This document shows positions 1 to 64,000 of a DNA stretch of 64,000 bases, piece after piece (the first letter of the stretch is position 1; each line of letters starts with the position of its first letter). The DNA comes from Paracoccaceae bacterium (lineage in GTDB: Bacteria > Pseudomonadota > Alphaproteobacteria > Rhodobacterales > Rhodobacteraceae), in the NCBI GenBank assembly GCA_027492585.1, contig JAPUEK010000029.1, positions 1 to 64,000 of the forward strand, in the 5' to 3' direction. The notes beneath the pieces were generated by a model. It saw nothing but the letters and a program-made list of their open reading frames with translations. It was not told where the DNA came from and did not search any database. The position numbers and the translations under genes are program-made.

Positions 1-293
<293 letters not shown>

Positions 294-302
294 GGCGGCG
301 TT

Positions 303-1145
303 TCAGCCGGCAACCAGATCGGCGAGGCGCCGGCCCAGAGGATGCAGGGGGTCGGCGAGCGCCAGCACGATGGTCAGGTGGTTGAGGCCCTGCTCCCGGC
401 GAAGCTCCGCCCCGCCCTTGCCTGCCACAAGCTGCGCCATGCTCTCCGCCTGATCCTGGAAGGGGGCGGTTTCGTTTTCTCCTCGGGTGATGATCCGCAA
501 GGGACCGCTGGTTTGCGCCGAGGTGAGGGGTGACCAGGCCCTCGCCTCTTCTGCGAGCATCCCGGCCTCGTCCTTGAGGAAGCTGCCGGGGATGCCCGAC
601 AGATCGTAGATCCCGCTGACGAGGAGGAGACCGGAGACCGGCGCAAGGTCCGGTGTGGGTTCCTCCGGCCCCGTGTCCTCCGGCCCCGTGGCGGCGAGAT
701 AGCTGGCGAGATGGGCGCCCGCCGAGTGGCCGCTGGCGGTGAAGCGGGCCGGATCGCCGCCGAATTCCGGGGCGATGGCAACCAGATGCCGTGCGGCTGC
801 ACGGGCCTGTGCCACGATCCGGCCGAGCCGTGTGACGGGCATCAGATCGTAGGTGGCAATCGCCGCGATCCCCCCCGCGGCGAGAACCGGGGCGGCAACA
901 AGCCGATGATCCTCCTTGCTTCCCGCACGCCAATAGCCGCCGTGCAGGAACAGATGGATCGGCGCACCGCGCGCCGGGTCCGGCGGCAGGAGAAGGTCCA
1001 TCCGTTCCCGCGGCGAGGGGCCATAGGCGATATCGGCGCGCAGCTCTGCCCGCGCCGTCATCTCGCGCGAGCGCGCGGCGGTTTCGGCCATGATCGCATC
1101 GAAATCAGGGATGAAATCGCGGTTGCGGTAGAGATCTTTGGCCAT
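303..1145 (-). CDS. Alpha/beta hydrolase (esterase, kynurenine-formamidase-like)
   Basis: 280-residue cytoplasmic serine hydrolase of the BD-FAE/HSL-like group. The oxyanion-hole motif HGGYWR is at residues 68-73 and the nucleophile elbow GHSAG at 139-143 (Ser141). No signal peptide is visible. It is the last gene of a minus-strand operon after an Ldh-family oxidoreductase, an iron alcohol dehydrogenase and a semialdehyde dehydrogenase, 11 bp downstream of the latter. An ester or lactone hydrolysis step feeding those dehydrogenases is a reasonable inference. Kynurenine formamidase is possible by family resemblance, but no other tryptophan-pathway gene is near. Confidence 0.85.
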   Translation of the reverse strand: MAKDLYRNRDFIPDFDAIMAETAARSREMTARAELRADIAYGPSPRERMDLLLPPDPARGAPIHLFLHGGYWRAGSKEDHRLVAAPVLAAGGIAAIATYDLMPVTRLGRIVAQARAAARHLVAIAPEFGGDPARFTASGHSAGAHLASYLAATGPEDTGPEEPTPDLAPVSGLLLVSGIYDLSGIPGSFLKDEAGMLAEEARAWSPLTSAQTSGPLRIITRGENETAPFQDQAESMAQLVAGKGGAELRREQGLNHLTIVLALADPLHPLGRRLADLVAG

Positions 1146-1156
1146 GGGTATCCTGT

Positions 1157-2626
1157 TCAGAAGTTTACGGCGAAATACTTCGGCTCCATGAACTCAAGGA
1201 TGCCGGTCACCCCGCCCTCGCGCCCAAGTCCGCTTTGTTTCGCGCCGCCGAAGGGGGCCGCCGGATCGGACATGAGACCACGGTTCAGCGCGATCATGCC
1301 ACTTTCGATGCCCTTGCCGACACGCAGCGCGCGGGAAAGGTCGCGCGAATAGATATAGGCTGCAAGCCCGTATTCCGTGTCATTGGCAAGACGGATCGCC
1401 TCTTCCTCGCTGTCGAAGCGGTAGACCGGAGCGACGGGGCCGAAGATTTCCTCATGGGCGATAGCCGCATCGACGGGGACATTTTCAAGCACCGTCGGCG
1501 GATAGAAATAGCCGTTGCCGGGCAAAGGCGCGCCGCCGGTCGTGACCCTTGCGCCGCGGGCGACGGCCTCGGAAACCAGACGGTCGATCTTCTGCACGGC
1601 CTTGGTGGTGATCATCGGGCCGACCTCGATCCCCGGCTCGGTGCCGGTGCCGATCTTGAGCGCCGCCATCCGCTTGGTCAGCCCGGCGACAAAGGCGTCA
1701 TGGATGCCCGACTGGACATAGAAACGGTTGGCGGCGGTGCAGGCCTCGCCGGCATTCCGCATCTTGGCAACCATTGCCCCATCGAGTGCTGCCTCCAGAT
1801 CGGCATCGTCGAAGACGAGGAACGGGGCATTCCCGCCGAGTTCCATCGAGCAGGAGACGACGGTTTTCGCGGCTTCGGCCAGCAGTCCCCGACCCACCCC
1901 GGTCGAGCCGGTGAAGGACAGCTTGCGGACGCGGGGATCGGCCAGCATGGCATTGACGACCGGGCCGGGCCGGGTGGTGGTCAGCACGTTGACCACACCG
2001 GGCGGTACCCCGGCCTCGGCGCCGAGCCGTGCCATCGCATAGGCGGTCAGCGGGGTTTCAGAGGCGGGCTTCAGGATCACGGTGCAGCCTGCGGCAAGGG
2101 CGGGGCCGATCTTGCGGGTGGCCATGGCGGCAGGGAAGTTCCAGGGCGTGATCAGCACCGAAATGCCGATCGGGTCGTGATCGACGAGGATGTGATGCGC
2201 GCCCGAAGGGGCATGGCGGAACTCGCCCGGCACCCGCACCGCCTCTTCGGAATACCAGCGGAAGAATTCGGCGGCATAGGCGACCTCGCCGCGGGCATCG
2301 GGCAGGGCCTTGCCGTTCTCCAGCGAGATGAGCGTGGCCAGCTCTTCGGCATGGGCCGTCATCAGCGTGAACCAGCGACGCAGGATCTCGGCCCGCTGGC
2401 GGGCAGGGGTGGCGCGCCAGCCGGCCGCGGCAGCCTCGGCGGCCGCGACGGCGCGCAGGGCATCGTCGACGGTGGCATCCGGCACCTCGGCCAGAACCGA
2501 GGCCGTCGCAGGGTTCATCACGGGAATACCGCGACCCGGCAACCATTCACCGCCGATGAAGAGGCCATGGGCGTGGAGCGCGGGATCGGAATGGTCGGCA
2601 GCGGGGCGGGGGGGAACGTGGGTCAT
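1157..2626 (-). CDS. gabD: NAD(P)-dependent succinate-semialdehyde-type dehydrogenase
   Basis: Aldehyde dehydrogenase of the GabD type, 489 residues from the ATG at 2626. The frame stays open to 2707, but that ATG lies inside the upstream gene, while 2626 has a purine-rich GGAAAGAG ribosome-binding site. The cofactor-domain motif PWNFPAAM is at 161-168, the general base is Glu262 in MELGG and the nucleophile is Cys296 in GEACTA. It would oxidise a semialdehyde to the acid. Its position just after an iron alcohol dehydrogenase suggests the pair performs alcohol to aldehyde to acid, for example 4-hydroxybutyrate to succinate. The exact substrate is inference. Confidence 0.88.
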   Translation of the reverse strand: MTHVPPRPAADHSDPALHAHGLFIGGEWLPGRGIPVMNPATASVLAEVPDATVDDALRAVAAAEAAAAGWRATPARQRAEILRRWFTLMTAHAEELATLISLENGKALPDARGEVAYAAEFFRWYSEEAVRVPGEFRHAPSGAHHILVDHDPIGISVLITPWNFPAAMATRKIGPALAAGCTVILKPASETPLTAYAMARLGAEAGVPPGVVNVLTTTRPGPVVNAMLADPRVRKLSFTGSTGVGRGLLAEAAKTVVSCSMELGGNAPFLVFDDADLEAALDGAMVAKMRNAGEACTAANRFYVQSGIHDAFVAGLTKRMAALKIGTGTEPGIEVGPMITTKAVQKIDRLVSEAVARGARVTTGGAPLPGNGYFYPPTVLENVPVDAAIAHEEIFGPVAPVYRFDSEEEAIRLANDTEYGLAAYIYSRDLSRALRVGKGIESGMIALNRGLMSDPAAPFGGAKQSGLGREGGVTGILEFMEPKYFAVNF

Positions 2627-2639
2627 GGGACTCTTTCCG

Positions 2640-3839
2640 TTACTGGAGGAGGGCGGCGTCGCCGGCAAAGGCGGCAGCCAGCAGACGGCGCATCTCGGCG
2701 CGGTCAAGGGGGCGGGGGTTGTTCTGGATCAGCCGCTCGATCCCGCAGGATTGCTCTGCCACCCAGTCGAGCCGGTCTTCGGCGAGGCCAAGCGCCTTCA
2801 GCGTCGGCGGGATGCCGATGCGCGCGAAAAGCGCGCTGATGGCAGGGATGACCGCTTCGGCAGAGTCGAGGCCGGTGGCCCCGGCGATCCGGGCAAGGTC
2901 CTCGGCGATGGCGGGCCGGTTCCATTCCATCACCCAAGGCATGAGGCAGGCGACCCCGGCTCCGTGCGCGGTATGGGTCAGCGCCCCCACGGGATACTGG
3001 ATCGCATGGGCCGCCGCCGTCCCCGCCACGCCGAAGGCAAGACCCGCGAAGGTCGCCCCCTGCATGACCTGCGCGCGGGCGGCGAGATCATTCCCGTGGG
3101 TGCAGGCCCGCTCCAGCCCCTTCCACAGAAGCGAGATCGCGGTCAGGGCGAATTGGTCCGACACGGCGTTCTTGCCGATGAAGACCCGCTCTTGCGTCAG
3201 GCTTGCCGTGACGGGGCGACGGGTGGCCGTGAAGGCCTCGATGGCATGGGTCAGCGCATCGGCTCCGGCAATGGCGGTAAGGCCGGGCGGGCAGGTCAGC
3301 GTCAGCTCCGGATCGCAGATCGCGGCGACGGGGATCAGATGGGGGCTGGAGATTCCGACCTTCAGACTGCGCTCGCTGTCGGACAGCACGGCAACCGGCG
3401 TGACTTCGGAGCCGGTCCCGGCGGTGGTCGGCAAGGCGATCAGCGGCAGGATCGGCCCCGGCACCTTCAGCTCGCCGTAGTAATCCTGCGGCCGCCCGCC
3501 ATGGCTCAAGAGAAGCGCCATGCATTTCGCCATGTCGAGGCAGGACCCGCCGCCGACCGCGATGACCAGATCAGGCGCGAAACCGCGCGCGGCCTCGGTG
3601 GCCGCGATGGCGCTGTCCACCGGCACATCCGGCAGCGTGCCGCTTTCGATGCGGAGGGTGAGGCCGCGGCCTTCCAGGTCAGCGAGGATGGCACGGAAAT
3701 CGGCATCTGCCGCGAGCCGTTCATCGGTGACGACCAAGGCGCGCTGCCCGAGCCGCGCGGCGACCGCGCCGAGCGCCCGCCGCTGCCCCGCGCCGAAGAT
3801 GATCTCGCGCGGGGCTCTGATCGTGCCGAACTGTTCCAT
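2640..3839 (-). CDS. Iron-containing (type III) alcohol dehydrogenase
   Basis: 399-residue Fe-ADH family dehydrogenase. The NAD-binding GGGS motif is at 97-100, and all four metal ligands expected in the family are present: Asp194, His198, His278 and His292. Relatives include 4-hydroxybutyrate dehydrogenase, lactaldehyde reductase and maleylacetate reductase, and the sequence alone does not choose between them. The neighbouring semialdehyde dehydrogenase favours a hydroxyacid or diol dehydrogenase role. It is separated from its upstream partner (the Ldh-family gene) by 25 bp and is probably co-transcribed. Confidence 0.87.
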   Translation of the reverse strand: MEQFGTIRAPREIIFGAGQRRALGAVAARLGQRALVVTDERLAADADFRAILADLEGRGLTLRIESGTLPDVPVDSAIAATEAARGFAPDLVIAVGGGSCLDMAKCMALLLSHGGRPQDYYGELKVPGPILPLIALPTTAGTGSEVTPVAVLSDSERSLKVGISSPHLIPVAAICDPELTLTCPPGLTAIAGADALTHAIEAFTATRRPVTASLTQERVFIGKNAVSDQFALTAISLLWKGLERACTHGNDLAARAQVMQGATFAGLAFGVAGTAAAHAIQYPVGALTHTAHGAGVACLMPWVMEWNRPAIAEDLARIAGATGLDSAEAVIPAISALFARIGIPPTLKALGLAEDRLDWVAEQSCGIERLIQNNPRPLDRAEMRRLLAAAFAGDAALLQ

Positions 3840-3864
3840 TCTTCCGTTTCCTCCTTCGGTGGGC

Positions 3865-4875
3865 TCAGGCGTGCTGCAAGGCCCGCAATTCAGTCAAAAG
3901 CGCCTCCGGGACTGCGATCCCGTCACGCTGCATCAAGGTTCGGCGCCGGCGCGCACCATCGCCGGGGATGGCGACAGGCTGATCGGGGTCGAGAGGGCGC
4001 GATGCCCGCAGCAGGTCGAGATAGCCTGCAAGCCGACGGGCCGTTCCGCCCGTTTCAGGTCCGGGGTCGATCAGGATCAGCAGATCGCCCTTGTTCGCCG
4101 GATCGGTGGCATCGAGCGTGCCGCGGATCGCCGGGGCGAGGTCGGAACCGGCGAGGGCTGCAACCATCAGTTCGAAGGCCAGGCCGAGCGCATAGCCCTT
4201 CGGTCCGCCGAACGGCGCGATGGCCCCGGATTTGGCGGCCTCCGCATCGCGGGTCGGATACCCTTCCGCATCGACCGCCCAGCCCTCCGGCAGGGCCTCG
4301 CCCCGCAAGGCATGGCTGTGGATCTTGCCCATCGACACAAGGCTGGTTGCGAGGTCGAGCACGAAAGGCGCCGGGGCCACCGGGATGCCGATGGCAATCG
4401 GGTTGGTGCCGAGCATGGCCTTCGTACCGCCATGCGGATGGACAAGCGCCTCGCTTGTAGAAAGGACGATACCGATCAGGCCACGCCCGGCGGCTTTTTC
4501 GGCGTAATAGGCCAACATTCCGATGTGATTGGCATCCCGGATCGCCGCCATGGCGATCCCCGAGCGCCGGACGACCGGAAGAAGGGCCTCCATCGCGGCC
4601 ATCAGTGCGACGGGGCCGAGCGCCCTTTGCCCCTCCACCTCCAGCATGGCATCGGCGCGCCAGCGATGGAGGCCGCAGGTCGCCGGATCGGCAAGGCCCC
4701 GGTCGATTCGCATCAGAAGGCGTGGCAGCCGCATCACTCCGTGGGAAGACAGGCCGCGCAGCTCCGCTTCGATCAGCAGATCGGTTTGCAGTCTGGCTGC
4801 CGGCTCCGGTGCGCCGTGTTGCACCAGAAGATCCATGACCTGCTGTCTGAGTTGGGCCTCCGGGATGCGCTGCAT
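3865..4875 (-). CDS. Ldh/malate dehydrogenase-family NAD(P) oxidoreductase
   Basis: 336-residue member of the LDH2/MDH2 (YlbC, ComC, DpkA-like) family of NAD(P)-dependent 2-hydroxyacid or cyclic-imine reductases, unrelated to classical lactate dehydrogenase. The family hallmark GLSSHGVMRLPR lies at 41-52 with the catalytic His45. It is the promoter-proximal gene of the minus-strand operon and its start codon is 18 bp from the tandem palindromes at 4894-4926. Regulation by the divergent GntR protein is therefore likely. The substrate is unknown: 2-hydroxyacids, ureidoglycolate and delta-piperideine-carboxylate are all used by relatives. Confidence 0.82.
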   Translation of the reverse strand: MQRIPEAQLRQQVMDLLVQHGAPEPAARLQTDLLIEAELRGLSSHGVMRLPRLLMRIDRGLADPATCGLHRWRADAMLEVEGQRALGPVALMAAMEALLPVVRRSGIAMAAIRDANHIGMLAYYAEKAAGRGLIGIVLSTSEALVHPHGGTKAMLGTNPIAIGIPVAPAPFVLDLATSLVSMGKIHSHALRGEALPEGWAVDAEGYPTRDAEAAKSGAIAPFGGPKGYALGLAFELMVAALAGSDLAPAIRGTLDATDPANKGDLLILIDPGPETGGTARRLAGYLDLLRASRPLDPDQPVAIPGDGARRRRTLMQRDGIAVPEALLTELRALQHA

Positions 4876-4893
4876 AATCCTATATCAGATCCT

Positions 4894-4926
4894 ATACGAT
4901 ATTGTATTTGACATTCGATATCGTAT
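4894..4926. promoter_or_regulatory. Tandem palindromic operators (putative GntR sites)
   Basis: Two 14-bp near-perfect palindromes, ATACGATATTGTAT (4894-4907) and ATTCGATATCGTAT (4913-4926), start 19 bp apart, about two helix turns. They lie in the divergent gap between the Ldh-family gene and the GntR gene. The ATAC-N6-GTAT form fits FadR/FCD-subfamily GntR operators. The spacing suggests two dimers binding on one DNA face and control of both arms; this is inference. Confidence 0.7.
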
Positions 4927-4972
4927 TTGCAACTCATTGCCCAGTGTCAAGATGAAGTTGCGGAGAACCCCG

Positions 4973-5662
4973 ATGGGATTGGCAGCAGAACGGGAAGGCG
5001 GCGGTGAGGCTTCTGTGCGCCCTGTCAGCGTCGTGGATGGTGTCTATGACAGCATCTATGAGCGGCTGATGTCGCTGGAAATCGCCCCCGGCGCGCGCAT
5101 TCCGATCGACGTGATCGCCCGCGATCTCAATGTTTCCCAGACCCCGGTGCGGGAGGCGATGTCACGGCTGGAGCGCGAGGGGCTGGTCCGCAAGGCGCAT
5201 CTGATCGGTTACAGCGCGGCACCGCAGCTGACCCGCAAGCAGTTCGAGGATCTCTTCAACTTCCGCCTGCTGCTGGAGCCCGATGGCGCCCGGCTTGCGG
5301 CGATGAACATGACGCCGGAGGTTCTTACCGGACTGGAAGAGGCCGCCGCCGACATGGGCCATGGCGAGCCGCCGGTGGATCGCACCAGCCGCTATTCGCG
5401 CTTCGCCCGTACCGATGCCCATTTCCACGACCGCATCCTGAAGATCGCCGGCAATGAGGTGATGCGCCATGCGCTTGCCGACCAGCATATTCACCTGCAT
5501 CTCTTCCGCCTGATGTTCCATACCCGCGTCACTCAGGAGGCGCTGGAGGAGCATGAGAGCCTGCTGTCCGCTTTCCGCGCCGGTGATCCGGCTGCGGCGG
5601 AGGCGGCAATGCGGGAACACATTTCGCGCTCGCGCGACCGGCTCCTTTCAGCATTCGAGTGA
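4973..5662 (+). CDS. GntR-family transcriptional regulator (FCD domain)
   Basis: 229-residue regulator with an N-terminal winged helix (VIARDLNVSQTPVREAMSRL) and a C-terminal FCD ligand domain holding conserved acidic and histidine residues for a metal/carboxylate ligand. The start at 4973 is preferred over 4952 because a CGGAGA ribosome-binding site sits about 7 bp upstream; the longer open frame to 4529 runs through the divergent gene. Its stop is adjacent to the ABC ATPase start, so it heads the transporter operon and probably controls itself and the minus-strand dehydrogenase operon through the palindromes upstream. Confidence 0.9.
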   Translation: MGLAAEREGGGEASVRPVSVVDGVYDSIYERLMSLEIAPGARIPIDVIARDLNVSQTPVREAMSRLEREGLVRKAHLIGYSAAPQLTRKQFEDLFNFRLLLEPDGARLAAMNMTPEVLTGLEEAAADMGHGEPPVDRTSRYSRFARTDAHFHDRILKIAGNEVMRHALADQHIHLHLFRLMFHTRVTQEALEEHESLLSAFRAGDPAAAEAAMREHISRSRDRLLSAFE

Positions 5663-5664
5663 CC

Positions 5665-7254
5665 ATGATCGAAGTTCTGCCCCTCTCCGGCGCCGTTTCG
5701 GTGCAGCCGGCCGGCGCCGCCTCGGCATTGCGCGCCGAAGGACTGGCCAAGGCCTATGGCGCGATCACCGTGCTGTCGGGCGTCTCGCTCGACATTCGTG
5801 CGGGTGAAGTCCATGCGATCATTGGGGAAAATGGTGCGGGCAAGTCCACGCTGATGAAGCTTCTGTCGGGCCATGTCACGCCGACCGAGGGCCGGCTGGA
5901 GATGGACGGGCGGGGGGTGAGCTTTGCCGATGCCGTGGCGGCAGAGGCGGCGGGCGTGGTGCTCGTCCATCAGGAAATCCTGCTGGCCCCGGATCTGACC
6001 GTTGCCGAAAACCTGTTTCTCGGCCGCGAGCTGACGCGCGGCCCCATGGTCGATGACCGCGCCATGAACCGCCGGACTGCGGAGGTTCTGGCCTCCATCG
6101 GGGCGCATTGCGGCCCGCGGGACCGGGTGGGCAGTCTGCCGCTCGCGCAGCGCCAGCTCGTGCAGATCGCCCGCGCGCTGCTGGAGCCGCGCAAGGTGGT
6201 GATCTTCGACGAGCCGACCGCGGTTCTTGCCAATGACGAGGTGGCCGCCCTTCTCGATGTCGTCCGGCGGCTGCGCGACCGGGGAGCGGCCGTGCTTTAC
6301 ATCTCGCACCGGCTGGATGAGGTGGAGGCCCTGGCCGACCGCATCACCGTCCTGCGCGACGGGCGCATGATCGGGACCTGGCCTGCCGAGGGGCTTTCGC
6401 AGCGCGGGATGGCGGAGCTGATGGTCGGGCGCGAGCTTGACATGCTTTACCCGCCGAAGCGCCCGGAGCCGGAAGCGGCGGCGCGGCTGGTCGTCGAAGG
6501 GTTGCGGGTCGATCACGGCGCCGTCGAGGCGAGCTTTTCCGTCCGCCCCGGTGAGGTGCTGGGAATCGGCGGCATGATCGGTTCCGGCAGAACCGAGTTG
6601 TTCGAGGGGCTGCTCGGCCTGCGGCCATCGCAGGCGGGCCATGTCACGCTGGACGGGCGGGCGGTCATGCAGCGGTCGGTCCGGGACTGGCGCGAAGCGG
6701 GGCTGGTCTATCTGACCGAGGATCGCAAGGGCAAGGGTCTGTTGCTGGAGGAGCCGCTGGCGGCAAATCTGACGCTTCAGGCTCTGGACAGGGTGCATCC
6801 CGGTCTGGCGCTCGACCGGCGGAAAGAGGCGGCGGCCCTGGAAAAGGCGGTCGCGGAATATGACATCCGCGTGCGCTCCCTTCTTCTGGAGGCGGGACAG
6901 CTTTCCGGCGGCAACCAGCAGAAGCTGCTCCTTGCCAAGGTGATGCTGACCGATCCTTCGGTGGTGATCATCGACGAGCCGACGCGCGGCATCGACATCG
7001 GCAACAAGAGCCAGATCTACGACTTCATCGACCGGCTGGTGCGGGCGGGCAAGGCCTGCATCGTCATCTCTTCCGAACTGCCCGAACTCGTCGGCCTGTC
7101 CGACCGGGTGCTGGTGATGCGCGAGGGGCGCATCGTGGCGGAGCTGACCGGCGCGGAAATCACCGAACAGGGCGTCGTCTATGCGGCGACCAGCGGGCAG
7201 GCCACCGGCAGCGCGGCCGCCCGGACCGAAACAGCGGCAGGGGAACGCGGATGA
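5665..7254 (+). CDS. Sugar ABC transporter ATP-binding protein (RbsA/MglA type)
   Basis: About 529 residues with two fused ATPase halves, typical of carbohydrate-uptake (CUT2) transporters. The first half has Walker A GENGAGKST and Walker B VVIFDEPTAVL. The second half has the usual degenerate Walker A (GGMIGSGRTE) but a good signature LSGGNQQK and Walker B VVIIDEPTRGID. ATG 5665 is used; a GTG at 5659 is an alternative. It overlaps the permease gene by 4 bp. CUT2 systems carry ribose, galactose, xylose, polyols and autoinducer-like sugars, and the actual substrate cannot be read here. Confidence 0.93.
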   Translation: MIEVLPLSGAVSVQPAGAASALRAEGLAKAYGAITVLSGVSLDIRAGEVHAIIGENGAGKSTLMKLLSGHVTPTEGRLEMDGRGVSFADAVAAEAAGVVLVHQEILLAPDLTVAENLFLGRELTRGPMVDDRAMNRRTAEVLASIGAHCGPRDRVGSLPLAQRQLVQIARALLEPRKVVIFDEPTAVLANDEVAALLDVVRRLRDRGAAVLYISHRLDEVEALADRITVLRDGRMIGTWPAEGLSQRGMAELMVGRELDMLYPPKRPEPEAAARLVVEGLRVDHGAVEASFSVRPGEVLGIGGMIGSGRTELFEGLLGLRPSQAGHVTLDGRAVMQRSVRDWREAGLVYLTEDRKGKGLLLEEPLAANLTLQALDRVHPGLALDRRKEAAALEKAVAEYDIRVRSLLLEAGQLSGGNQQKLLLAKVMLTDPSVVIIDEPTRGIDIGNKSQIYDFIDRLVRAGKACIVISSELPELVGLSDRVLVMREGRIVAELTGAEITEQGVVYAATSGQATGSAAARTETAAGERG

Positions 7255-8240
7255 CCAGCACGGCTACGAATATTGCAGGCGGCGAGGCAAGCCGCCGCAT
7301 CCGCTGGGCGGATATGGGACCCTTCATCGCTCTGGCGGTGGTGGTGCTGATCGGGGTGCTGCTGAACTCCAGCTTCATGACCGGCACCAACATCGCCAAT
7401 GTCGTCACCCGTTCGGCCTTCATCGCCATCATCGCGGTCGGTGCGACCTTCGTGATCTCTTCCGGCGGGCTCGACCTGTCTGTCGGCTCGATGATGGCTT
7501 TCGTGACCGGCATCATGATCCTGACCATGAACCGGCTGGAGCCGTCGATGGGAGCCAATGCCATCCTGGTCGGTGCGGCGCTTGGCCTGATCGTCGGGGC
7601 GATATGCGGGCTGCTGAACGGGCTGATCGTGACCGTGGGCAAGATCGAGCCCTTCATCGCCACGCTCGGCACCATGGGCATCTTCCGGGCGCTGATCACC
7701 TGGATGTCGGATGGCGGCTCCATCCCGATCGACCGGGCGCTGCGCGATCCCTACAAGCCGGTCTATTTCGGCAATGTGCTGGGTATTCCCGTGCCGGTGG
7801 TGATCACCCTTGCCGTGGTGCTGGTCGGTGCCTTCGTGCTCTACCGCACCAAATTCGGGCGGCGCTGCACCGCCTCCGGTTCCAATGCCGATGTCGCGCG
7901 CTTCTCCGGCGTCTCGGTGGCGAAGGTCCGCACCATGGCCTTCGTGATCCAGGGGCTCTGCGTCGCCATCGCCGCGATCTGCTATATCCCGAGGCTCGGC
8001 GCCGCCACACCGACAACCGGCCAGCTCTGGGAGTTGCAGGTCATCACCGCGGTCGTCATCGGCGGCACCGCCCTGCGTGGCGGCAAGGCCCGGATCTGGG
8101 GAACCGTTGCCGGGGCGCTGATCCTGGAGGTCATCGCCAACCTGATGGTGCTGTCGAACATGGTGTCCGAATATCTCGTCGCCGCCGTGCAGGGGGTGAT
8201 CATCATCCTCGCCATGCTCGCGCACCGCTTCATCAAATGA
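7251..8240 (+). CDS. Sugar ABC transporter permease (RbsC type)
   Basis: 329-residue inner-membrane permease of the CUT2 family with about ten hydrophobic segments and the family motif AVGATFVISSGGLDLSVGS near residues 62-80. Its ATG overlaps the stop codon of the ATPase gene (ATGA), indicating translational coupling. It forms the membrane channel with the preceding two-domain ATPase and the following binding protein. Nothing unusual in length or composition. Confidence 0.93.
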   Translation: MTSTATNIAGGEASRRIRWADMGPFIALAVVVLIGVLLNSSFMTGTNIANVVTRSAFIAIIAVGATFVISSGGLDLSVGSMMAFVTGIMILTMNRLEPSMGANAILVGAALGLIVGAICGLLNGLIVTVGKIEPFIATLGTMGIFRALITWMSDGGSIPIDRALRDPYKPVYFGNVLGIPVPVVITLAVVLVGAFVLYRTKFGRRCTASGSNADVARFSGVSVAKVRTMAFVIQGLCVAIAAICYIPRLGAATPTTGQLWELQVITAVVIGGTALRGGKARIWGTVAGALILEVIANLMVLSNMVSEYLVAAVQGVIIILAMLAHRFIK

Positions 8241-8284
8241 CCGCCTGCAAGGGGGTCCAGAGTTTCACAAGGGAGGAAAGAACC

Positions 8285-9247
8285 ATGACGAAGATTGCCA
8301 GACGCACACTCGGCCTGCTTTCGGCAGCGAGCCTGCTGGCGCTGACCGTGACGGGCGCCGCTGCCCAGGACAAGAAGGTCATTGCCGTCTCCATTCCGGC
8401 GGCCACCCATGGCTGGACGGGGGGCGTGGTCTATCACGCCGAGCAGGCGGAGAAGGAAATCGAGGCGGCATTTCCGAATATCGACGTGATCGTGAAGACC
8501 TCGCCCTCGGCGACCGCGCAGGTCTCTGCGCTTGAGGATCTGTCGGCGGCGCAGAAGCTGGATGCTCTGGTCATCCTGCCCTTCACCTCGGAAGAGCTGA
8601 CCGGCCCGGTCGAGCAGGTCAAGGCGAACGGCACCTTCATCGCCGTCGTGGACCGCGGTTTGACCGATCCGTCGATCCAGGATCTCTATGTCGCGGGCGA
8701 CAACATCGCCGTGGGCGCAAACACGGCCAAATGGCTGGCTGAAAAGCTGGGCAACGAGGGCAAGATCGTCGTGCTGCGCGGCATCCCCACCGTCATCGAC
8801 GACGAGCGGATCCAGGGCTTCACCGATGTCATCAAAGGCACCAACATCGAGATCATGGACATCCAGTATGCCAACTGGAACCAGGACGAGGCCTTCAAGC
8901 TGATGCAGGACTATCTGGCCAAATATCCGCATATCGACGCGGTTTGGGCCAATGATGACGACATGCTTCTGGGCGTGCTCGAAGCGGTCAAGCAATCGGG
9001 CCGGACCGAGATCAAATATGCGCTCGGTGGCAACGGCATGAAGGATGTGGTCAAGATGGTCATGGATGAAAACCCGATGACCCCGATTTCCACGCCCTAC
9101 CCGCCGTCGATGATCAAATCCGCGATCTACATGGTGGCAGGCCAGTTCAACGGACAGGCCCCGATGCGCGGCAACTTCAAGCTGGATGCGCCGCTGATCA
9201 CGCCGCAGAACGCGGATCAGTTCTGGTATCCCGACAGCCCGTTCTGA
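8285..9247 (+). CDS. Sugar ABC transporter periplasmic binding protein (RbsB type)
   Basis: 320-residue type-I periplasmic binding protein with an N-terminal Sec signal peptide (basic start, hydrophobic core, AAAQ cleavage region near residue 27). The start at 8285 follows a strong GGGAGGAAAG ribosome-binding site. The mature protein resembles RbsB/LacI-like ligand domains (KVIAVSIPAATHGWTGG near the N-terminus). It belongs to the operon of GntR, ATPase and permease; a hairpin directly after its stop could protect its mRNA and raise its expression over downstream genes. Ligand unknown. Confidence 0.9.
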   Translation: MTKIARRTLGLLSAASLLALTVTGAAAQDKKVIAVSIPAATHGWTGGVVYHAEQAEKEIEAAFPNIDVIVKTSPSATAQVSALEDLSAAQKLDALVILPFTSEELTGPVEQVKANGTFIAVVDRGLTDPSIQDLYVAGDNIAVGANTAKWLAEKLGNEGKIVVLRGIPTVIDDERIQGFTDVIKGTNIEIMDIQYANWNQDEAFKLMQDYLAKYPHIDAVWANDDDMLLGVLEAVKQSGRTEIKYALGGNGMKDVVKMVMDENPMTPISTPYPPSMIKSAIYMVAGQFNGQAPMRGNFKLDAPLITPQNADQFWYPDSPF

Positions 9248-9255
9248 TGCCTTTC

Positions 9256-9282
9256 GCCGGGGGTGGTCTTTCCGCCCCCGGC
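9256..9282 (+). terminator. Hairpin after binding-protein gene
   Basis: GCCGGGGG (9256-9263) pairs perfectly with CCCCCGGC (9275-9282) around an 11-nt loop, 8 bp after the binding-protein stop. There is no strong U-tract, so it is more likely an mRNA-stabilising or attenuating hairpin than a full terminator. Confidence 0.55.
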
Positions 9283-9314
9283 TTCACGACAAAAGCCGAT
9301 TGGAGGAGACCAAC

Positions 9315-9902
9315 ATGGCCGGCAAGAAAATCCTGATGCTCTGCGGTGAATTTACCGAGGAGTATGAAATCTTTGTTTTCCAGCAAGGGATGGAGGCCGT
9401 CGGCCATACCGTCCATGTCATCTGCCCCGACAAGAAGAAGGGCCAGATGATCCAGACCAGCCTGCACGATTTCGAAGGCCATCAGACCTACATCGAGCGG
9501 TTCGGTCACCTTGCCGAGATCAACAAGACCTTCTCCGAGGTCAATCTCGACGAATATGATGCCGTCTACTGCGCCGGCGGCCGCGGCCCGGAATATATCC
9601 GCACCGACAAGCGCATCCAGGCGATGGTGCGTCACTTCCACGAGACGAAGAAGCCGATCTTCACCATCTGCCATGGCGTCCAGATCCTCGTGGCGGTGGA
9701 TGGCGTGGTGCGTGGCAAGAAGGTTGCGGCCCTCGGCGCCTGCGAACCCGAAGTGATCCTCGCCGGCGGCACCTATATCGACGTGAAACCGCACGAAGCC
9801 TATGTCGACGGCACCATGGTCTCGGCCAAGGGCTGGACCGGCCTCGCCGCCTTCATGCGCGAATGTCTGAAGGTTCTGGGAACGACGATCACCCACAACT
9901 GA
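9315..9902 (+). CDS. DJ-1/PfpI family protein
   Basis: 195-residue class-I glutamine-amidotransferase-like protein of the DJ-1/PfpI superfamily. The nucleophile elbow TICHG places the reactive cysteine at residue 119, and the conserved AGGRGPEY loop is near 90-97. ATG 9315 follows GGAGGA; a TTG at 9300 is possible but lies inside that ribosome-binding site. Relatives include glyoxalase III, deglycase-like and isonitrile-hydratase-like proteins. It is the last gene of the GntR-led sugar operon, so a role in handling a reactive aldehyde or modifying the imported compound is plausible but unproven. Confidence 0.85.
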   Translation: MAGKKILMLCGEFTEEYEIFVFQQGMEAVGHTVHVICPDKKKGQMIQTSLHDFEGHQTYIERFGHLAEINKTFSEVNLDEYDAVYCAGGRGPEYIRTDKRIQAMVRHFHETKKPIFTICHGVQILVAVDGVVRGKKVAALGACEPEVILAGGTYIDVKPHEAYVDGTMVSAKGWTGLAAFMRECLKVLGTTITHN

Positions 9903-9913
9903 TCCCGGCGCAT

Positions 9914-9939
9914 CCGGCCTTTGTCCTGACGAAGGCCGG
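9914..9939. terminator. Hairpin between convergent genes
   Basis: CCGGCCTT (9914-9921) and AAGGCCGG (9932-9939) form a perfect 8-bp stem with a 10-nt loop between the convergent PfpI and LysR genes. It lacks a clear T-run, but its position fits a bidirectional terminator. Confidence 0.55.
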
Positions 9940-9947
9940 AACCGGCT

Positions 9948-10862
9948 CTATGCCGGCGGTATCGCGTCAAGATGGGCGCGCAGCCTTGGCGTCATGAAGT
10001 CCAGAAAGGCGCGCACCCGCTGGGGCAGGTGCTCGCCACCCAGGAAGAGCGCGTGGATATCCTCGCTGTCGCCTTCCACCGCATCGGCCAGAACCTGGAC
10101 GAGAGCACCGCTTTGCAGATCCTGACGGATGTGGAATTCTCCCATGCGGGCCAGACCCATCCCGGCGAGCGCCATCCGCCGCAGGGTCTCGCCGTTGTTG
10201 GCGATCAGCGGGCCGCGGATGCTGCGGTCGACCACCCGTCCTCCTTCCCGCAGCGGCCAGACGGGCGCGGCGCGGCGAAAGTTGAAACCAAGGCACTCGT
10301 GCCGGGCCAGATCGGCGATGGTTCGCGGTATGCCCCGCTTGGCGAGATACTCGGGCGAGGCCACGATCCTGCGCGGTGCGACGCCGAGCTTGCGGGCCGT
10401 CAGGCTGGAGTTGACCAGCGCGCCGACCCGGAAGGCGACATCGGTGCGGTCAAGATAGAGGTCCACGATTTCGTCCGAAAGCGACAGATCCACCGTCACG
10501 TTCGGATATGCGGCCCAGAAGGCCGGCAGGAGCGGCTCCACCGCCACCATCCCGAACCCGACCGAGGCGCTGACCCGCAATGTGCCGCCCGTGCAGGCAG
10601 AACCGCTGGAAAGATCATGCTCGATCTCGTCAAGTTCGCTCAGCAGGGCCAGACTGCGCTCATAATAGATCCGCCCCTCATCGGTCAGCACGAGCCGCCG
10701 GGTGGAGCGTTCGAGAAGGCGCACGCCCAGCCGCGCCTCCGTCCGCGCGATCAGCTTCGACACTGTCGAAGGCGTCATCCGCACTTGCCGGGCCGCTTCG
10801 GAAAAGCTGCCTGTCTCGACAACCCGCAGGAAGACCTGCATCTCACCAGCCCGATTGTCCAT
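9948..10862 (-). CDS. LysR-family transcriptional regulator
   Basis: 304-residue LysR-type regulator beginning at ATG 10862 (MDNRAGEMQVFLRVVETGSF), the classical start of the DNA-binding domain; the open frame reaches 10922 without support. The helix-turn-helix covers roughly residues 18-40 (SEAARQVRMTPSTVSKLIAR) and is followed by the effector-binding domain. It resembles the large CrgA/DhcR-like branch. It is divergent from an MFS efflux gene, with a palindrome 11 bp before its start, so it probably regulates itself and the transporter. Confidence 0.9.
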   Translation of the reverse strand: MDNRAGEMQVFLRVVETGSFSEAARQVRMTPSTVSKLIARTEARLGVRLLERSTRRLVLTDEGRIYYERSLALLSELDEIEHDLSSGSACTGGTLRVSASVGFGMVAVEPLLPAFWAAYPNVTVDLSLSDEIVDLYLDRTDVAFRVGALVNSSLTARKLGVAPRRIVASPEYLAKRGIPRTIADLARHECLGFNFRRAAPVWPLREGGRVVDRSIRGPLIANNGETLRRMALAGMGLARMGEFHIRQDLQSGALVQVLADAVEGDSEDIHALFLGGEHLPQRVRAFLDFMTPRLRAHLDAIPPA

Positions 10863-10872
10863 GGGTGCCTCT

Positions 10873-10889
10873 TGTGAAATGGTTTCACA
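10873..10889. promoter_or_regulatory. Palindromic operator, LysR/MFS gap
   Basis: TGTGAAA-TGG-TTTCACA: perfect 7-bp inverted arms around a 3-bp spacer, 11 bp upstream of the LysR start codon. It is a good candidate for the LysR recognition site and for autoregulation. Confidence 0.6.
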
Positions 10890-11066
10890 GATAATGTGCT
10901 GCTGAAGCGGGTTATCAAGCAAGGGCTGTGGTTCTATCTATGCAATCGTCGAATGGCCCCGGCTTTGGCCAAAGCTGCGGGGACCAAAGCTGCGGGCTCG
11001 TCAGAACCCGAGAAGCGCACATCCTGCCTTTCCGGCCCCGGTCGGAGTACAATTGAGAGACTTGAA

Positions 11067-12245
11067 ATGACCGCAGAACACCGCCGCTTCAACTGGCCGC
11101 TGCTGGCGCTTGCCATCGGGGCCTTTGCGATCGGCACCACCGAATTCGCGCCCATGGGTCTGCTTCCGGTGATCGCCGAGGGGGTGGAGGTTTCCATCCC
11201 GCGTGCCGGCCTTCTGATCAGCGCCTATGCTGTCGGTGTGATGGTCGGCGCGCCGCTGATGACGCTGCTCTTCGCACGCTTCGGCAAGCGGACAGCGCTG
11301 ATGGTGCTCATGGGGATTTTCACCCTCGGCAATATCCTGTCCGCGCTGTCGCCGGATTACTGGACGCTTCTTTTCGCACGCATCGTGACCAGCCTGAACC
11401 ATGGCGCCTTCTTCGGCCTTGGCGCGGTGGTTGCGGCCAGCGTCGTGCGCCCGGAAAGACAGGCAAGTGCTGTGGCCACCATGTTCATGGGTCTGACGAT
11501 AGCGAATATCGGTGGCGTGCCTTTTGCGACATGGATCGGCCAGCATGTCGGCTGGCGGGAATCCTTCGCGGGAACGGCGGTTCTGGGCCTGGCCACCATG
11601 GCTGCGCTCGGGTTTGCGCTGCCGAAAGGGGCGCCGGGAAGCCGGCCCGACATGCGGCGCGAGTTGCAGGTTCTGCTGCGGTCCGAAGTGGTGCTCGCCC
11701 TGCTCACCACGGTCATGGGGGCAAGCGCGATGTTCACGCTGTACACCTATGTCGCCGCAATCCTGGTATCGGAGACGGGGGCCTCCAACGGCTTCGTGAC
11801 GCTGGCACTGGCGCTGATCGGGCTCGGCTTTACCTGCGGCAACTGGCTGGGGGGCAAAGGAGCTGACTGGTCGCGCGACGGGGCGGCGGCGATCTTCATG
11901 GCGGTTCTTGCCGGTGTGATGATGGTGATGCCGCTGCTGATCGGCAGCCAGACCGGAGCGGCCCTTGTGCTGGTCTTCTGGGGGGCCGCCGCTTTCGCCA
12001 TTGTGCCGCCGGTGCAGATGCGGGTGATGCAGGTGGCGGCGGATGCGCCCGGCCTCGCGTCTTCGGTCAATATCGGAGCCTTCAATCTCGGCAATGCCAT
12101 CGGCGCCGCGGCTGGGGGCGCGGTGATCAGTGCCGGGCTCGGCTATGCTGCCGTGCCTGTCGCGGGCGGGATCTTTGCCCTGGCGGGGCTGTTTCTGGTC
12201 TGGCTCAGCCGGCAGAAAAGCCCGCTCGATGCGCGTCTCGTCTGA
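11067..12245 (+). CDS. MFS transporter, DHA1 family
   Basis: 392-residue major-facilitator drug/metabolite exporter of the AraJ/YdhP/Cml type with twelve predicted membrane segments. The first segment holds the hallmark GTTEFAPMGLLPVIAEG, and the loop after segment 2 has the GKR-type motif A (FARFGKRTAL). The start at 11067 is the first Met that gives a normal N-terminus; the frame remains open to 10896 but that part looks non-coding. It is transcribed away from the LysR gene across a 204-bp gap. Probably a proton-driven exporter; substrate unknown. Confidence 0.9.
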   Translation: MTAEHRRFNWPLLALAIGAFAIGTTEFAPMGLLPVIAEGVEVSIPRAGLLISAYAVGVMVGAPLMTLLFARFGKRTALMVLMGIFTLGNILSALSPDYWTLLFARIVTSLNHGAFFGLGAVVAASVVRPERQASAVATMFMGLTIANIGGVPFATWIGQHVGWRESFAGTAVLGLATMAALGFALPKGAPGSRPDMRRELQVLLRSEVVLALLTTVMGASAMFTLYTYVAAILVSETGASNGFVTLALALIGLGFTCGNWLGGKGADWSRDGAAAIFMAVLAGVMMVMPLLIGSQTGAALVLVFWGAAAFAIVPPVQMRVMQVAADAPGLASSVNIGAFNLGNAIGAAAGGAVISAGLGYAAVPVAGGIFALAGLFLVWLSRQKSPLDARLV

Positions 12246-12250
12246 AACGG

Positions 12251-13543
12251 TCAGGGGCGCAGGTCCGGTGGGCTTTCGCTGCGGTCGTGCAGGATGCTGA
12301 ACGGCAGAAGCACGTTCGGGGCCATCCGCGCAAGACCGTGGAAGGGGATGGCCTGCAAGGCCACCTGCGGTGGGGCGATCTGATCCGCCGGGGTGCCGCT
12401 GGCCCAACGGGAAAGCTCCGCCCCCATGGCGGTCGTCAGGGCGATACCCCGGCCATTGCAGGCGAAGGCCGCCAGAAGGCCCGGCGCCGGTTCGATCACC
12501 CTTGGCAGGAAGTCGGGCGTCACCGCCGCCATCCCCGACCAGGAGAAGGCGAGGGGCGGGGTCCCGGGCAGATCCAGCATCTGCGCCATCCGGGCAAGGA
12601 TGCGGCGCGGCACGCGGCTTTCCGCCCCAGGCCTCAAGATGTGCATCCCGCCGGTGATCAGCCGGTTCGCGGCATCGAAGCGGAAGGTGAAGAGGTTGCG
12701 GCGACTGTCGGACACGCATTGCCCGCCGGGCAGCAGCCGTTCACGCACCGATTGCGGCAGGGGTGCGGTGGCGATCTGGAAGACGCGGAGCGGGAAGAAG
12801 CTTTGCGCCAGGCCCGGCCAGAGCTGTCCGGCATGGGCGTTTGTCGCCAGAACCACCCGCTTTGCCCGCACCTCGCCGCCGGGGGTGGTCGCCCGCCAGC
12901 CGGTTCCGGTGCGGGTCAGGGCGGTGACGGGCGTGGCTTCATGCAGGGCAGCGCCGGCGGCCGTCGCCGCGCGGGCCAGACCGCGCGCATAGGCGACGGG
13001 GTTCAGCACCCCTCCCGACCTGTCGATCCATCCACCCCGCCAGCCCTTTACGCCCGTCAAGGCCTCAACCGCAGCGGCATCAAGGAATTCTGCCGGACGG
13101 TTGAGGGCCTGCCATTGCCGCACCCTCTCCCGTGCGCGGCCAAGCGCGGCATCGGAATGGGAAGGCTGGACCCAGCCCGATTGCAGCGCGTCACAGTCGA
13201 TGCCGTGCCGTCGGATCAGATCAAAGACGAGATCGGCGCTTCCGGCAGCCATTGCCAGAAGGCGAGAGGCACGCGGCTCTCCCCGATGGGCGCGCACGTC
13301 GTCCGGATCGACCTTGGCGAAGTTCGGCACCACGAACCCGGCGTTGCGCCCGGTAGCGCCGTAGGCGATGCTTTCCGCCTCTGCCAGAACCACACGCAGG
13401 CCCGCCTCTGCGGCGTGGAGCGCGGTTGAAAGCCCGGTGAACCCGCCACCGACGATCAGCAGATCGGCCTCCACCTGTCCGTGAAGCGGCGGCAACGGCG
13501 CCATTGCGGGTGCCGTTGCGTGCCAGAGCGTTGCGGGTGTCAT
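12251..13543 (-). CDS. FAD-dependent oxidoreductase (DadA/OrdL-like)
   Basis: 430-residue DAO-superfamily flavoprotein. The N-terminal FAD-binding motif is VGGGFTGLSTALHAAE, followed by YGATGRNAGFV, typical of gamma-glutamylputrescine oxidase and other amine or N-methyl-amino-acid oxidases. The start at 13543 overlaps the stop of the LivM gene (ATGA), so it is the last gene of the minus-strand Liv-type transporter operon. It probably oxidises the imported amine or amino acid. The neighbouring aldo/keto reductase would fit reduction of an aldehyde product, which is inference. Confidence 0.87.
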   Translation of the reverse strand: MTPATLWHATAPAMAPLPPLHGQVEADLLIVGGGFTGLSTALHAAEAGLRVVLAEAESIAYGATGRNAGFVVPNFAKVDPDDVRAHRGEPRASRLLAMAAGSADLVFDLIRRHGIDCDALQSGWVQPSHSDAALGRARERVRQWQALNRPAEFLDAAAVEALTGVKGWRGGWIDRSGGVLNPVAYARGLARAATAAGAALHEATPVTALTRTGTGWRATTPGGEVRAKRVVLATNAHAGQLWPGLAQSFFPLRVFQIATAPLPQSVRERLLPGGQCVSDSRRNLFTFRFDAANRLITGGMHILRPGAESRVPRRILARMAQMLDLPGTPPLAFSWSGMAAVTPDFLPRVIEPAPGLLAAFACNGRGIALTTAMGAELSRWASGTPADQIAPPQVALQAIPFHGLARMAPNVLLPFSILHDRSESPPDLRP

Positions 13544-14478
13544 TCCATGCCCCTGCCGTTTCGCGGCCCGAAGAACCCCTGCGGCCGCCACAGGAGGATC
13601 AGGCAGAGCATGACGCCGATGGCGACGATCTGAAGCGAGGCCGCCCGCGCCTGCCAGCCGGTCGGGATAAGGGCGGAGGTCACCCAGCCCGCGCCGATCC
13701 ACACCGCCCAGACCACAAGCGCGCCCATCACCGCCCCGCGGTTGGAGCCGGAGCCGCCGACCATCAGCATCGCCCAGACCTGAAAGGTCAGGGTCGGCAG
13801 ATAGTTGTCCGGCGCGATGAAGCCGATGAAATGCGCCTGCACCGCCCCGGCGAGCCCCATGACCGCCCCACCTACGGCAAAGGCCTGGATGCGGTAGGAC
13901 CGCGCGCTTTTGCCGAGCGAGACCGCCGCCCGCTCATCCTCGCGCAGGGCGCGCAGCACCCGGCCCCATGGGCTGCGCGACAGCCGCTCCAACGCCAGAT
14001 AGCAGGCCAGGGTCACCGCGGCGATGATGGCGAGGTTGACGAAGTTGAAGGCGACGGGGTTTCCCTGCAGTCCCGCGAAAGGGCGCGGGATGAAGGCGAC
14101 GCCGAACGGCCCTCCGGTCAGGCCGATGGCGTTCAGCGTCACGAGCTGCACGAGAACCGCCACGCCGAACGTGGTGATGGCAAGGTAGTCGGATTTCAGC
14201 CGCAGGGTGGCAAAGCCGGTAAACGCCGCCGCCGCCGCCGTCAGCACCATCGCTCCGAGCCAGCCCGCAAGGATGGGCCATCCGAAGCCGCCGATGCGAT
14301 CGGCCGTATCGGGCGTGGTCAGGAGCGCCGAGGTATAGGCTCCGATCGCCACGAAGCCCGCGATCCCGACGTTGAAAAGCCCCGTCAGCCCCCATTGCAG
14401 GTTCAGCCCAAGGGTGATGATCGCAAAGATCAGCGCCGTTGACAGGAAGAAGGCGCCATAGCCGAGAAGGTCGATCAT
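13540..14478 (-). CDS. livM: Branched-chain-type ABC transporter permease (LivM)
   Basis: 312-residue inner-membrane permease of the LivM family with eight to ten hydrophobic segments and the motif NLQWGLTGLFNVGIAGFVAI near the N-terminus. Start ATG 14478 overlaps the livH stop by 4 bp. The long open frame that continues upstream through livH is an out-of-frame artefact. It partners with LivH, LivF and LivG and, most likely, with the binding protein of the divergent arm at 19.6 kb. Confidence 0.92.
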   Translation of the reverse strand: MIDLLGYGAFFLSTALIFAIITLGLNLQWGLTGLFNVGIAGFVAIGAYTSALLTTPDTADRIGGFGWPILAGWLGAMVLTAAAAAFTGFATLRLKSDYLAITTFGVAVLVQLVTLNAIGLTGGPFGVAFIPRPFAGLQGNPVAFNFVNLAIIAAVTLACYLALERLSRSPWGRVLRALREDERAAVSLGKSARSYRIQAFAVGGAVMGLAGAVQAHFIGFIAPDNYLPTLTFQVWAMLMVGGSGSNRGAVMGALVVWAVWIGAGWVTSALIPTGWQARAASLQIVAIGVMLCLILLWRPQGFFGPRNGRGME

Positions 14479-15383
14479 CGCTCGGTTACTCCGAAGAGGC
14501 CGGTCGGTTTGACCAGCAGAACGGACATCAGGATCACGAAAGCCACCGCCGCCCGCCATTCCGCGCCGACGAACATCACCGCCGCCGCCTCCGACAGACC
14601 GATGATCAGCCCGGCCAGCACCGCCCCCGGCACCGAACCGATGCCGCCGAGGATGGCCGCCGCGAACATCGGCAGCAGCAGGTCCAGCCCCATGAGCGGG
14701 CGGATCTGCACCAGCGTTCCGACCATGACCCCGGCGGCCGCCGCAAGGGCTGCGCCGATCACCCAGGTCGCCCGGACCACGCGGGCCACGTCGATCCCGG
14801 TCACGCGGGCCAAGGCGGGGTTCTGGCTGTAGGCCCGCATCTCGCGCCCCCGCTGGCTGCGGGTCAGGAACAGGTGCATCCCGGTCACAAGTGCCGCCGT
14901 CATCACCAGAAGCGCCACCTGATCCGGCGTGATGCGGATGCCCGATCCGATGGGTTGGGCGACCTGGAGAGCACGGGAATAATAGGCGGGGCTGGAGGAA
15001 AAGAGGAACTCCAGGAGGTTCCGCAGGGCCATGGAGGCTCCGAAAGACGCCATGACCACGATGATCGCCTGCCCCCGCGCCCGCAGCCGCGCGAAGAGAA
15101 GCCAGTCGAGCAGAAGCGCCAGTCCGGCGGTGAAGACCATGGCGAACAGCGTGGACAGGATCAGCGGCAGCCCGAAGGACAGCGCGCCTATCGCCATCGG
15201 CCCGCCTGCAATCGCTCCGAGCGCACCAACCGCCACAAGGGCGGCATAGGCGCCCCAGGCCATCAGATCGCCATGGGCGAAGTTGGAAAAGCGCAGGATG
15301 GAATAGGTGAGCGTCACGCCGATGGCGCCCAGCCCGATCATCGCGCCCGAAATCAGCCCGTCGAGCAGGAATTGCAGGCTCAT
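14475..15383 (-). CDS. livH: Branched-chain-type ABC transporter permease (LivH)
   Basis: 302-residue LivH-family permease; the N-terminal signature GAIGVTLTYSILRFSNFAHGD is characteristic. About eight hydrophobic helices. Its start overlaps the livF stop (ATGA), consistent with tight translational coupling through the livG-livF-livH-livM-oxidase operon. The substrate class is amino acids, amides or related compounds; this is general family knowledge. Confidence 0.93.
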   Translation of the reverse strand: MSLQFLLDGLISGAMIGLGAIGVTLTYSILRFSNFAHGDLMAWGAYAALVAVGALGAIAGGPMAIGALSFGLPLILSTLFAMVFTAGLALLLDWLLFARLRARGQAIIVVMASFGASMALRNLLEFLFSSSPAYYSRALQVAQPIGSGIRITPDQVALLVMTAALVTGMHLFLTRSQRGREMRAYSQNPALARVTGIDVARVVRATWVIGAALAAAAGVMVGTLVQIRPLMGLDLLLPMFAAAILGGIGSVPGAVLAGLIIGLSEAAAVMFVGAEWRAAVAFVILMSVLLVKPTGLFGVTER

Positions 15384-16111
15384 GCGGCACCCTCCTTGCG
15401 GTGGCCGAGGTAAAGCTCGGCGATCAGCGGATCGTCCCAGAGGCTGCGGGCCGGCCCCTCATGCGCCTCGCGCCCCTCGACCAGCACATAGGCGCGGTCG
15501 CCGATGGCCAGAGCGGCGCGGGCGTTCTGTTCGACCAGCACGATGGTCACGCCCGAAGCGCGGATTTCCACCAGCCGCGCAAAGACCTGCTCGACGAATT
15601 TCGGTGACAGCCCCGCCGAAGGCTCATCCAGCATCAGCACCCCCGGCTTCACGATCAGCGCCCGCGCGCAGGCCAGCATCTGCCGCTGCCCGCCGGAAAG
15701 GCTGCCTGCCATCAGCCGCCGCTGCCGGGCCAGATCGGGGAAGAGCGCGAACATCTCCTCGATATGCGCCGCGACCTGCCGGTCGCCGAAAACCCCTGCG
15801 GCCACGCGCAGGTTTTCCTCGACGCTCATCAGGGTGAAGACGTTCTCCGTCTGGGGAACAAAGGCCAGACCCTTGCGGATCTTCAGATGCGCCGGGACGG
15901 CGGTGATGTCTTCGCCCGCCAGCACGACCCGCCCGCCGGAAACCGGCACCAACCCGGCAATGGCCTTGATCAGGCTGGATTTCCCGGCGCCATTCGGGCC
16001 GAGGATCACCACGATCTCTCCCTTGTCGGCATGGATCGAGGCGCCCCGGACGATGGAAAGCCCCGGCTCATAGCCCGCCTCCAGCCGCTCCACCGACAAA
16101 AGCGCGCTCAT
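15380..16111 (-). CDS. livF: ABC transporter ATP-binding protein (LivF)
   Basis: 243-residue LivF-type ATPase. Walker A is GPNGAGKS, the signature LSGGQRQMLACARAL and Walker B VLMLDEPSAGLS. The start at 16111 (MSALLSVERLEAGY) overlaps the livG stop by 4 bp; the reading frame extends farther, but that sequence belongs to livG. Forms the heterodimeric motor with LivG. Confidence 0.92.
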   Translation of the reverse strand: MSALLSVERLEAGYEPGLSIVRGASIHADKGEIVVILGPNGAGKSSLIKAIAGLVPVSGGRVVLAGEDITAVPAHLKIRKGLAFVPQTENVFTLMSVEENLRVAAGVFGDRQVAAHIEEMFALFPDLARQRRLMAGSLSGGQRQMLACARALIVKPGVLMLDEPSAGLSPKFVEQVFARLVEIRASGVTIVLVEQNARAALAIGDRAYVLVEGREAHEGPARSLWDDPLIAELYLGHRKEGAA

Positions 16112-16881
16112 GCTCCGGCCCCCCCGAGATAGGCTTCGATCACGCGGGGGTCGCGGGCGACCTCCTCCGGCGTGCCTTCGCAAAGAAGGGAGCCGGAAGC
16201 CATGACCACGATCCGGTTGCAGAGCCGCGTCACCATGTCGATGTTGTGCTCGATCAAAAGGAAGGTGATGCCGCTGGCGTTGATCGCGCGGATGCGGTCG
16301 ATCAGCACCTCCAGAAGCGAGGGGTTCACCCCGGCGGCAGGTTCGTCCAGCAGGATCACCTGCGGATCGGCCATCATCACCCGCGCCAGTTCCAGCAGTT
16401 TGCGCTGCCCGCCGGACAGCACCCTAGCGGGCTGATCCGCGAGCTTGTCCAGGAGGACGAGTGCCAGCAGATCCCGCGCCTTTTCCCGTGCCACCCGTTC
16501 CTCGGCCGCGATGCGGCGGGGGGAGGTGAAGCTGGCCCAGAGCCGCTCGCCCGTCTGGTTCTGCCGGGCCAGCATCAGGTTCTCGACCAGCGACAGCTCG
16601 GGAAAGGGACGGGGGATCTGGAAGGTGCGGCCCAGCCCCTGACCAAGGCGGCGATGCGCGGCATGACCTGTCACGTCGCGGCCGGCCAGCAGGATCTGAC
16701 CGGAGGTCGGGATCACCGAACCGGCGAGCAGGTCGAACATCGTGGTCTTGCCGGCGCCATTCGGGCCGATCAGGCCGAGGATCTCCCCCGGTCTGACGTC
16801 GAGCGACATGCCATTGACGGCGGCAATGCCGCCATAGCGGCGGGTCAGGTCTTTTGCGGCGAGGATCGGGCTGGCGGTCAT
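16108..16881 (-). CDS. livG: ABC transporter ATP-binding protein (LivG)
   Basis: 257-residue LivG-type ATPase and the first gene of the minus-strand arm. Walker A GPNGAGKTT, signature LSGGQRKLLELAR and Walker B VILLDEPAAGVNP are intact, and the LivG-specific insert (RTFQIPRPFPELSLVENLM) follows the Q-loop. It is divergent from a GntR gene across a 92-bp gap containing repeated TGATCACACT elements, so it is probably controlled by that regulator. Confidence 0.92.
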   Translation of the reverse strand: MTASPILAAKDLTRRYGGIAAVNGMSLDVRPGEILGLIGPNGAGKTTMFDLLAGSVIPTSGQILLAGRDVTGHAAHRRLGQGLGRTFQIPRPFPELSLVENLMLARQNQTGERLWASFTSPRRIAAEERVAREKARDLLALVLLDKLADQPARVLSGGQRKLLELARVMMADPQVILLDEPAAGVNPSLLEVLIDRIRAINASGITFLLIEHNIDMVTRLCNRIVVMASGSLLCEGTPEEVARDPRVIEAYLGGAGA

Positions 16882-16890
16882 GTCACCCCT

Positions 16891-16928
16891 AGTGTTTGAT
16901 CTGTGATCACACTTGATTTGATCACACT
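16891..16928. promoter_or_regulatory. Repeated operator elements upstream of livG/GntR
   Basis: The decamer TGATCACACT occurs twice (16904-16913 and 16919-16928, 15 bp apart). The perfect palindrome TGTGATCACA is at 16902-16911, and AGTGT at 16891 mirrors the ACACT ends. They lie in the 92-bp gap shared by the Liv operon and the GntR operon and are likely GntR binding sites. Confidence 0.62.
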
Positions 16929-16973
16929 ATGGACGTTTAATCGGATCAGGCAAGACGATTCGTTGGGGACGCA

Positions 16974-17687
16974 ATGGCGAAGGACGGCGAAACGGGAATT
17001 GGGCTGGCGCCGGTGGGGCGGGAAACGGTGCAGGACCGCGTTTACAGCGAATTGCGCCGCGCCCTGATCAGCGGTCTCTTCGCGCCGGGTCAGGTGCTGA
17101 CCATCCGCCAGCTTGCCGATGCGCTGATGACCTCCACCATGCCCGTGCGGGAGGCTCTGGGCCGCCTGATCACGGAGCAGGCGCTCGAAGCCTTGCCGAG
17201 CCGCCAGATCCGCGTGCCGACCGCCACGACGGAGCGGCTCGACGACATCCTGCGCGCCCGCATCCTGATCGAGGGCGAGGCCGTCGCCCTTGCGGCACAG
17301 CGGATGACGCCGGAGCTTCTCACCACCCTGCGCGGTCACCTGCGCGAATGGGAAGCGCTGCGCCTGACCACCAGCCCCGAGACGATGGACCGGGAAGCGC
17401 TGCTCAATCAGGCCTTCCACTTCACCATCTATCGCGCCTGCGGGTCCGAAGTGCTGCTGCCGATGATCGAAAGTCTCTGGCTGCAATCCGGCCCCTGCAC
17501 GCGCGCCGCGATCCATGCCTTTTCGGAAGCCGGGGAGCATGACACCGCCAGCTTCCACCGGACGCTCCTTTCCGCGCTCGACCGGGGCGATGCGAAAACC
17601 GCACGGGAGGCGCTTGTCGGCGATATCAGCCGTCCCTTCGCCTATCTGCGAACCAAACTCGAAAAGACCGGAGAGAGAACCGAATGA
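16974..17687 (+). CDS. GntR-family transcriptional regulator (FCD domain)
   Basis: 237-residue FadR/FCD-type regulator. The winged helix-turn-helix covers about residues 25-80 (IRQLADALMTSTMPVREALG), with an all-helical FCD domain after it (RILIEGEAVALAAQRM and beyond). It heads the plus-strand arm and overlaps the DUF3830 gene by 4 bp, so all genes to about 20.9 kb may be one unit. The FCD domain usually senses a carboxylic acid, which would fit an organic-acid or amino-acid inducer. Confidence 0.91.
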   Translation: MAKDGETGIGLAPVGRETVQDRVYSELRRALISGLFAPGQVLTIRQLADALMTSTMPVREALGRLITEQALEALPSRQIRVPTATTERLDDILRARILIEGEAVALAAQRMTPELLTTLRGHLREWEALRLTTSPETMDREALLNQAFHFTIYRACGSEVLLPMIESLWLQSGPCTRAAIHAFSEAGEHDTASFHRTLLSALDRGDAKTAREALVGDISRPFAYLRTKLEKTGERTE

Positions 17688-18166
17688 CCCGCCGCATCCT
17701 GATTTCAGAAGCGAAAAGCGGCCTTGCCGTGACCGCCGATGTGCTGGAGGCCAAGGCCCCCGCCAATGCGGAATTCCTCTGGCGCTATCTGGAAAGCCCC
17801 CGCGTGGTGCCGTCGATCCATGCGATATGGACGGGACCGGAAATCTCCTGCCCGGTGCCGCCCGCCCATCTGGCGGGGGCGGACTGGGCGGGCGCGCTGC
17901 CACCGGAAAACGCCACGCTCCACCCCCAGCCGGGAGATGTGGTGCTGGCCTATGTGCCGGCGCGGATGTGGGGCGGCAATCCGGACCCGATCTTCGACAT
18001 CGGGCTCTTCTACGGTCCCGGCGCGCGGATGCTCTTCCCCATCGGCTGGCTGGCCGGGTCGGTGGTGGCACAGGTCGCGGCGGAGGACCGCGCCGACCTT
18101 GCCGCCGCCTGCGCCCGCATCCGTCAGACCGGCGCCTGCGAGATCACCTTCCGGAGGGCAGAATGA
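17684..18166 (+). CDS. DUF3830 family (cyclophilin-like fold) protein
   Basis: 160 residues resembling DUF3830, a cyclophilin-like-fold family of unknown chemistry. Family-like features are an N-terminal strand rich in charged residues, the IHAIWTGPEISCPVP block near 44-58, the ENATLHPQPGDVVLAYVP segment near 75-92 and a C-terminal half with FYGPGARMLFPIGWLAGSVVAQV. Coupled by ATGA overlaps to the GntR gene before it and the TIGR04076 gene after it. Such proteins often sit in amide, amine or cyclic-compound catabolic operons; a hydrolase or isomerase role is speculation. Confidence 0.7.
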   Translation: MTRRILISEAKSGLAVTADVLEAKAPANAEFLWRYLESPRVVPSIHAIWTGPEISCPVPPAHLAGADWAGALPPENATLHPQPGDVVLAYVPARMWGGNPDPIFDIGLFYGPGARMLFPIGWLAGSVVAQVAAEDRADLAAACARIRQTGACEITFRRAE

Positions 18167-18510
18167 CCGACGACAGCTTCGAGCTTTACGACCTGCGGGT
18201 CGAAATCGTGGCCCCGGAGGGCGCGCACATCTATTGCGGCAAGCCGGGCGACTGGTTCGAGCTGCGCGGCGAGCAGTTGCACCTGCCGCCGGGACAGAGC
18301 TTTTCGATCTATTCGCTCTCCTCGATCCTGCCGCTTCTGCCGGCCAAGCAGCGCCTCACCCATCCGCATGACTGGATGACCTCCGATGCCGAGGTCGCCT
18401 GCCCGGACCCGAACTGCCCCTCGCGGCTGCGGATCACCCGGATCGGCAAACGCCGTTTCAGCCATGCCGAGACAACTGCCGTCCCCCTGCCTGAAGGTGT
18501 CGCCAAATGA
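18163..18510 (+). CDS. TIGR04076-like small cysteine-containing protein
   Basis: 115-residue protein resembling the TIGR04076 family. A first half (LRVEIVAPEGAHIYCGKPGD) is followed by the core LPPGQSFSIYSLSSILPLLP, the AKQRLTHPHDWM segment and VACPDPNCP with paired cysteines, ending in a beta-rich tail. The function of the family is unknown; the cysteines suggest metal binding or redox chemistry. It overlaps both neighbours by 4 bp, so it is an integral part of this operon. Confidence 0.65.
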   Translation: MTDDSFELYDLRVEIVAPEGAHIYCGKPGDWFELRGEQLHLPPGQSFSIYSLSSILPLLPAKQRLTHPHDWMTSDAEVACPDPNCPSRLRITRIGKRRFSHAETTAVPLPEGVAK

Positions 18511-19559
18511 CCGTGCCAACCCTCACCCTGCGCCCCGGATACACCATCTCGCGCGTGCTGCGCGGCGGCTGGCAGCTTGCCGGCGGCCATGGCACGGTGG
18601 ACCCGAAGGCCGCGATCGAGGATATGATCGCCTTTGCCGAAGCCGGGATCACCACCTTCGACTGCGCCGACATCTATACCGGCGTGGAAGAGATGATCGG
18701 CGCCTTCCGCAGCGAATACGGCAATCGTTTCGGCGCGGAGGCTCTGGCCCGGATCAAGGTCCATACCAAGCTCGTCCCCGATCTGACCCGGCTGGCCGAT
18801 TGCGACCGCGCCTATGTGCGCGGCATCGTCGAGACCTCGCTGAAGCGTCTGAGAATGGAGCGGCTCGATCTCGTGCAGTTCCATTGGTGGGATTACTCGG
18901 TCGGCCGTTATCTCGATGCCGTCGGCTGGCTGGACGAGCTGCGCCGCGAGGGCAAGATCGCCCATATCGGCGGTACGAATTTCGACACGATCCGCACGGA
19001 GGAGATCATCGCAGCGGGGGTGCCGCTCCTGTCCATGCAGGTGCAGTATTCGTTGATCGACCGCAGGGCCGAAGGGTTGCTGGCGCGGTCGGCGGCGCAG
19101 AACGGCTTCTGGCTCCTGTGCTATGGCACGGTTGCAGGGGGCTTTCTGGGCGACCGCTGGCTGGGACAGCCGGAGCCGATGGGTCTGCTCGAAAACCGTT
19201 CGCTGACCAAATACAAGCTGATCATCGACGATTTCGGCGGCTGGGACCTGTTCCAGAGCCTGTTGCGGGCGCTTCGCGCCATTGCCGACCGTCATGGCAG
19301 CGACATCGCCACCGTGGCTTCGGCCGCAATGCTCACGCGGCCCGCCGTCGCCGGGGTGATCATCGGCGCCCGCAACCGCGATCACCTGCCGCGCAACCTC
19401 GCCATTGGCACGCTGGCCCTGACACCCGAGGATCACGCCGCCATCAATGCCGTTCTGGCCGAGGGCCGCATCCCGGCGGGCGATACCTACACGCTGGAGC
19501 GCGACCGCCACGGGCGCCACGGCCAGATCATCAAATACAACCTCAACGCGGAAGCCTGA
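18507..19559 (+). CDS. Aldo/keto reductase
   Basis: 350-residue aldo/keto reductase with the expected catalytic tetrad: Asp and Tyr in FDCADIYTG, Lys in KVHTKLVPD, and His in LVQFHWWDY. NAD(P)-binding residues lie in the C-terminal third (VIIGARNRDHL). It probably reduces or oxidises a carbonyl intermediate made from the transported compound. Joined by a 4-bp overlap to the TIGR04076-like gene. Confidence 0.9.
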   Translation: MTVPTLTLRPGYTISRVLRGGWQLAGGHGTVDPKAAIEDMIAFAEAGITTFDCADIYTGVEEMIGAFRSEYGNRFGAEALARIKVHTKLVPDLTRLADCDRAYVRGIVETSLKRLRMERLDLVQFHWWDYSVGRYLDAVGWLDELRREGKIAHIGGTNFDTIRTEEIIAAGVPLLSMQVQYSLIDRRAEGLLARSAAQNGFWLLCYGTVAGGFLGDRWLGQPEPMGLLENRSLTKYKLIIDDFGGWDLFQSLLRALRAIADRHGSDIATVASAAMLTRPAVAGVIIGARNRDHLPRNLAIGTLALTPEDHAAINAVLAEGRIPAGDTYTLERDRHGRHGQIIKYNLNAEA

Positions 19560-19643
19560 GGCCAGAAGCCGCCCGGCTGGCCCGGTCATGGCGGAACCAC
19601 AACATACGGGGCAAGACCCGAGATCCAACAGAGAGGATGACCC

Positions 19644-20894
19644 ATGAAACGCTTTCTTCTGGCCAGTGCCGCCGCACTGGCTTTCACGCCAAGCCTCGCA
19701 CAGGCCTGCGACATCACCGTCGGGCTGGTGCTGGAACTGACCGGACCTGCCGGAGAATATGGTCAGGCCGGGGCCAAATCGGTCGAGATGGCCTTCCGCG
19801 ATCTGAACGACGCGGGCGGGGTGGCGGGCTGCACGCTCAAGACCGACACCCGCGACAGCCAGACGCAGGCCAATGTCGCTGTCGATGCCGCGACGCAACT
19901 GGTGCAGGTCTCGCAGGTTCCGGCGATCATCGGCGGCATCATCAGCCCGATGTCGATCCCGATCCTGACCTCGGTCACCGGGCCGGCCAAGGTGCTTCAG
20001 GTCTCCCCCGCCTCCTCCTCTCCGACGCTGACCGCGCTCGGGCGCGAGGGCAAGACCGGCGGCATCTTCTTCCGCACCATCACCTCGGATGCGCTGCAAG
20101 GCGTGGCCGCCGCGAAATTCGCGGTGGATCAGGGCTTCAAGAAGGTTGCCATCATCCACCAGAACAACGATTTCGGCGTGAACATGGTGAAGGAATTCTC
20201 CGATCCCTTCACCGCCATGGGCGGCACCGTGGTTTCGGTCACGCCCTATAACGCCAAGCAATCCTCCTATGCTTCCGAAGTCACCGCCGCCATGGCCGGG
20301 GGCGAGATCGACGCGCTCTACCTCGTTTCCGATCCGGTGGACGGCGCCACCATCGCCCGCACCTGGGTCAGCCAGGGCGGCGTGCAGAAGTTTCTCCTGA
20401 ACGACGGCATGAACAGCGATGATTTCATCAGTGCGGTCGGCAAGGAATATCTCGGCAACGCCTTCGGCACCTCTTCGGGGACCGATCCGACCAAATCGAC
20501 CGAGTATTTCAACGCCAACTACAAGGCATTCTCGGGCCTCGATCCGGCAGCGCCTGCCGCCGACCGCTCCTACGACGCGGGCGCGCTCGTGGGGCTTGCC
20601 ATCGCCATCGCCGGCGGACCTGATCGCGCGAAACTCCCCGACGCGCTGCGGGCGGCCGTCGATCCGGCGGGCGAGCCGATCTATGCCGGCAAGGAGGAAT
20701 TCGCCAAGGCCCTGAAGCTGATCGCCGAGGGCAAGCCGATCCGCTACGAAGGCGTCATCGGGCCGGTGAACTTCGACGAATTCGGCGATATCGCCGGGCC
20801 GTTCCGCCTGTGGCAGATCGTTGACGGCGTGGTCACCACGGTCGGCGAGATGAAGACCGACGACATCGAAGCCATCAAGGCCAAGATCAAGTAA
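19644..20894 (+). CDS. Branched-chain-type ABC transporter binding protein (LivJ-like)
   Basis: 416-residue periplasmic ligand-binding protein of the Leu/Ile/Val-binding family with a Sec signal peptide ending near SLAQA and a mature N-terminus CDITVGLVLELTGPAGEYGQ. There is no lipobox arrangement beyond the Cys after the cleavage region, so it is probably soluble. It closes the plus-strand arm and is the natural partner of LivHMGF on the other arm, which otherwise lacks a binding protein. A classical terminator follows. Confidence 0.9.
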   Translation: MKRFLLASAAALAFTPSLAQACDITVGLVLELTGPAGEYGQAGAKSVEMAFRDLNDAGGVAGCTLKTDTRDSQTQANVAVDAATQLVQVSQVPAIIGGIISPMSIPILTSVTGPAKVLQVSPASSSPTLTALGREGKTGGIFFRTITSDALQGVAAAKFAVDQGFKKVAIIHQNNDFGVNMVKEFSDPFTAMGGTVVSVTPYNAKQSSYASEVTAAMAGGEIDALYLVSDPVDGATIARTWVSQGGVQKFLLNDGMNSDDFISAVGKEYLGNAFGTSSGTDPTKSTEYFNANYKAFSGLDPAAPAADRSYDAGALVGLAIAIAGGPDRAKLPDALRAAVDPAGEPIYAGKEEFAKALKLIAEGKPIRYEGVIGPVNFDEFGDIAGPFRLWQIVDGVVTTVGEMKTDDIEAIKAKIK

Positions 20895-20908
20895 GCGGCC
20901 TGAAGCTC

Positions 20909-20944
20909 AAAGCGGCGCGTCCGAACGGCGCGCCGCTTTGTTTT
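20909..20944 (+). terminator. Rho-independent terminator
   Basis: AAAGCGGCGCG (20909-20919) and CGCGCCGCTTT (20929-20939) form a perfect 11-bp GC-rich stem followed by GTTTT. It ends the GntR-to-binding-protein operon and lies before the convergent GlpT-like gene. Confidence 0.88.
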
Positions 20945-21028
20945 GCCGGTGGCTCAGCCCTCCGGCCAGACGAAGGAGCGGTGAAGCTGCGCCCCCGCCC
21001 AGGCCCCATGCCTCGTCCTGTGGCGTGC

Positions 21029-22087
21029 TCAGGCGATCAGACGTCCATCGCTGTAAAGCCGCAATGCCCCCTCGCGCAGCCGGATGCCGACCCGGTCGCC
21101 ATGCTCCAGCCGCCGACCCGCCGGGCAACGGAGGCGCAGCTCTCCTGCCGGATGCGACAGGGCGATGATTTCGTCCAGGCATTCGAACCACAAACGACCA
21201 ACCTGTCCGAAGATTTGGCCATCCTCTGCCGAGAGCGTCGCGTGTTCCGGGCGGAACCCCAGTGTAAGATCGCCTTCGGGCAGTCCGGGGGGTGCGGAGA
21301 TCGCCAACCCGGTGCCGGGGACGGCAATCCTGTCGCCTTCGCGCCGCGCGGGCAGGAAGTTCATCGCCGGGGAGCCGATGAAATGGCCGACATGATGTGT
21401 GGCGGGGCGCTCGAACAGTTCGGCCGGCGATCCGGCCTGAACCACCTCCCCGTGATTCATCACGATCACCTCCTCGGCGAAGGTCATCGCCTCGGTCTGG
21501 TCATGGGTCACCAGAACCATGGTCACACCGAATTCCGCATTGATCTCCTTCAGAATCCGGCGCAGTTCGAACTTCTGCTGAGGGTCGATCACGGTCAGGA
21601 GTTCGTCCAGAAGGATCGCGGCCACATCCTCGCGCACCAGCCCCCGACCCAAAGAAACGAGTTGCTTCTGATCGGCCGTCAGGGCGTTCGCGGGCCGCTT
21701 CAGCAGGGGGGCCAAGCCCAGACGTTCGGCCACGGCATCCACCCGCGCCCGGATGCGGGGGCCGGGCAGACCCCGGCAGACCAGCGGAAAGCCCAGGTTC
21801 TGACCCACCGTCATGGAACGGTAGATCACCGGCACCTGAAACACCTGCGCGATGTTGCGCTGGCCCGTGGACAGCCCCGTGACATCGCGGCCATCGAACA
21901 GCACCCGCCCCTCGGATGGGCGCAGAAGCCCCGAGATGATGTTGAGCATGGTGGACTTGCCGCAGCCCGAGGGGCCGAGCAGGGCATAGGTGCCGCCCGA
22001 CCGCCATGTCATGTCCAGCGGCTTGAGTGCATAGGGGCTTGCCGTCGCGTAGGCATGGGCCAGGTTCTGCAAACGTATCTCAGCCAT
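21029..22087 (-). CDS. ABC transporter ATP-binding protein (GlpT-like)
   Basis: 352-residue MalK-superfamily ATPase close in style to GlpT of the rhizobial glycerol transporter. Walker A is GPSGCGKST (38-46). The signature is degenerate (LTADQKQ, 136-142, instead of LSGGQ), a GlpT-type trait; Walker B reads LLDELLTVID, with Leu163 where a proline is usual in DEP. A C-terminal TOBE-like regulatory domain follows GSPAMNFLPA. It overlaps the preceding ATPase gene by 8 bp. The pair probably forms a heterodimeric motor for the two permeases upstream. Confidence 0.85.
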   Translation of the reverse strand: MAEIRLQNLAHAYATASPYALKPLDMTWRSGGTYALLGPSGCGKSTMLNIISGLLRPSEGRVLFDGRDVTGLSTGQRNIAQVFQVPVIYRSMTVGQNLGFPLVCRGLPGPRIRARVDAVAERLGLAPLLKRPANALTADQKQLVSLGRGLVREDVAAILLDELLTVIDPQQKFELRRILKEINAEFGVTMVLVTHDQTEAMTFAEEVIVMNHGEVVQAGSPAELFERPATHHVGHFIGSPAMNFLPARREGDRIAVPGTGLAISAPPGLPEGDLTLGFRPEHATLSAEDGQIFGQVGRLWFECLDEIIALSHPAGELRLRCPAGRRLEHGDRVGIRLREGALRLYSDGRLIA

Positions 22088-23138
22088 GGGCGGGCTCCGG
22101 CGTTAGTCGCAGGCCCTGCGCGTCGAAGATCAGCGCCCGCGACAGATCAAGGTGAAGGCCGAACCGGCTGCCCAGGTTATGTGTCTTGACCGCACGCTCC
22201 AGCATCACCAGTGACTGGCTTCCGGCCTCCAGATGCGTCACCGTTTCGGAGCCGGACACTTCGGTCAGCACGACGCGGGCCGGAAGATCACCGCCCGTCC
22301 GTACATCCTCGGCCCGCAGACCAAGGGTGTAGCGGCCGGCTGGCAGGTCCGGCCCCGGTATCGGTTCATTGCCCAACGAGACGAGGCGGAGCTGGCCGCC
22401 GGAGACTTCGGCCGGCAACAGGTTGATCGGCGGATCATTTACCACCGCCGCCACCGCAAGGGTGGCAGGGGCCGCGAAAACCTGACGGGGCCGGCCGGAT
22501 TGCAGGGCGCGACCTTCGGCCATCAGCACGATGGCGTCACCCATCTGCAGCGCCTCGCGCGGGTCGGTCGAGGCATAGATGGCGACGGTGCCGGCCTCCT
22601 TGCGGAGAAGTTCGGCCAGCTCCTCGCGCAGACCCTCGCGCAGCTTGTAGTCGAGGTTGACGAAAGGTTCGTCCATCAGCAGGACGGGCGCCCGTTTCAC
22701 CAGTGCGCGCGCTATGGCGACCCGCTGCTGCTGCCCGCCGGACAGGGCCACGGGGTGGCGGCCCGTCATCGCGCCAAGCCCCACGCGCACCAGCATCGCC
22801 TCGGCCTGGGCTCGGGCAGCCTCGCGGGAAACGCCGGCGCGGGTCAGGGGGAAGGCCACATTGTCCAGCACGCTGAGATGCGGGTAGTTGATGGACTGCT
22901 GCGTCACCATGGCGACCGGCCGCTTCCAGGGCGGCAGGCGCGACCAGTCGGTTCCATCCAGCGTGATCCGTCCCTTGTCGGGCATCGCCATTCCCGCGAT
23001 GACGCGCAGGAGCGTGGTCTTGCCCGCTCCGGTCCGGCCCAGCAGCGTGGTCATCTGGACCGGTCTGAAGTCAAGCGTGATGCCGGCCAGATGCGGCACT
23101 TTTGCTTCGGCCAGCGCAATCTCCTGAAGCCGCAGCAT
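22080..23138 (-). CDS. ABC transporter ATP-binding protein (GlpS-like)
   Basis: 352-residue ATPase with Walker A GRTGAGKT (34-41), the block TQQSINYPHLSV at the Q-loop, a canonical LSGGQQQR signature and Walker B LLMDEPFVNLDYKLREGL. The INYP and NLDYKLRE blocks are typical of GlpS-type subunits. A TOBE-like domain forms the C-terminus. Its ATG shares one base with the stop of the permease gene (TGATG). With the GlpT-like gene it makes an asymmetric ATPase pair, only one member having a canonical signature. Confidence 0.85.
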   Translation of the reverse strand: MLRLQEIALAEAKVPHLAGITLDFRPVQMTTLLGRTGAGKTTLLRVIAGMAMPDKGRITLDGTDWSRLPPWKRPVAMVTQQSINYPHLSVLDNVAFPLTRAGVSREAARAQAEAMLVRVGLGAMTGRHPVALSGGQQQRVAIARALVKRAPVLLMDEPFVNLDYKLREGLREELAELLRKEAGTVAIYASTDPREALQMGDAIVLMAEGRALQSGRPRQVFAAPATLAVAAVVNDPPINLLPAEVSGGQLRLVSLGNEPIPGPDLPAGRYTLGLRAEDVRTGGDLPARVVLTEVSGSETVTHLEAGSQSLVMLERAVKTHNLGSRFGLHLDLSRALIFDAQGLRLTPEPAHG

Positions 23139-23980
23139 CAGCGCACCGCCCCGGCGAGACCGCCGCGCGATAGGAAGCGTTCGACAACGAAGGCCAGCAC
23201 GGCGAGCGGCGCGACCGAGACGATGGCCGCCGCGGACAGAGACCACCAAGGCGTGACGGAGGAATTCAGCGCCACGATGGAGACCGGAAGCAGTTGGGCT
23301 TGAGTGAAGGTGAGCGTGAAGGCGAAGAAGAAATCGTTCCAGCCGAAGATCAGGCAGAACATGCCCGCCACCACCAGCCCCGGCAGCACGTTCGGCAGGA
23401 TCACCCGGCAGAACGTGGTGACCGGAGTGCAGCCGTCCATCCACGCCATCTCGTCCAGCGCGCGCGGGATGGTATTGAAGAAATCCACCATCACCCAGAC
23501 CGCAATCGGCATCAGTGCCGCGACATAGACGAGGATCAGACCGGGCAGACTGTCGAGCAACCCGAGCCAGCGCAGCATCAGGAAGAAGGGGATCGCCAGC
23601 ACGATGGGCGGCATGATCCGCTGCGAGATGAAGAAGAAGGTGATGTCGCCATTGCGGATCGGCCCGGCCCGGAAGGTGAAGCGCGACAGGCCATAGGCGG
23701 CCAGCGTGCCGAGGACCAACGCGATCACCGAGGCGGAGCCGGTCACGACAAGCGAATTGACATAGGGCTTCACGATATTGACGCCTCCGGCGCCACCGAA
23801 GAGGGCCTTCCAACCCGCCAGCGAAGGCTCATACTGCACCCAGGGGAGCCAGGTGGCGCCTCCGGTCACCGCATTCTGGGTCTTGAAACTGGTGGAAAGC
23901 ATCCAGAGGAACGGGAAGATCACGAAGGCCGACCAGAGCGTGACGGCAAGATATTTCAGCGCAAGGTAAAGCGTTCTCAT
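23138..23980 (-). CDS. Carbohydrate/polyol ABC transporter permease (MalG-like)
   Basis: 280-residue inner-membrane permease with six hydrophobic segments and the cytoplasmic coupling loop PRALDEMAWMDGCTPVTTF, where Cys replaces the usual Ala of the EAA motif. Overlaps the other permease gene by 4 bp. Resembles the second permease of glycerol/polyol and alpha-glucoside-type systems. Confidence 0.9.
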   Translation of the reverse strand: MRTLYLALKYLAVTLWSAFVIFPFLWMLSTSFKTQNAVTGGATWLPWVQYEPSLAGWKALFGGAGGVNIVKPYVNSLVVTGSASVIALVLGTLAAYGLSRFTFRAGPIRNGDITFFFISQRIMPPIVLAIPFFLMLRWLGLLDSLPGLILVYVAALMPIAVWVMVDFFNTIPRALDEMAWMDGCTPVTTFCRVILPNVLPGLVVAGMFCLIFGWNDFFFAFTLTFTQAQLLPVSIVALNSSVTPWWSLSAAAIVSVAPLAVLAFVVERFLSRGGLAGAVR

Positions 23981-24846
23981 GCCTGCGCCCCCCGTACCAT
24001 CAGCCGCACCAGCGCCTTGGCGATCAGGGTCAGCGCGACAGCCATGATGATCAGATAGGTCAGCGACAATGCCGCCGAATAGCCGATCTGGAAATCGCGC
24101 ATCCCGCGGATGTAGATGTAGTAACTGACTGTTTCCGTTGAAGTTCCGGGGCCACCGGAGGTCAGGACATAGACCGTCTCCATGATCTTCGACGCTTCGA
24201 TGGCGCGGATCAGAATGGCGCCGACGGAGATTGCACCCATCATGGGAAAGGTCACGGACAGAAAGGTACGGATCGGCCCGGCACCATCAACCCTGGCGGC
24301 CAGGAAGGGCTCGGAGGGCAGCGACAGCAGGCCTGCAAGCAGCAGAAGGAACATGAAGGGCGTCCATTGCCAGATCTCGACGATCATCACGGCGGCGAAA
24401 GCGAAACCGGGTTGCGAGAGCCAGGGCTGCGCGCCGATCCCGAGGGCGTCGAGGATCGGGTTCAGAGGACCGAGGCTCTCATGGAAAATCGTGCGCCAGA
24501 TCACCGACATCACCACAGGGGTCGTCATCATCGGCACCAGAAACAGCACCCGGAAGAACCTCCGCGCCGCGATCTCGCGCCAGACCAGCAGGGCAAGGCC
24601 GAAGCCGAGCACATATTGCATCAGCACCGTTGAGACCGCGAGGAGCGAGAGCCGCCACAGAGCCTCCCAATAGCGGGAATCCTCCCACATGCGGGCATAC
24701 ATCGCGCCGCCGGCATTGTTCAGACCGGGGTTGTAGACATCCCAGGAGGAAAAGCTGACGCGGATGGTGAAGATCAGCGGGAACAGGATCACCGCAATCA
24801 GGACCAGCAGGCCCGGCAGCAGGAAGATGTATTTCTGGCGGTACAT
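23977..24846 (-). CDS. Carbohydrate/polyol ABC transporter permease (MalF-like)
   Basis: 289-residue permease with six hydrophobic segments; the N-terminal FLLPGLLVLIAVILFPLIFT segment is typical of the family. The coupling loop is present (LAARVDGAGPIRTFLSVTFP). Situated 119 bp downstream of the binding-protein gene, with a hairpin in the gap, and overlapping the next permease by ATGA. Confidence 0.9.
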   Translation of the reverse strand: MYRQKYIFLLPGLLVLIAVILFPLIFTIRVSFSSWDVYNPGLNNAGGAMYARMWEDSRYWEALWRLSLLAVSTVLMQYVLGFGLALLVWREIAARRFFRVLFLVPMMTTPVVMSVIWRTIFHESLGPLNPILDALGIGAQPWLSQPGFAFAAVMIVEIWQWTPFMFLLLLAGLLSLPSEPFLAARVDGAGPIRTFLSVTFPMMGAISVGAILIRAIEASKIMETVYVLTSGGPGTSTETVSYYIYIRGMRDFQIGYSAALSLTYLIIMAVALTLIAKALVRLMVRGAQA

Positions 24847-24929
24847 GGGGATCCTTTGGGACAGGCCGGCTGGCTGTCTGGCGCCGACGGGAAACAGATG
24901 TCTCGATGGTCGGCCGGAGGCGCGGAAAC

Positions 24930-24952
24930 GGAGGGCCGGGAGCTGGCCCTCC
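24930..24952 (-). terminator. Hairpin between binding-protein and permease genes
   Basis: GGAGGGCC (24930-24937) pairs perfectly with GGCCCTCC (24945-24952) around a 7-nt loop, 13 bp beyond the binding-protein stop on the minus strand. Likely an attenuator or mRNA-stabilising element that lets the binding protein be made in excess. Confidence 0.55.
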
Positions 24953-24965
24953 GCCTGTCAGACCG

Positions 24966-26498
24966 TCAGCGGTCTTCCAGTGCGACCACGTTGGCGTAGG
25001 CTTCGCGCACCCGCTCGACACCGATGCGGTCTACGATCGCGGTCCATTCTGCGGCAACGCCGTCCAGTGCCTCCTTGGCCGTCTGCTCGCCCGATTGCGC
25101 GCGGGCTACCCCTGCGGCCAGCGAGGACATGAACTCGCCCACCCCCGGCACCCGCAGGTCGAAGATCTGGTTCGGCGCGGTGTCGACACTTTTCAGTGTC
25201 GCGGTGTAGGTTTCGGCCTCGGCCTTGTCCCAGCCAAGCGCGCTTTCATAGAAGGCCGGGTCGAAATGGCTGTCGCGGCAGGGGTTGATGCCGAAGCGCC
25301 CGATCTGAAGGTCGGATTCGGTATTGCCCTCATTGGCGAAGAAGCACAGGAAGTCGAAGGCCATATCCTGATTGGGGCTGTCCTTCGCCACGGCCGAGGT
25401 CCAGCCCCAGGTGACATAGGCTACCCGGTTCGGCTCATCGAACGTATCCCACTGGCCGGTCTTGCGGTTCCAGACCTCCTTCGCGCCGGGCAGCATCGCG
25501 GCGGCGACCTTGTTGCGGATCGGGCTGTCCTCCTGCATCGCCTGGATGAAGGCATCATCCCAGCTGTAGGACATCAGCGTCTGCCCGCCGCCGAAGGAGA
25601 AGATCTCGTCGCCAAGGCCGAAGGACGTGCCACCGGGCGGCATCGAGGCCTGAGCGTTGACGAAAAGCTCCAGCCCGCGCACCCAGCCGGGGGTGTTGAC
25701 CAGAGGCGTCATCGTTTCCAGATCGAAGAAGAAGCCGCCCTTCACATCGGGGTGCTTGGCATATGGCGCCACCCGGCTGATGAAGGCCGAGAACATCAGG
25801 TCGTCGCGCTTGGTCACTTCGGCCGTGCCGAAGTTCGGGGCGCCGTCGCCGTCCCAGTCGGTGTTGTTGAAGACGGCGGCGACCTCGTTGTACTCTTCCC
25901 AGGTTGCGGGAACCGTCAGGTCGCGGCCGGTTTTCTCCTTGAAGAGCGCCTGCATCTCGGGGTTGGCAAAGACATCGGTGCGGTATTTCAGGTAATGGCG
26001 GTCGCCATCCATGGTGTATTGCAGCATCTTGCCGCCCCATGATGCGACGCCGCGATAGGTCGCGGTCACGGCCTTCATGCCCGAGACCTGCTGATAGGCC
26101 TCAGGCACTTCGGCCAGATAGGGGTTGAAATCCCCCAGCCAAAGCGAGCCGTAGAACAGCACGTCATAGGCCTGCTGGCCGGTCTGGAACGGGATCATGA
26201 TCCGCTGGAAGAGATCGCCGAACGGCACATGGACCACGTTCACGGTGGCGCCGGTCAGCTCCTGGAACTGCTGGGCATGGAGCGCGGTCGGCTCGCCGAT
26301 CACCGGGATCGCATGGGTGATGACGTTCAGCGTGCGACCGGAGTAATCCTTGGCGTCGATGGTCTCATAGCTGCAGATGCCGGGGACATCGGCCTTGATG
26401 CCGTATTTCGAATAATCCTCCGCCCCCGCTATTCCTGCGGCACAGGCCAATGCGGTGGTGGCATAGAACATCCGCGTCATTGCGGTTCCTGTGGTCAT
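24966..26498 (-). CDS. ABC transporter family-1 solute-binding protein
   Basis: 510-residue periplasmic binding protein starting at ATG 26498 behind a strong GGGAGGAAG site. A signal peptide ends near AGIAGA; the mature protein starts EDYSKYGIKADVPGICSYET. It is longer than most family-1 binding proteins and not obviously GlpV-like, although it serves a GlpS/GlpT-like ATPase pair. The gene directly upstream is an alcohol dehydrogenase fragment. Uptake of a small alcohol, glycol or polyol is therefore a sensible guess. Confidence 0.85.
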   Translation of the reverse strand: MTTGTAMTRMFYATTALACAAGIAGAEDYSKYGIKADVPGICSYETIDAKDYSGRTLNVITHAIPVIGEPTALHAQQFQELTGATVNVVHVPFGDLFQRIMIPFQTGQQAYDVLFYGSLWLGDFNPYLAEVPEAYQQVSGMKAVTATYRGVASWGGKMLQYTMDGDRHYLKYRTDVFANPEMQALFKEKTGRDLTVPATWEEYNEVAAVFNNTDWDGDGAPNFGTAEVTKRDDLMFSAFISRVAPYAKHPDVKGGFFFDLETMTPLVNTPGWVRGLELFVNAQASMPPGGTSFGLGDEIFSFGGGQTLMSYSWDDAFIQAMQEDSPIRNKVAAAMLPGAKEVWNRKTGQWDTFDEPNRVAYVTWGWTSAVAKDSPNQDMAFDFLCFFANEGNTESDLQIGRFGINPCRDSHFDPAFYESALGWDKAEAETYTATLKSVDTAPNQIFDLRVPGVGEFMSSLAAGVARAQSGEQTAKEALDGVAAEWTAIVDRIGVERVREAYANVVALEDR

Positions 26499-26539
26499 GA
26501 CTTCCTCCCAGAGTCGTGTTGCGGTTGATGCGGCGCCCG

Positions 26540-28048
26540 TCACGGCACCAGAACGGCGCGGCCGCGGATCTTGCCGTGATGCAGGTCCTGCAAGGCCTGG
26601 TTGGCCTGATCGAGCCGGTAGTGCTTGGTCGCCAGTTCCACGAGCCCGCGGTCGGCCAGCGCCATCAGCTCGGTCAGCTCGGCCCAGGTGCCGACGAGAT
26701 TGCCGATGATGTTCTTCTCGGTGATCACCATGTCGACGGTGGGGACACGGATTTCTTCGCCGTAGCCGATGACATAGTAGCTGCCCGCCGGACGGGTCAT
26801 GTCGAGGCCCTTTTTCGTGGTGCCTTTCTCGCCGACGAAATCCAGAACCGCCTCGGCACCCTTGCCGCCGGTCAGCGCCAGCACGGCCTCGACCTCGCCG
26901 CCATCGGCCTTGACCAGATGGTCGGCACCATGTTCGGCGGCCAGCGAAAGCGAGGTGTCGGAGATATCGACCACGATGATCCGCGCCGCGCACATGGCGC
27001 GCAAAACCTGGATGCCGATATGGCCAAGCCCGCCTGCGCCGATCACGACTGCCGCCTGATCGGGCAGCAATTGTTGCGCCGCCTTCTTCGCGGCGCGGTA
27101 GGCGGTCAGCCCGGCATCGGCATAGGGCGCCACATCCTTGGGCGCGAGCGTTTTCGGCAGGGCGATCAGATTGCGCGCCGAGGTGTGCAGCAGTTCCGCA
27201 TAGCCGCCGTTACTGTCGAGACCGGGGAATTTCCCCTCGCCATGCATGTCATGGCCGCGCCGGCAGGCGATGCAGGTCCCGCCCGTCACCTTGGGGTGGA
27301 CGATGACGGGATCGCCCTTCCTGAAGCCTTCGACCTCAGGGCCGATCTCTTCGATCCAGCCGGCGTTCTCATGGCCCATGATCAAAGGCAGAAGCGCGGT
27401 GCCGGAGGGGTCGGTATGGGGGCGCCAGATGCCCTCGATAATATGGAGATCGGTGCGACAGACCCCCGCGCCGCCGATGTGCTGATCGACGGGGTCGCGG
27501 ATCGGAGCCGCGGCGCAGGTCCAGGCCTTGATGCCCTGGCAGAAATGTTCCGATGCATGAACCAGAGTCGGGCGGCCCGAGCGGATCGCCGTGCCGATGC
27601 CATTGGTGCCGATGGCGGCCTCGTCCCATTTGCCGCCGCGAATCAGATGGATGCTGCGCGCCGCGATATGGGTCCGCAAATCTCCGATCTGTTCCAGCAC
27701 CAGCCCCTCGGCATCGGTCAGGACCAGCAGCGCGTTAGCTTCGGACAGAAGCGGCCCCATCTTCTGGAAAGGCGCATGGGCGGCGCTGCGGAGATCGGCA
27801 TTCTTCTGGCGGGCATCCTCCAGCGGCTCCTCGGTCTCATCCAGGGGGCAGCTCGGTCGTGGCGTCGATGTCGGAGACGAGGCTGCGCGACCAGGATTCG
27901 AGAATTTCACGCCGCACGCCGGAGGTCCGGCTGTGCTCGATGTCCCGGTAGGTCAGAAATCCTCCCAGGCGCGCATGGTGGCGCGCTGGTCAAGCCAGTC
28001 ATCAAACATGCCCGTCCGGGTATGAAATCCCGAAATCGGATCGGTCAC
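26540..28048 (-). pseudogene. Chimeric acoR'-'adh: sigma-54 activator remnant fused to zinc alcohol dehydrogenase
   Basis: The frame from 27910 to 26540 (456 codons) encodes an AcoR-type GAF domain (VLTDAEGLVLEQIGD, AAIGTNGIGTAIRSGRP, AWTCAAAPIRDPVD) that at about 27481 switches in frame into a zinc alcohol dehydrogenase (IGGAGVCRTDLHIIEG, LIMGHENAG, VVIGAGGLGHIGIQVL). The dehydrogenase lacks its first 30 or so residues and the activator its AAA+ and Fis domains, as expected from one deletion. Upstream, the acoR N-terminus is broken: GTG 28048 with a GGAGGAA site gives 31 codons (ends MRAWEDF, stop 27955). It resumes one frame over (VRREILESWSRSL) and shifts again at a C5 run near 27846. Zinc ligands Cys151, His180 and Glu181 persist. 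A Gly stands in MHGE where I expect a structural Cys. Confidence 0.78.
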
Positions 28049-28122
28049 GCATTTCCTCCAAAGGGCTGGGGCGATACCCACGGGTGCGGGCAACGGCAGG
28101 CAGGTCGAACTATGGCCGGAGG

Positions 28123-28618
28123 TCAGTTGAAACCAAGTCGTTGCGCGATTCCGCCGGCAAGCAGGTTCTCGGGGCAGGCGCGATCTATGATCTGGCCGTC
28201 AAGCTCGGCGATCTTGTCATTCACCTCATCCGGCAGAGCCGACAGAAAGCCGTTCTCCCGCGAGGCAAGCGCGAAATGGTGGGCTCCCTCCTGACGCCGG
28301 ATATCATCAAGCAGATGCACCTGCCTGACCGATCCGCTGTCATAAGCCACGACCCGGTTGTTCACGCTGACCTTGATGCGGATGTCACCGGCATCTTCGC
28401 CGACGCGCGATCCGGAGCCCACTGCGTAGAATCTCTGGCGCTGCAGGTGCGGGCGGCGCATTGGCCGCTTCGGCTTTTGCGCGCTTGTTCGCGCTGTATC
28501 CGCCTTGGGTCAGATGGTCGGCGATCTGGGTGATTGCTCCCTGATCCGCCTGAATCATGCGCCTGGCCCTTTCGTCCTATCGGCGCGGGCCATCACGCTT
28601 CGAAATGATGTCGACCAT
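28123..28618 (-). pseudogene. Decayed gene of unknown function
   Basis: From ATG 28618 the reading MVDIISKRDGPRR meets an in-frame TAG and continues DERARRMIQADQGAITQIAD and YSANKRAKAEAAN. Coding character then moves to another frame (RFYAVGSGSRVGEDAGD, then a 100-residue stretch to the stop at 28123). One nonsense and one frameshift thus interrupt what looks like a single protein of about 160 residues with a charged helical N-terminus and a beta-rich middle. I do not recognise the family. It lies between two other damaged or intact genes in the decay patch. Confidence 0.55.
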
Positions 28619-28835
28619 GGCCTTCCTTCCAATGCCCATTGACGTTTGCAGCCAGAATTCACCTGAGTTGCCTCGGGCCAGCCTCCCCGCCGGCTCTGGC
28701 GTCGACTGTCGGTTCCGCATGACATTCCACCGCATCTTCTGTGCGGCAAACCGACAATGCCGATGCCCCTTTCATCAAGCATTTCCGCAAAACCGCAGGC
28801 GGGGCGGATCAAGCCCGCGTGATGCGGTGCTGCGT

Positions 28836-29774
28836 TCAGTTGTGCCGCCAGCCCGGCAGGGTCGTCAATCCGCTTGTCCGTCTGAGGGTGAGACCACATT
28901 CCCTGACCACTTCGGCGATCTGCATCAGATGCGCTTCCATCGCGCTCGATCTGCGCCAGACCATCCCGATGGAGCGCTGCGGCTGGGGGTCGCGGAACCG
29001 CGCGACCGAGACCGCGGCAGAGCGGGTTTCGATCGGAACCGCCATCTCGGGTATGAGCGTCACGCCGACGCCGACGCCGACCATCTGCACCAGTGTCGAG
29101 AGCGAACTGCCATCCAGCATTTCGCGCGGCTGGGTCGAGGGCATGTCGCAGAAGGACAGCGCCTGATTGCGAAAGCAATGCCCCTCTTCCAGCAGAAGTA
29201 GCCGCATTTCACGCAGCTTGTCGCGGTTCGGAACCGGCTTTTCGGCATCCTCGGCGGGGCGGATCAGGACGAAATGCTCGTTGAACAGCGAAACCTCGGT
29301 CAACGCGGGTTCCGACACCGGAAGCGCAAGGATCGCAGCGTCGATGCGCCCGTCGTTCAGCTCCTCGATCAGGCGCGAGGTCATGCTTTCCCGCAGGATC
29401 GGGCTCAGGCCGGGGAAATCCTGTGTCAGCCGGGTGATGACGTTGGGCAGAAGGTAGGGCGCGATCGTCGGGATGACGCCAAGGCGCAACTTGCCTGCGG
29501 GTTCTCCCCCGAGTGTACGCGCCAGATCGTCCAGATCTTCAAGGATTGCCAGCATCGCCTTGGCACGCAGATGGACCATCTCGCCAAAAGCCGTCAACCG
29601 CACCCCGCGCGGTGCGCGCTCCAAAAGAGCGGTCCCCGCGCCTTCCTCCATCTCCTTGATCTGCATGGACAAGGCGGGCTGGGTCACAGAACAGGCCTCG
29701 GCGGCGGCGCTGAAGGTTCCAAGCCGGGCCAGGGCGTCGAAGTATCGGATCTGTTTCAGGGTCAGGTTACGCAT
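28836..29774 (-). CDS. oxyR: Hydrogen-peroxide-sensing LysR regulator OxyR
   Basis: 312-residue LysR-type regulator. The helix-turn-helix lies at about 18-40 (TFSAAAEACSVTQPALSMQI). The redox switch is explicit: LLLLEEGHCFRNQALSFC places Cys200 and Cys209 nine residues apart, as Cys199/Cys208 of E. coli OxyR, which form a disulfide on peroxide exposure. It is divergent from katG, its classical target, with a 12-bp perfect palindrome in the 145-bp gap. Identification is strong from motif plus context. Confidence 0.95.
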   Translation of the reverse strand: MRNLTLKQIRYFDALARLGTFSAAAEACSVTQPALSMQIKEMEEGAGTALLERAPRGVRLTAFGEMVHLRAKAMLAILEDLDDLARTLGGEPAGKLRLGVIPTIAPYLLPNVITRLTQDFPGLSPILRESMTSRLIEELNDGRIDAAILALPVSEPALTEVSLFNEHFVLIRPAEDAEKPVPNRDKLREMRLLLLEEGHCFRNQALSFCDMPSTQPREMLDGSSLSTLVQMVGVGVGVTLIPEMAVPIETRSAAVSVARFRDPQPQRSIGMVWRRSSAMEAHLMQIAEVVRECGLTLRRTSGLTTLPGWRHN

Positions 29775-29789
29775 AAGATAGCCTGATAC

Positions 29790-29801
29790 ATCTTATAAGA
29801 T
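29790..29801. promoter_or_regulatory. Putative OxyR operator
   Basis: ATCTTATAAGAT is a perfect 12-bp palindrome 15 bp upstream of the oxyR start and about 120 bp before katG, inside an AT-rich island that includes GATAG at 29777. Position and symmetry fit an OxyR site controlling both genes. Confidence 0.6.
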
Positions 29802-29835
29802 TATTCAAGTTTCCCTGAAGCCACCTCTGAGCTAG

Positions 29836-32136
<2,301 letters not shown>

Positions 32137-32147
32137 CCATGAACCCC

Positions 32148-32178
32148 GGATGCGCGGCGGCAAGCCTGCCGCGCATCC
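32148..32178 (+). terminator. Hairpin downstream of katG
   Basis: GGATGCGCGGC (32148-32158) and GCCGCGCATCC (32168-32178) form a perfect 11-bp stem around a 9-nt loop, 12 bp after the katG stop. The following bases are pyrimidine-rich (CTCTCACCCTCT) rather than a pure T-run. Confidence 0.7.
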
Positions 32179-32313
32179 TCTCACCCTCTGGGGATGACAG
32201 TGCGGGGTGGCTCCGATCCCGGATGAAGCTGTTGGCGGGGTCAAGCGCCGCATGATGCGCGACCAGAGCCGGCCTTGCCTTGTCGATGTGGCCAACGTTA
32301 TGCCGGTCGGAAA

Positions 32314-32590
32314 TTACGCTCCGCGCGCTTCGGGCAAGACGGGCATCGCCGCCTTCTTCGCCTCGCCCTCATCGCGCGGGAACCAATCCTTGCCGAGGGT
32401 CTTCTCCAGAACCGCCCAGGCTGTCGCTGCGCTGAGGGCGGCAAGCTTCAGGATCGGATGGTGCTCACAAGCGTCACGCCAGGCCGGAATCCGTTTCGGC
32501 AGCAGCCCCGGAGCCACCCGCGACCGGGCGTATAGGGCCAGTTCCGTATAGACCTGCCCCTGTCGCACCGGCGATCCGCCCGATTTGTTG
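32314..32590 (-). pseudogene. Possible remnant of an unrecognised protein
   Basis: About 90 codons on the minus strand look like genuine protein (VYTELALYARSRVAPGLLP, then HHPILKLAALSAATAWAVLE and KTLGKDWFPRDEGEAKKAA) but lack a credible start or ribosome-binding site. The frame upstream turns into non-coding shadow of the plus-strand genes. It may be the 3' end of a truncated gene. Family not recognised. Confidence 0.35.
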
Positions 32591-32838
32591 CCCCCCGCTG
32601 ATGATCGGGCCGCTTCCCGGCAATGGGGGAAAGCGTGGCGATCAGGGCATCGTGCCTCATTCCGAAACCCATTCTTCAGGGTGTGCCGAGAACAGGCCAT
32701 CCGCCCCGGTTCGGGAAAACACCAATCCTTCCAAAAAGCTGGCCGGTAGTAATCATATAATACCCGCTCAGAGTTTCTGCCGCCTATCGTCCCGGGACCG
32801 GCCAGCCCGCCGGCCGGGATGCAAGAGGGAGGAAGCCG

Positions 32839-33234
32839 ATGGCAAAACTGGTCCACAGCATGATCCGGGTTCTGGAAGAGACCCGTTCGGTCGATTTCTA
32901 CCGGCGTGCCTTCGGGCTGACCGTTGCTGAACGGCTGGATTTCGACGGCTTCACCCTCGTCTATCTGTCGAATGCCGAGAGCGGCTTCGAGCTGGAGCTG
33001 ACCATCAACAAAGGCCGGACGGAGCCCTATGAGCCCGGTTCCGGTTACGGTCACATCGCGGTCACTGTCGATGACGTGGATGCCGAACATGCCCGCCTTG
33101 AGCGCGAAGGTTTCGCGCCGCGCAAGCTCGTCGACTTCCAGCATCAAGGCCAGCTGCTTGCCCGCTTCTTCTTCGTGCAGGACCCCGATGGCTATCAGAT
33201 CGAAGTGATCCGGAAAGGCGGCCGTTTCGGCTGA
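32839..33234 (+). CDS. gloA: Glyoxalase I / VOC-family protein
   Basis: 131-residue vicinal-oxygen-chelate protein in the size range of bacterial lactoylglutathione lyase. The two beta-alpha-beta-beta-beta modules carry metal-ligand candidates His6 (LVHSMIRV), Glu51/Glu53 (FELELT), His72 (GYGHIAV) and Glu122 (YQIEVIRK), matching the H-E-H-E set of glyoxalase I. A strong GGGAGGAAG site precedes the start. It detoxifies methylglyoxal as its glutathione hemithioacetal. Next to a gluconate-dehydrogenase-like pair. Confidence 0.87.
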   Translation: MAKLVHSMIRVLEETRSVDFYRRAFGLTVAERLDFDGFTLVYLSNAESGFELELTINKGRTEPYEPGSGYGHIAVTVDDVDAEHARLEREGFAPRKLVDFQHQGQLLARFFFVQDPDGYQIEVIRKGGRFG

Positions 33235-33271
33235 CCGCATCTGCCGGCCGGACTTTTGGGAGGAGGATACC

Positions 33272-33788
33272 ATGAAAACGACGCGACGCCGTGTGCTGCT
33301 TGGCAGCGCAACGGCCATGATAGCGGCATCTTCGCTGGGCAATGCATCCCCTTGCGTTCACGCTGGACACCGGCAAGGACGAGGCCAGCCGCGCCCTGCT
33401 GGTCCGTGCAGTCCGGGTGGCGTTTCCGCACGCGAATTTCCCGGATTCCGCCTATGAGCGCACCGCCGATGTCATCCTGACTGCGGCGGAAGGCACTCCG
33501 GCGCAGAAGCTGGGTTTTGCGGCAACCCTGCACGATCTGGATCAGGCCGGTTTCGCCGCGATGGATGATGCCGCAGCGCTTGAGCATCTGAAATCCATCG
33601 AGAACACGCCGTTCTTCATCCTTACCCGCTCCGCCACCGTCGTGACGCTTTACGACGATCCGGAGGTCTGGGCGGTCCTTGGCTACGAGGGGCCGAGCTT
33701 CGACAAGGGCGGCTATATCAACCGGGGTTTCAATGATCTTGACTGGCTGCCCGAGCCGCGGATCGAAGAATATGAGGCGGCACAATGA
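33272..33788 (+). pseudogene. Gluconate 2-dehydrogenase subunit 3-like gene, frameshifted
   Basis: The 5' frame gives a twin-arginine-type leader (MKTTRRRVLLGSATAMIAAS, then SLGNAS). The body is in the next frame from about 33350 (LAFTLDTGKDEASRALLV, then NFPDSAYERTADVI and NTPFFILTRSATVV). Removing one C from the CCCC run near 33349-33353 would join them as SLGNASLAFTLDTGKD. The body resembles the small membrane-anchor/maturation subunit of FAD-linked sugar dehydrogenases. It overlaps the GMC gene by ATGA. Either a real frameshift or a consensus error; neighbouring indels favour decay. Confidence 0.72.
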
Positions 33789-35350
33789 ACACCATCGCAA
33801 ATGACGAGGCCGCCGTTGTCATCATCGGCTCCGGTGCCGGTGGTGGCGCCATGGCTTATGAGCTCACGGCTGCGGGCATCCCCTGCGTCCTGCTGGAGGC
33901 TGGCGCGTTCATAAAGAACGAGGATTACCACAACGACGAATGGGATGCCTTCCGCCAGATGGCCTGGCTCGACGCCCGCAACACCAGCGGGTCCTGGCGC
34001 GTGGCCAAGGACTTCCCCGGCCTGCCGGCGTGGATCGTTAAGGCCGTGGGCGGCTCGACCACCCACTTGTCGGGGGCGACCCCGCGCTTCAAGGACTACG
34101 AATTCAGGGCGAGAACCACTTACGGTGACATCGCCGGCGCCACGCTGCTGGACTGGCCGATCAGCCTTGAAGACCTCGCGCCCTATTACGACAAGGCCGA
34201 GATCGCCATGGGCTCGACCCATCGCCATGGCCGCCCGGCGCTGCCGGCGAACAACAACTACAAGGTCTTCGCCAATGGTGCGGAGCGTGTGGGCTACAAG
34301 CAATATGCCACCGGCCCCTATGCCACCAATGCCGAGCCCTATGACGGCCGCCCGGCCGCGATCCAGGATGGGTTCAACTTCCAGGGCGACAAGAACAAGT
34401 CGAAATGGTCCCCCCTTATGCGCGAGATCCCTCGGGCTCTGGAGACCGGCCTTCTGGATCTGCGCCCCGACAGCCATGTCGTGCGGATCACCCATGGGGC
34501 GGATGGCAAGGCCGATGCGGTGCTCTACCTCGACAAGGACGGCAACCTGCACCGTCAGGTCGCCAGGGTGGTCTGCGTGGCCGGGAACTCGATCGAGACG
34601 CCGCGCCTTCTCCTCTTGTCGGACTGCAGCCGCTTCCCCACCGGACTGGCCAACGGTGCAGATCATGTGGGCCGCCACTACATTCGCCATATGACGTGCT
34701 CGGTCTACGCCCAGTTCGACAAGCCGGTGCATATGTTCCGGGGCGAGACCATGGCCGGCATCATTGCCGATGAGGCGGCGAACAACCCGGATCGCGGCTT
34801 TGTCGGCGGCTATTACATGGAAACGCTCTCGCTCGGGCCGTCCTTCCTGGCAGCCTTCATCGAGCCGGAGGCCTGGGGGCCGGAATTCGCCGCGATGATG
34901 GATGCCTATGCCAATACGGCGGGCATGTGGATCGTGGGCGAGGACATGCCGCAAGCCTCCAACCGGATCACGCTTTCCGCGACGGTGAAGGACCAGTGGG
35001 GCCTTGCCGCCCCGAACGTCCACTTCGACGACCACGCCAACGACACCGCGATGCGCGACTATGCCTATGGCCAAGGCGCAGAAGCTGTACGAGACCATGG
35101 GGGCGGTTTCCTCGCACCGTACACCGCCCTATCCCTCGACGCACAGCCTCGGCACCTGCCGGATGAGCGAGAAGCCCGAGGATGGTGTGGTCGACAAATG
35201 GGGCCGGGCGCAAGAGGTGCCGAACCTCTTCGTCTCGGACGGCTCGGTGATGACCACCGGCGCCGCGGCGAACCCGAGCTGACCATCGTGGCGTTGGCGA
35301 TCCGTCAGGCGGAATACCTGGCCGGAGAGCTGAAGGCCGGCAATCTCTGA
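33785..35350 (+). pseudogene. GMC-family sugar/alcohol dehydrogenase large subunit with two compensating frameshifts
   Basis: GMC flavoprotein like the gluconate 2-dehydrogenase large subunit: FAD motif VIIGSGAGGGAMAYEL at the N-terminus and KAVGGSTTHLSGATPRF after it. The frame is open throughout, but between about 35070 and 35275 the true sequence is in frame +1: KAQKLYETMGAVSSHR, then PYPSTHSLGTCRMSEKPED and SDGSVMTTGAAANP. This part contains the catalytic His (THSLGTCRM) and Asn (AANP). An extra C in GGCC near 35072 and a lost base near 35275 explain it, and the original frame resumes TIVALAIRQAEYLAGEL. As written the enzyme would lack its active site. Confidence 0.75.
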
Positions 35351-35442
35351 TACTCCGGGGCCGCGGCGCAGAAGCTGCGGCCCCTTTGCATCGGGACGAT
35401 GTTTGCTATCCTGACCCCATGCATCCGAAGGGAGGACTTCCG

Positions 35443-35826
35443 ATGTGCAGGCTCTTTATCGGTGCCGACCCGCAGCTCTGGGAAAGCCAGACCCGTTCCA
35501 TCCGCATGGACGGCATGGTGACCAGCGTGCGCCTGGAAAGCATGTTCTGGATGATTCTTGAGGAAATCGCCGCCAAGGACGATCTGAACGTGCCGCAACT
35601 GCTGCATCAGCTTTACAACGAGTCGATCGACGAAGGGCATGATCTGGGCAACTTCACGTCGTTCCTGCGGGTCTGCTGCCTGCGGTTCATCGACTTGAAG
35701 CTGAAGGGTCTTCTGCTGCCGGAGGGGGCGCCCAACCGCCTTTCAACGGAAGAGATCCTGAAGCTGGAGTCGCGGACCCTGCGCGATCGTGCGAAGTTCG
35801 TTTCGGCGCCAAGCAAACAGCATTGA
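35443..35826 (+). CDS. Ribbon-helix-helix domain protein
   Basis: 127-residue protein of the alphaproteobacterial ribbon-helix-helix family PF13467 (sometimes mislabelled aryl-sulfate sulfotransferase). It begins MCRLFIGADPQLWESQTRSI after a GGGAGGA site; the DNA-binding strand is TRSIRMDGMVTSVRLE and the helices follow (FWMILEEIAAKDDLNVPQLL). Probably a small DNA-binding regulator or an antitoxin-like protein. It stands alone behind the damaged GMC gene. Confidence 0.8.
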   Translation: MCRLFIGADPQLWESQTRSIRMDGMVTSVRLESMFWMILEEIAAKDDLNVPQLLHQLYNESIDEGHDLGNFTSFLRVCCLRFIDLKLKGLLLPEGAPNRLSTEEILKLESRTLRDRAKFVSAPSKQH

Positions 35827-36481
35827 GCTGTCCGGACGGGAAGCGGCTGTGCGGGTGGCTGTCGGCTCCTCGGATCGGGCATCATTTATGTTCCGTTCCG
35901 AAGGGTCTCAGGAGTACCGCGTCGTCAATGCCAACTGCGGGACGGGCTCTCATGACCTGTCACGCGTCTTTCAGGGATGGCGCGCGCGGCCAGAAAATCA
36001 TTTGCTGAAATCGGCGGGAAGCGCCCATTCCTGCTGGCAAAGCCCGCCTCGTAGACAACAGCGGCAGATGGATGCGGCAGAAGCCCAGAAGAAGCGGCAC
36101 CTCCGCGACCGGCAGCGTGCTCCGGCCTCCCCTGAACAGAGAATTCCGTAGCCGCCAGCCCGCTTGGGAGAAAAGCGGTCCGCCCCCACACAGAACCGCC
36201 TCCGCCCCGATCCGGGCAGCCAGATGGACGCCGCCGCATCGGTTGGTGCGACGGCCTTGGGTGCCGTTGCCGCCGGGCTGATCCCGGCTTTTCGGGTCGG
36301 CTCCGTCCTCGTGGTGGCGCTGATCGCATCAACCTGATGGCGCAGGCCGTGCCGATGAGTTTGCACAACGGATCTGCCTGATGGCCCGGATCACCGCTCT
36401 GCGCCGGGATACCTCGCTGACACCGCAACCCCCTGTCGTCAGGGTGCGGTGCAACCCGGCAGCAGACCGCATGACGGCGAC
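35827..36481. other. 655-bp region without a convincing gene
   Basis: No frame here has a credible start plus family motifs. The only mildly protein-like stretch is a 37-codon plus-strand frame at 36224-36337 (MDAAASVGATALGAVAAGLI, then a hydrophobic tail ending IAST), perhaps the relic of a membrane protein. No repeat or insertion-sequence end was recognised. Confidence 0.4.
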
Positions 36482-37039
36482 CTATTCCGATGCGAGTGCC
36501 GCCCACTCACGCCGCAAAAGCGCATATTGCATGGTGTTCTCGTAGATCGGCCGACCGGACTCGTCGTTCCCGAAGGTCACATACTCGACAAACACGCCCT
36601 CTTTTCGCATCCCGAGCTTTTCGCAAAGACGCACGGAAGATGTGTTGTGGTCTTCGACATAGGCATAAAGGCGACGGATGCCCGGTTGTGCAAAGAGAGA
36701 TGCGAACAACGCCTGTGCCGCCTCGAACGCATAGCCCCGGCCTGCAAAGGCAGGGTTGAAGTTCCAGCCGACAGAAACCGAATCCCATTCGGCAACTTCC
36801 TCCTTCTCGGAATGTGCGAACAGGTCGCCGATCAGGGTATCACTCTCCTTCAGGCAAACGGCGATCCGGCTGTCATCCCCGCTCCGCGTTTCGACATCAG
36901 TCCGGGCAGCGCCCATGTCAGGAAGAGCTTCGTCAAGGAAGCATCCGGCAACGGGCTTGTGCATATAGTCGAACAGGGCCTGCGCGTCGCCGGCGCGGAA
37001 GTTCCGCAGGACAAGTCGTTCGGTTTCGATGGGATTCAT
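36482..37039 (-). CDS. GNAT-family N-acetyltransferase (RimJ/RimL-like)
   Basis: 185-residue acetyltransferase from ATG 37039 (MNPIETERLVLRNFRAGDAQ), the usual start for RimJ/RimL-type proteins; the longer open frame to 37162 runs into the MaoC remnant. The acetyl-CoA motif region is GWNFNPAFAGRGYAFEAAQALF, followed by RRLYAYVEDHNTSSVRLCEKLGM. Substrate unknown; relatives acetylate ribosomal proteins, amino acids or antibiotics. Intact, although it lies in the decay patch. Confidence 0.88.
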   Translation of the reverse strand: MNPIETERLVLRNFRAGDAQALFDYMHKPVAGCFLDEALPDMGAARTDVETRSGDDSRIAVCLKESDTLIGDLFAHSEKEEVAEWDSVSVGWNFNPAFAGRGYAFEAAQALFASLFAQPGIRRLYAYVEDHNTSSVRLCEKLGMRKEGVFVEYVTFGNDESGRPIYENTMQYALLRREWAALASE

Positions 37040-37145
37040 CTGATTGGCTTTCCGAAGGTGAGGTCCGGCCCTGTTGTGGGCCGGAGCCTGAATCAGGATA
37101 GCCGGTACGCGAAGAGAATGCGACATGGCCCGATGCCGCTGCTGG

Positions 37146-37403
37146 AAACCTGATGTGGTCAAAGATGTCGCCGGCGACCGCCGGCTTTTGTGAACCTCCG
37201 ATGTTCAGAACGGCGGCGATGCGCGGGACCTGGTTTTTCGGCCCCTTGTCTTCCGCACCGGCCAGCGTGAAGCGCACCGTGACGCGCGCGTCCGCCGGGA
37301 CCGGAGCGATGAAGCGGATTTTGTCCAGCCCGTAGTTGATCACGCCTTCGGTGTCGGGCGGTACAATGCCTGAATCCAGCATGTCCGATGCCAACGGATG
37401 CGG
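37146..37403 (-). pseudogene. MaoC-like dehydratase, 3' fragment
   Basis: About 86 codons reading HPLASDMLDSGIVPPDTEGV, then INYGLDKIRFIAPVPADARV and FTLAGAEDKGP, the C-terminal hot-dog half of a MaoC-type (R)-enoyl-CoA hydratase. The N-terminal half with the catalytic Asp/His is missing. Upstream the frame merges into sequence belonging to the MalT-like remnant, so the two were joined by a deletion or rearrangement. Confidence 0.65.
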
Positions 37404-37426
37404 CAGTTCTCCGGCGCGTTCATGAT

Positions 37427-37975
37427 CTTGCCCCGGCTCAGCGCCAGAAACGCCCGGAAGGTCAGAACTGCGCCGGGGGTTTCGGCGTCTACCGGCCCGT
37501 CCAGATCGGTACAACGTTCCGCCTCGACCATGCGGCCCCGCATATGGAGCCGCCACGCCTTGTAAGCCGCCAGATCGGGATGCCGCAGGATTGTCGCCTC
37601 GCCCAGTTGGTCCAGCCATGCCAGCAACTGTGCAAAGGCCCCAGCCGAAAGCGCGCTGCCGACATGGCCGCGCACCAGTCCAGATGCCATTTCGGTATCT
37701 TCGGCGGCAACGGCATGACGGATCGCCAATGTCGGGTCGCCCTGCCGCGCGAACCATTCGCCGCGTGCGTCCAGCCCGTTCAGAAACAGACCCGCCCGCC
37801 GCACCCTGTCCAGCAAGGCGGCGCTGTCATCGCGTTCGCGCAGGGCGTCGCACATGGGGGCCGACAGGCGTTCAAGAACGGAGGTGGCGGACAGAAAATC
37901 GCGGATTTCGGGGGGGTGGCTCTCGAACACCTCGGCCGCCGGATAGCCGGTGAAGAGGTGGTGGCGCCCGATGGA
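37427..37975 (-). pseudogene. MalT/LAL-type LuxR regulator, internal fragment
   Basis: Minus-strand frame with the middle of a large ATP-dependent LuxR regulator: YPAAEVFESHPPEIRDFLSA, TSVLERLSAPMCDAL, LLDRVRRAGLFLNGLDARGEW, AIRHAVAAEDTEMASGLV. The normal bridge after GEWF is missing (an internal deletion of some tens of residues). The N-terminal P-loop domain and C-terminal LuxR helix-turn-helix are absent. Ends at the junction with the MaoC remnant. Confidence 0.65.
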
Positions 37976-39259
37976 ATGTGCTTTTTATGAGGAGGTTGAT
38001 CTTCTGGTGATAGGCGCGGGAGCTGGCGGGATGGCTGCACCCTTTCCGGAGCCATCGCAGGGCGGTCCGTTCTTCTCTGCGAAAAGACCGGTATGGTCGG
38101 CGGCACCACCTCGACCTTTGGCGGGATGACCTGGGTGTCGGGGACCGCGCTGTCACGCAAGGCCGGAGTGCCGGACAGCGCCGAGGATGCGGCCATGTTC
38201 CTGCATCATGTCATCGGCTGCTGCTGCGGTGATGCTCTGCGTGACGCTTTCCTTGCCTCTGACGAGGCTGCGTCTCGGATCTGGAAGCGAATTCCGAGGT
38301 GCATTTCATCGCAGCGGCGGCCCATCCCGATTATCTGGACGGTTCGGGATCGACCTGTGGAGGCCGGGCGCTCGCCCCGTTGGAGTTTGACGGGCGCAGG
38401 CTCGGGCGTGATTTCGACCGGGTGCGGCCACCCCGCGCGGTCTTAATGGGCTTGGCGGCATGATGGTCGGTCGGGCCGCACTGGGCGCGCTGTTGAAGCC
38501 CTTTGCGAGCGCCGCGAATTTCAAGGCCAGGATGCGCGTCGTGCTGCCCCACTTGCGCGACCGGCTGGGCCATCGGCGCGGCACGCGGCTCCTGATGGGG
38601 TAATCCTCCCCGTTTTAACGGGGAGGATTACCGTGGGCAGGGACGGGCGGTGTTTCGTCAATGAATCCGACAGCTATCCTGATTTCTGCATGGGGATGAT
38701 CCGGGCCGGCCTGTCCGAATCCTGGCTGGTGGTCGATGATCGCTCCATCCATCGCTATGGGCTCGGGCTTGCGCTGCCCGGCGGGCGCGGTCTGGGCAGG
38801 CTGCTGCGAAAGAACTATCTGGTACGCGGCGCGACCCTGCCGGATCTTGCGCGGCGGATCGGTGCCGATGCTGTCGGGCCAGCCGAAAGCGTTGCCGCCA
38901 ACAATCGCTTTGCCGCCCGCGGCAGGGATCAGGCGTTCGGGCGCGGGACTTCGGTGATGCATCGTTCCAACGGCGACCCCGAGGTGGCGGGCAACCCCTG
39001 TCTCGGCCCGCCGGACAAGGCGCCATCCTCTGCGCTGAAGGTGGTGCCGGTCGATCTGGCCGGCGCGGGCGGCCTGTGGATCGACCCGAATGGCGGCGTG
39101 CTCGATCCGCCGGGCGGGGTGATTGCGGGTCTCCATGCTTGCGGGAATGACGCGGGTTCGATGTTCCGCGGAACCTATCCCGGCCCCGGCCCCGCGATCG
39201 ACCCGGCAATGGTGATGGCCCGGCGCATCGCACAACACGCATCGGGGTCTGTCCATTGA
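37972..39259 (+). pseudogene. FAD-binding dehydrogenase (fumarate-reductase/KstD-like), multiply disrupted
   Basis: Starts MECAFYEEVDLLVIGAGAGG, shifts frame near 38040, and continues SVLLCEKTGMVGGTTSTFGG, then LSRKAGVPDSAEDAAMFLHH. It shifts again around 38225-38285 (NSEVHFIAAAAHPDYLDGSG) and near 38455 (MMVGRAALGALLKPFASAAN), stopping at 38603 inside a perfect palindrome. The C-terminal third (38633-39259) is readable: GRCFVNESDSYPDFCMGM, YLVRGATLPDLARRIGADA and HACGNDAGSMFRGTYPGPG. The product would be well short of the usual length of about 560-580 residues, so a central segment is also missing. Relatives act on ketosteroids, urocanate or fumarate-like substrates. Confidence 0.75.
38599..38632. 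repeat. Perfect 34-bp palindrome
   Basis: Left arm GGTAATCCTCCCCGTT (38599-38614) and right arm AACGGGGAGGATTACC (38617-38632) are exact reverse complements around a 2-bp centre (TT). It sits at the break between two segments of the FAD-dehydrogenase pseudogene and introduces an in-frame TAA. May be a rearrangement scar, the end of a vanished element, a terminator-like structure or a site-specific recombination target. Confidence 0.8.
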
Positions 39260-39296
39260 ACCTTCGGATCGCGCCCCCTTTTGATCCGCCGTTCAA
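39256..39296. terminator. Hairpin between FAD pseudogene and agaZ-like gene
   Basis: TTGAAC (39256-39261) pairs with GTTCAA (39291-39296), and CGGATC (39265-39270) pairs with GATCCG (39283-39288), giving a two-part stem with a CCCCCTTTT loop. It spans both convergent stop codons and is likely a bidirectional terminator. Confidence 0.6.
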
Positions 39297-40558
39297 CGGT
39301 CGCAGGCATCGAAATAGGGTCGAAGGCTTCGGGCAACGGCCGCGCGCAGCAGCTCCGGGGCTGTCGGGGTCACGCTGCCATCCATCACCTGCGGATAGAG
39401 CGCCCCGAGATATTGCGAAATGAGCGTTTCCGGAATTTCCGCCGCGCCGAGGCTGCCCAGCAGTTCGCCGACCGCCGCTTCGGCGGCTGGATCGGTCCAG
39501 TAATAGCGGATGCGGTCCGAATAGCTGAAATGCCGTTGGAGCCGCTGATGCTCCGGGGTGCCATGGTAATATCTGGCCCAATGCTTCGGCTTTTCCAGCA
39601 TCAGCGCTTCCATCCGCACTTGCAGGGCGGCGGTGTGTCCGGGGATCAGCACTTCGGCAATCCGGTCCAGCCCGTAAAGCGCCTCGCGCAGGGAAAAGGT
39701 CAGGCCGGGACCGACCTTCAGGATGCCGAAACCATCCTTCACCAATGCCGCGAGGGCTTCAGGGGTCTGGTAATCGGTTGAATGAGCCTCGAACAGCATG
39801 GGCAGATCCGGCAGGCAGGCGACGAGATCGCGGGCAGCTTCGGGGGCATAGCCGACAACATTCTCGTTGCCGAACTCCACGCCCGGCTGCACCACCAGCC
39901 CGATGACGCGCGCGAAAGCGGGGCCAATCCCTGCGGCCTCAAAGGCAAGGCGATGCAGTTCGGCGGTTTCGCGGGCGGCTTGCGGCGCGGTGACGGTCAA
40001 CCCCTCGACCTCTTCCCATGCGCCGCCCGGCACCGGAACTTCGGTGCCGATGACATAGACCGGCGTTTCCGGCCCGGCATGTGCCTCTGCCACGGAGGCC
40101 AGTTCGGCATTGCGCCGGGCGATCACCGCATCCGGCAGCGGGACCGGATCATCGGCGCAAGCCATGCTCGCATCGAGATGGATCTTGACGAAACCCGCTT
40201 CGGCATAAGCGGCGACCATGGCGCGGGCCTTTGCCATCGCCTCTTCCGCGGGGAGGTGGGTCCAGGGGTTCGGCCCCAGATGGTCGCCGCCGAGAATCAG
40301 ATGGGTACTGTCAAAACCCTCAGTCCGGGCGATGCGTGTCACGAAGGCACGGAAATCGGCTGGCGTCATGCCGGTATAGCCGCCCTCGTGATTCACCTGG
40401 TTGCAGGTCGCCTCGATCAGGACCGGAACGCCGAGGTGCCTCCCGAGAGCAAGACTTGCACCGATCACGACAGGATGCGCCGAGCAGATCGACGGAACCC
40501 CCCGGAATATCCCGTGTTTCCGGTCCTGCGCGAGGGTGGTCAGGGAGGAAGTCGACAT
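39293..40558 (-). CDS. agaZ: D-tagatose-bisphosphate aldolase non-catalytic subunit / tagatose-6-P kinase-like (AgaZ/GatZ/KbaZ)
   Basis: 421-residue protein of the COG4573 GatZ/KbaZ/AgaZ family. Typical blocks are GIFRGVPSICSAHPVVI, LIEATCNQVNHEGGYTGM, LILGGDHLGPNPW and LLFEAHSTDYQ-like LMLFEAHSTDYQTP. ATG 40558 is chosen for length; 40576 and 40603 are alternatives. In enterics GatZ/KbaZ assist a catalytic GatY/KbaY aldolase; in Shewanella AgaZ was assigned as tagatose-6-phosphate kinase. No GatY/KbaY-like aldolase gene is present in this window. Divergent from an AgaR-like regulator and presumably induced with the amino-sugar cluster. Confidence 0.85.
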   Translation of the reverse strand: MSTSSLTTLAQDRKHGIFRGVPSICSAHPVVIGASLALGRHLGVPVLIEATCNQVNHEGGYTGMTPADFRAFVTRIARTEGFDSTHLILGGDHLGPNPWTHLPAEEAMAKARAMVAAYAEAGFVKIHLDASMACADDPVPLPDAVIARRNAELASVAEAHAGPETPVYVIGTEVPVPGGAWEEVEGLTVTAPQAARETAELHRLAFEAAGIGPAFARVIGLVVQPGVEFGNENVVGYAPEAARDLVACLPDLPMLFEAHSTDYQTPEALAALVKDGFGILKVGPGLTFSLREALYGLDRIAEVLIPGHTAALQVRMEALMLEKPKHWARYYHGTPEHQRLQRHFSYSDRIRYYWTDPAAEAAVGELLGSLGAAEIPETLISQYLGALYPQVMDGSVTPTAPELLRAAVARSLRPYFDACDR

Positions 40559-40605
40559 GTGAAACTGATCCTTCATGATTATGTTCGGGCATGAAACTAT
40601 CAATA

Positions 40606-40637
40606 ATGATCATAACAGATCAAAAATTTGATTGACA
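40606..40637. promoter_or_regulatory. AT-rich operator/promoter region, agaZ-deoR gap
   Basis: In the 127-bp divergent gap are the palindrome ATGATCAT (40606-40613), the inverted repeat ATCAAA-AA-TTTGAT (40619-40632) and an overlapping -35-like TTGACA (40632-40637) facing the regulator gene. A matching -10 is weak. The inverted repeat overlapping the -35 is a good DeoR/AgaR repressor site candidate. Confidence 0.5.
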
Positions 40638-40685
40638 GTGAGAAGTTTCGCGCTCCCAATGAGGGTGGGTTTCAGGGATGATCGC

Positions 40686-41456
40686 ATGAAGATTGATCGG
40701 GCCACCGCCATCCGGCAGCATCTGTTCGCCAAGGGTCATTCGTCGATTTCGGAAATCGCGGTTGCCGTGGGCGCATCGGAGCCAACGGTGCGGCGGGATC
40801 TTCTGGCGCTGGAGGCGGAGGGGCAGGTCGTCCGCACCCATGGCGGGGCGCAGATCGCGGATGCCTCCGGAACCGAGATCGCCTTCGAGAGCCGCGAGCA
40901 GATCAATCTCCCGCTGAAACGCGCAATCGGCGAGGCGGCCTATGGCCTGCTGCGGCCCGAAACCTCGATCTTCCTCGACGCAGGAACGACAGTGCTGCAA
41001 CTGGCCCGGCGGCTGCGGCTGAACCCGCTGCCGTTGCGGGTCTTCACCAATTGTCTGCCCGTGGCGCAGGTGCTGATGGGCGCGCCGGAGATCAGCGTCA
41101 CCCTTCTCGGCGGGAGCCTGCGCCGCGAAAATGCTTCGATGGTGGGGATGCTTGCCGAGGCAGCGCTGGAGCGGCTCTGGTTCGATCAGCTCTTCCTCGG
41201 TGTCGGGGCCATTGCCGCAGATGGCACGATTTCGAGCGCCGATGAGCAGGAGGCACGGATCAATGCGCTGATGCTGAACCGTACGACGGCGGCGGTGATC
41301 CTGACGGATGCGGATAAATTCGACCGGAGGCTGACCTATGATGTCGCCCGGCTCGGCGCCGGCTCGCATGTGATGACGGATGCACGGCTTTCGCCGGAGT
41401 GGCAGGGGCGGCTCGCCGATCTTGGCGCGCGCCTGACCCTTGCGGATGCCCGGTGA
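40686..41456 (+). CDS. DeoR-family repressor (AgaR-like)
   Basis: 256-residue DeoR regulator from ATG 40686. The N-terminal helix-turn-helix is ISEIAVAVGASEPTVRRDLL with the following wing VVRTHGGAQI. The sugar-phosphate-binding domain has the DAGTT loop (IFLDAGTTVLQLA) and NCLPVAQVL, then LGGSLRRENASMVG. This is the usual repressor type for amino-sugar and tagatose pathways, released by a sugar phosphate. It shares one base with the following kinase gene (TGATG). Confidence 0.9.
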   Translation: MKIDRATAIRQHLFAKGHSSISEIAVAVGASEPTVRRDLLALEAEGQVVRTHGGAQIADASGTEIAFESREQINLPLKRAIGEAAYGLLRPETSIFLDAGTTVLQLARRLRLNPLPLRVFTNCLPVAQVLMGAPEISVTLLGGSLRRENASMVGMLAEAALERLWFDQLFLGVGAIAADGTISSADEQEARINALMLNRTTAAVILTDADKFDRRLTYDVARLGAGSHVMTDARLSPEWQGRLADLGARLTLADAR

Positions 41457-42379
41457 TGGACCGGGTTCTGGGCATGGACGGCGGCGGCACCAAGACCGAG
41501 GTGGCGGTGGTCGCACGTTCCGGCGCCGTCGAGATGCGGTTTCGGACCGGGGGTCTTGATCCGACCAAGGGCGCAGGCTGGGAGCAGGTGCTGGCGGAAA
41601 TTTCCGGGAAAGTCGGCCCGGTCTCGCAAGCGGTGCTGGGCCTGCCCTATCATGGCGAGGTTCCCGCCATCTCGGCCCGCCAAGCCACGGTTGCCGCGGC
41701 GATCTTCGGGCCTGAGAGCCATGTCCTCAACGATGTGGAAGTCGCCTTCGACGGCGCGCTCGGCGGCGGAGACGGAGTGCTGATCCTTGCCGGCACCGGC
41801 TCGATGGCCTGGGCGCGCGGGCCGCTTGGCACCTGTCGCGTCGGCGGCTGGGGGGATGTCTTCGGCGATGAGGGCTCGGCCTACTGGATCGGGCGCGAGG
41901 CGCTGTCGCGCATCAGCGCGGCGCTGGACGGGCGGCGCGAGGATCCTGGTTTTGCGGGTGCGATGCTGGCCCGGATGGGCATTGGCGCGGCCGATCTGAT
42001 CGGTTGGACCTATGCGCCCGAGGCGCCGCGGGCGCGCATTGCGGCGCTGGCCACGCTTGTCTCGGAACTGGCGCGGGCGGGCGATGCCGATGCCACCGGG
42101 CTTATGGCCCACGCCTCGGAGGAACTCGCGGTGCTGGGTCTGACTGCGAGGCGGCTCAGCGGTGCCGGTGGGGGCTGGAGTTATGCGGGTGGCGTGATGG
42201 CCGATCCGGCACTCCGGGAGCATCTGGCCGCGCGAATGGGAAGCGTACCGCTGGAGCCGATGCTGACACCAGTGGGCGGGGCCGTATTGAGGGCGGCAAG
42301 GCGCGCGGGATGGGTGACCGATGCTGCCTTCCTCCGCCGGCTGAAGGCGGGACTGGAAAACGAGAACAACGCTCCATGA
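41456..42379 (+). CDS. BadF/BadG-type ATPase, probable N-acetylhexosamine kinase
   Basis: 307-residue ASKHA-fold ATPase of the BcrAD/BadF/NagK family. The phosphate-1 loop GMDGGGTKTEVAV is at the N-terminus, LNDVEVAFDGA near residues 88-98, and ILAGTGSMAW and GGWGDVFGDEGSAYWIGREAL follow, the latter typical of N-acetylglucosamine kinases. Coupled to the AgaR-like gene by TGATG and followed by a binding protein. Probably phosphorylates an imported GalNAc, GlcNAc or free hexosamine; the stereochemistry is inferred from the other genes. Confidence 0.85.
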   Translation: MDRVLGMDGGGTKTEVAVVARSGAVEMRFRTGGLDPTKGAGWEQVLAEISGKVGPVSQAVLGLPYHGEVPAISARQATVAAAIFGPESHVLNDVEVAFDGALGGGDGVLILAGTGSMAWARGPLGTCRVGGWGDVFGDEGSAYWIGREALSRISAALDGRREDPGFAGAMLARMGIGAADLIGWTYAPEAPRARIAALATLVSELARAGDADATGLMAHASEELAVLGLTARRLSGAGGGWSYAGGVMADPALREHLAARMGSVPLEPMLTPVGGAVLRAARRAGWVTDAAFLRRLKAGLENENNAP

Positions 42380-42398
42380 CGGGGCCAAACAGGGTGAC

Positions 42399-43640
42399 AT
42401 GATGAAAAGACGCCAATTTCTGATCTCCGCTTCCGCCCTTGGCCTTGCCGCCGCGATGCCGGGGGCAAGCTTTGCACAGGGGCCGCTGCCGGTGCTGCTG
42501 CCACCCTGGGTGACGCTGCCGAAGGAGATGACCGACAGCTACGCCGGCGGCACGCTTGACGTCCAGACCCTCGGCTGGGACGAGATCCGCACCCGGATCG
42601 TGACCTCCATGGTCGCCGATACCGCCCCGGCAAGCGTCACGGAAATGGACTGGAGCTGGGTCGGGCAGTTCGGCATGGCGGGCTGGTATGACCCGCTGGA
42701 CGATCTGCTGAGCGATGAGCTGAAAGCGGATCTGCCCACCACCTCGATCTTCACCTACGACGGAAAGCTGATCGGCGCGCCCTACAACAACGACTTCCGG
42801 GTGATGATCTACAACAAGGCGCATCTCGCCGCCGCCGGGGTCGCCGCCGCGCCGAAAACCATGGATGAGCTTCTGGAAGCCGCCCGTGCCGTGAAAAAGG
42901 CCGGGGTCGCGGACCATCCGATCGCCCTGCCGCTTTCGGCCAGCGAGGGCGCGGCGACTGCCTGGTATCTGCTCACCAAGGCCTTTGGCGGCGATCTTTT
43001 CGATGCGGATTTCACCCCGCTTTTCACCGACCCTGCCTCGGCCGGGTATCAGGCCATGGCTTTCGAGGTGGCGGCGCTGAAGGAAGGTCTGATCGACCCT
43101 GCGGCGACCAGCCTGAAGGATGTCGAGGTGCAGGAACTGTTCAAGGCCGGCAAGGCAAGCTTCGATCTGGCCGGGTGGGCGGGCAATCTCGCGGTCTATA
43201 CCGATCCGTCGAAATCCGGGGTGGCGGCGGATGCGGCGGCGGCGCTGATGCCGAATGTCTCGGGCGTCTCACGCACTTTTGGCCTGCCTGGCGCGCTCGG
43301 CATCCCGGTCAATGCGACCGACAAGGACGGGGCGGCGGCCTTCATCCTCTGGATGCTGGAGGAGAAGACCATGGCCGACAACTATCGCCTGCTCGGCAAC
43401 CTGCCGACCCGGCTTTCTGTGCTTCGCAGCCTCAACGAAGAGGGCAGGCTCGCGCAGGGCGATGTCCTGATCGCGCAGGCCGAACTGGTGGAGCCGCTCT
43501 TTGCCCAAGGCACGCCCGGCTGGTATCCGGAATTCTCCGGGGCCGTGGCCGCTGCGCTGAACGCCGCCGCGAAGGAGCAGATCACGGTGGACGAGGCGAT
43601 GGCCCAGATCGCCGAAGCCGCAGCCGCCGCGCAAGAATAA
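42399..43640 (+). CDS. ABC transporter family-1 binding protein (set 1)
   Basis: 413-residue sugar-binding protein with an N-terminal leader bearing MMKRRQFLISASALGLAAA, a twin-arginine-like start, and cleavage near ASFAQ. Family-1 features include MIYNKAHLAAAGV and the C-terminal AALNAAAKEQITVDEAMAQI helix. Followed 16 bp later by two permease genes. Probably binds an amino sugar or its oligosaccharide. Confidence 0.9.
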   Translation: MMKRRQFLISASALGLAAAMPGASFAQGPLPVLLPPWVTLPKEMTDSYAGGTLDVQTLGWDEIRTRIVTSMVADTAPASVTEMDWSWVGQFGMAGWYDPLDDLLSDELKADLPTTSIFTYDGKLIGAPYNNDFRVMIYNKAHLAAAGVAAAPKTMDELLEAARAVKKAGVADHPIALPLSASEGAATAWYLLTKAFGGDLFDADFTPLFTDPASAGYQAMAFEVAALKEGLIDPAATSLKDVEVQELFKAGKASFDLAGWAGNLAVYTDPSKSGVAADAAAALMPNVSGVSRTFGLPGALGIPVNATDKDGAAAFILWMLEEKTMADNYRLLGNLPTRLSVLRSLNEEGRLAQGDVLIAQAELVEPLFAQGTPGWYPEFSGAVAAALNAAAKEQITVDEAMAQIAEAAAAAQE

Positions 43641-43655
43641 GCGGCGGGCGGGTCC

Positions 43656-44549
43656 ATGGCGGTTCTGGCGAGGTTCCTTCCATCCCGCGAGGCGCGGCTC
43701 GGCCTGACGCTGATCCTGCCGGTGGCGCTGATCATGGGGGGGCTGGTTTTCCTGCCCCTCCTGGCGACGCTGATCGACAGCCTGTTCCGTATCGCGCCGA
43801 TGAAGCCCGGCACCCCTTTTGTCGGGCTGAAGAACTATGCCGATCTGATGGGGGATGCGAAAGTCACCACCGCCTGGGTCAATACTGCCGCCTATGTGGT
43901 GATGACCGTGGTGATCGAGACGGTGGGCGGGCTGGCCATGGCGCTGCTCCTCAACGCGGTCACGGTCGGGCGGCGCTGGCTGCTGGCGATCATGGTGCTG
44001 CCCTGGTGCCTTCCGCCGGTCGTCAATGCGATCATCTGGATGTGGATCTACAATCCGGCCTACGGGCCGCTGAACGGCCTTCTGATGACAGTCGGCCTGA
44101 TCGACGGCCCGCAGGTCTGGTTCAACGACCGTGGGACCGGGCTGTTCCTCGTCTCGCTGGTTCACGCCTGGCGCATGATGCCGCTGACGGCGATCATCCT
44201 CTTCGCCGCACTGCAATCCATCCCGGCGGAGCTTTACGAGGCCGCACGCCTCGATGGTGCTGGGGCGTTGAAGCGGCTGCGGCAGATCACCCTGCCGCTG
44301 ATCGCGCCGGGGCTGACCATCGCCCTGTCGCAATCCACCGTCTTTGCCGTCAACCTTTTCGACGAGGCCTGGGTGTTGAACGGGGTGTCGATGGATACGA
44401 GATCGGTGATCATCCAGGTCTATGTCACCGCCTTCCAGAACCTGAAATTCTCTGCCGGTATGGCGCTTTCTGTGCTGGCGATGGTGGTCTCTCTGGCGGT
44501 CTCGGCGCTCTATGTGCTGCGGGTCTACCGCGAAACGAGGTTCGAATGA
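43656..44549 (+). CDS. Sugar ABC transporter permease (set 1, MalF-like)
   Basis: 297-residue permease with six membrane segments and the coupling loop IPAELYEAARLDGAGALKRL. It starts at 43656 soon after the binding-protein stop and overlaps the next permease gene by ATGA. Pairs with the next gene and, by inference, with the ATPase at 47.7 kb because no ATPase is adjacent. Confidence 0.92.
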   Translation: MAVLARFLPSREARLGLTLILPVALIMGGLVFLPLLATLIDSLFRIAPMKPGTPFVGLKNYADLMGDAKVTTAWVNTAAYVVMTVVIETVGGLAMALLLNAVTVGRRWLLAIMVLPWCLPPVVNAIIWMWIYNPAYGPLNGLLMTVGLIDGPQVWFNDRGTGLFLVSLVHAWRMMPLTAIILFAALQSIPAELYEAARLDGAGALKRLRQITLPLIAPGLTIALSQSTVFAVNLFDEAWVLNGVSMDTRSVIIQVYVTAFQNLKFSAGMALSVLAMVVSLAVSALYVLRVYRETRFE

Positions 44550-45427
44550 CCCCGCGCCGCCGGATCAGCCAGTGGAGCCGCCGGGCCGGTCTTTGCCTTG
44601 GCGCTGCGGTGATGGTGCTGTGGAGCCTTGCGCCGATCTACTGGTCTTTCCTGACCAGCATCACCCCGCCGGGCGGGCTGGTTTCCTCCGGGTTGCGGCT
44701 CTGGCCGGAGGCCGCCACGACAGAGCATTTCGCCAAGCTCTTCGGCGCCACCTCCGTCTCGCAGGGTAACGAGGTGCAATCGGTCTGGCCGCAGTTCTCG
44801 GCCGCTTTCGCCAACAGCCTGATCACCTCGGGGCTGGCGACGGTGGTGACGGTGATCCTTGCGGCCTTCGGGGCCTGGGCCTTCGTGCGGCTGAGCTTTC
44901 CCGGCAAGAACGTGATCTTCATCGCCGTCGTGGCGACGCTGGCGATCCCCGCCTATACGGTGATGATCCCGCTTTACCGGCTGATGATCGCGGCGGGGCT
45001 GATCGACACCTATGCCGGGGTGACGCTGATCTATGTCTCGGCCTTCCTGCCGCTGGCGTTGTGGCTGATGCGGTCCGTCTACCAGTCGATGCCGCTGTCG
45101 CTGGAAGAAGCGGCCTGGCTGGACGGAGCGTCGAAGCTGCGGGCCTTCGTGCAGGTGGTGCTGCCGCTTGCCGGGCCGGGCCTTGTCGCCTGCGCCATCC
45201 TGACCTTCCTGTCGGCCTGGGGCCAGTTCATGGTGCCGCTGGTCTTCTCTCCCACGCTGGCGACCAAGCCGCTGACCGTGCTGATCCCGGAATTCGTGAC
45301 CCGCAACTATGTGGACTACGGGCTGATGAATGCCGCCGGGATGGTGGCGATCGTGCCGCCGATGATCCTTGTTCTCTTCCTCAACCGCTTTCTCGTGCAG
45401 GGCCTCATGGCCGGAGCCGGGAAATAA
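44546..45427 (+). CDS. Sugar ABC transporter permease (set 1, MalG-like)
   Basis: 293-residue permease; six membrane segments, coupling loop MPLSLEEAAWLDGASKLRAF. A larger periplasmic loop between segments 1 and 2 (roughly residues 40-90) is typical of MalG relatives. Start ATG 44546 overlaps the previous stop. The wide open frame that begins at 43175 is an artefact of another frame. Confidence 0.92.
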   Translation: MTPRRRISQWSRRAGLCLGAAVMVLWSLAPIYWSFLTSITPPGGLVSSGLRLWPEAATTEHFAKLFGATSVSQGNEVQSVWPQFSAAFANSLITSGLATVVTVILAAFGAWAFVRLSFPGKNVIFIAVVATLAIPAYTVMIPLYRLMIAAGLIDTYAGVTLIYVSAFLPLALWLMRSVYQSMPLSLEEAAWLDGASKLRAFVQVVLPLAGPGLVACAILTFLSAWGQFMVPLVFSPTLATKPLTVLIPEFVTRNYVDYGLMNAAGMVAIVPPMILVLFLNRFLVQGLMAGAGK

Positions 45428-45441
45428 CTGAAAGGCCGACG

Positions 45442-46395
45442 ATGCCCACACTCACCGAAACCGTCATCCGCGCGCAGCTGCCCTACTGGCAGGATGCGTT
45501 GCGACAGGCCTTGCCGCGTGTTGCCGCGCGGACTGTCGTGCTGACCGGCTGCGGCACGTCCTATTACCTTGCCCAATCCCTGGCCTGCGCCTTCAACGCC
45601 GGGGGTCAGAGGGCGATTGCCGTTCCGGGCGCGGAATGGGCGCGGCGGTCCGGCGTCTATCTTGCTGATCCCGAAGGCACGACCGTCATCGGCCTTTCCC
45701 GGTCCGGCACCACGACGGAGACGGTGCAGGCCATCACCAACAGCCGGGCGCGCGGCTGGCATACCATCGCCATCTCCTGCGAACCGGGTTCGACCATCCT
45801 CGGGGCGGCGGATGAGGCGATCTGCCTGCCGACCGACCCGCGCGAGGGCATCGTCATGTCCGTCTCCGCCAGCCTGATGTATCTGGCCGGTCTGCGGATG
45901 GCCGGTCTTGTCCTGTCCGAGGCGATTGTCCCTGCCGCCGCCACTGCGCTGGAGCGGATGGAGGGCGCTGATGCCCTTTTGCCCGGCCGCCGCCATTTCG
46001 TCTACCTCGGTGCGGGTGCGAACTACGGCATCGCCACCGAAGGCTGCCTGAAGCTGCAGGAGATGAGCATCTCTTACAGCCAGGCCTTCCATCCGATGGA
46101 ATATCGCCACGGGCCGGTTTCGCTCATCGACGACAGCTCGCTTGCCGTGATGCTTTATTCCGAGGAAACCGCCGCCGAAGAGGCCGCGCTTGTCGCCGAG
46201 CTTCAGGCCAAGGGCGCGCGGGTGATCGGCTTCAACGGTCCCGGAGACCTGCGGATCGACCTTGGCCTGACCGGCCCCGCCGCGGCGCTCGCCTGCCTGC
46301 CCGCACTTCAACTGTTGGGGGAAAAGGTTGCCCTCGGTAAAGGTATAAACTCCGAAACCCCCCGCCACCTCACCAAGGTCGTGGTTTTGCAATAG
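45442..46395 (+). CDS. agaS: SIS-domain sugar-phosphate isomerase/deaminase (AgaS-like)
   Basis: 317 residues with two SIS domains: VVLTGCGTSYYLAQSLACAF near 32-51 with GLSRSGTTTETVQAI after it, and YLGAGANYGIATEGCLKLQE in the second half. This arrangement matches AgaS (galactosamine-6-phosphate deaminase/isomerase) and the isomerase half of GlmS; no glutaminase domain is present. It would convert galactosamine-6-P to tagatose-6-P and ammonia, fitting the AgaZ-like gene. A glucosamine-6-P or frucoselysine-type substrate is the alternative. Confidence 0.82.
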   Translation: MPTLTETVIRAQLPYWQDALRQALPRVAARTVVLTGCGTSYYLAQSLACAFNAGGQRAIAVPGAEWARRSGVYLADPEGTTVIGLSRSGTTTETVQAITNSRARGWHTIAISCEPGSTILGAADEAICLPTDPREGIVMSVSASLMYLAGLRMAGLVLSEAIVPAAATALERMEGADALLPGRRHFVYLGAGANYGIATEGCLKLQEMSISYSQAFHPMEYRHGPVSLIDDSSLAVMLYSEETAAEEAALVAELQAKGARVIGFNGPGDLRIDLGLTGPAAALACLPALQLLGEKVALGKGINSETPRHLTKVVVLQ

Positions 46396-46404
46396 GAGGC
46401 TTCA

Positions 46405-47724
46405 ATGGCCAAGATCTGTCTCATCGGCGCGGGCTCTACCGTCTTCGCGCAGAATATTCTCGGCGATGTGTTGTCGAACCCTGAACTGGCCGACAGCGAA
46501 ATCGCGCTCTTCGATATTGATGCGGAGCGGCTTTCCACCTCGGAGATCATGGCGCGGCGCATCGGCACCACGCTCGGGCTGAAGGGCCTCCGCGTCACCG
46601 CCACCACCAACCGCCGCGCGGCGCTGAAGGATGCGGATTTCGTGATCCTGATGATGCAGATCGGCGGCTACAAGCCCTCGACCGTCATCGACTTCGACAT
46701 TCCGAAGCAGTTTGGCCTGCGCCAGACCATCGCCGATACGCTGGGGGTCGGTGGCATCTTCCGGGCGCTGCGGACGATTCCGGTCGTGCTCGATATCGCC
46801 CGCGACATGGCCGAGGTCTGCCCCCGCGCGCTGATGATGAACTATGTCAACCCGATGGCCATGATCACCTGGGCGATGCAGGAATCCTATCCGCAGATCG
46901 CCTATGTCGGGCTGTGCCATTCGGTGCAGGAAACTTCCGGCCATCTGGCGCGGGTGCTGGGTGAGGATATCGCGCAGATCGACTACCGCAGCGCCGGGAT
47001 CAATCACGTCGCCTTCTTCAGCAAGTTCGAAAAGCGCCTGCCGGGGGGCGGTGTCGAGGATCTCTACCCGCGCCTGCGCGAAATCGCGGCCAGCGGCAAT
47101 TACCCCGAAGGCGACAAGGTGCGCTTTGCGGTGATGAAGCATTTCGGCTATTTCGTCACCGAAAGTTCGGAGCATTTCAGCGAATATACCCCGTGGTTCA
47201 TCAAGCGCGGGCGGGAGGACCTGATCGACCGCTTCCAGGTGCCGCTGGATGAATATATCCGCCGCTGCGAAGAACAGATCGCGGGCTGGCATGAACTGCG
47301 CGCCGAGCTGGAGGACGAGGCCGCCCCGATCGAGGTCTGCAAATCCAACGAATATGCCGCCTCCATCATTCATGGCATGGTGACCGGCACCAATCACCTC
47401 ATCTACGGCAATCTGCGGAACAACGGGCTGATCGACAACCTGCCCGCCAATGCTGCCGTGGAGGTCCCCTGCCATATCGACCGCAACGGCATCCAGCCGG
47501 TTCGCGTCGGCTCCGTTCCGCCGCAACTCGCCGCCATCATGCGGAGCCAGATCAACGTGCAGGAACTGACGGTTCTGGCCGCGCTGACGGGCAAGCGCGA
47601 CCACATCTATCACGCGGCCATGATGGACCCGCATACCGGGGCGGAGCTGTCGCTCGACGAGATCCGGGCGCTTTGCGACGCGCTGATAGCGGCGCATGGC
47701 AACTATCTGCCTGCATATCGGTAA
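46405..47724 (+). CDS. Glycoside hydrolase family 4 (MelA-like)
   Basis: 439-residue NAD+- and Mn2+-dependent glycosidase. The Rossmann loop is GAGSTVFAQN (8-17), the metal/active-site motif CHSVQ is at 171-175 and INHVAFF at 199-205 supplies a metal-ligand histidine. CHSVQ is the alpha-galactosidase/alpha-galacturonidase subtype signature, so a galacto-configured alpha-glycoside is likely. Cytoplasmic, hence acting on imported oligosaccharides. Nine bp after the SIS gene in the same operon. Confidence 0.9.
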   Translation: MAKICLIGAGSTVFAQNILGDVLSNPELADSEIALFDIDAERLSTSEIMARRIGTTLGLKGLRVTATTNRRAALKDADFVILMMQIGGYKPSTVIDFDIPKQFGLRQTIADTLGVGGIFRALRTIPVVLDIARDMAEVCPRALMMNYVNPMAMITWAMQESYPQIAYVGLCHSVQETSGHLARVLGEDIAQIDYRSAGINHVAFFSKFEKRLPGGGVEDLYPRLREIAASGNYPEGDKVRFAVMKHFGYFVTESSEHFSEYTPWFIKRGREDLIDRFQVPLDEYIRRCEEQIAGWHELRAELEDEAAPIEVCKSNEYAASIIHGMVTGTNHLIYGNLRNNGLIDNLPANAAVEVPCHIDRNGIQPVRVGSVPPQLAAIMRSQINVQELTVLAALTGKRDHIYHAAMMDPHTGAELSLDEIRALCDALIAAHGNYLPAYR

Positions 47725-47733
47725 GGGGCTGAG

Positions 47734-48789
47734 ATGGCGAAGGTTTCGATCAGCGACGTGACCAAGAGCTATGGCATTACCAAGGTGATGCACGGCGTCA
47801 GCTTCGAGGTGCAGGATGGTGAGTTCGTGGCGCTGGTCGGGCCTTCCGGTTGCGGCAAATCCACGCTTTTGCGGATGATCGCGGGGCTTGAGGACATCAC
47901 CTCGGGCCAGGTTTCCATCGGGGAGCGTGTCGTCAATGATGTCGAGCCGAAGGAGCGCGACATCGCCATGGTCTTCCAGAACTATGCGCTCTATCCGCAT
48001 ATGACCGTGGCCGAGAACATGGGGTTTTCGCTGCGCCTGCGTGGAACCCCCAAGGCGGAGGTCAGCCGCGCCGTGGCGGAGGCGGCGGAGATCCTCGGGC
48101 TGACGCCCTATCTCGCCCGTCATCCGAAGGCCCTTTCGGGGGGGCAGCGTCAGCGCGTCGCTATGGGGCGGGCCATCGTGCGTCATCCGGCGGTCTTCCT
48201 GTTCGATGAACCCCTGTCCAACCTCGATGCGGCCCTGCGGGTGCAGATGCGGGCGGAAATCCGCAATCTGCACGAACGGCTCGGCTCGACCTCGATCTTC
48301 GTGACCCATGATCAGGTGGAGGCGATGACCATGGCCGATCGGATCGTGGTCATGCGGGCCGGGCGGCTCGAACAGGCCGGGCCGCCGCTGGAACTTTACG
48401 ACCGCCCGGCCAATGCTTTTGTGGCGGGGTTCATCGGCTCGCCGGCGATGAACCTCCTGCCGGCGCAGGCTGCCGGGGGCCATGTGACGCTGGCGGATGG
48501 TTCGGTTCTGCCGATCACATCGGCGGCGGAGGGCGCAGTCCAATACGGCATCCGTCCCGAGCATCTGGATCTGGTGCCGCCGGAGACGCCGGGTGCGATG
48601 ACCGGCACCGTCGGGCTGATCGAAAGCACCGGAACGGCGATGTTCGTGGCCGTCCAGACGCAGGGGCCGAAGGTCAATGCCCTCTTCTCCGACCGGCCGG
48701 CTCTGCATCGCGGCGACAGGGTGGGTCTGCGTCCGAAAGCCGGACACAGCCATGTGTTTCATACCGGAACGGGGGAGCGTCTGGCATGA
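47734..48789 (+). CDS. Sugar ABC transporter ATP-binding protein (UgpC/MsmX type)
   Basis: 351-residue CUT1 ATPase: Walker [10 protein letters not shown], signature [16 protein letters not shown], Walker [13 protein letters not shown], and a C-terminal TOBE/OB regulatory domain after [10 protein letters not shown]. The only ATPase of the cluster, located between two complete binding-protein-plus-permease sets, so it may energise both, as MsmX does in Gram-positives. Overlaps the amidohydrolase gene by 4 bp. Confidence 0.93.
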
Positions 48790-49874
48790 CCGGCGATCTG
48801 CCCCTGTCGCAATTCCGGCCGAGGTCGCGCCTTTCCGTGCCGGAAACCCGTATCACAAGGCCCGACCGCCCGTTCATCGACGCGCATAACCATCTCGGCG
48901 CCTTTGGCGGCGGCTGGGATCAGCGCGATCCGGCAGCCTTCTTTGCCCGGCTGGATGAGGCGGGCGCGGTTCACTATGTCGATCTGGATGGCGGCTGGGG
49001 CGAGGATGTGCTCGATGACCGCCTGCGTCGCTTCAAATCCCATGCGCCGGAGCGTTACCGTGTTTACGGCGGTGTCGATTGGGGCCGATGGGCGGAGGAA
49101 GGTCACGCCTTTGCCGAACGTTCGGCGGCGCGGCTCGCGGCTCAGGCGGCGCGCGGCGCGCAGGGGCTGAAAATCTGGAAGCCTTTCGGTCTCCATGTCA
49201 CCGACGACCGCGGGGCTCTGGCGAAGATCGACGATCCGCGGCTGGGTCCGATCTGGGCCAGGGCAGGGGAGCTTGGTCTGCCGGTGATGATCCATATCGC
49301 CGATCCCGTCGCCTTCTTCGACCCGTTGACGCCCGAGAACGAACGCTGGGATGAATTGCACGCCCATCCCGACTGGCACTTCCCCTCCCCGCCGTTTCCG
49401 CCTTTCGACGCGCTTCTTGGTGCCTTTGCCCGGCTGGTGCAGCGTCACCCCGCCACCACCTTCATCGGCGCCCATGTCGGCTGCTATGCGGAGAACCTCA
49501 CCTGGGTTTCGGACCTGATGGAGACCTGTCCGAACCTTTACGTCGATATTTCAGCCCGCATTTCGGAGCTTGGCCGCCAGCCCTATTCGGCACGGCGTTT
49601 CTTCCTGCGCCACGCGGACCGCATCCTCTTCGGCACCGATGCCGGACCCGATCTTGAAACCTATGCGATCTATGCCCGGTTCCTCGAAACCGGGGACGAA
49701 TATTTCAGCTACGGCCCCGGAGACAGTCCGGGTCAGGGCCGCTGGAGGATCTACGGCCTGCACCTGCCCGAAGACGTGCGAGAGAAGATCTACTTCGCCA
49801 ATGCCGCGCGGCTGTTCGGGCTGGAAACCGGCCCGATGCCGGAAGACACCACACATCAACAGGAAAGGACATGA
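48786..49874 (+). CDS. Amidohydrolase-2-type metal-dependent hydrolase
   Basis: 362-residue TIM-barrel hydrolase. The metal site starts with FIDAHNHLG (HxH), continues with [11 protein letters not shown] (Lys), VMIHIADP (His), [10 protein letters not shown] (His) and ends LFGTDAGPD (Asp). The family includes decarboxylases, lactonases and amidases. No signal peptide, so cytoplasmic. Inside an amino-sugar operon it could open a sugar lactone or remove an N-acyl group, but it is not a NagA/AgaA-type deacetylase. Confidence 0.82.
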
Positions 49875-49875
49875 C

Positions 49876-51126
49876 ATGAGACTGTTCGCTTCGACCGCGC
49901 TTGCGCTTGCGCTCGGTCCCTTCGCTGCGGCGGCACAGACTGACATCACCTTCCAGCTCTGGGGCAGCCCGCAGGAAGGCGAGGTCTGGGCGCGGGTCGC
50001 CGAGGCCTTCCACGCCGGGCATCCCGATATCAACGTCAAGGTCGAAGTGGCCGATTGGGACAGCTACTGGGAAAAGCTGCGCGTCCTCGTCTCGGGCGGC
50101 ACGCCGCCGGATGTCTTCGCCATGGATGCGCCGCTTTATCCTGACTGGCAGTCGCGCGGAGCGCTTCTGAACCTGCAACCCTATCTCGATGCCGACCCTT
50201 CGGCACTGGACGGGGTGTTCCCGCTCACGCTGGAGGCCTACAAGACCAAGGACGGCTATTTCGGCCTGCCGCGCGATTTCCAGGCGATCGTCCTTTACTA
50301 CAACAAGGACATGTTCGATGCCGCCGGGGTCGCCTATCCGACCGACGACTGGAGCTGGGATGACCTGCGCGCGGCGGCCAAGGCGCTGACCCTCGACAAG
50401 GACGGCAACGGCAAGACGGATCAATGGGGTTTCTGGGCGGAAGCCTATGATCAGGAACCGTTCTGGGGCAGCGTGATCTGGTCCTATGGCGGGGATATCG
50501 TCGATGCGCCGGCCGGAAAGACACTGATCGGCAGCGATGCGGCGGCGGCGGGCTTTGAATTCATCCGCGCCATGTGGCTGGACGACAAATCCATGCCGAC
50601 CCAGAGCCAGCTTGCCCAGTTCGGCTATGACGGCTTCCTGTCGGGCATCTCGGCCATGGGGGTTTCGGGCCATTGGTCGGTGCCGGATTACGCGGCGGCA
50701 GGGCTGAACTTCGATGTGGCGCCGCTGCCGAAAGGTCCTGCCGGGCGCGCAACCGGGGTGAACAGCGCGGGCTTCGTCATCTCCGCCAGGACGCCCAATC
50801 CCGATGCCGCCTGGCAGTTCGTGAAATTCGCCACGGGAGAGGTGGGCCAGACCGAGCTTGCCAAGCTCGGCTTTGCCGTGCCGATCCGCGAAAGCGTGGC
50901 GAAAAGCGACGCCTATCTGAAGCAGGCCGTTCCGATCCGGCACCAGTTGTTCGTCGATGCGCTTGCCTATGCGCGCACCAAGCCCGTGTTCCGCGGCTAC
51001 GAGGACTGGGCCTCGGCGGTCGGGGATGCGCTTGCGACGATCTGGGACGGGGATGCCGATGTCGCCGATGCTCTGGCGCAGGCGGTGAAAGATGGCGATG
51101 CCGCGCTTGCCAAGGCCGCGGAATAG
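49876..51126 (+). CDS. ABC transporter family-1 binding protein (set 2)
   Basis: 416-residue periplasmic binding protein with a Sec signal peptide (MRLFASTALALALGPFAAAA) and a UgpB/MalE-like body (ITFQLWGSPQEGEVWARVAE, IVLYYNKDMFDAAGV). The cluster's second binding protein, only distantly similar to the first, suggesting a different ligand, perhaps a different chain length or acetylation state. Start 49876 follows the preceding gene by one base. Confidence 0.91.
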   Translation: MRLFASTALALALGPFAAAAQTDITFQLWGSPQEGEVWARVAEAFHAGHPDINVKVEVADWDSYWEKLRVLVSGGTPPDVFAMDAPLYPDWQSRGALLNLQPYLDADPSALDGVFPLTLEAYKTKDGYFGLPRDFQAIVLYYNKDMFDAAGVAYPTDDWSWDDLRAAAKALTLDKDGNGKTDQWGFWAEAYDQEPFWGSVIWSYGGDIVDAPAGKTLIGSDAAAAGFEFIRAMWLDDKSMPTQSQLAQFGYDGFLSGISAMGVSGHWSVPDYAAAGLNFDVAPLPKGPAGRATGVNSAGFVISARTPNPDAAWQFVKFATGEVGQTELAKLGFAVPIRESVAKSDAYLKQAVPIRHQLFVDALAYARTKPVFRGYEDWASAVGDALATIWDGDADVADALAQAVKDGDAALAKAAE

Positions 51127-51134
51127 GGGCGGGC

Positions 51135-52016
51135 ATGAACGGTCTTCGTCCGCTCGGCCGGGAAAAGCTGTGGGTGCTGGTGCTTCTGGCACCCACGCTG
51201 CTTGGCCTCCTGCTCGGCACGTTCGGGGCGATTTTCTCGACCCTCGGGCTTTCCGTCTTCGACTGGGACCTGCTGACGAAGCCCGAATTCGTCGGGTTGC
51301 AGAATTATGCCGAACTGCCGGAAAGCCGGCTTTTCGGGAAGGCGCTGTGGAATACGGTGACCTTCTCGGCGCTCTATGTGCCGCTGGTCATGGCGGCGTC
51401 CTTCTGTGTCGCGCTTCTGCTGAACCGGGGGGTGCGGGGCGAAAAGCTGTTCCGGGTGCTCTATTTCCTGCCCGTGGTCTCTTCGCCCACCGCCGTCGGC
51501 CTCCTTTGGATCTGGATCTATTCCGAGGACAACGGCGTGCTGAACGCCATGCTCGGGATGCTCGGGGTGGAGCCGGTCAAATGGCTGGGCGCCAAGATGG
51601 TGCTCTGGTCGGTGGTGATCGCCAACACCTGGGGGGCCATCGGCGAGGGGATGATCATTTTCCTCGCCGGGCTCCAGGCCATCCCGCGCGAGCATTACGA
51701 GGTCGCCCGGCTCGATGGGGCGACCACCTGGCAGCGGCTCTTCTACGTCACCCTGCCCGCCATGGCGCCAAGCCTGTTCTTCCAGGCGGTTCTGGCGACG
51801 ATCCACGCCTTTCAGGCCTTCGACTACATCTATATCCTGACGCGGACCGGCAATGGCAATTCCTCCTTTCCGACGCTGGTGTTCTCGATCTACCGCGAAG
51901 GCTTCCGCTTCTTCCGCATGGGGGATGCCGCCGCGCAGGCGGTGGTGCTGACCCTGATCATTCTGGGCTTCACCTGGGTCTATTTCCGGATGCAGCGACG
52001 CTGGGGGACGACATGA
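51135..52016 (+). CDS. Sugar ABC transporter permease (set 2, MalF-like)
   Basis: 293-residue permease with six membrane segments and coupling loop IPREHYEVARLDGATTWQRL. ATG 51135 follows a GGGGCGGG stretch eight bases after the binding-protein stop. Overlaps the next permease by ATGA. Confidence 0.92.
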   Translation: MNGLRPLGREKLWVLVLLAPTLLGLLLGTFGAIFSTLGLSVFDWDLLTKPEFVGLQNYAELPESRLFGKALWNTVTFSALYVPLVMAASFCVALLLNRGVRGEKLFRVLYFLPVVSSPTAVGLLWIWIYSEDNGVLNAMLGMLGVEPVKWLGAKMVLWSVVIANTWGAIGEGMIIFLAGLQAIPREHYEVARLDGATTWQRLFYVTLPAMAPSLFFQAVLATIHAFQAFDYIYILTRTGNGNSSFPTLVFSIYREGFRFFRMGDAAAQAVVLTLIILGFTWVYFRMQRRWGTT

Positions 52017-52831
52017 AGCTGAAACCGGCCGATCTTCTGGCTTTCGCCGTCCTTCTTGCCGGGGCGCTGATGATGGTGGCGCCCTTTGTGTGGATGATCT
52101 CCACCTCGCTGAAACCCGCGGCCGAACAGTTCGACATGAGGCTGATCCCCGCGACGCCGACACCGGAGAACTATTCCAGGATTTTCGAGCTGATGCCCTT
52201 CCACCTGCTGCTGTGGAATTCGGTCAAGATCGCGGCGATCTCGACCTTCGGGCAACTGCTGACCTGTTCGATGGCGGCCTTCGTCTTTGCGACCGTGCGG
52301 TTTCCGGGGCGGAACCTGCTGTTCGTGATCCTTCTGATCACGCTGATGATCCCCGCGCAGATCACCTCGATCCCGCAATTCATCATCTTCAAGGCACTCG
52401 GTCTCTATGGCACGCAGGCGCCGCTTTACCTGCCGAGCTTCATGGGCGGGGCCTTCGGCACCTTTCTCATGCGGCAGTATTTCCAGACCATCCCGATGGA
52501 GCTGGCGGAAGCGGCGCGGATCGACGGCGCCAGCCTGATCCGGATCTTCTTCACCATCTATCTGCCGCTGTCGAAACCCGCCCTTGCGGCCTTTGCGATC
52601 TTTGCCTTCCTGTTTTCGTGGAACGATCTGTTTTCGGCGCTGATCTATCTGCCCTCGGATCTGGAGCAGACCACGCTGACCGTCGGGCTGGCCCTGTTCC
52701 AGACCCAATATGCGGCGCAATGGCCGCTGATGATGTCTGCGGCCCTCGTCTCGGTGGCGCCGATGATCCTCGTGTTCATTCTGGCGCAGCGCCACTTTGT
52801 CAGTGGCGTCGCGGCAAGCGGCCTGAAGTGA
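52013..52831 (+). CDS. Sugar ABC transporter permease (set 2, MalG-like)
   Basis: 272-residue permease with six membrane segments and coupling loop IPMELAEAARIDGASLIRIF. Followed 11 bp later by the secreted GH114 gene, linking this transporter to extracellular polymer cleavage. Confidence 0.92.
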   Translation: MKLKPADLLAFAVLLAGALMMVAPFVWMISTSLKPAAEQFDMRLIPATPTPENYSRIFELMPFHLLLWNSVKIAAISTFGQLLTCSMAAFVFATVRFPGRNLLFVILLITLMIPAQITSIPQFIIFKALGLYGTQAPLYLPSFMGGAFGTFLMRQYFQTIPMELAEAARIDGASLIRIFFTIYLPLSKPALAAFAIFAFLFSWNDLFSALIYLPSDLEQTTLTVGLALFQTQYAAQWPLMMSAALVSVAPMILVFILAQRHFVSGVAASGLK

Positions 52832-52842
52832 AGGGAAACGCG

Positions 52843-53622
52843 ATGCGTCTTTTGCCCGGTCTTGCTCTCGCCCTTCTGGCGGCGCCGGTTCTGGCCCAGA
52901 CCGGACCCTTGCCGGAGGGTGGGGTGGCCGACTATCAGCTGGGCGGCGGGTATCCGCCTCCGTCCGGCGTCACCATTGTCGTGCGCGACAGTACGGACAC
53001 ACCCGAGCCGGGCTACTTCAACATCTGCTATGTCAACGGTTTCCAGACCCAGCCGGGCGACACCTGGCCGAAGGACCTTCTGGTGCGCGGTGCGGATGGC
53101 GAGCCGCTGGCGGATGAGGGCTGGCCGGACGAGTTCCTGCTCGACACGTCGACCGAAGCGGCCCGGCGGGCCAATCTTGAGCGTCTTGCCCCGGCATTGG
53201 AGGCCTGCGCGAAGAAGGGCTTCAGCGCGGTCGAGTTCGACAATCTGGACAGTTACACCCGGTCGGGCGGCCGTCTGGAGATGGAGGATGCCCTCGCCTT
53301 CGCCAAGCTTCTGGTCGGCGCCGCGCGCGCGCTCGGCCTGCCGGCCGGTCAGAAGAACAACGCGGAATTCGGGACCCGTGGCCGAGACGAGGTGGGCTTT
53401 GCCTTCGCCGTCGCCGAGGAATGTCACGTCTGGCAGGAATGTGCGGCCTATACCGGGGTCTATGGCCGCGGACAGGTGCTCGGCATCGAATATGCCGGCG
53501 AGCTGCGCGGCACCTTTGCCGAGGCCTGTGCCGATCCGGCGCGTCCCGGCAGCCTGATCCTGCGAGACAGGCTCCTGAAACCCGCCGGGGCGGAGGGCCA
53601 TGTCTTCGACGCCTGCCGCTAG
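52843..53622 (+). CDS. GH114-like endo-alpha-1,4-polygalactosaminidase
   Basis: 259-residue secreted protein: signal peptide MRLLPGLALALLAAPVLAQ, then a compact TIM-barrel domain of the glycoside hydrolase 114 type (VADYQLGGGYPPP, FNICYVNGFQTQ, KGFSAVEFDNLDSY at 125-138 with Glu131 and Asp133, AGQKNNAEF). Characterised relatives cut alpha-1,4-linked galactosamine polymers, including the hydrolase domains related to PelA and fungal Ega3. Several cysteines may form disulfides. Last gene of the cluster; the probable extracytoplasmic first step. Confidence 0.82.
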   Translation: MRLLPGLALALLAAPVLAQTGPLPEGGVADYQLGGGYPPPSGVTIVVRDSTDTPEPGYFNICYVNGFQTQPGDTWPKDLLVRGADGEPLADEGWPDEFLLDTSTEAARRANLERLAPALEACAKKGFSAVEFDNLDSYTRSGGRLEMEDALAFAKLLVGAARALGLPAGQKNNAEFGTRGRDEVGFAFAVAEECHVWQECAAYTGVYGRGQVLGIEYAGELRGTFAEACADPARPGSLILRDRLLKPAGAEGHVFDACR

Positions 53623-53693
53623 GCGCTGACACGGAACGGCAGGTCTTTGCGGGCTTGCGGGGCGGCACAACATGCCTATCGTATTCTTGGCCG

Positions 53694-55508
53694 ATGACCC
53701 CGCAGCGCCCGAAGGAAAACCGAACAGCCGTGGACCCGATGTCGCAAATCCTGTCCCTGCGGGATGTCGCAAGCCAGATCGACGCCTGCAACGATCTGGA
53801 GGCGACGCTGAAGTGCCTCATCGCCGCGACCTGTCGCCATGCGGGCTGGGCCATGGGCTCCATCATGGCAATCGACGCGCAGGGGGGCTACGCGCAGGTT
53901 CTGGCCCGCCATGACCCGACACTGATCGCCGCGCAACTGGCCGACAGATGGGCGCTCGCTTCCAGCCCGACGCTGGTGGCGCTGAGGCGCAACGAGCCGG
54001 TCCATATCCGCGATGCCCATTTCGCCGACGCCTATCCGGGCTACCGGCAGGATGCCCGCGACCGCGACTATCGCACGGTTCTGGTGCTGCCGATGAACTG
54101 CAAAGATGCGCTCGACCGCCCGATGGTGCTGACGGTGATCTCGCGGCAGGTGAAGGAGGTGGCGGAGGCCGATCTGGCCCTCCTCGGCACGATCATCCAT
54201 CTCGGTTCCATTGCTGTCGAGCGCACGCACCGGCAGGCGGTGCAGATGCGGGTGACGGAAGGGCTGCGGCAGGCACTGGCCCGCCAGACGCAGCTTCTGG
54301 ACCATCTGCTGGGCGAGGGGTCGCTTGGCGTGCTCGCGGAAAGGGTCGGGGCGCTTTTCCCCGATCCGGTGCTGGTGGTCGATCTTGGCGACAAGCGGAT
54401 CATCGCTGGCCGCTCTCCCGATCCGGCGCTTTTCAGCGACGAGGATTGGCAGATCGCCGTCGTCACGCGCCACAGCCGCCCGATCCTGCGGGCGGCGCAG
54501 GAGGGTCTCTCGGGTCCGTTTGCGCTGCGGCTGTCCGATCCGGGGCGGGAGATCGTGCTGCCGGCCCATATCGAACCCCTGTTCGTGGGCGCGCAACTTT
54601 CCGGCGCGCTGATCCTTTTCCCGGCGGAAGGTCGCGCCGGCGCTACCGATCTGCCGCTTCTGGAAAGCGCGCGGTTGGCGCTGAGCCTGCAACTCATGCA
54701 CAACCATGTCCTCGCGCGGTCCGAAACCCATGTTCTTTCCGATCTTTTCCGGGATCTGGTGGAGGGGCGCTGGAAAGCCCTGGCCGACATCCAGAAACGC
54801 GCCCATCACACCGGGCTCAATCTGCTGGAGGACCAGCAGATGATCGTGCTGGATTTCGCGGGCCATGCCGGAACGCAGGGCGCGAGACTGACCGAGTTCA
54901 AGCGCATCGTGATGCGTGTCTCGCCGCCGGATGCGGCGGCTGCGGTGATCGTCGCGCTTGATGACCGTATCGCCTGCCTGCTGCCTGCCGATACCGAATT
55001 CCGCCGCAACCGTATCCGAAGCTTCGCCGAGACATTGGCCGCCGAACTGGGCCGCACGATCGAAAAGCCGCCTGTCGTCGTGCTGGGTGGCCTGTGCCGC
55101 GCGCCCGAGGATTATGCGGTGACATGGAAGCGCTGCGATCGCCTGATTGGAATCGCACGGACCTTCGGGCTGAACGGGGTGCTGATGACCAGTGGCTCCG
55201 GCCCGCTTGAGATGCTGGTTGCGGCGCTCGAAGCGGGCGAGTTGCGGAGCTATATTGATCAGAGCATCGGCCCGATTGCCCGATACGACCTTGAGCACGG
55301 CACGGCCTATCTGGACACGCTGGCCGCCTTCCTGCGCGAGGGATGCCGCGCCCAGCCCTGTGCGGATGCGATGGGCCTGCATGTTTCGACCCTGCGCTAC
55401 CGGCTGGCGCGGCTGTCCGAGCTTTTCGGGGTCGAGATCGACTCGCCGGAGAAAAGGTTCGATCTGGAGCTGGCCATCCGGTTGCAGATGATCACCCGCA
55501 GCGAGTAG
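53694..55508 (+). CDS. PucR-type transcriptional regulator with GAF domain
   Basis: 604 residues from ATG 53694 (a start at 53739, MSQILSLRDVASQI, is equally possible). An N-terminal GAF-like domain (about 15-175, GWAMGSIMAIDAQGGYAQVL) and a middle sensor/GGDEF-like region precede the C-terminal PucR helix-turn-helix (AYLDTLAAFLREGCRAQPCA, HVSTLRYRLARLSELFGVEI). Such proteins activate amino-acid, purine or polyamine catabolism. It is transcribed toward the amino-acid ABC transporter, which it probably controls. Frame extension to 53421 overlaps the GH114 gene and is rejected. Confidence 0.86.
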   Translation: MTPQRPKENRTAVDPMSQILSLRDVASQIDACNDLEATLKCLIAATCRHAGWAMGSIMAIDAQGGYAQVLARHDPTLIAAQLADRWALASSPTLVALRRNEPVHIRDAHFADAYPGYRQDARDRDYRTVLVLPMNCKDALDRPMVLTVISRQVKEVAEADLALLGTIIHLGSIAVERTHRQAVQMRVTEGLRQALARQTQLLDHLLGEGSLGVLAERVGALFPDPVLVVDLGDKRIIAGRSPDPALFSDEDWQIAVVTRHSRPILRAAQEGLSGPFALRLSDPGREIVLPAHIEPLFVGAQLSGALILFPAEGRAGATDLPLLESARLALSLQLMHNHVLARSETHVLSDLFRDLVEGRWKALADIQKRAHHTGLNLLEDQQMIVLDFAGHAGTQGARLTEFKRIVMRVSPPDAAAAVIVALDDRIACLLPADTEFRRNRIRSFAETLAAELGRTIEKPPVVVLGGLCRAPEDYAVTWKRCDRLIGIARTFGLNGVLMTSGSGPLEMLVAALEAGELRSYIDQSIGPIARYDLEHGTAYLDTLAAFLREGCRAQPCADAMGLHVSTLRYRLARLSELFGVEIDSPEKRFDLELAIRLQMITRSE

Positions 55509-55547
55509 GTGGGCAGGGCAAGCCTGCGGTGGATTGTCCTGTGATCA

Positions 55548-55640
55548 GCAGGAGTAATCCGGAATTCCTCCTGCGGTCCGGCGGATGATTTCGGGTGGCG
55601 GGCCGGATCAAGAATAGGGATCGGACCGCATCATGGTCCG
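55548..55640. promoter_or_regulatory. Inverted repeats in the regulatory gap before the amino-acid transporter
   Basis: GCAGGAG (55548-55554) mirrors CTCCTGC (55568-55574) with the palindrome GGAATTCC (55561-55568) at its right side, and CGGACC (55622-55627) mirrors GGTCCG (55635-55640). They lie in the 193-bp gap between the PucR gene and the binding-protein gene, as expected for operators or a terminator plus promoter. Confidence 0.45.
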
Positions 55641-55701
55641 CTTCCGGGCAAAGCCGACAGCAAGATCGCCCCGGTCTGCAACACAGAGAGGGATCAATCA
55701 G

Positions 55702-56532
55702 ATGAAGACTTCCGCAATCGCACGCGGCACCGCGGCACTGGTGCTTGCTCTCATGGCTCTGCCGGTTCAGGCGGGTGAGGTACTGGACCGGATCACGGCC
55801 GCAGGGGTGATCAAGGTCGCCACCGACGCGAACTGGGCGCCGCAGTCTTTTGTCAACGAACAGAATGAGATGGACGGTTTCGATGTGGATGTGGCCAAGG
55901 GGATTGCCGCCCATCTCGGTCTGAAGGCCGAATTCGTCACGCCGGGCTGGGACATCATCACCGCGGGCAACTGGCAGGGCCGCTGGGATATGCATGTGGG
56001 GTCGATGACCCCGACAAGTGAGCGCGCCAAGATCTTCAGCTTTCCCGCAGTCTACTATTACACCCCCGCCGCGGTCGCCGTGCATACCGACAGCAAGGCG
56101 GCTTCGCTGGCCGATCTGAACGGCAAGGTTGTCGGCACCACGACCTCCTCGACCTTCGAGGCCTATGCCAATCAGGATCTGGTGCTGGATGTTTCGGGGG
56201 CTCCGCCCTTCACCTATGAATTCAAGCCCGGCGAGGTGAAGTCCTACGCCAATTCCTCGACGGCCTTCGACGATCTGCGTCTGGGGGATGGAACGCGGCT
56301 GGATGCGGTTGTCTCGTCGCTGCCCTCGATCCTCGATGCCGAGAAGGCGGGCTATCCGATCCGGCAACTGGGCGAGCCGGTGTTCTACGAACCTCTGGCC
56401 GTCGCCGTCGAGCATGGCGATGCCGAGCTGGAGGCGAAGATCGCCGAAGCTGTCGCCGCGATGAAGGCGGATGGCACCTTGGGCGAGCTGTCGAAGAAAT
56501 GGTATGGCGTGGATTATACCAAGACCGAATAA
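55702..56532 (+). CDS. Polar amino-acid ABC transporter binding protein
   Basis: 276-residue SBP_bac_3-family periplasmic protein with a signal peptide ending near LPVQA and a mature part GEVLDRITAAGVIKVATDAN, followed by FDVDVAKGIAAHLG and MHVGSMTPTSERAKIFSF. The ligand is an amino acid or opine; given the downstream lyase, methionine or a related sulfur amino acid is an attractive guess. A strong hairpin follows the stop. Confidence 0.92.
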   Translation: MKTSAIARGTAALVLALMALPVQAGEVLDRITAAGVIKVATDANWAPQSFVNEQNEMDGFDVDVAKGIAAHLGLKAEFVTPGWDIITAGNWQGRWDMHVGSMTPTSERAKIFSFPAVYYYTPAAVAVHTDSKAASLADLNGKVVGTTTSSTFEAYANQDLVLDVSGAPPFTYEFKPGEVKSYANSSTAFDDLRLGDGTRLDAVVSSLPSILDAEKAGYPIRQLGEPVFYEPLAVAVEHGDAELEAKIAEAVAAMKADGTLGELSKKWYGVDYTKTE

Positions 56533-56541
56533 TGAGCGCCG

Positions 56542-56565
56542 CACGACCCCGGCTCCGGGGTCGTG
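56542..56565 (+). terminator. Perfect hairpin after binding-protein gene
   Basis: CACGACCCCGG (56542-56552) and CCGGGGTCGTG (56555-56565) form an 11-bp stem with a 2-nt loop, followed at once by a small GTCCC-TTTC-GGGAC hairpin. No U-tract; likely attenuation or mRNA protection between the binding-protein and permease genes. Confidence 0.7.
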
Positions 56566-56587
56566 TCCCTTTCGGGACCCATGATCC

Positions 56588-57562
56588 ATGCTGTATTCCG
56601 ATACCGTCGACTCCGAGGTTCTGGTTCACAAACCATGGTTTGTGGCAGCGATGTTCCTTGCGGTCTTCCTCGTCCTGATGCCCTTCAATCTTGCGGGTTC
56701 CGGGATGGGGGAACTGATGCGCCCGGTCATCGGCGATCCGGCAGTCAGCGGGCTTTTCGGCCGGGCCTCCATCGCCTTCGTGCTGGCCCTGCTGTTCTGC
56801 ATCAACGTGGCGCTGATCGCCTTTCTGCCGCTGCGCCTGCAAGTCCTCGTCGTCTGGTTCGAGCTCTTGATGCTCTTCCTCGCCTTCTTCCAGACCTTCA
56901 ACCTGAGCCTGCCCTTCATCGCTGAAAAGCTGCCCTTCATGATCACGCAGGGGCTGCTGACGACCGTTTACATCTCTGCCGTTTCCATCGCCATCGCCAC
57001 GGTCATCGCCATCCTCGGTGCCGTGGCGAAGCTGTCGAACAACGGCTTCGTCTATGCCGTCGCCAGCTTCTACACCTCGTTCTTCCGGGGACTGCCGCTT
57101 CTGATGCAGGTCTATCTGATCTATCTGGGGCTGCCGCAGCTCGGCATCATCATCGACGCCGTACCGGCCGGCATCATCGCGCTGTCGCTCTGCTACGGCG
57201 CCTATATGACCGAGATCTTCCGCGCGGGCATCCAGAGCATCGACCGTGGCCAGTGGGAGGCCTCGCGGTCCCTTGGCTTCGGCTTCGGCCTGACGATGCG
57301 GCAGATCATCCTGCCGCAATCCTTGCCGGTGATCATCCCGCCGACGGGAAACCAGTTCATCTCCATGCTGAAGGACAGCTCGCTCGTTTCCGTCATCGGA
57401 GTGTGGGAGCTGATGTTCCTCGCGCGGACGCTGGGGCAGAAGACCTTCCAGCATATGGAAATGCTGATCACCGCCGCCCTGCTCTACTGGATGCTGTCGA
57501 TCCTGCTGGAACTCGTGCAGGCCCGGATCGAGCGGCATTACGCGCGGAGCAAGAAGAGATGA
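56588..57562 (+). CDS. Polar amino-acid ABC transporter permease
   Basis: 324-residue HisM/GlnP-type permease. The N-terminal portion adds two or three extra membrane segments (to about residue 110) before the conserved core that starts [20 protein letters not shown]. The EAA-type loop is [20 protein letters not shown]. Only one permease gene is present, so a homodimer is likely. Overlaps the ATPase gene by ATGA. Confidence 0.92.
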
Positions 57563-58302
57563 GCGGCCCGGACATCATCACGGTGCGGAACATGTCCAAA
57601 TGGTATGGCGCGTTCCAGGTGCTGAAGGACATCAACCTGACCGTTGCGAAGGGGGAAAGGATCGTGATCTGCGGCCCTTCCGGATCGGGGAAATCCACCC
57701 TGATCCGCTGCTTCAACCGGCTCGAAGCGCATCAGCAGGGCGAGGTGGAGGTCAACGGCATCCGGCTTCATGCGAAGATGCGCGACGTGGCCGAAGTGCG
57801 GACACGGGTCGGCATGGTCTTCCAGCATTTCAACCTTTTCCCGCATATGACCGTCCTGAAGAACTGCATGGTCGGGCAGATGTGGATCAAGGGCGTGCCG
57901 GAGGCGAAGGCGCGCGAAACCGCGATGCGCTATCTGGAGCGGGTGCGGATCGCCGATCAGGCCGGGAAGTTTCCGGTGCAGCTTTCGGGTGGCCAGCAGC
58001 AGCGCGTGGCCATCGCCCGCTCGCTCTGCATGTATCCGGACGTGATGCTGTTCGACGAGCCGACCTCGGCCCTCGATCCGGAGATGGTCTCCGAGGTTCT
58101 CGACACGATCACCGGCCTTGCGAAAGAGGGCATGACGATGGTCTGCGTGACGCATGAAATGGGCTTTGCCCGTGCGGTCGCCGACCGGGTGATCTTCATG
58201 GATGCCGGCCAGATCGTCGAGGAAGGCACCCCCGACCAGTTCTTCACCGCCCCGCGCCATGAGCGGACGAAGATGTTCCTGAGCCAGATCCTGAGCCATT
58301 GA
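57559..58302 (+). CDS. Polar amino-acid ABC transporter ATP-binding protein
   Basis: 247-residue GlnQ/HisP-type ATPase: Walker [11 protein letters not shown]-loop [16 protein letters not shown], signature [15 protein letters not shown], Walker [16 protein letters not shown]. Start 57559 overlaps the permease stop. Directly followed by the PLP-dependent lyase gene. Confidence 0.94.
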
Positions 58303-58314
58303 CCCCGTGAAGCC

Positions 58315-59496
58315 ATGACGACCGAAAAACCGAAGACCCTCTCGCTTGCGACCCGTGCGATCCATCACGGCTATGCCCCGTCGTCGCATCACGGCGCATT
58401 GGTGCCACCGACCTACATGAACGTGACCTACGGCTTCGACGATATCGAAGCCTTCCAGAACTCGGCCGGAAGCGGGCGGCTCTATTCCCGCCCCTACAAT
58501 CCGACGACCGAGCTTCTGGAGCAGCGGCTTGCCGATCTGGAGGGTGGGGAGGCCTGTCTTGTCACCTCCTCGGGGATGGGGGCGATCGGCACCACGCTGA
58601 TGGGGCTTCTGTCGGCGGGGGATGAGCTGATCCATCACCGAACCCTCTATATCTGCAGCGGCAAGCTGATGGGGGAGCTGGCCCGTTTCGGCGTCAAGAC
58701 CGTGGCCGCGGATCTCACCGATCCCGACACGCTGGACGGGCTGATCACGCCGAGGACAAGGGCGATCTATTTTGAGACGCCGGTGAACCCGCTTCTGGAG
58801 CTGATCGACATCGAAAGGGTGGCTGCCATAGCGCGCAAGGCCGGGGTGCGGGTGATCGTGGATTCCACCTTTGCAACCCCGGTCCTGTGCCGGCCGCTGG
58901 CGCTCGGCGCCGATATCGTTCTCCATTCGGTGACGAAATACATCAACGGCCATGGCGATGTGATGGCGGGGGCGGTCATTGCCGATGCCGCGACCATTGC
59001 CGAACTGCGGCGCGGATCGTTCAACCATATCACCGGGGCGACGCTGAATCCGATGGGCGCCTCGCTGGTGCTGCGCTCGCTCCAGACGCTGACCCTGCGG
59101 ATGGGGCAGCACGGGGCCTCCGCCCTGCGGATCGCGGAGAGGCTTGAGGCGCATCCGGGGGTGAGCTGGGTGCGCTATCCGCATCTGCCCTCGCATCCGC
59201 ACCACGCGCTTGCCCTGCGGCAGATGCAGAACGGGGGTGGGGTCATTTCCTTCGGAGTGAGCAGCGGTTTCGAGGGCGCGCGCCGGACAATGGAACGGCT
59301 GGGCCTGATCGCCCGTGCGGTCAGTCTGGGGGATACCCATACGCTGATGACCCATCCGGCCAGCCTCAGCCGGGGAGATTCCCGGCCGCGCAACCATCAG
59401 GTCGGTGTCATGGACAACATGCTGCGCCTGTCGGTCGGGCTGGAAGAGACCGGCGATCTGCTGGCAGATCTGGAGCAGGCGTTGCGGTCGGACTGA
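58315..59496 (+). CDS. PLP-dependent Cys/Met-metabolism lyase (methionine gamma-lyase-like)
   Basis: 393-residue member of the cystathionine lyase/methionine gamma-lyase family. The PLP lysine is Lys208 in LHSVTKYINGHGDV, and the phosphate-binding SRPYNPTTELLE is at 58-69. Cys114 in LYICS aligns with the substrate-recognition cysteine (Cys116) of methionine gamma-lyase, favouring that activity over cystathionine beta-lyase, although the usual YG before it reads YI. Together with the E1-like enzyme and the Lrp regulator it recalls the mdeRAB system. Product: a thiol, ammonia and a 2-oxoacid. Confidence 0.82.
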   Translation: MTTEKPKTLSLATRAIHHGYAPSSHHGALVPPTYMNVTYGFDDIEAFQNSAGSGRLYSRPYNPTTELLEQRLADLEGGEACLVTSSGMGAIGTTLMGLLSAGDELIHHRTLYICSGKLMGELARFGVKTVAADLTDPDTLDGLITPRTRAIYFETPVNPLLELIDIERVAAIARKAGVRVIVDSTFATPVLCRPLALGADIVLHSVTKYINGHGDVMAGAVIADAATIAELRRGSFNHITGATLNPMGASLVLRSLQTLTLRMGQHGASALRIAERLEAHPGVSWVRYPHLPSHPHHALALRQMQNGGGVISFGVSSGFEGARRTMERLGLIARAVSLGDTHTLMTHPASLSRGDSRPRNHQVGVMDNMLRLSVGLEETGDLLADLEQALRSD

Positions 59497-59498
59497 CC

Positions 59499-60200
59499 CT
59501 AGGCGGTGCGATCCTCAAGCGCGGCGGTCAGGGCGGCGGCGCAATGGATCAGTGTCGTGTCGAAAACCGGCACCGGCACATTCGTCTGGTTCAGAAGCAT
59601 CCCGACCTCGGTGCAGCCGAGTATCAGGCTGTCCGCGCCACGATCCACAAGCCGCTGCGCGATCCGGACAAAAGCCGCGCGGCTGTCCCCGGTCGTGATG
59701 TTCCGGCACAGTTCCTGATAGATGATGCGATGGGTTTCGGCCCGATCCCCGGCATCGGGGATCACCGGATCAAGCCCTGCCGCCCGCAGCCGGTCGGTGT
59801 AGAAGCTTTGCTCCATGGTGAAGGCGGTCGCCATCAGGCCAGGGCGCTTCAGCCCGGCAGCCGTGATCGCCGCGGCCGTTGCATCGGCGATGTGCAGAAG
59901 CGGAATGGTCACCCCCTGCATCATCTGATCGGCCAGTTTGTGCATCGTATTCGTGGCGAGGATGATGAGACCGGCACCGCCCCGCTCCAGGGCTTTGGCT
60001 TCGGCGTTCAGGATCCGGCCCGCTGCCTCCCACTCCCCCGCGACCTGAAGCTTTTCGATGGCGGCGAAGTTCAGGGAGCGGATCAGCAACTCCGGCGAGT
60101 TGAGCCCGCCGAGACGCGCCTGCATCTGGTCGCACAGTTCCCGGTAATAGATCTGGGTCGAGGCGGCGGACATGCCGCCGAGGATGCCGATGGTCTTCAT
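59499..60200 (-). CDS. Aspartate/glutamate racemase-family protein lacking one catalytic Cys
   Basis: 233-residue YgeA/RacX-like protein (MKTIGILGGMSAASTQIYYR). Racemases of this family use two cysteines. The second is present (Cys196 in LILGCTEVG), but the first, expected in CTNTMHK, reads ATNTMHK with Ala82. The protein may therefore act in one stereochemical direction only, have a different activity, or be inactive. Lies 25 bp downstream of the E1-like gene on the same strand and converges on the PLP-lyase gene. Confidence 0.85.
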   Translation of the reverse strand: MKTIGILGGMSAASTQIYYRELCDQMQARLGGLNSPELLIRSLNFAAIEKLQVAGEWEAAGRILNAEAKALERGGAGLIILATNTMHKLADQMMQGVTIPLLHIADATAAAITAAGLKRPGLMATAFTMEQSFYTDRLRAAGLDPVIPDAGDRAETHRIIYQELCRNITTGDSRAAFVRIAQRLVDRGADSLILGCTEVGMLLNQTNVPVPVFDTTLIHCAAALTAALEDRTA

Positions 60201-60225
60201 GCCGTCCGTCCTTCCGTCTGATACC

Positions 60226-62592
60226 TCAGCGCAGCCGCCGTCCCGGTGTCAGGCCGCCCGCCGAATGGACGAGGGAATCGCGGTCGATGCCGAAATGGCG
60301 GTAGAGATCGCCGATTGTGCCGGTCTGGCCGAAATGTTCCACCCCATGCGAGACGGTTTTGTGGCCCGCCACGGCACCGAGCCAGGCCAGCGTTGCCGGA
60401 TGGCCGTCGATGACGGTGACAAGCGTGCAATCGCGCGGCAGCCCGGCCAGCATCGTCTCGATATGGCTGGAGGCGCTGCGGTCCCCTGCGGCACGGGCGC
60501 GCTGCGCCGCCGTCCAGCCGGCGTTCAGCCGGTCGGCAGAGGTCACCGCAAGCACCCCGACATCCCGCCGGTGCTCTCCGAGGATACCCGCCGCCGCGAT
60601 TGCCTCGGGCGCCACGGCGCCCTGATAAGCGATCACAACTTCGCAGTTGGGACCGGGCTTGCGAAGCCAGTAGGCGCCGTCGATGGTGCCTTGGCGGAAA
60701 TCCTCGGAGGCGCGCTGACCCGGCTGCTCCAGCGGATTGGTGGTCAGCCGCAGGTAGACCGACCCGCCCGATCCGTCGCGCAGCCATGTGCGGTTGTCCG
60801 GCTGCTTCTCGCCGTCGCGTTGCAGGTAATCGAAGGCCCATTCCATGATGATCGCCAGCTCGTCGGCAAAGGCGGGCTCGAAGGACGCCAGCCCGTCCTG
60901 CGACATCCCGATCAATGGTGTGCCGATGGATTGATGCGCGCCCCCTTCCGGCGCCAGGGTGACACCCGAAGGCGTGCCGACGATCAGGAACCGCGCATCC
61001 TGATAGCAGGCGTAGTTCAGCGCATCGAGACCCCGGCACACGAAGGGGTCATAGACCGTGCCGATGGGAAAGAGACGCTTGCCGAAGAGGCTGTGCGACA
61101 GACCTGCCGCACCCAGCAGCAGAAAGAGGTTCATCTCGGCGATGCCCAGCTCGATATGCTGACCTTCGCCGGTGAATTCCCAGCGGGCGGTGGAGGGGAT
61201 GCGGTTCTCGATGAAGGCATCGCTCCGGGCCTTGCGGGCAAAGAGTTTGCGCCGGTTGACCCATGGCCCGAGGTTGGTGGTGCCGGTCACATCGGGCGAG
61301 GTCGTGACGATCCGCGACGCGAGCAGGCTGTCCCCCTTCGAGAGTTCATCGAGGATCTTGCCAAAAGCCATCTGGGTGGACATCTCGCGCTCCGCCGCGA
61401 AGGCGATCTGCGGCACCTCGATACGCGCATCGCTCCACCGGCGGCGGCCCTTGGCGAAAAACGGCACCTGCGCGAGGAAGGCACGCAGACCGGCCGGATC
61501 GGAGACGGTGGCGAACGGTTCCCATTCCTGCCCCGGCGCCACGCCCATATGGGCCTGCCATGCGGCAAACTGGCTGTTGTTCATCAGCCCGCCGTGGTTG
61601 TCCTTGTGGCCCGCGATCGGCGTTCCCCAGCCCTTGATGGTATAGGCCAGAAAACAGGTCGGGCGGTCGTGGTCGATGGCGGCAAAGACCTCGGCCATCG
61701 TCTCCACGCAATTGCCGCCGAGGTTTTCCATCAGAGCGGCAAGTTCGGCATCGCTGCGCCGGTCGATCAGTGCCGAAACCTCTCCCTGATCGCCCAGATC
61801 CTCCATCAGCCGCTTGCGCCATACGGCGCCGCCCATGAAGGTCAGTGCCGCATACTCCTGATTGGGGCAGCGGTCGATCCAGTCGCGCAGGGCGCCGCCG
61901 CCCGGTTCGCCAAAGGCGGCGCGCTGTCGGGCGCCGTATTTCACCCGCACCACATCCCAGCCGAAGGCATCGAAGATCTTCTCGATCCGGGCGAAGAGCC
62001 CCTCGTGCACGATTCCGTCCAGCGATTGCCGATTGTAGTCGATGATCCACCAGCAATTCCGCAGATCGTTCTTCCAGCCTTCCTGCAGGGCCTCATAGAC
62101 ATTGCCCTCGTCCAGTTCGGCATCGCCGACAAGGGCGATCATACGTCCAATGTCCAGCCCGCCGCCCCAGCTTTTTGCCGCGATGTAATCCTGCACAAGG
62201 GAGGCGAAGGTGGTGATTGCGACCCCGAGCCCGACCGAGCCGGTGGAAAAATCCACATCGTCGATGTCCTTGGTGCGGCTGGGATAGCTTTGCACCCCGC
62301 CAAGGCCGCGGAAGTTCTCCATCTTCTCGCGGGTCTGATTGCCCATCAGATACTGGATCGCATGAAAGACCGGCGAGGCATGGGGCTTTACCGCCACCCG
62401 ATCCTCGGGCCGCAGCGCCGAGAAATAGAGCGCGGTCAGGATCGACACCATCGAGGCGGAAGAGGCCTGATGCCCCCCCACCTTGATCCCGTCCACCTTG
62501 GGGCGGATGTGGTTCGCATGATGGATCATCCAGTGCGACAGCCACAGAAGCCGTTGCTCGATGGTTTTCAGAGGCTGGATAGGTTCTGGCAT
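60226..62592 (-). CDS. AceE/MdeB-like 2-oxoacid dehydrogenase E1 (transketolase-like)
   Basis: 788-residue thiamine-diphosphate enzyme of the homodimeric E1 type. The TPP/Mg motif begins GDAELDEGNVYEALQEG at 156-172 and ends at Asn187 (IIDYNRQS); the catalytic segment AGHKDNHGGLMNN follows. Shorter than AceE and similar in architecture to MdeB, the 2-oxobutyrate E1 described beside methionine gamma-lyase in Pseudomonas putida. Divergent from an Lrp-family gene. No dedicated E2/E3 genes are in the window. Confidence 0.82.
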   Translation of the reverse strand: MPEPIQPLKTIEQRLLWLSHWMIHHANHIRPKVDGIKVGGHQASSASMVSILTALYFSALRPEDRVAVKPHASPVFHAIQYLMGNQTREKMENFRGLGGVQSYPSRTKDIDDVDFSTGSVGLGVAITTFASLVQDYIAAKSWGGGLDIGRMIALVGDAELDEGNVYEALQEGWKNDLRNCWWIIDYNRQSLDGIVHEGLFARIEKIFDAFGWDVVRVKYGARQRAAFGEPGGGALRDWIDRCPNQEYAALTFMGGAVWRKRLMEDLGDQGEVSALIDRRSDAELAALMENLGGNCVETMAEVFAAIDHDRPTCFLAYTIKGWGTPIAGHKDNHGGLMNNSQFAAWQAHMGVAPGQEWEPFATVSDPAGLRAFLAQVPFFAKGRRRWSDARIEVPQIAFAAEREMSTQMAFGKILDELSKGDSLLASRIVTTSPDVTGTTNLGPWVNRRKLFARKARSDAFIENRIPSTARWEFTGEGQHIELGIAEMNLFLLLGAAGLSHSLFGKRLFPIGTVYDPFVCRGLDALNYACYQDARFLIVGTPSGVTLAPEGGAHQSIGTPLIGMSQDGLASFEPAFADELAIIMEWAFDYLQRDGEKQPDNRTWLRDGSGGSVYLRLTTNPLEQPGQRASEDFRQGTIDGAYWLRKPGPNCEVVIAYQGAVAPEAIAAAGILGEHRRDVGVLAVTSADRLNAGWTAAQRARAAGDRSASSHIETMLAGLPRDCTLVTVIDGHPATLAWLGAVAGHKTVSHGVEHFGQTGTIGDLYRHFGIDRDSLVHSAGGLTPGRRLR

Positions 62593-62618
62593 TTCTCACT
62601 CCCCGTCCAGGGCATCAT

Positions 62619-62662
62619 AGATCAAAGATTGCGCCGTTTTGCGCCAATCTATGCCTTGATCT
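62619..62662. promoter_or_regulatory. Nested inverted repeats upstream of the E1-like and Lrp genes
   Basis: AGATCAA (62619-62625) mirrors TTGATCT (62656-62662), and inside it AGATTG (62626-62631) mirrors CAATCT (62645-62650) around repeated TTGCGCC/TTTGCGCC elements. Located 27-70 bp before the E1-like start in the 134-bp divergent gap; a probable Lrp-family binding region. Confidence 0.5.
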
Positions 62663-62726
62663 GGTAAAGGGGCGCAGGTATCCGTCAAGAAATTGAGCTT
62701 TGGCGCCTGAAATCATCGTGGATCAA

Positions 62727-63185
62727 ATGACAATGGATGCGATTGACAACAAGATCCTGCGCGAGCTCCAGTCGGAGGCACGAATCTCACATCAGGAACT
62801 GGGGGAGAGGGTCGGCCTTTCGCCCTCGCCCTGTGCAAGGCGCGTCCACAAGCTGGAAAGCGACGGGATCATCGAGGGTTACAGCGCCCGGATCAACGAA
62901 GGCAAAATGGGATTCGGCTTCAGCGTTTTCGTCTTTGTCCGGCTGGACAAGCAGATAGACGCCAGGCTGGCAGGCTTTGAAAGCAGCATCCGCGATTGTT
63001 CCGAAGTGGTTGATTGCTGGCTGATGACCGGCAGTTTCGACTATCTCCTGCGGATCGCGGTGAGCGATCTGCATGAATTCGAAACCTTCCTGACCGGACG
63101 GCTGACCAAGATCGTGGGCGTCGCTTCCATCGAATCCTCGATCCCGATCCGGCGGGTCAAGAACCAGATCAGCAGATTGCGCTGA
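62727..63185 (+). CDS. Lrp/AsnC-family transcriptional regulator
   Basis: 152-residue Lrp/AsnC regulator: helix-turn-helix ISHQELGERVGLSPSPCARR and a C-terminal RAM effector domain. ATG 62727 (MTMDAIDNKILRELQ) is the typical start; TTG 62700 and ATG 62733 are alternatives. Comparable to MdeR, which controls methionine gamma-lyase genes. Divergent from the E1-like gene; likely senses an amino acid. Confidence 0.92.
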   Translation: MTMDAIDNKILRELQSEARISHQELGERVGLSPSPCARRVHKLESDGIIEGYSARINEGKMGFGFSVFVFVRLDKQIDARLAGFESSIRDCSEVVDCWLMTGSFDYLLRIAVSDLHEFETFLTGRLTKIVGVASIESSIPIRRVKNQISRLR

Positions 63186-63220
63186 CAGCCCGAGGGTCTC
63201 TGGCGCAGGGAAAAGCGCAG

Positions 63221-63252
63221 GCCGCCACAAGGCTGAGCGACCCTGTGGCGGC
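63221..63252 (+). terminator. Hairpin downstream of the Lrp gene
   Basis: GCCGCCACAAGG (63221-63232) pairs with CCCTGTGGCGGC (63241-63252) with one mismatch around an 8-nt loop, 35 bp after the Lrp stop. No T-tract follows. Confidence 0.5.
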
Positions 63253-63347
63253 TGAAAGCCGGAGTCCTGAAGGCGCGCGGAGCCGTCCGAGATCGCGCCG
63301 GATCGCGGGGAGTAACCCCCGCCGCAGCGATGGCGGAACGCAGGTCC

Positions 63348-64000
63348 CTAGACGGTGAGTTGCAGCAGCGGCGGGGGCGAGGAGACCGGCTTCTCATCCA
63401 GTGCCGTGATGGCTGTCTGCAACATCTGCGAGGCATGGGGGAAGAAGAGCGATTTGCGGATGGCCGACCCAACCAGAATATCGGGCGAAGGCATCCCGTC
63501 CCGCATGTAGATCTGGTCGAAATCTTTCAGTTTCACGCGAATCCGGTCCTCGACCAGCTTCACATCCGGCTCCAGAACATCGCTGAGCACGGCGAGAAAC
63601 ACGCCGTTCCCCGAATAGGCGATCAGCGCCATGCTGGACTTCAGCACCGCTTCGATGCTCACGCCCACATCATAGAGCATGTTCATGAAATCCATCGGCC
63701 GGCCGCTGTTGAACAGCATCGAGACATTCTTGATCGAGATCGCAAAAGCCGATGCGCCGTAGCTTTCCTTGGTGCTGAGGCTTTGAAGATAGTTCTCAAG
63801 CGCGGTATATTCGATGATCCGGTCGAAGCCTTGCAGGATCACCGGGGTTTCAACGGTGAACTCCAGATCCTCCGGACGGATGCCGGTATCCATCGGCTCG
63901 TCCGAGGCGGCGTGCTGCTCCAGCAGCAGGTTGCGGGCCTGTTCGGCGATCAGCCGTTCGACCATCTTCATCCGCGCCCGCAGCTCCAGCTTGTCGAGGG
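63348..64000 (-). CDS. Unrecognised protein, 3' part (runs off the window)
   Basis: At least 216 residues. The frame is open to the right edge: before the first in-window Met (63971) it reads LDKLELRARMKMVERLIAEQ, a coiled-coil-like helix, so the true start is probably outside. The rest is a globular alpha/beta domain (PVILQGFDRIIEYTALENYL, SAFAISIKNVSMLFNSG, MALIAYSGNGVFLAVLSD) that is faintly reminiscent of a degenerate GGDEF-like fold, but no GGDEF motif exists. Tail ends PPPLLQLTV. Function unknown. Confidence 0.6.
   Translation of the reverse strand, partial: LDKLELRARMKMVERLIAEQARNLLLEQHAASDEPMDTGIRPEDLEFTVETPVILQGFDRIIEYTALENYLQSLSTKESYGASAFAISIKNVSMLFNSGRPMDFMNMLYDVGVSIEAVLKSSMALIAYSGNGVFLAVLSDVLEPDVKLVEDRIRVKLKDFDQIYMRDGMPSPDILVGSAIRKSLFFPHASQMLQTAITALDEKPVSSPPPLLQLTV

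Follow-up and report, generated by a model that had tools for sequence, protein, structure and literature searches.

A candidate operon for the utilization of galactosamine-rich polymers in a Paracoccaceae bacterium

Gene Content and Organization of the Locus

Which sugar is served by a bacterial gene block in which a GH114 protein and a GH4 glycosidase stand among genes for galactosamine (GalN) catabolism? The window, that is, the whole 64,000-nt stretch of DNA analyzed, contains such a block at positions 39293-53622. A GatZ gene on the (-) strand faces 13 genes on the (+) strand in the order DeoR, BadF, solute-binding protein, two permeases, SIS, GH4, ATPase, amidohydrolase, solute-binding protein, two permeases, and GH114. 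Spacing within the 13-gene row is -4 to 19 bp, with GH114 at its end. The block is probably an inducible operon through which an α-linked GalN-rich polymer or its oligomers are consumed. The initial annotation had proposed that such a polymer is cut outside the cell, imported, trimmed by GH4, and routed as GalN-6-phosphate (GalN-6-P) through AgaS and AgaZ. Gene content and context agree with this scheme in part, and the roles of AgaS and AgaZ require correction (below). The genes it named are real, all of them with Pfam matches over the curated cut-offs, but two genes of the block had been omitted, an ATPase and an Amidohydro_2 protein. The gene set is more than a chance assembly, because it is conserved in distant genomes. 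A scan for terminators and promoters gave no excess over shuffled sequence.

The Probable Galactosamine Core

The DeoR-family repressor (40686-41456) scored 134.7 with DeoRC (cut-off 31.8) and also matched HTH_DeoR. Its assignment as AgaR was rejected on the score with model NF040755 (158.3; cut-off 260). The BadF-family sugar kinase (41456-42379, PF01869) scored 75.9 with BcrAD_BadFG (cut-off 31.5) and 64.5 with the NagK model (cut-off 370). It is likely to be a GalN kinase and would provide GalN-6-P.

The SIS-domain protein (45442-46395, PF01380) scored 96.2 against a Pfam cut-off of 25 and matched PDB entries 2cb0 and 1j5x. It had been taken for AgaS, an identity that the curated AgaS model does not bear out (TIGR02815; 67.1 versus 529.2 bits). 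The best model was that of the glucosamine-6-phosphate deaminase GlmD (NF041128; 128.8 versus 580), so that the protein lies nearer to GlmD than to AgaS while falling under both cut-offs. We predict that it deaminates and isomerizes GalN-6-P to tagatose-6-phosphate (Tag-6-P) and ammonium.

GatZ (39293-40558) scored 571.1 with the GatZ_KbaZ-like Pfam family (PF08013; cut-off 26.7) and 582.2 bits with the AgaZ/GatZ model TIGR02810 (cut-off 568.8), and matched PDB entries 3txv and 2fiq. An AgaZ-type protein routing GalN-6-P had been proposed at this position. Its role is, judging from the sequence, more likely that of a Tag-6-P 4-epimerase giving fructose-6-phosphate (Fru-6-P). A PF08013 protein that interconverts Tag-6-P and Fru-6-P was reportedly the subject of the original Agrobacterium tumefaciens study. 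Six family-specific active-site residues of PF08013 epimerases are named in the available text of PMC11907403, and all six diagnostic residues are found in the alignment of the window protein (Cys-25, Glu-49, His-93, Glu-173, His-259, and Lys-281) with E. coli GatZ (Cys-20, Glu-44, His-88, Glu-171, His-257, and Lys-279). The A. tumefaciens and E. coli enzymes described in that text convert Tag-6-P to Fru-6-P, the step that we propose for the window, but with galactitol as the upstream sugar.

The divergent region between GatZ and DeoR (40559-40685) holds a conserved TGATTGACAgTGA at 40629, which overlaps TTGACA, a -35-like hexamer. Of 26 divergent GatZ/DeoR regions, 21, including that of the window, contain the motif GATTGACA on one strand or the other; the top 8-mer of 100 shuffles reached at most 4. 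In the window TGATTGACA has a single occurrence. DeoR may exert its repression from this site.

Among 58 related loci collected through the SIS protein, matches to the core were found for DeoR in 55, GatZ in 52, BadF in 52, and solute-binding protein 1 (SBP1) with its permeases in 38. Because SIS, GatZ, and DeoR occur together in 50 of the 58, this set is likely to be a D-galactosamine pathway. The earlier designation of the block as a galactosamine catabolic operon agrees with both its gene content and its context.

Uptake and the GH4 Glycosidase

The two solute-binding proteins, SBP1 (42399-43640) and SBP2 (49876-51126), matched SBP_bac_1 with scores of 114 and 143 (cut-off 26). All four permeases (1a, 43656-44549; 1b, 44546-45427; 2a, 51135-52016; 2b, 52013-52831) matched BPD_transp_1. 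A single UgpC/MalK-type ATPase (47734-48789; PRK11650, 486.4 versus a cut-off of 432; also an ABC_tran match) is probably common to both transporters. GalN would enter by SBP1 and permeases 1 and GalN oligomers by SBP2 and permeases 2, with the one ATPase driving both.

The GH4 protein (46405-47724, PF02056/PF11975) scored 210.7 with Glyco_hydro_4 (cut-off 23.2) and 195.3 with Glyco_hydro_4C (cut-off 24.1), and the CHSV motif of the CHSVQ noted initially is located at residue 171. GH4 enzymes are exo-glycosidases with an NAD+/Mn-type mechanism. We know of no named GH4 enzyme with exo-α-galactosaminidase activity. The score with the α-galactosidase subfamily model (639.4; cut-off 486) would suit an ordinary α-galactosidase. 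The polymer would then be a mixed Gal/GalN one, for instance the galactosaminogalactan of fungi, and a separate pathway would take the galactose. Galactosaminogalactan is indeed described in the available text of PMC12054363 as made of Gal, GalNAc, and GalN. We nevertheless regard this reading as the least likely of the alternatives considered here. No galactose-pathway family was detected by Pfam among the block's 14 genes, and in a tree the GH4 proteins of alphaproteobacterial GalN loci formed a group of their own apart from MelA (support 84/98). Residue 259 is Ser in 10 of 10 GalN-locus GH4 proteins and Ala in 11 of 11 others, including E. coli MelA; both the tree and this count leave out the second GH4 of locus L158 (29%). 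The residue aligned with Ser-259 in LplD is Ala (one structure). From sequence comparison, Ser-259 may be old in a deep Deinococcus branch of GH4, and convergence is therefore not claimed.

A cytoplasmic exo-α-galactosaminidase that frees GalN is the role we predict for the window protein, whose clade sits with GalN genes. GH4, SBP2, and permeases adjoin the core in five of the 58 loci (L045, L046, L048, L051, and L060) and in a Pelagibacterium plasmid (L225), and GH4 heads the core of Rhizobium pRL12 (L224), where SBP2 is absent. Since L051, L060, and L225 are without SBP1 and permeases 1, the GH4 module is there the closest source of substrate for the GalN enzymes; a further ABC set adjoins GatZ in L225. 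This adjacency, together with the Ser-259 group, points to a link between GH4 and GalN catabolism, as had been suggested.

The GH114 Protein and Its Distribution

The GH114 protein (52843-53622, PF03537), which resembles endo-α-1,4-galactosaminidases, scored 148 with Glyco_hydro_114 (cut-off 27) and has an N terminus that resembles a signal peptide when read by eye. Asp-133 and Glu-192 align with the catalytic Asp-189 and Glu-247 of Ega3 and are invariant in seven aligned GH114 proteins. The first PDB matches of a structure model of modest quality (pLDDT 65.5) were Ega3, GH191, and PelA (top match 6oj1, E = 4.8e-11, TM 0.61). Family, catalytic residues, and fold suggest that the protein, presumably secreted, would cut stretches of α-1,4-galactosamine outside the cytoplasm. 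It shares its fold and catalytic residues with Ega3 (GH114), GH191, and PelA (GH166), but in the available text of PMC12054363 Ega3 and PelA are described in polymer synthesis, whereas the window protein belongs to a catabolic gene row. According to section 3.1 of the same paper, no usable soluble form of the bacterial GH114 enzymes tried was obtained, so the activity of the family in bacteria rests on older work. A Pel-synthesis role for the window's GH114 was rejected, the PelF matches in its own genome scoring 28.1 and 24.8, under the cut-off of 100.

The neighborhood GH114-GH4-SIS-AgaZ, expected from the initial annotation to be conserved, proved rare. By tblastn it was found in the window and in one of the 58 GalN loci, L046 of Phyllobacterium myrsinacearum, where GH114 and GatZ share a strand and are 205 bp apart. 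The genome of the window has one GH114 match. Of 60 GH114 matches outside it, 48 fall in 47 stretches with no SIS, GatZ, GH4, BadF, or DeoR at E 1e-10, and none was found at 1e-6 in the short stretches that surround the remaining 12. These results reject the idea that GH114 generally accompanies GalN genes. The GH114 regions of D. grandis, Azospirillum, Phyllobacterium sp. T1293, and Streptomyces KN37 likewise showed no GalN gene set. A GH114 protein 70% identical to that of the window (G091) sits among genes named by eye as ribose-type ABC, FGGY kinase, and SDR genes. Pleomorphomonas GH114 genes (L160-L162) lie at contig edges away from the GalN locus, with a BioY-like neighbor in the two read by eye. 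Each of four Thermus/Deinococcus GH114 loci inspected includes a gene annotated as PelF, which suggests a role in synthesis.

Such a distribution, with GH114 relatives located elsewhere and no GH114 match in 57 of the 58 loci, including four of the five that bear GH4, could mean that GH114 is a recent passenger with a function of its own, and that the operon takes up and degrades GalN and a small α-galactosaminide or mixed Gal/GalN oligomer supplied by others. We think this unlikely. GH114 starts only 11 bp past permease 2b, with the next gene 107 bp further on, it recurs in the same cluster in L046 and within the gene rows of two Deinococcus plasmids, and a rough estimate that takes each genome as 3.7 Mb predicts 0.02 GH114 genes for all 58 loci together. 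The proposal that GH114 is part of the locus is upheld by the same tight row and recurrences. Of the 48 GalN-core genomes searched, 10 had a GH114 match (9 of them above the cut-off), compared with 28 of 385 class genomes, own genome included (Fisher p = 0.005, without correction for relatedness). There was no clear tie to GH4 (2 of 4 GH4-bearing GalN-core genomes versus 8 of 44 others, p = 0.19).

The two Deinococcus plasmids combine GH114, GH4, SIS, BadF, DeoR, and an ABC importer in an arrangement unlike that of the window. In D. psychrotolerans (L228) and Deinococcus sp. AB2017081 (L227) the order is DeoR, GH114, permeases, SBP, BadF, SIS, class II aldolase, and PfkB, followed by GH4. No GatZ match was found within the two stretches, and their kinase-plus-aldolase ending fits Tag-6-P as intermediate. 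A broader proposition, on which we find the balance roughly even, is that α-galactosaminan utilization loci were assembled at least twice, with a GatZ epimerase ending in Alphaproteobacteria and a PfkB kinase and aldolase in Deinococcota, that bacterial GH114 there serves feeding and not polymer synthesis, and that the GH4 proteins bearing TESSxHFSEY form a subgroup of exo-α-galactosaminidases.

Acetylation State of the Substrate and the Amidohydrolase

A Pel- or galactosaminogalactan-like polymer had been named as food. The substrate is expected to be rich in GalN, free GalN fitting better than GalNAc, because a search for NagA gave no match in the window. The substrate might still be an acetylated GalNAc polymer, deacetylated in trans by a NagA-like enzyme or by the operon's amidohydrolase, a reading to which we assign a low probability. 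Elsewhere in the genome there is a NagA-like gene (G000:C34; 209.7 bits, under the cut-off of 225.65), and NagA occurs near the core in the Acetobacteraceae loci L092, L093, L095, and L098. NagA matches were, however, lacking in 53 of the 58 loci, and Ega3, the characterized GH114 enzyme, is specific for deacetylated stretches in the account available from PMC12054363. Amidohydro_2, moreover, was found among the 58 loci only in GH4-bearing ones (three of five), never with the bare core.

The amidohydrolase itself, by family a metal-dependent hydrolase (48786-49874, PF04909; 82.4 versus a cut-off of 26.4), had no match among PDB sequences at 0.001. Its low-confidence model (pLDDT 65.8) resembles the ACMSD/decarboxylase/hydrolase group. 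Matches adjoin GH4 in L045, L051, L060, and L225, the L045 copy carrying one in-frame stop close to its end; none was found in L046, L048, L224, L227, or L228. A relative in G208 (74%) adjoins genes named by eye as glpD/glpK-like.

Relation to Known Systems

Carbohydrate utilization loci generally comprise a secreted endo-enzyme, an importer, a cytoplasmic exo-enzyme, and a repressor. The window resembles them in these parts and differs in its substrate class, a GalN polymer. Biofilm and fungal polymers such as Pel and galactosaminogalactan are medically important, and a search of titles and abstract beginnings in the open-licence literature found no paper on a bacterium that eats Pel or galactosaminogalactan through a dedicated operon. 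If the reading is true, a locus in which an endo-galactosaminidase is coupled with import and complete breakdown would offer enzymes to assay, polymer degraders, and a nutritional role for bacterial GH114.

The E. coli aga/gam system (AgaS, KbaYZ, and a PTS), as far as it is described in the available text of PMC3668189 and PMC12118421, shares with the window a SIS protein and the conversion of GalN-6-P to Tag-6-P. The window differs in having ABC uptake and a kinase in place of a PTS, no AgaA deacetylase, two extra glycosidases, and an epimerase where the E. coli route ends in a Tag-1,6-bisphosphate aldolase. None of the PTS, AgaA/NagA, and AgaY parts of an E. coli-type aga operon was detected by Pfam among the 14 genes.

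D-Galactosamine genes of Sinorhizobium meliloti are predicted in a passage of PMC4961836 (smb21216, the transporter smb21219-21221, smb21217, smb21218, smb21373, and smb21374). Like the window they combine ABC uptake with a short cytoplasmic GalN route, but that passage names no GH4 or GH114, both of which the window carries. No S. meliloti orthologue of the SIS protein or SBP1 appeared among the matches listed (the best 60 of 585 and the best 40 of 70). The GatZ protein encoded on S. meliloti pSymB (L239) is 60% identical to that of the window, reads like PDB 3txv, and would be one of the smb2137x genes.

The gene row and its predicted galactosamine core

The gene row at 39293-53622 of the window, in a source genome of 4.14 Mb and 100 contigs, is real and coherent. 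A minus-strand GatZ gene faces a plus-strand series encoding DeoR, BadF, a binding protein with two permeases (SBP1, permeases 1a and 1b), SIS, GH4, an ATPase, Amidohydro_2, a second transporter set (SBP2, permeases 2a and 2b) and GH114. With gene starts picked by eye among candidates (GatZ 40558, DeoR 40686, BadF 41456, permease 1b 44546, SIS 45442, SBP2 49876, permease 2a 51135, permease 2b 52013 and GH114 52843), the successive gaps from DeoR to GH114 are -1, 19, 15, -4, 14, 9, 9, -4, 1, 8, -4 and 11 bp. Promoter-like and terminator-like sites showed no excess over shuffled sequence. The gene after GH114, 107 bp away, encodes a PucR-type regulator (53739-55508; GAF, GGDEF_2 and HTH_30 domains) and precedes an SBP_bac_3-type transporter; it is probably a separate unit. 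The Amidohydro_2 protein (48786-49874) is conserved, and a relative with 74% identity in another genome (L039, 15024-16085) adjoins glycerol kinase/dehydrogenase-like genes.

The predicted core function of the row is galactosamine (GalN) catabolism, which in our judgement, not a computed value, is likely. The closest named relatives of its SIS protein are from Cypionkella (77%) and Pseudorhodobacter (74%), on which basis the source is taken to be a rhodobacterial alphaproteobacterium. A single pattern-based scan, in which an alignment of two SIS sequences was run against the species genomes, gave 96 relatives and 80 retained loci; the analysis went on with 58 of these (L043-L100, identity of at least 46%) as presumed orthologs and set aside the 22 weaker ones. 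Their hosts include Rhizobiales, Rhodobacterales, Thalassospira, Pseudomonas and Acetobacteraceae. Among these 58 loci, tblastn at 1e-8 detected DeoR in 55, GatZ and BadF in 52 each, the ATPase-like protein in 44, and SBP1 with both permeases in 38; SIS, GatZ and DeoR occurred together in 50, and 34 had the complete core, SBP1 and its permeases included. The accessory genes were rare (GH4 in 5, GH114 in 1, and Amidohydro_2 in 3, the L045 copy carrying an in-frame stop). All these counts are lower bounds because several of the loci are truncated where their contigs stop, and searches with the window proteins can miss distant GH114s. No NagA match was found within the window, and among the 58 loci NagA was matched only in L092, L093, L095, L098 and, weakly, L097; the ABC-type loci therefore look made for GalN. 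The four clear NagA-like deacetylases lie in Acetobacteraceae core loci, which are perhaps GalNAc versions of the pathway. In genome G013 a DeoR-SIS-GatZ trio (L034, 7214-13381; 43-56% identity to the window) lies beside a transporter named by eye as TRAP-type, which would give this pathway an alternative means of uptake.

GatZ and regulation

PF08013 proteins were earlier labeled as aldolase chaperones or tagatose-6-phosphate (Tag-6-P) kinases. PMC11907403 reports C4-epimerase activity, interconverting fructose 6-phosphate and Tag-6-P, for E. coli GatZ/KbaZ, and all six family-specific residues listed there are present in the aligned window GatZ. The kinase proposal is still recorded in PMC12118421. 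For Sinorhizobium meliloti, D-galactosamine genes are predicted in PMC4961836; galactosamine uptake in bean bacteroids is inferred in PMC6421345. The S. meliloti pSymB GatZ gene is preceded by PfkB-type kinase and ribose-type ABC genes (named by eye).

Of the 26 divergent GatZ/DeoR gaps, 21 contain GATTGACA; when the letters were shuffled 100 times, no 8-mer reached a count above 4. The recurrence of GATTGACA may partly reflect a -35 box and partly common descent. A conserved element at 40618-40641 of the window, GATCA-N(4-8)-TGATTGACAgTGA, overlaps a -35 hexamer and is a candidate DeoR operator.

The GH4 module

A module of GH4, ATPase, in some cases amidohydrolase, SBP2 and permeases lies downstream of SIS in L045, L046, L048, L051, L060 and a Pelagibacterium plasmid (L225), with GH4s 79-84.5% identical to that of the window. 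In L051, L060 and L225 the core has no adjoining SBP1 and permeases 1, and in L225 another ABC set adjoins GatZ. On Rhizobium johnstonii pRL12 a GH4 gene (66%) lies upstream of DeoR-BadF-SBP1-permeases-SIS-GatZ-ATPase. At E 1e-60, GH4 was matched in 11 of 385 class genomes; the ten besides our own are 50-61% identical, and the 12-13 kb fetched around each held no SIS, GatZ, BadF or DeoR at 1e-6.

In a midpoint-drawn tree of 21 rows, the eight alphaproteobacterial GalN-locus GH4s group apart from MelA with moderate support (84/98), while the pair from Deinococcus branches off separately and deeply. At position 259, 10/10 GalN-locus GH4s have Ser and 11/11 others have Ala; of seven columns diagnostic for the clade, this alone shows the clade's residue in both Deinococcus proteins. 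Action of the GH4 on GalN-containing oligomers is predicted and, again by judgement and not by computation, likely.

GH114 and its neighborhoods

Residues Asp-133 and Glu-192 of the window GH114 are invariant in 7/7 aligned GH114s and align with Asp-189 and Glu-247 of the characterized enzyme Ega3 (numbering derived from the alignment), a pair named in PMC12054363. The first three PDB matches to its predicted model (pLDDT 65.5) were Ega3, GH191 and PelA. In our judgement, which is not a calculation, the predicted role of polymer-cutting entry enzyme is probable. In Phyllobacterium myrsinacearum DSM 5892 (L046), a GH114 gene (42%) lies 205 bp from GatZ, on the GatZ strand and the opposite side of the cluster.

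The wider survey covered 47 other GH114 stretches, many cut by contig ends and accounting for 48 of 60 non-own matches (11 from the family sample, all 28 from the class sample, 8 from GalN-core genomes). None held SIS, GatZ, GH4, BadF or DeoR at E 1e-10. Short stretches around the remaining 12 matches (5 weak family-sample genomes and 7 GalN-core rows, including a Yoonia triple-domain protein) held none of these at 1e-6. The conserved GH114-GH4-SIS-AgaZ neighborhood that the initial annotation named as a check is rare and finds no support as a general rule. GH114, GH4 and SIS recur together, without a GatZ match, on two Deinococcus plasmids. By genome, GH114 was found in 10 of 48 searched GalN-core genomes (9 over the cut-off) versus 28 of 385 class genomes, own included (Fisher p 0.005, not corrected for relatedness). 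Of four searchable GH4-bearing genomes, those of L048 and L060 have GH114 elsewhere and those of L045 and L051 have none; 2/4 against 8/44 other GalN-core genomes is not significant (p 0.19). An open-licence library, searched mostly through titles and the starts of abstracts, yielded no GH114-bearing GalN utilization locus.

A GH114 70% identical to that of the window (L019, 3858-10617) adjoins a ribose-type ABC transporter, an FGGY kinase and two SDR genes (by eye). In Yoonia maricola (G454:C5:140267-142786) three GH114 domain matches fall in one 1096-residue open frame.

Deinococcus plasmid loci

The two plasmid loci emerged as the best SIS matches outside the alphaproteobacteria in a plasmid search. 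No other evidence speaks as strongly for a functional tie of GH114 and GH4 to GalN catabolism. That of D. psychrotolerans (L228, 5564-18223) encodes DeoR, GH114, two permeases, SBP, BadF, SIS, a class II aldolase, a PfkB-type kinase, a second GH114, GH4 and a Gfo/Idh/MocA protein. That of Deinococcus sp. AB2017081 (L227, 5648-18812) keeps this order up to PfkB, its GH114 carrying CBM9, followed by SBP, GH4 (annotated "hypothetical protein") and Gfo/Idh/MocA. Identities to the window are 53-54% for SIS, 42-46% for BadF, 50-53% for DeoR and 39-40% for GH4. No GatZ match was found in either locus; the aldolase and PfkB-family kinase downstream of SIS, both below curated tagatose-specific cut-offs, are a predicted alternative exit from Tag-6-P. 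PelF is present in four other opened Deinococcus/Thermus GH114 loci. As a guess, the Gfo/Idh/MocA protein could be a GH109-like enzyme.
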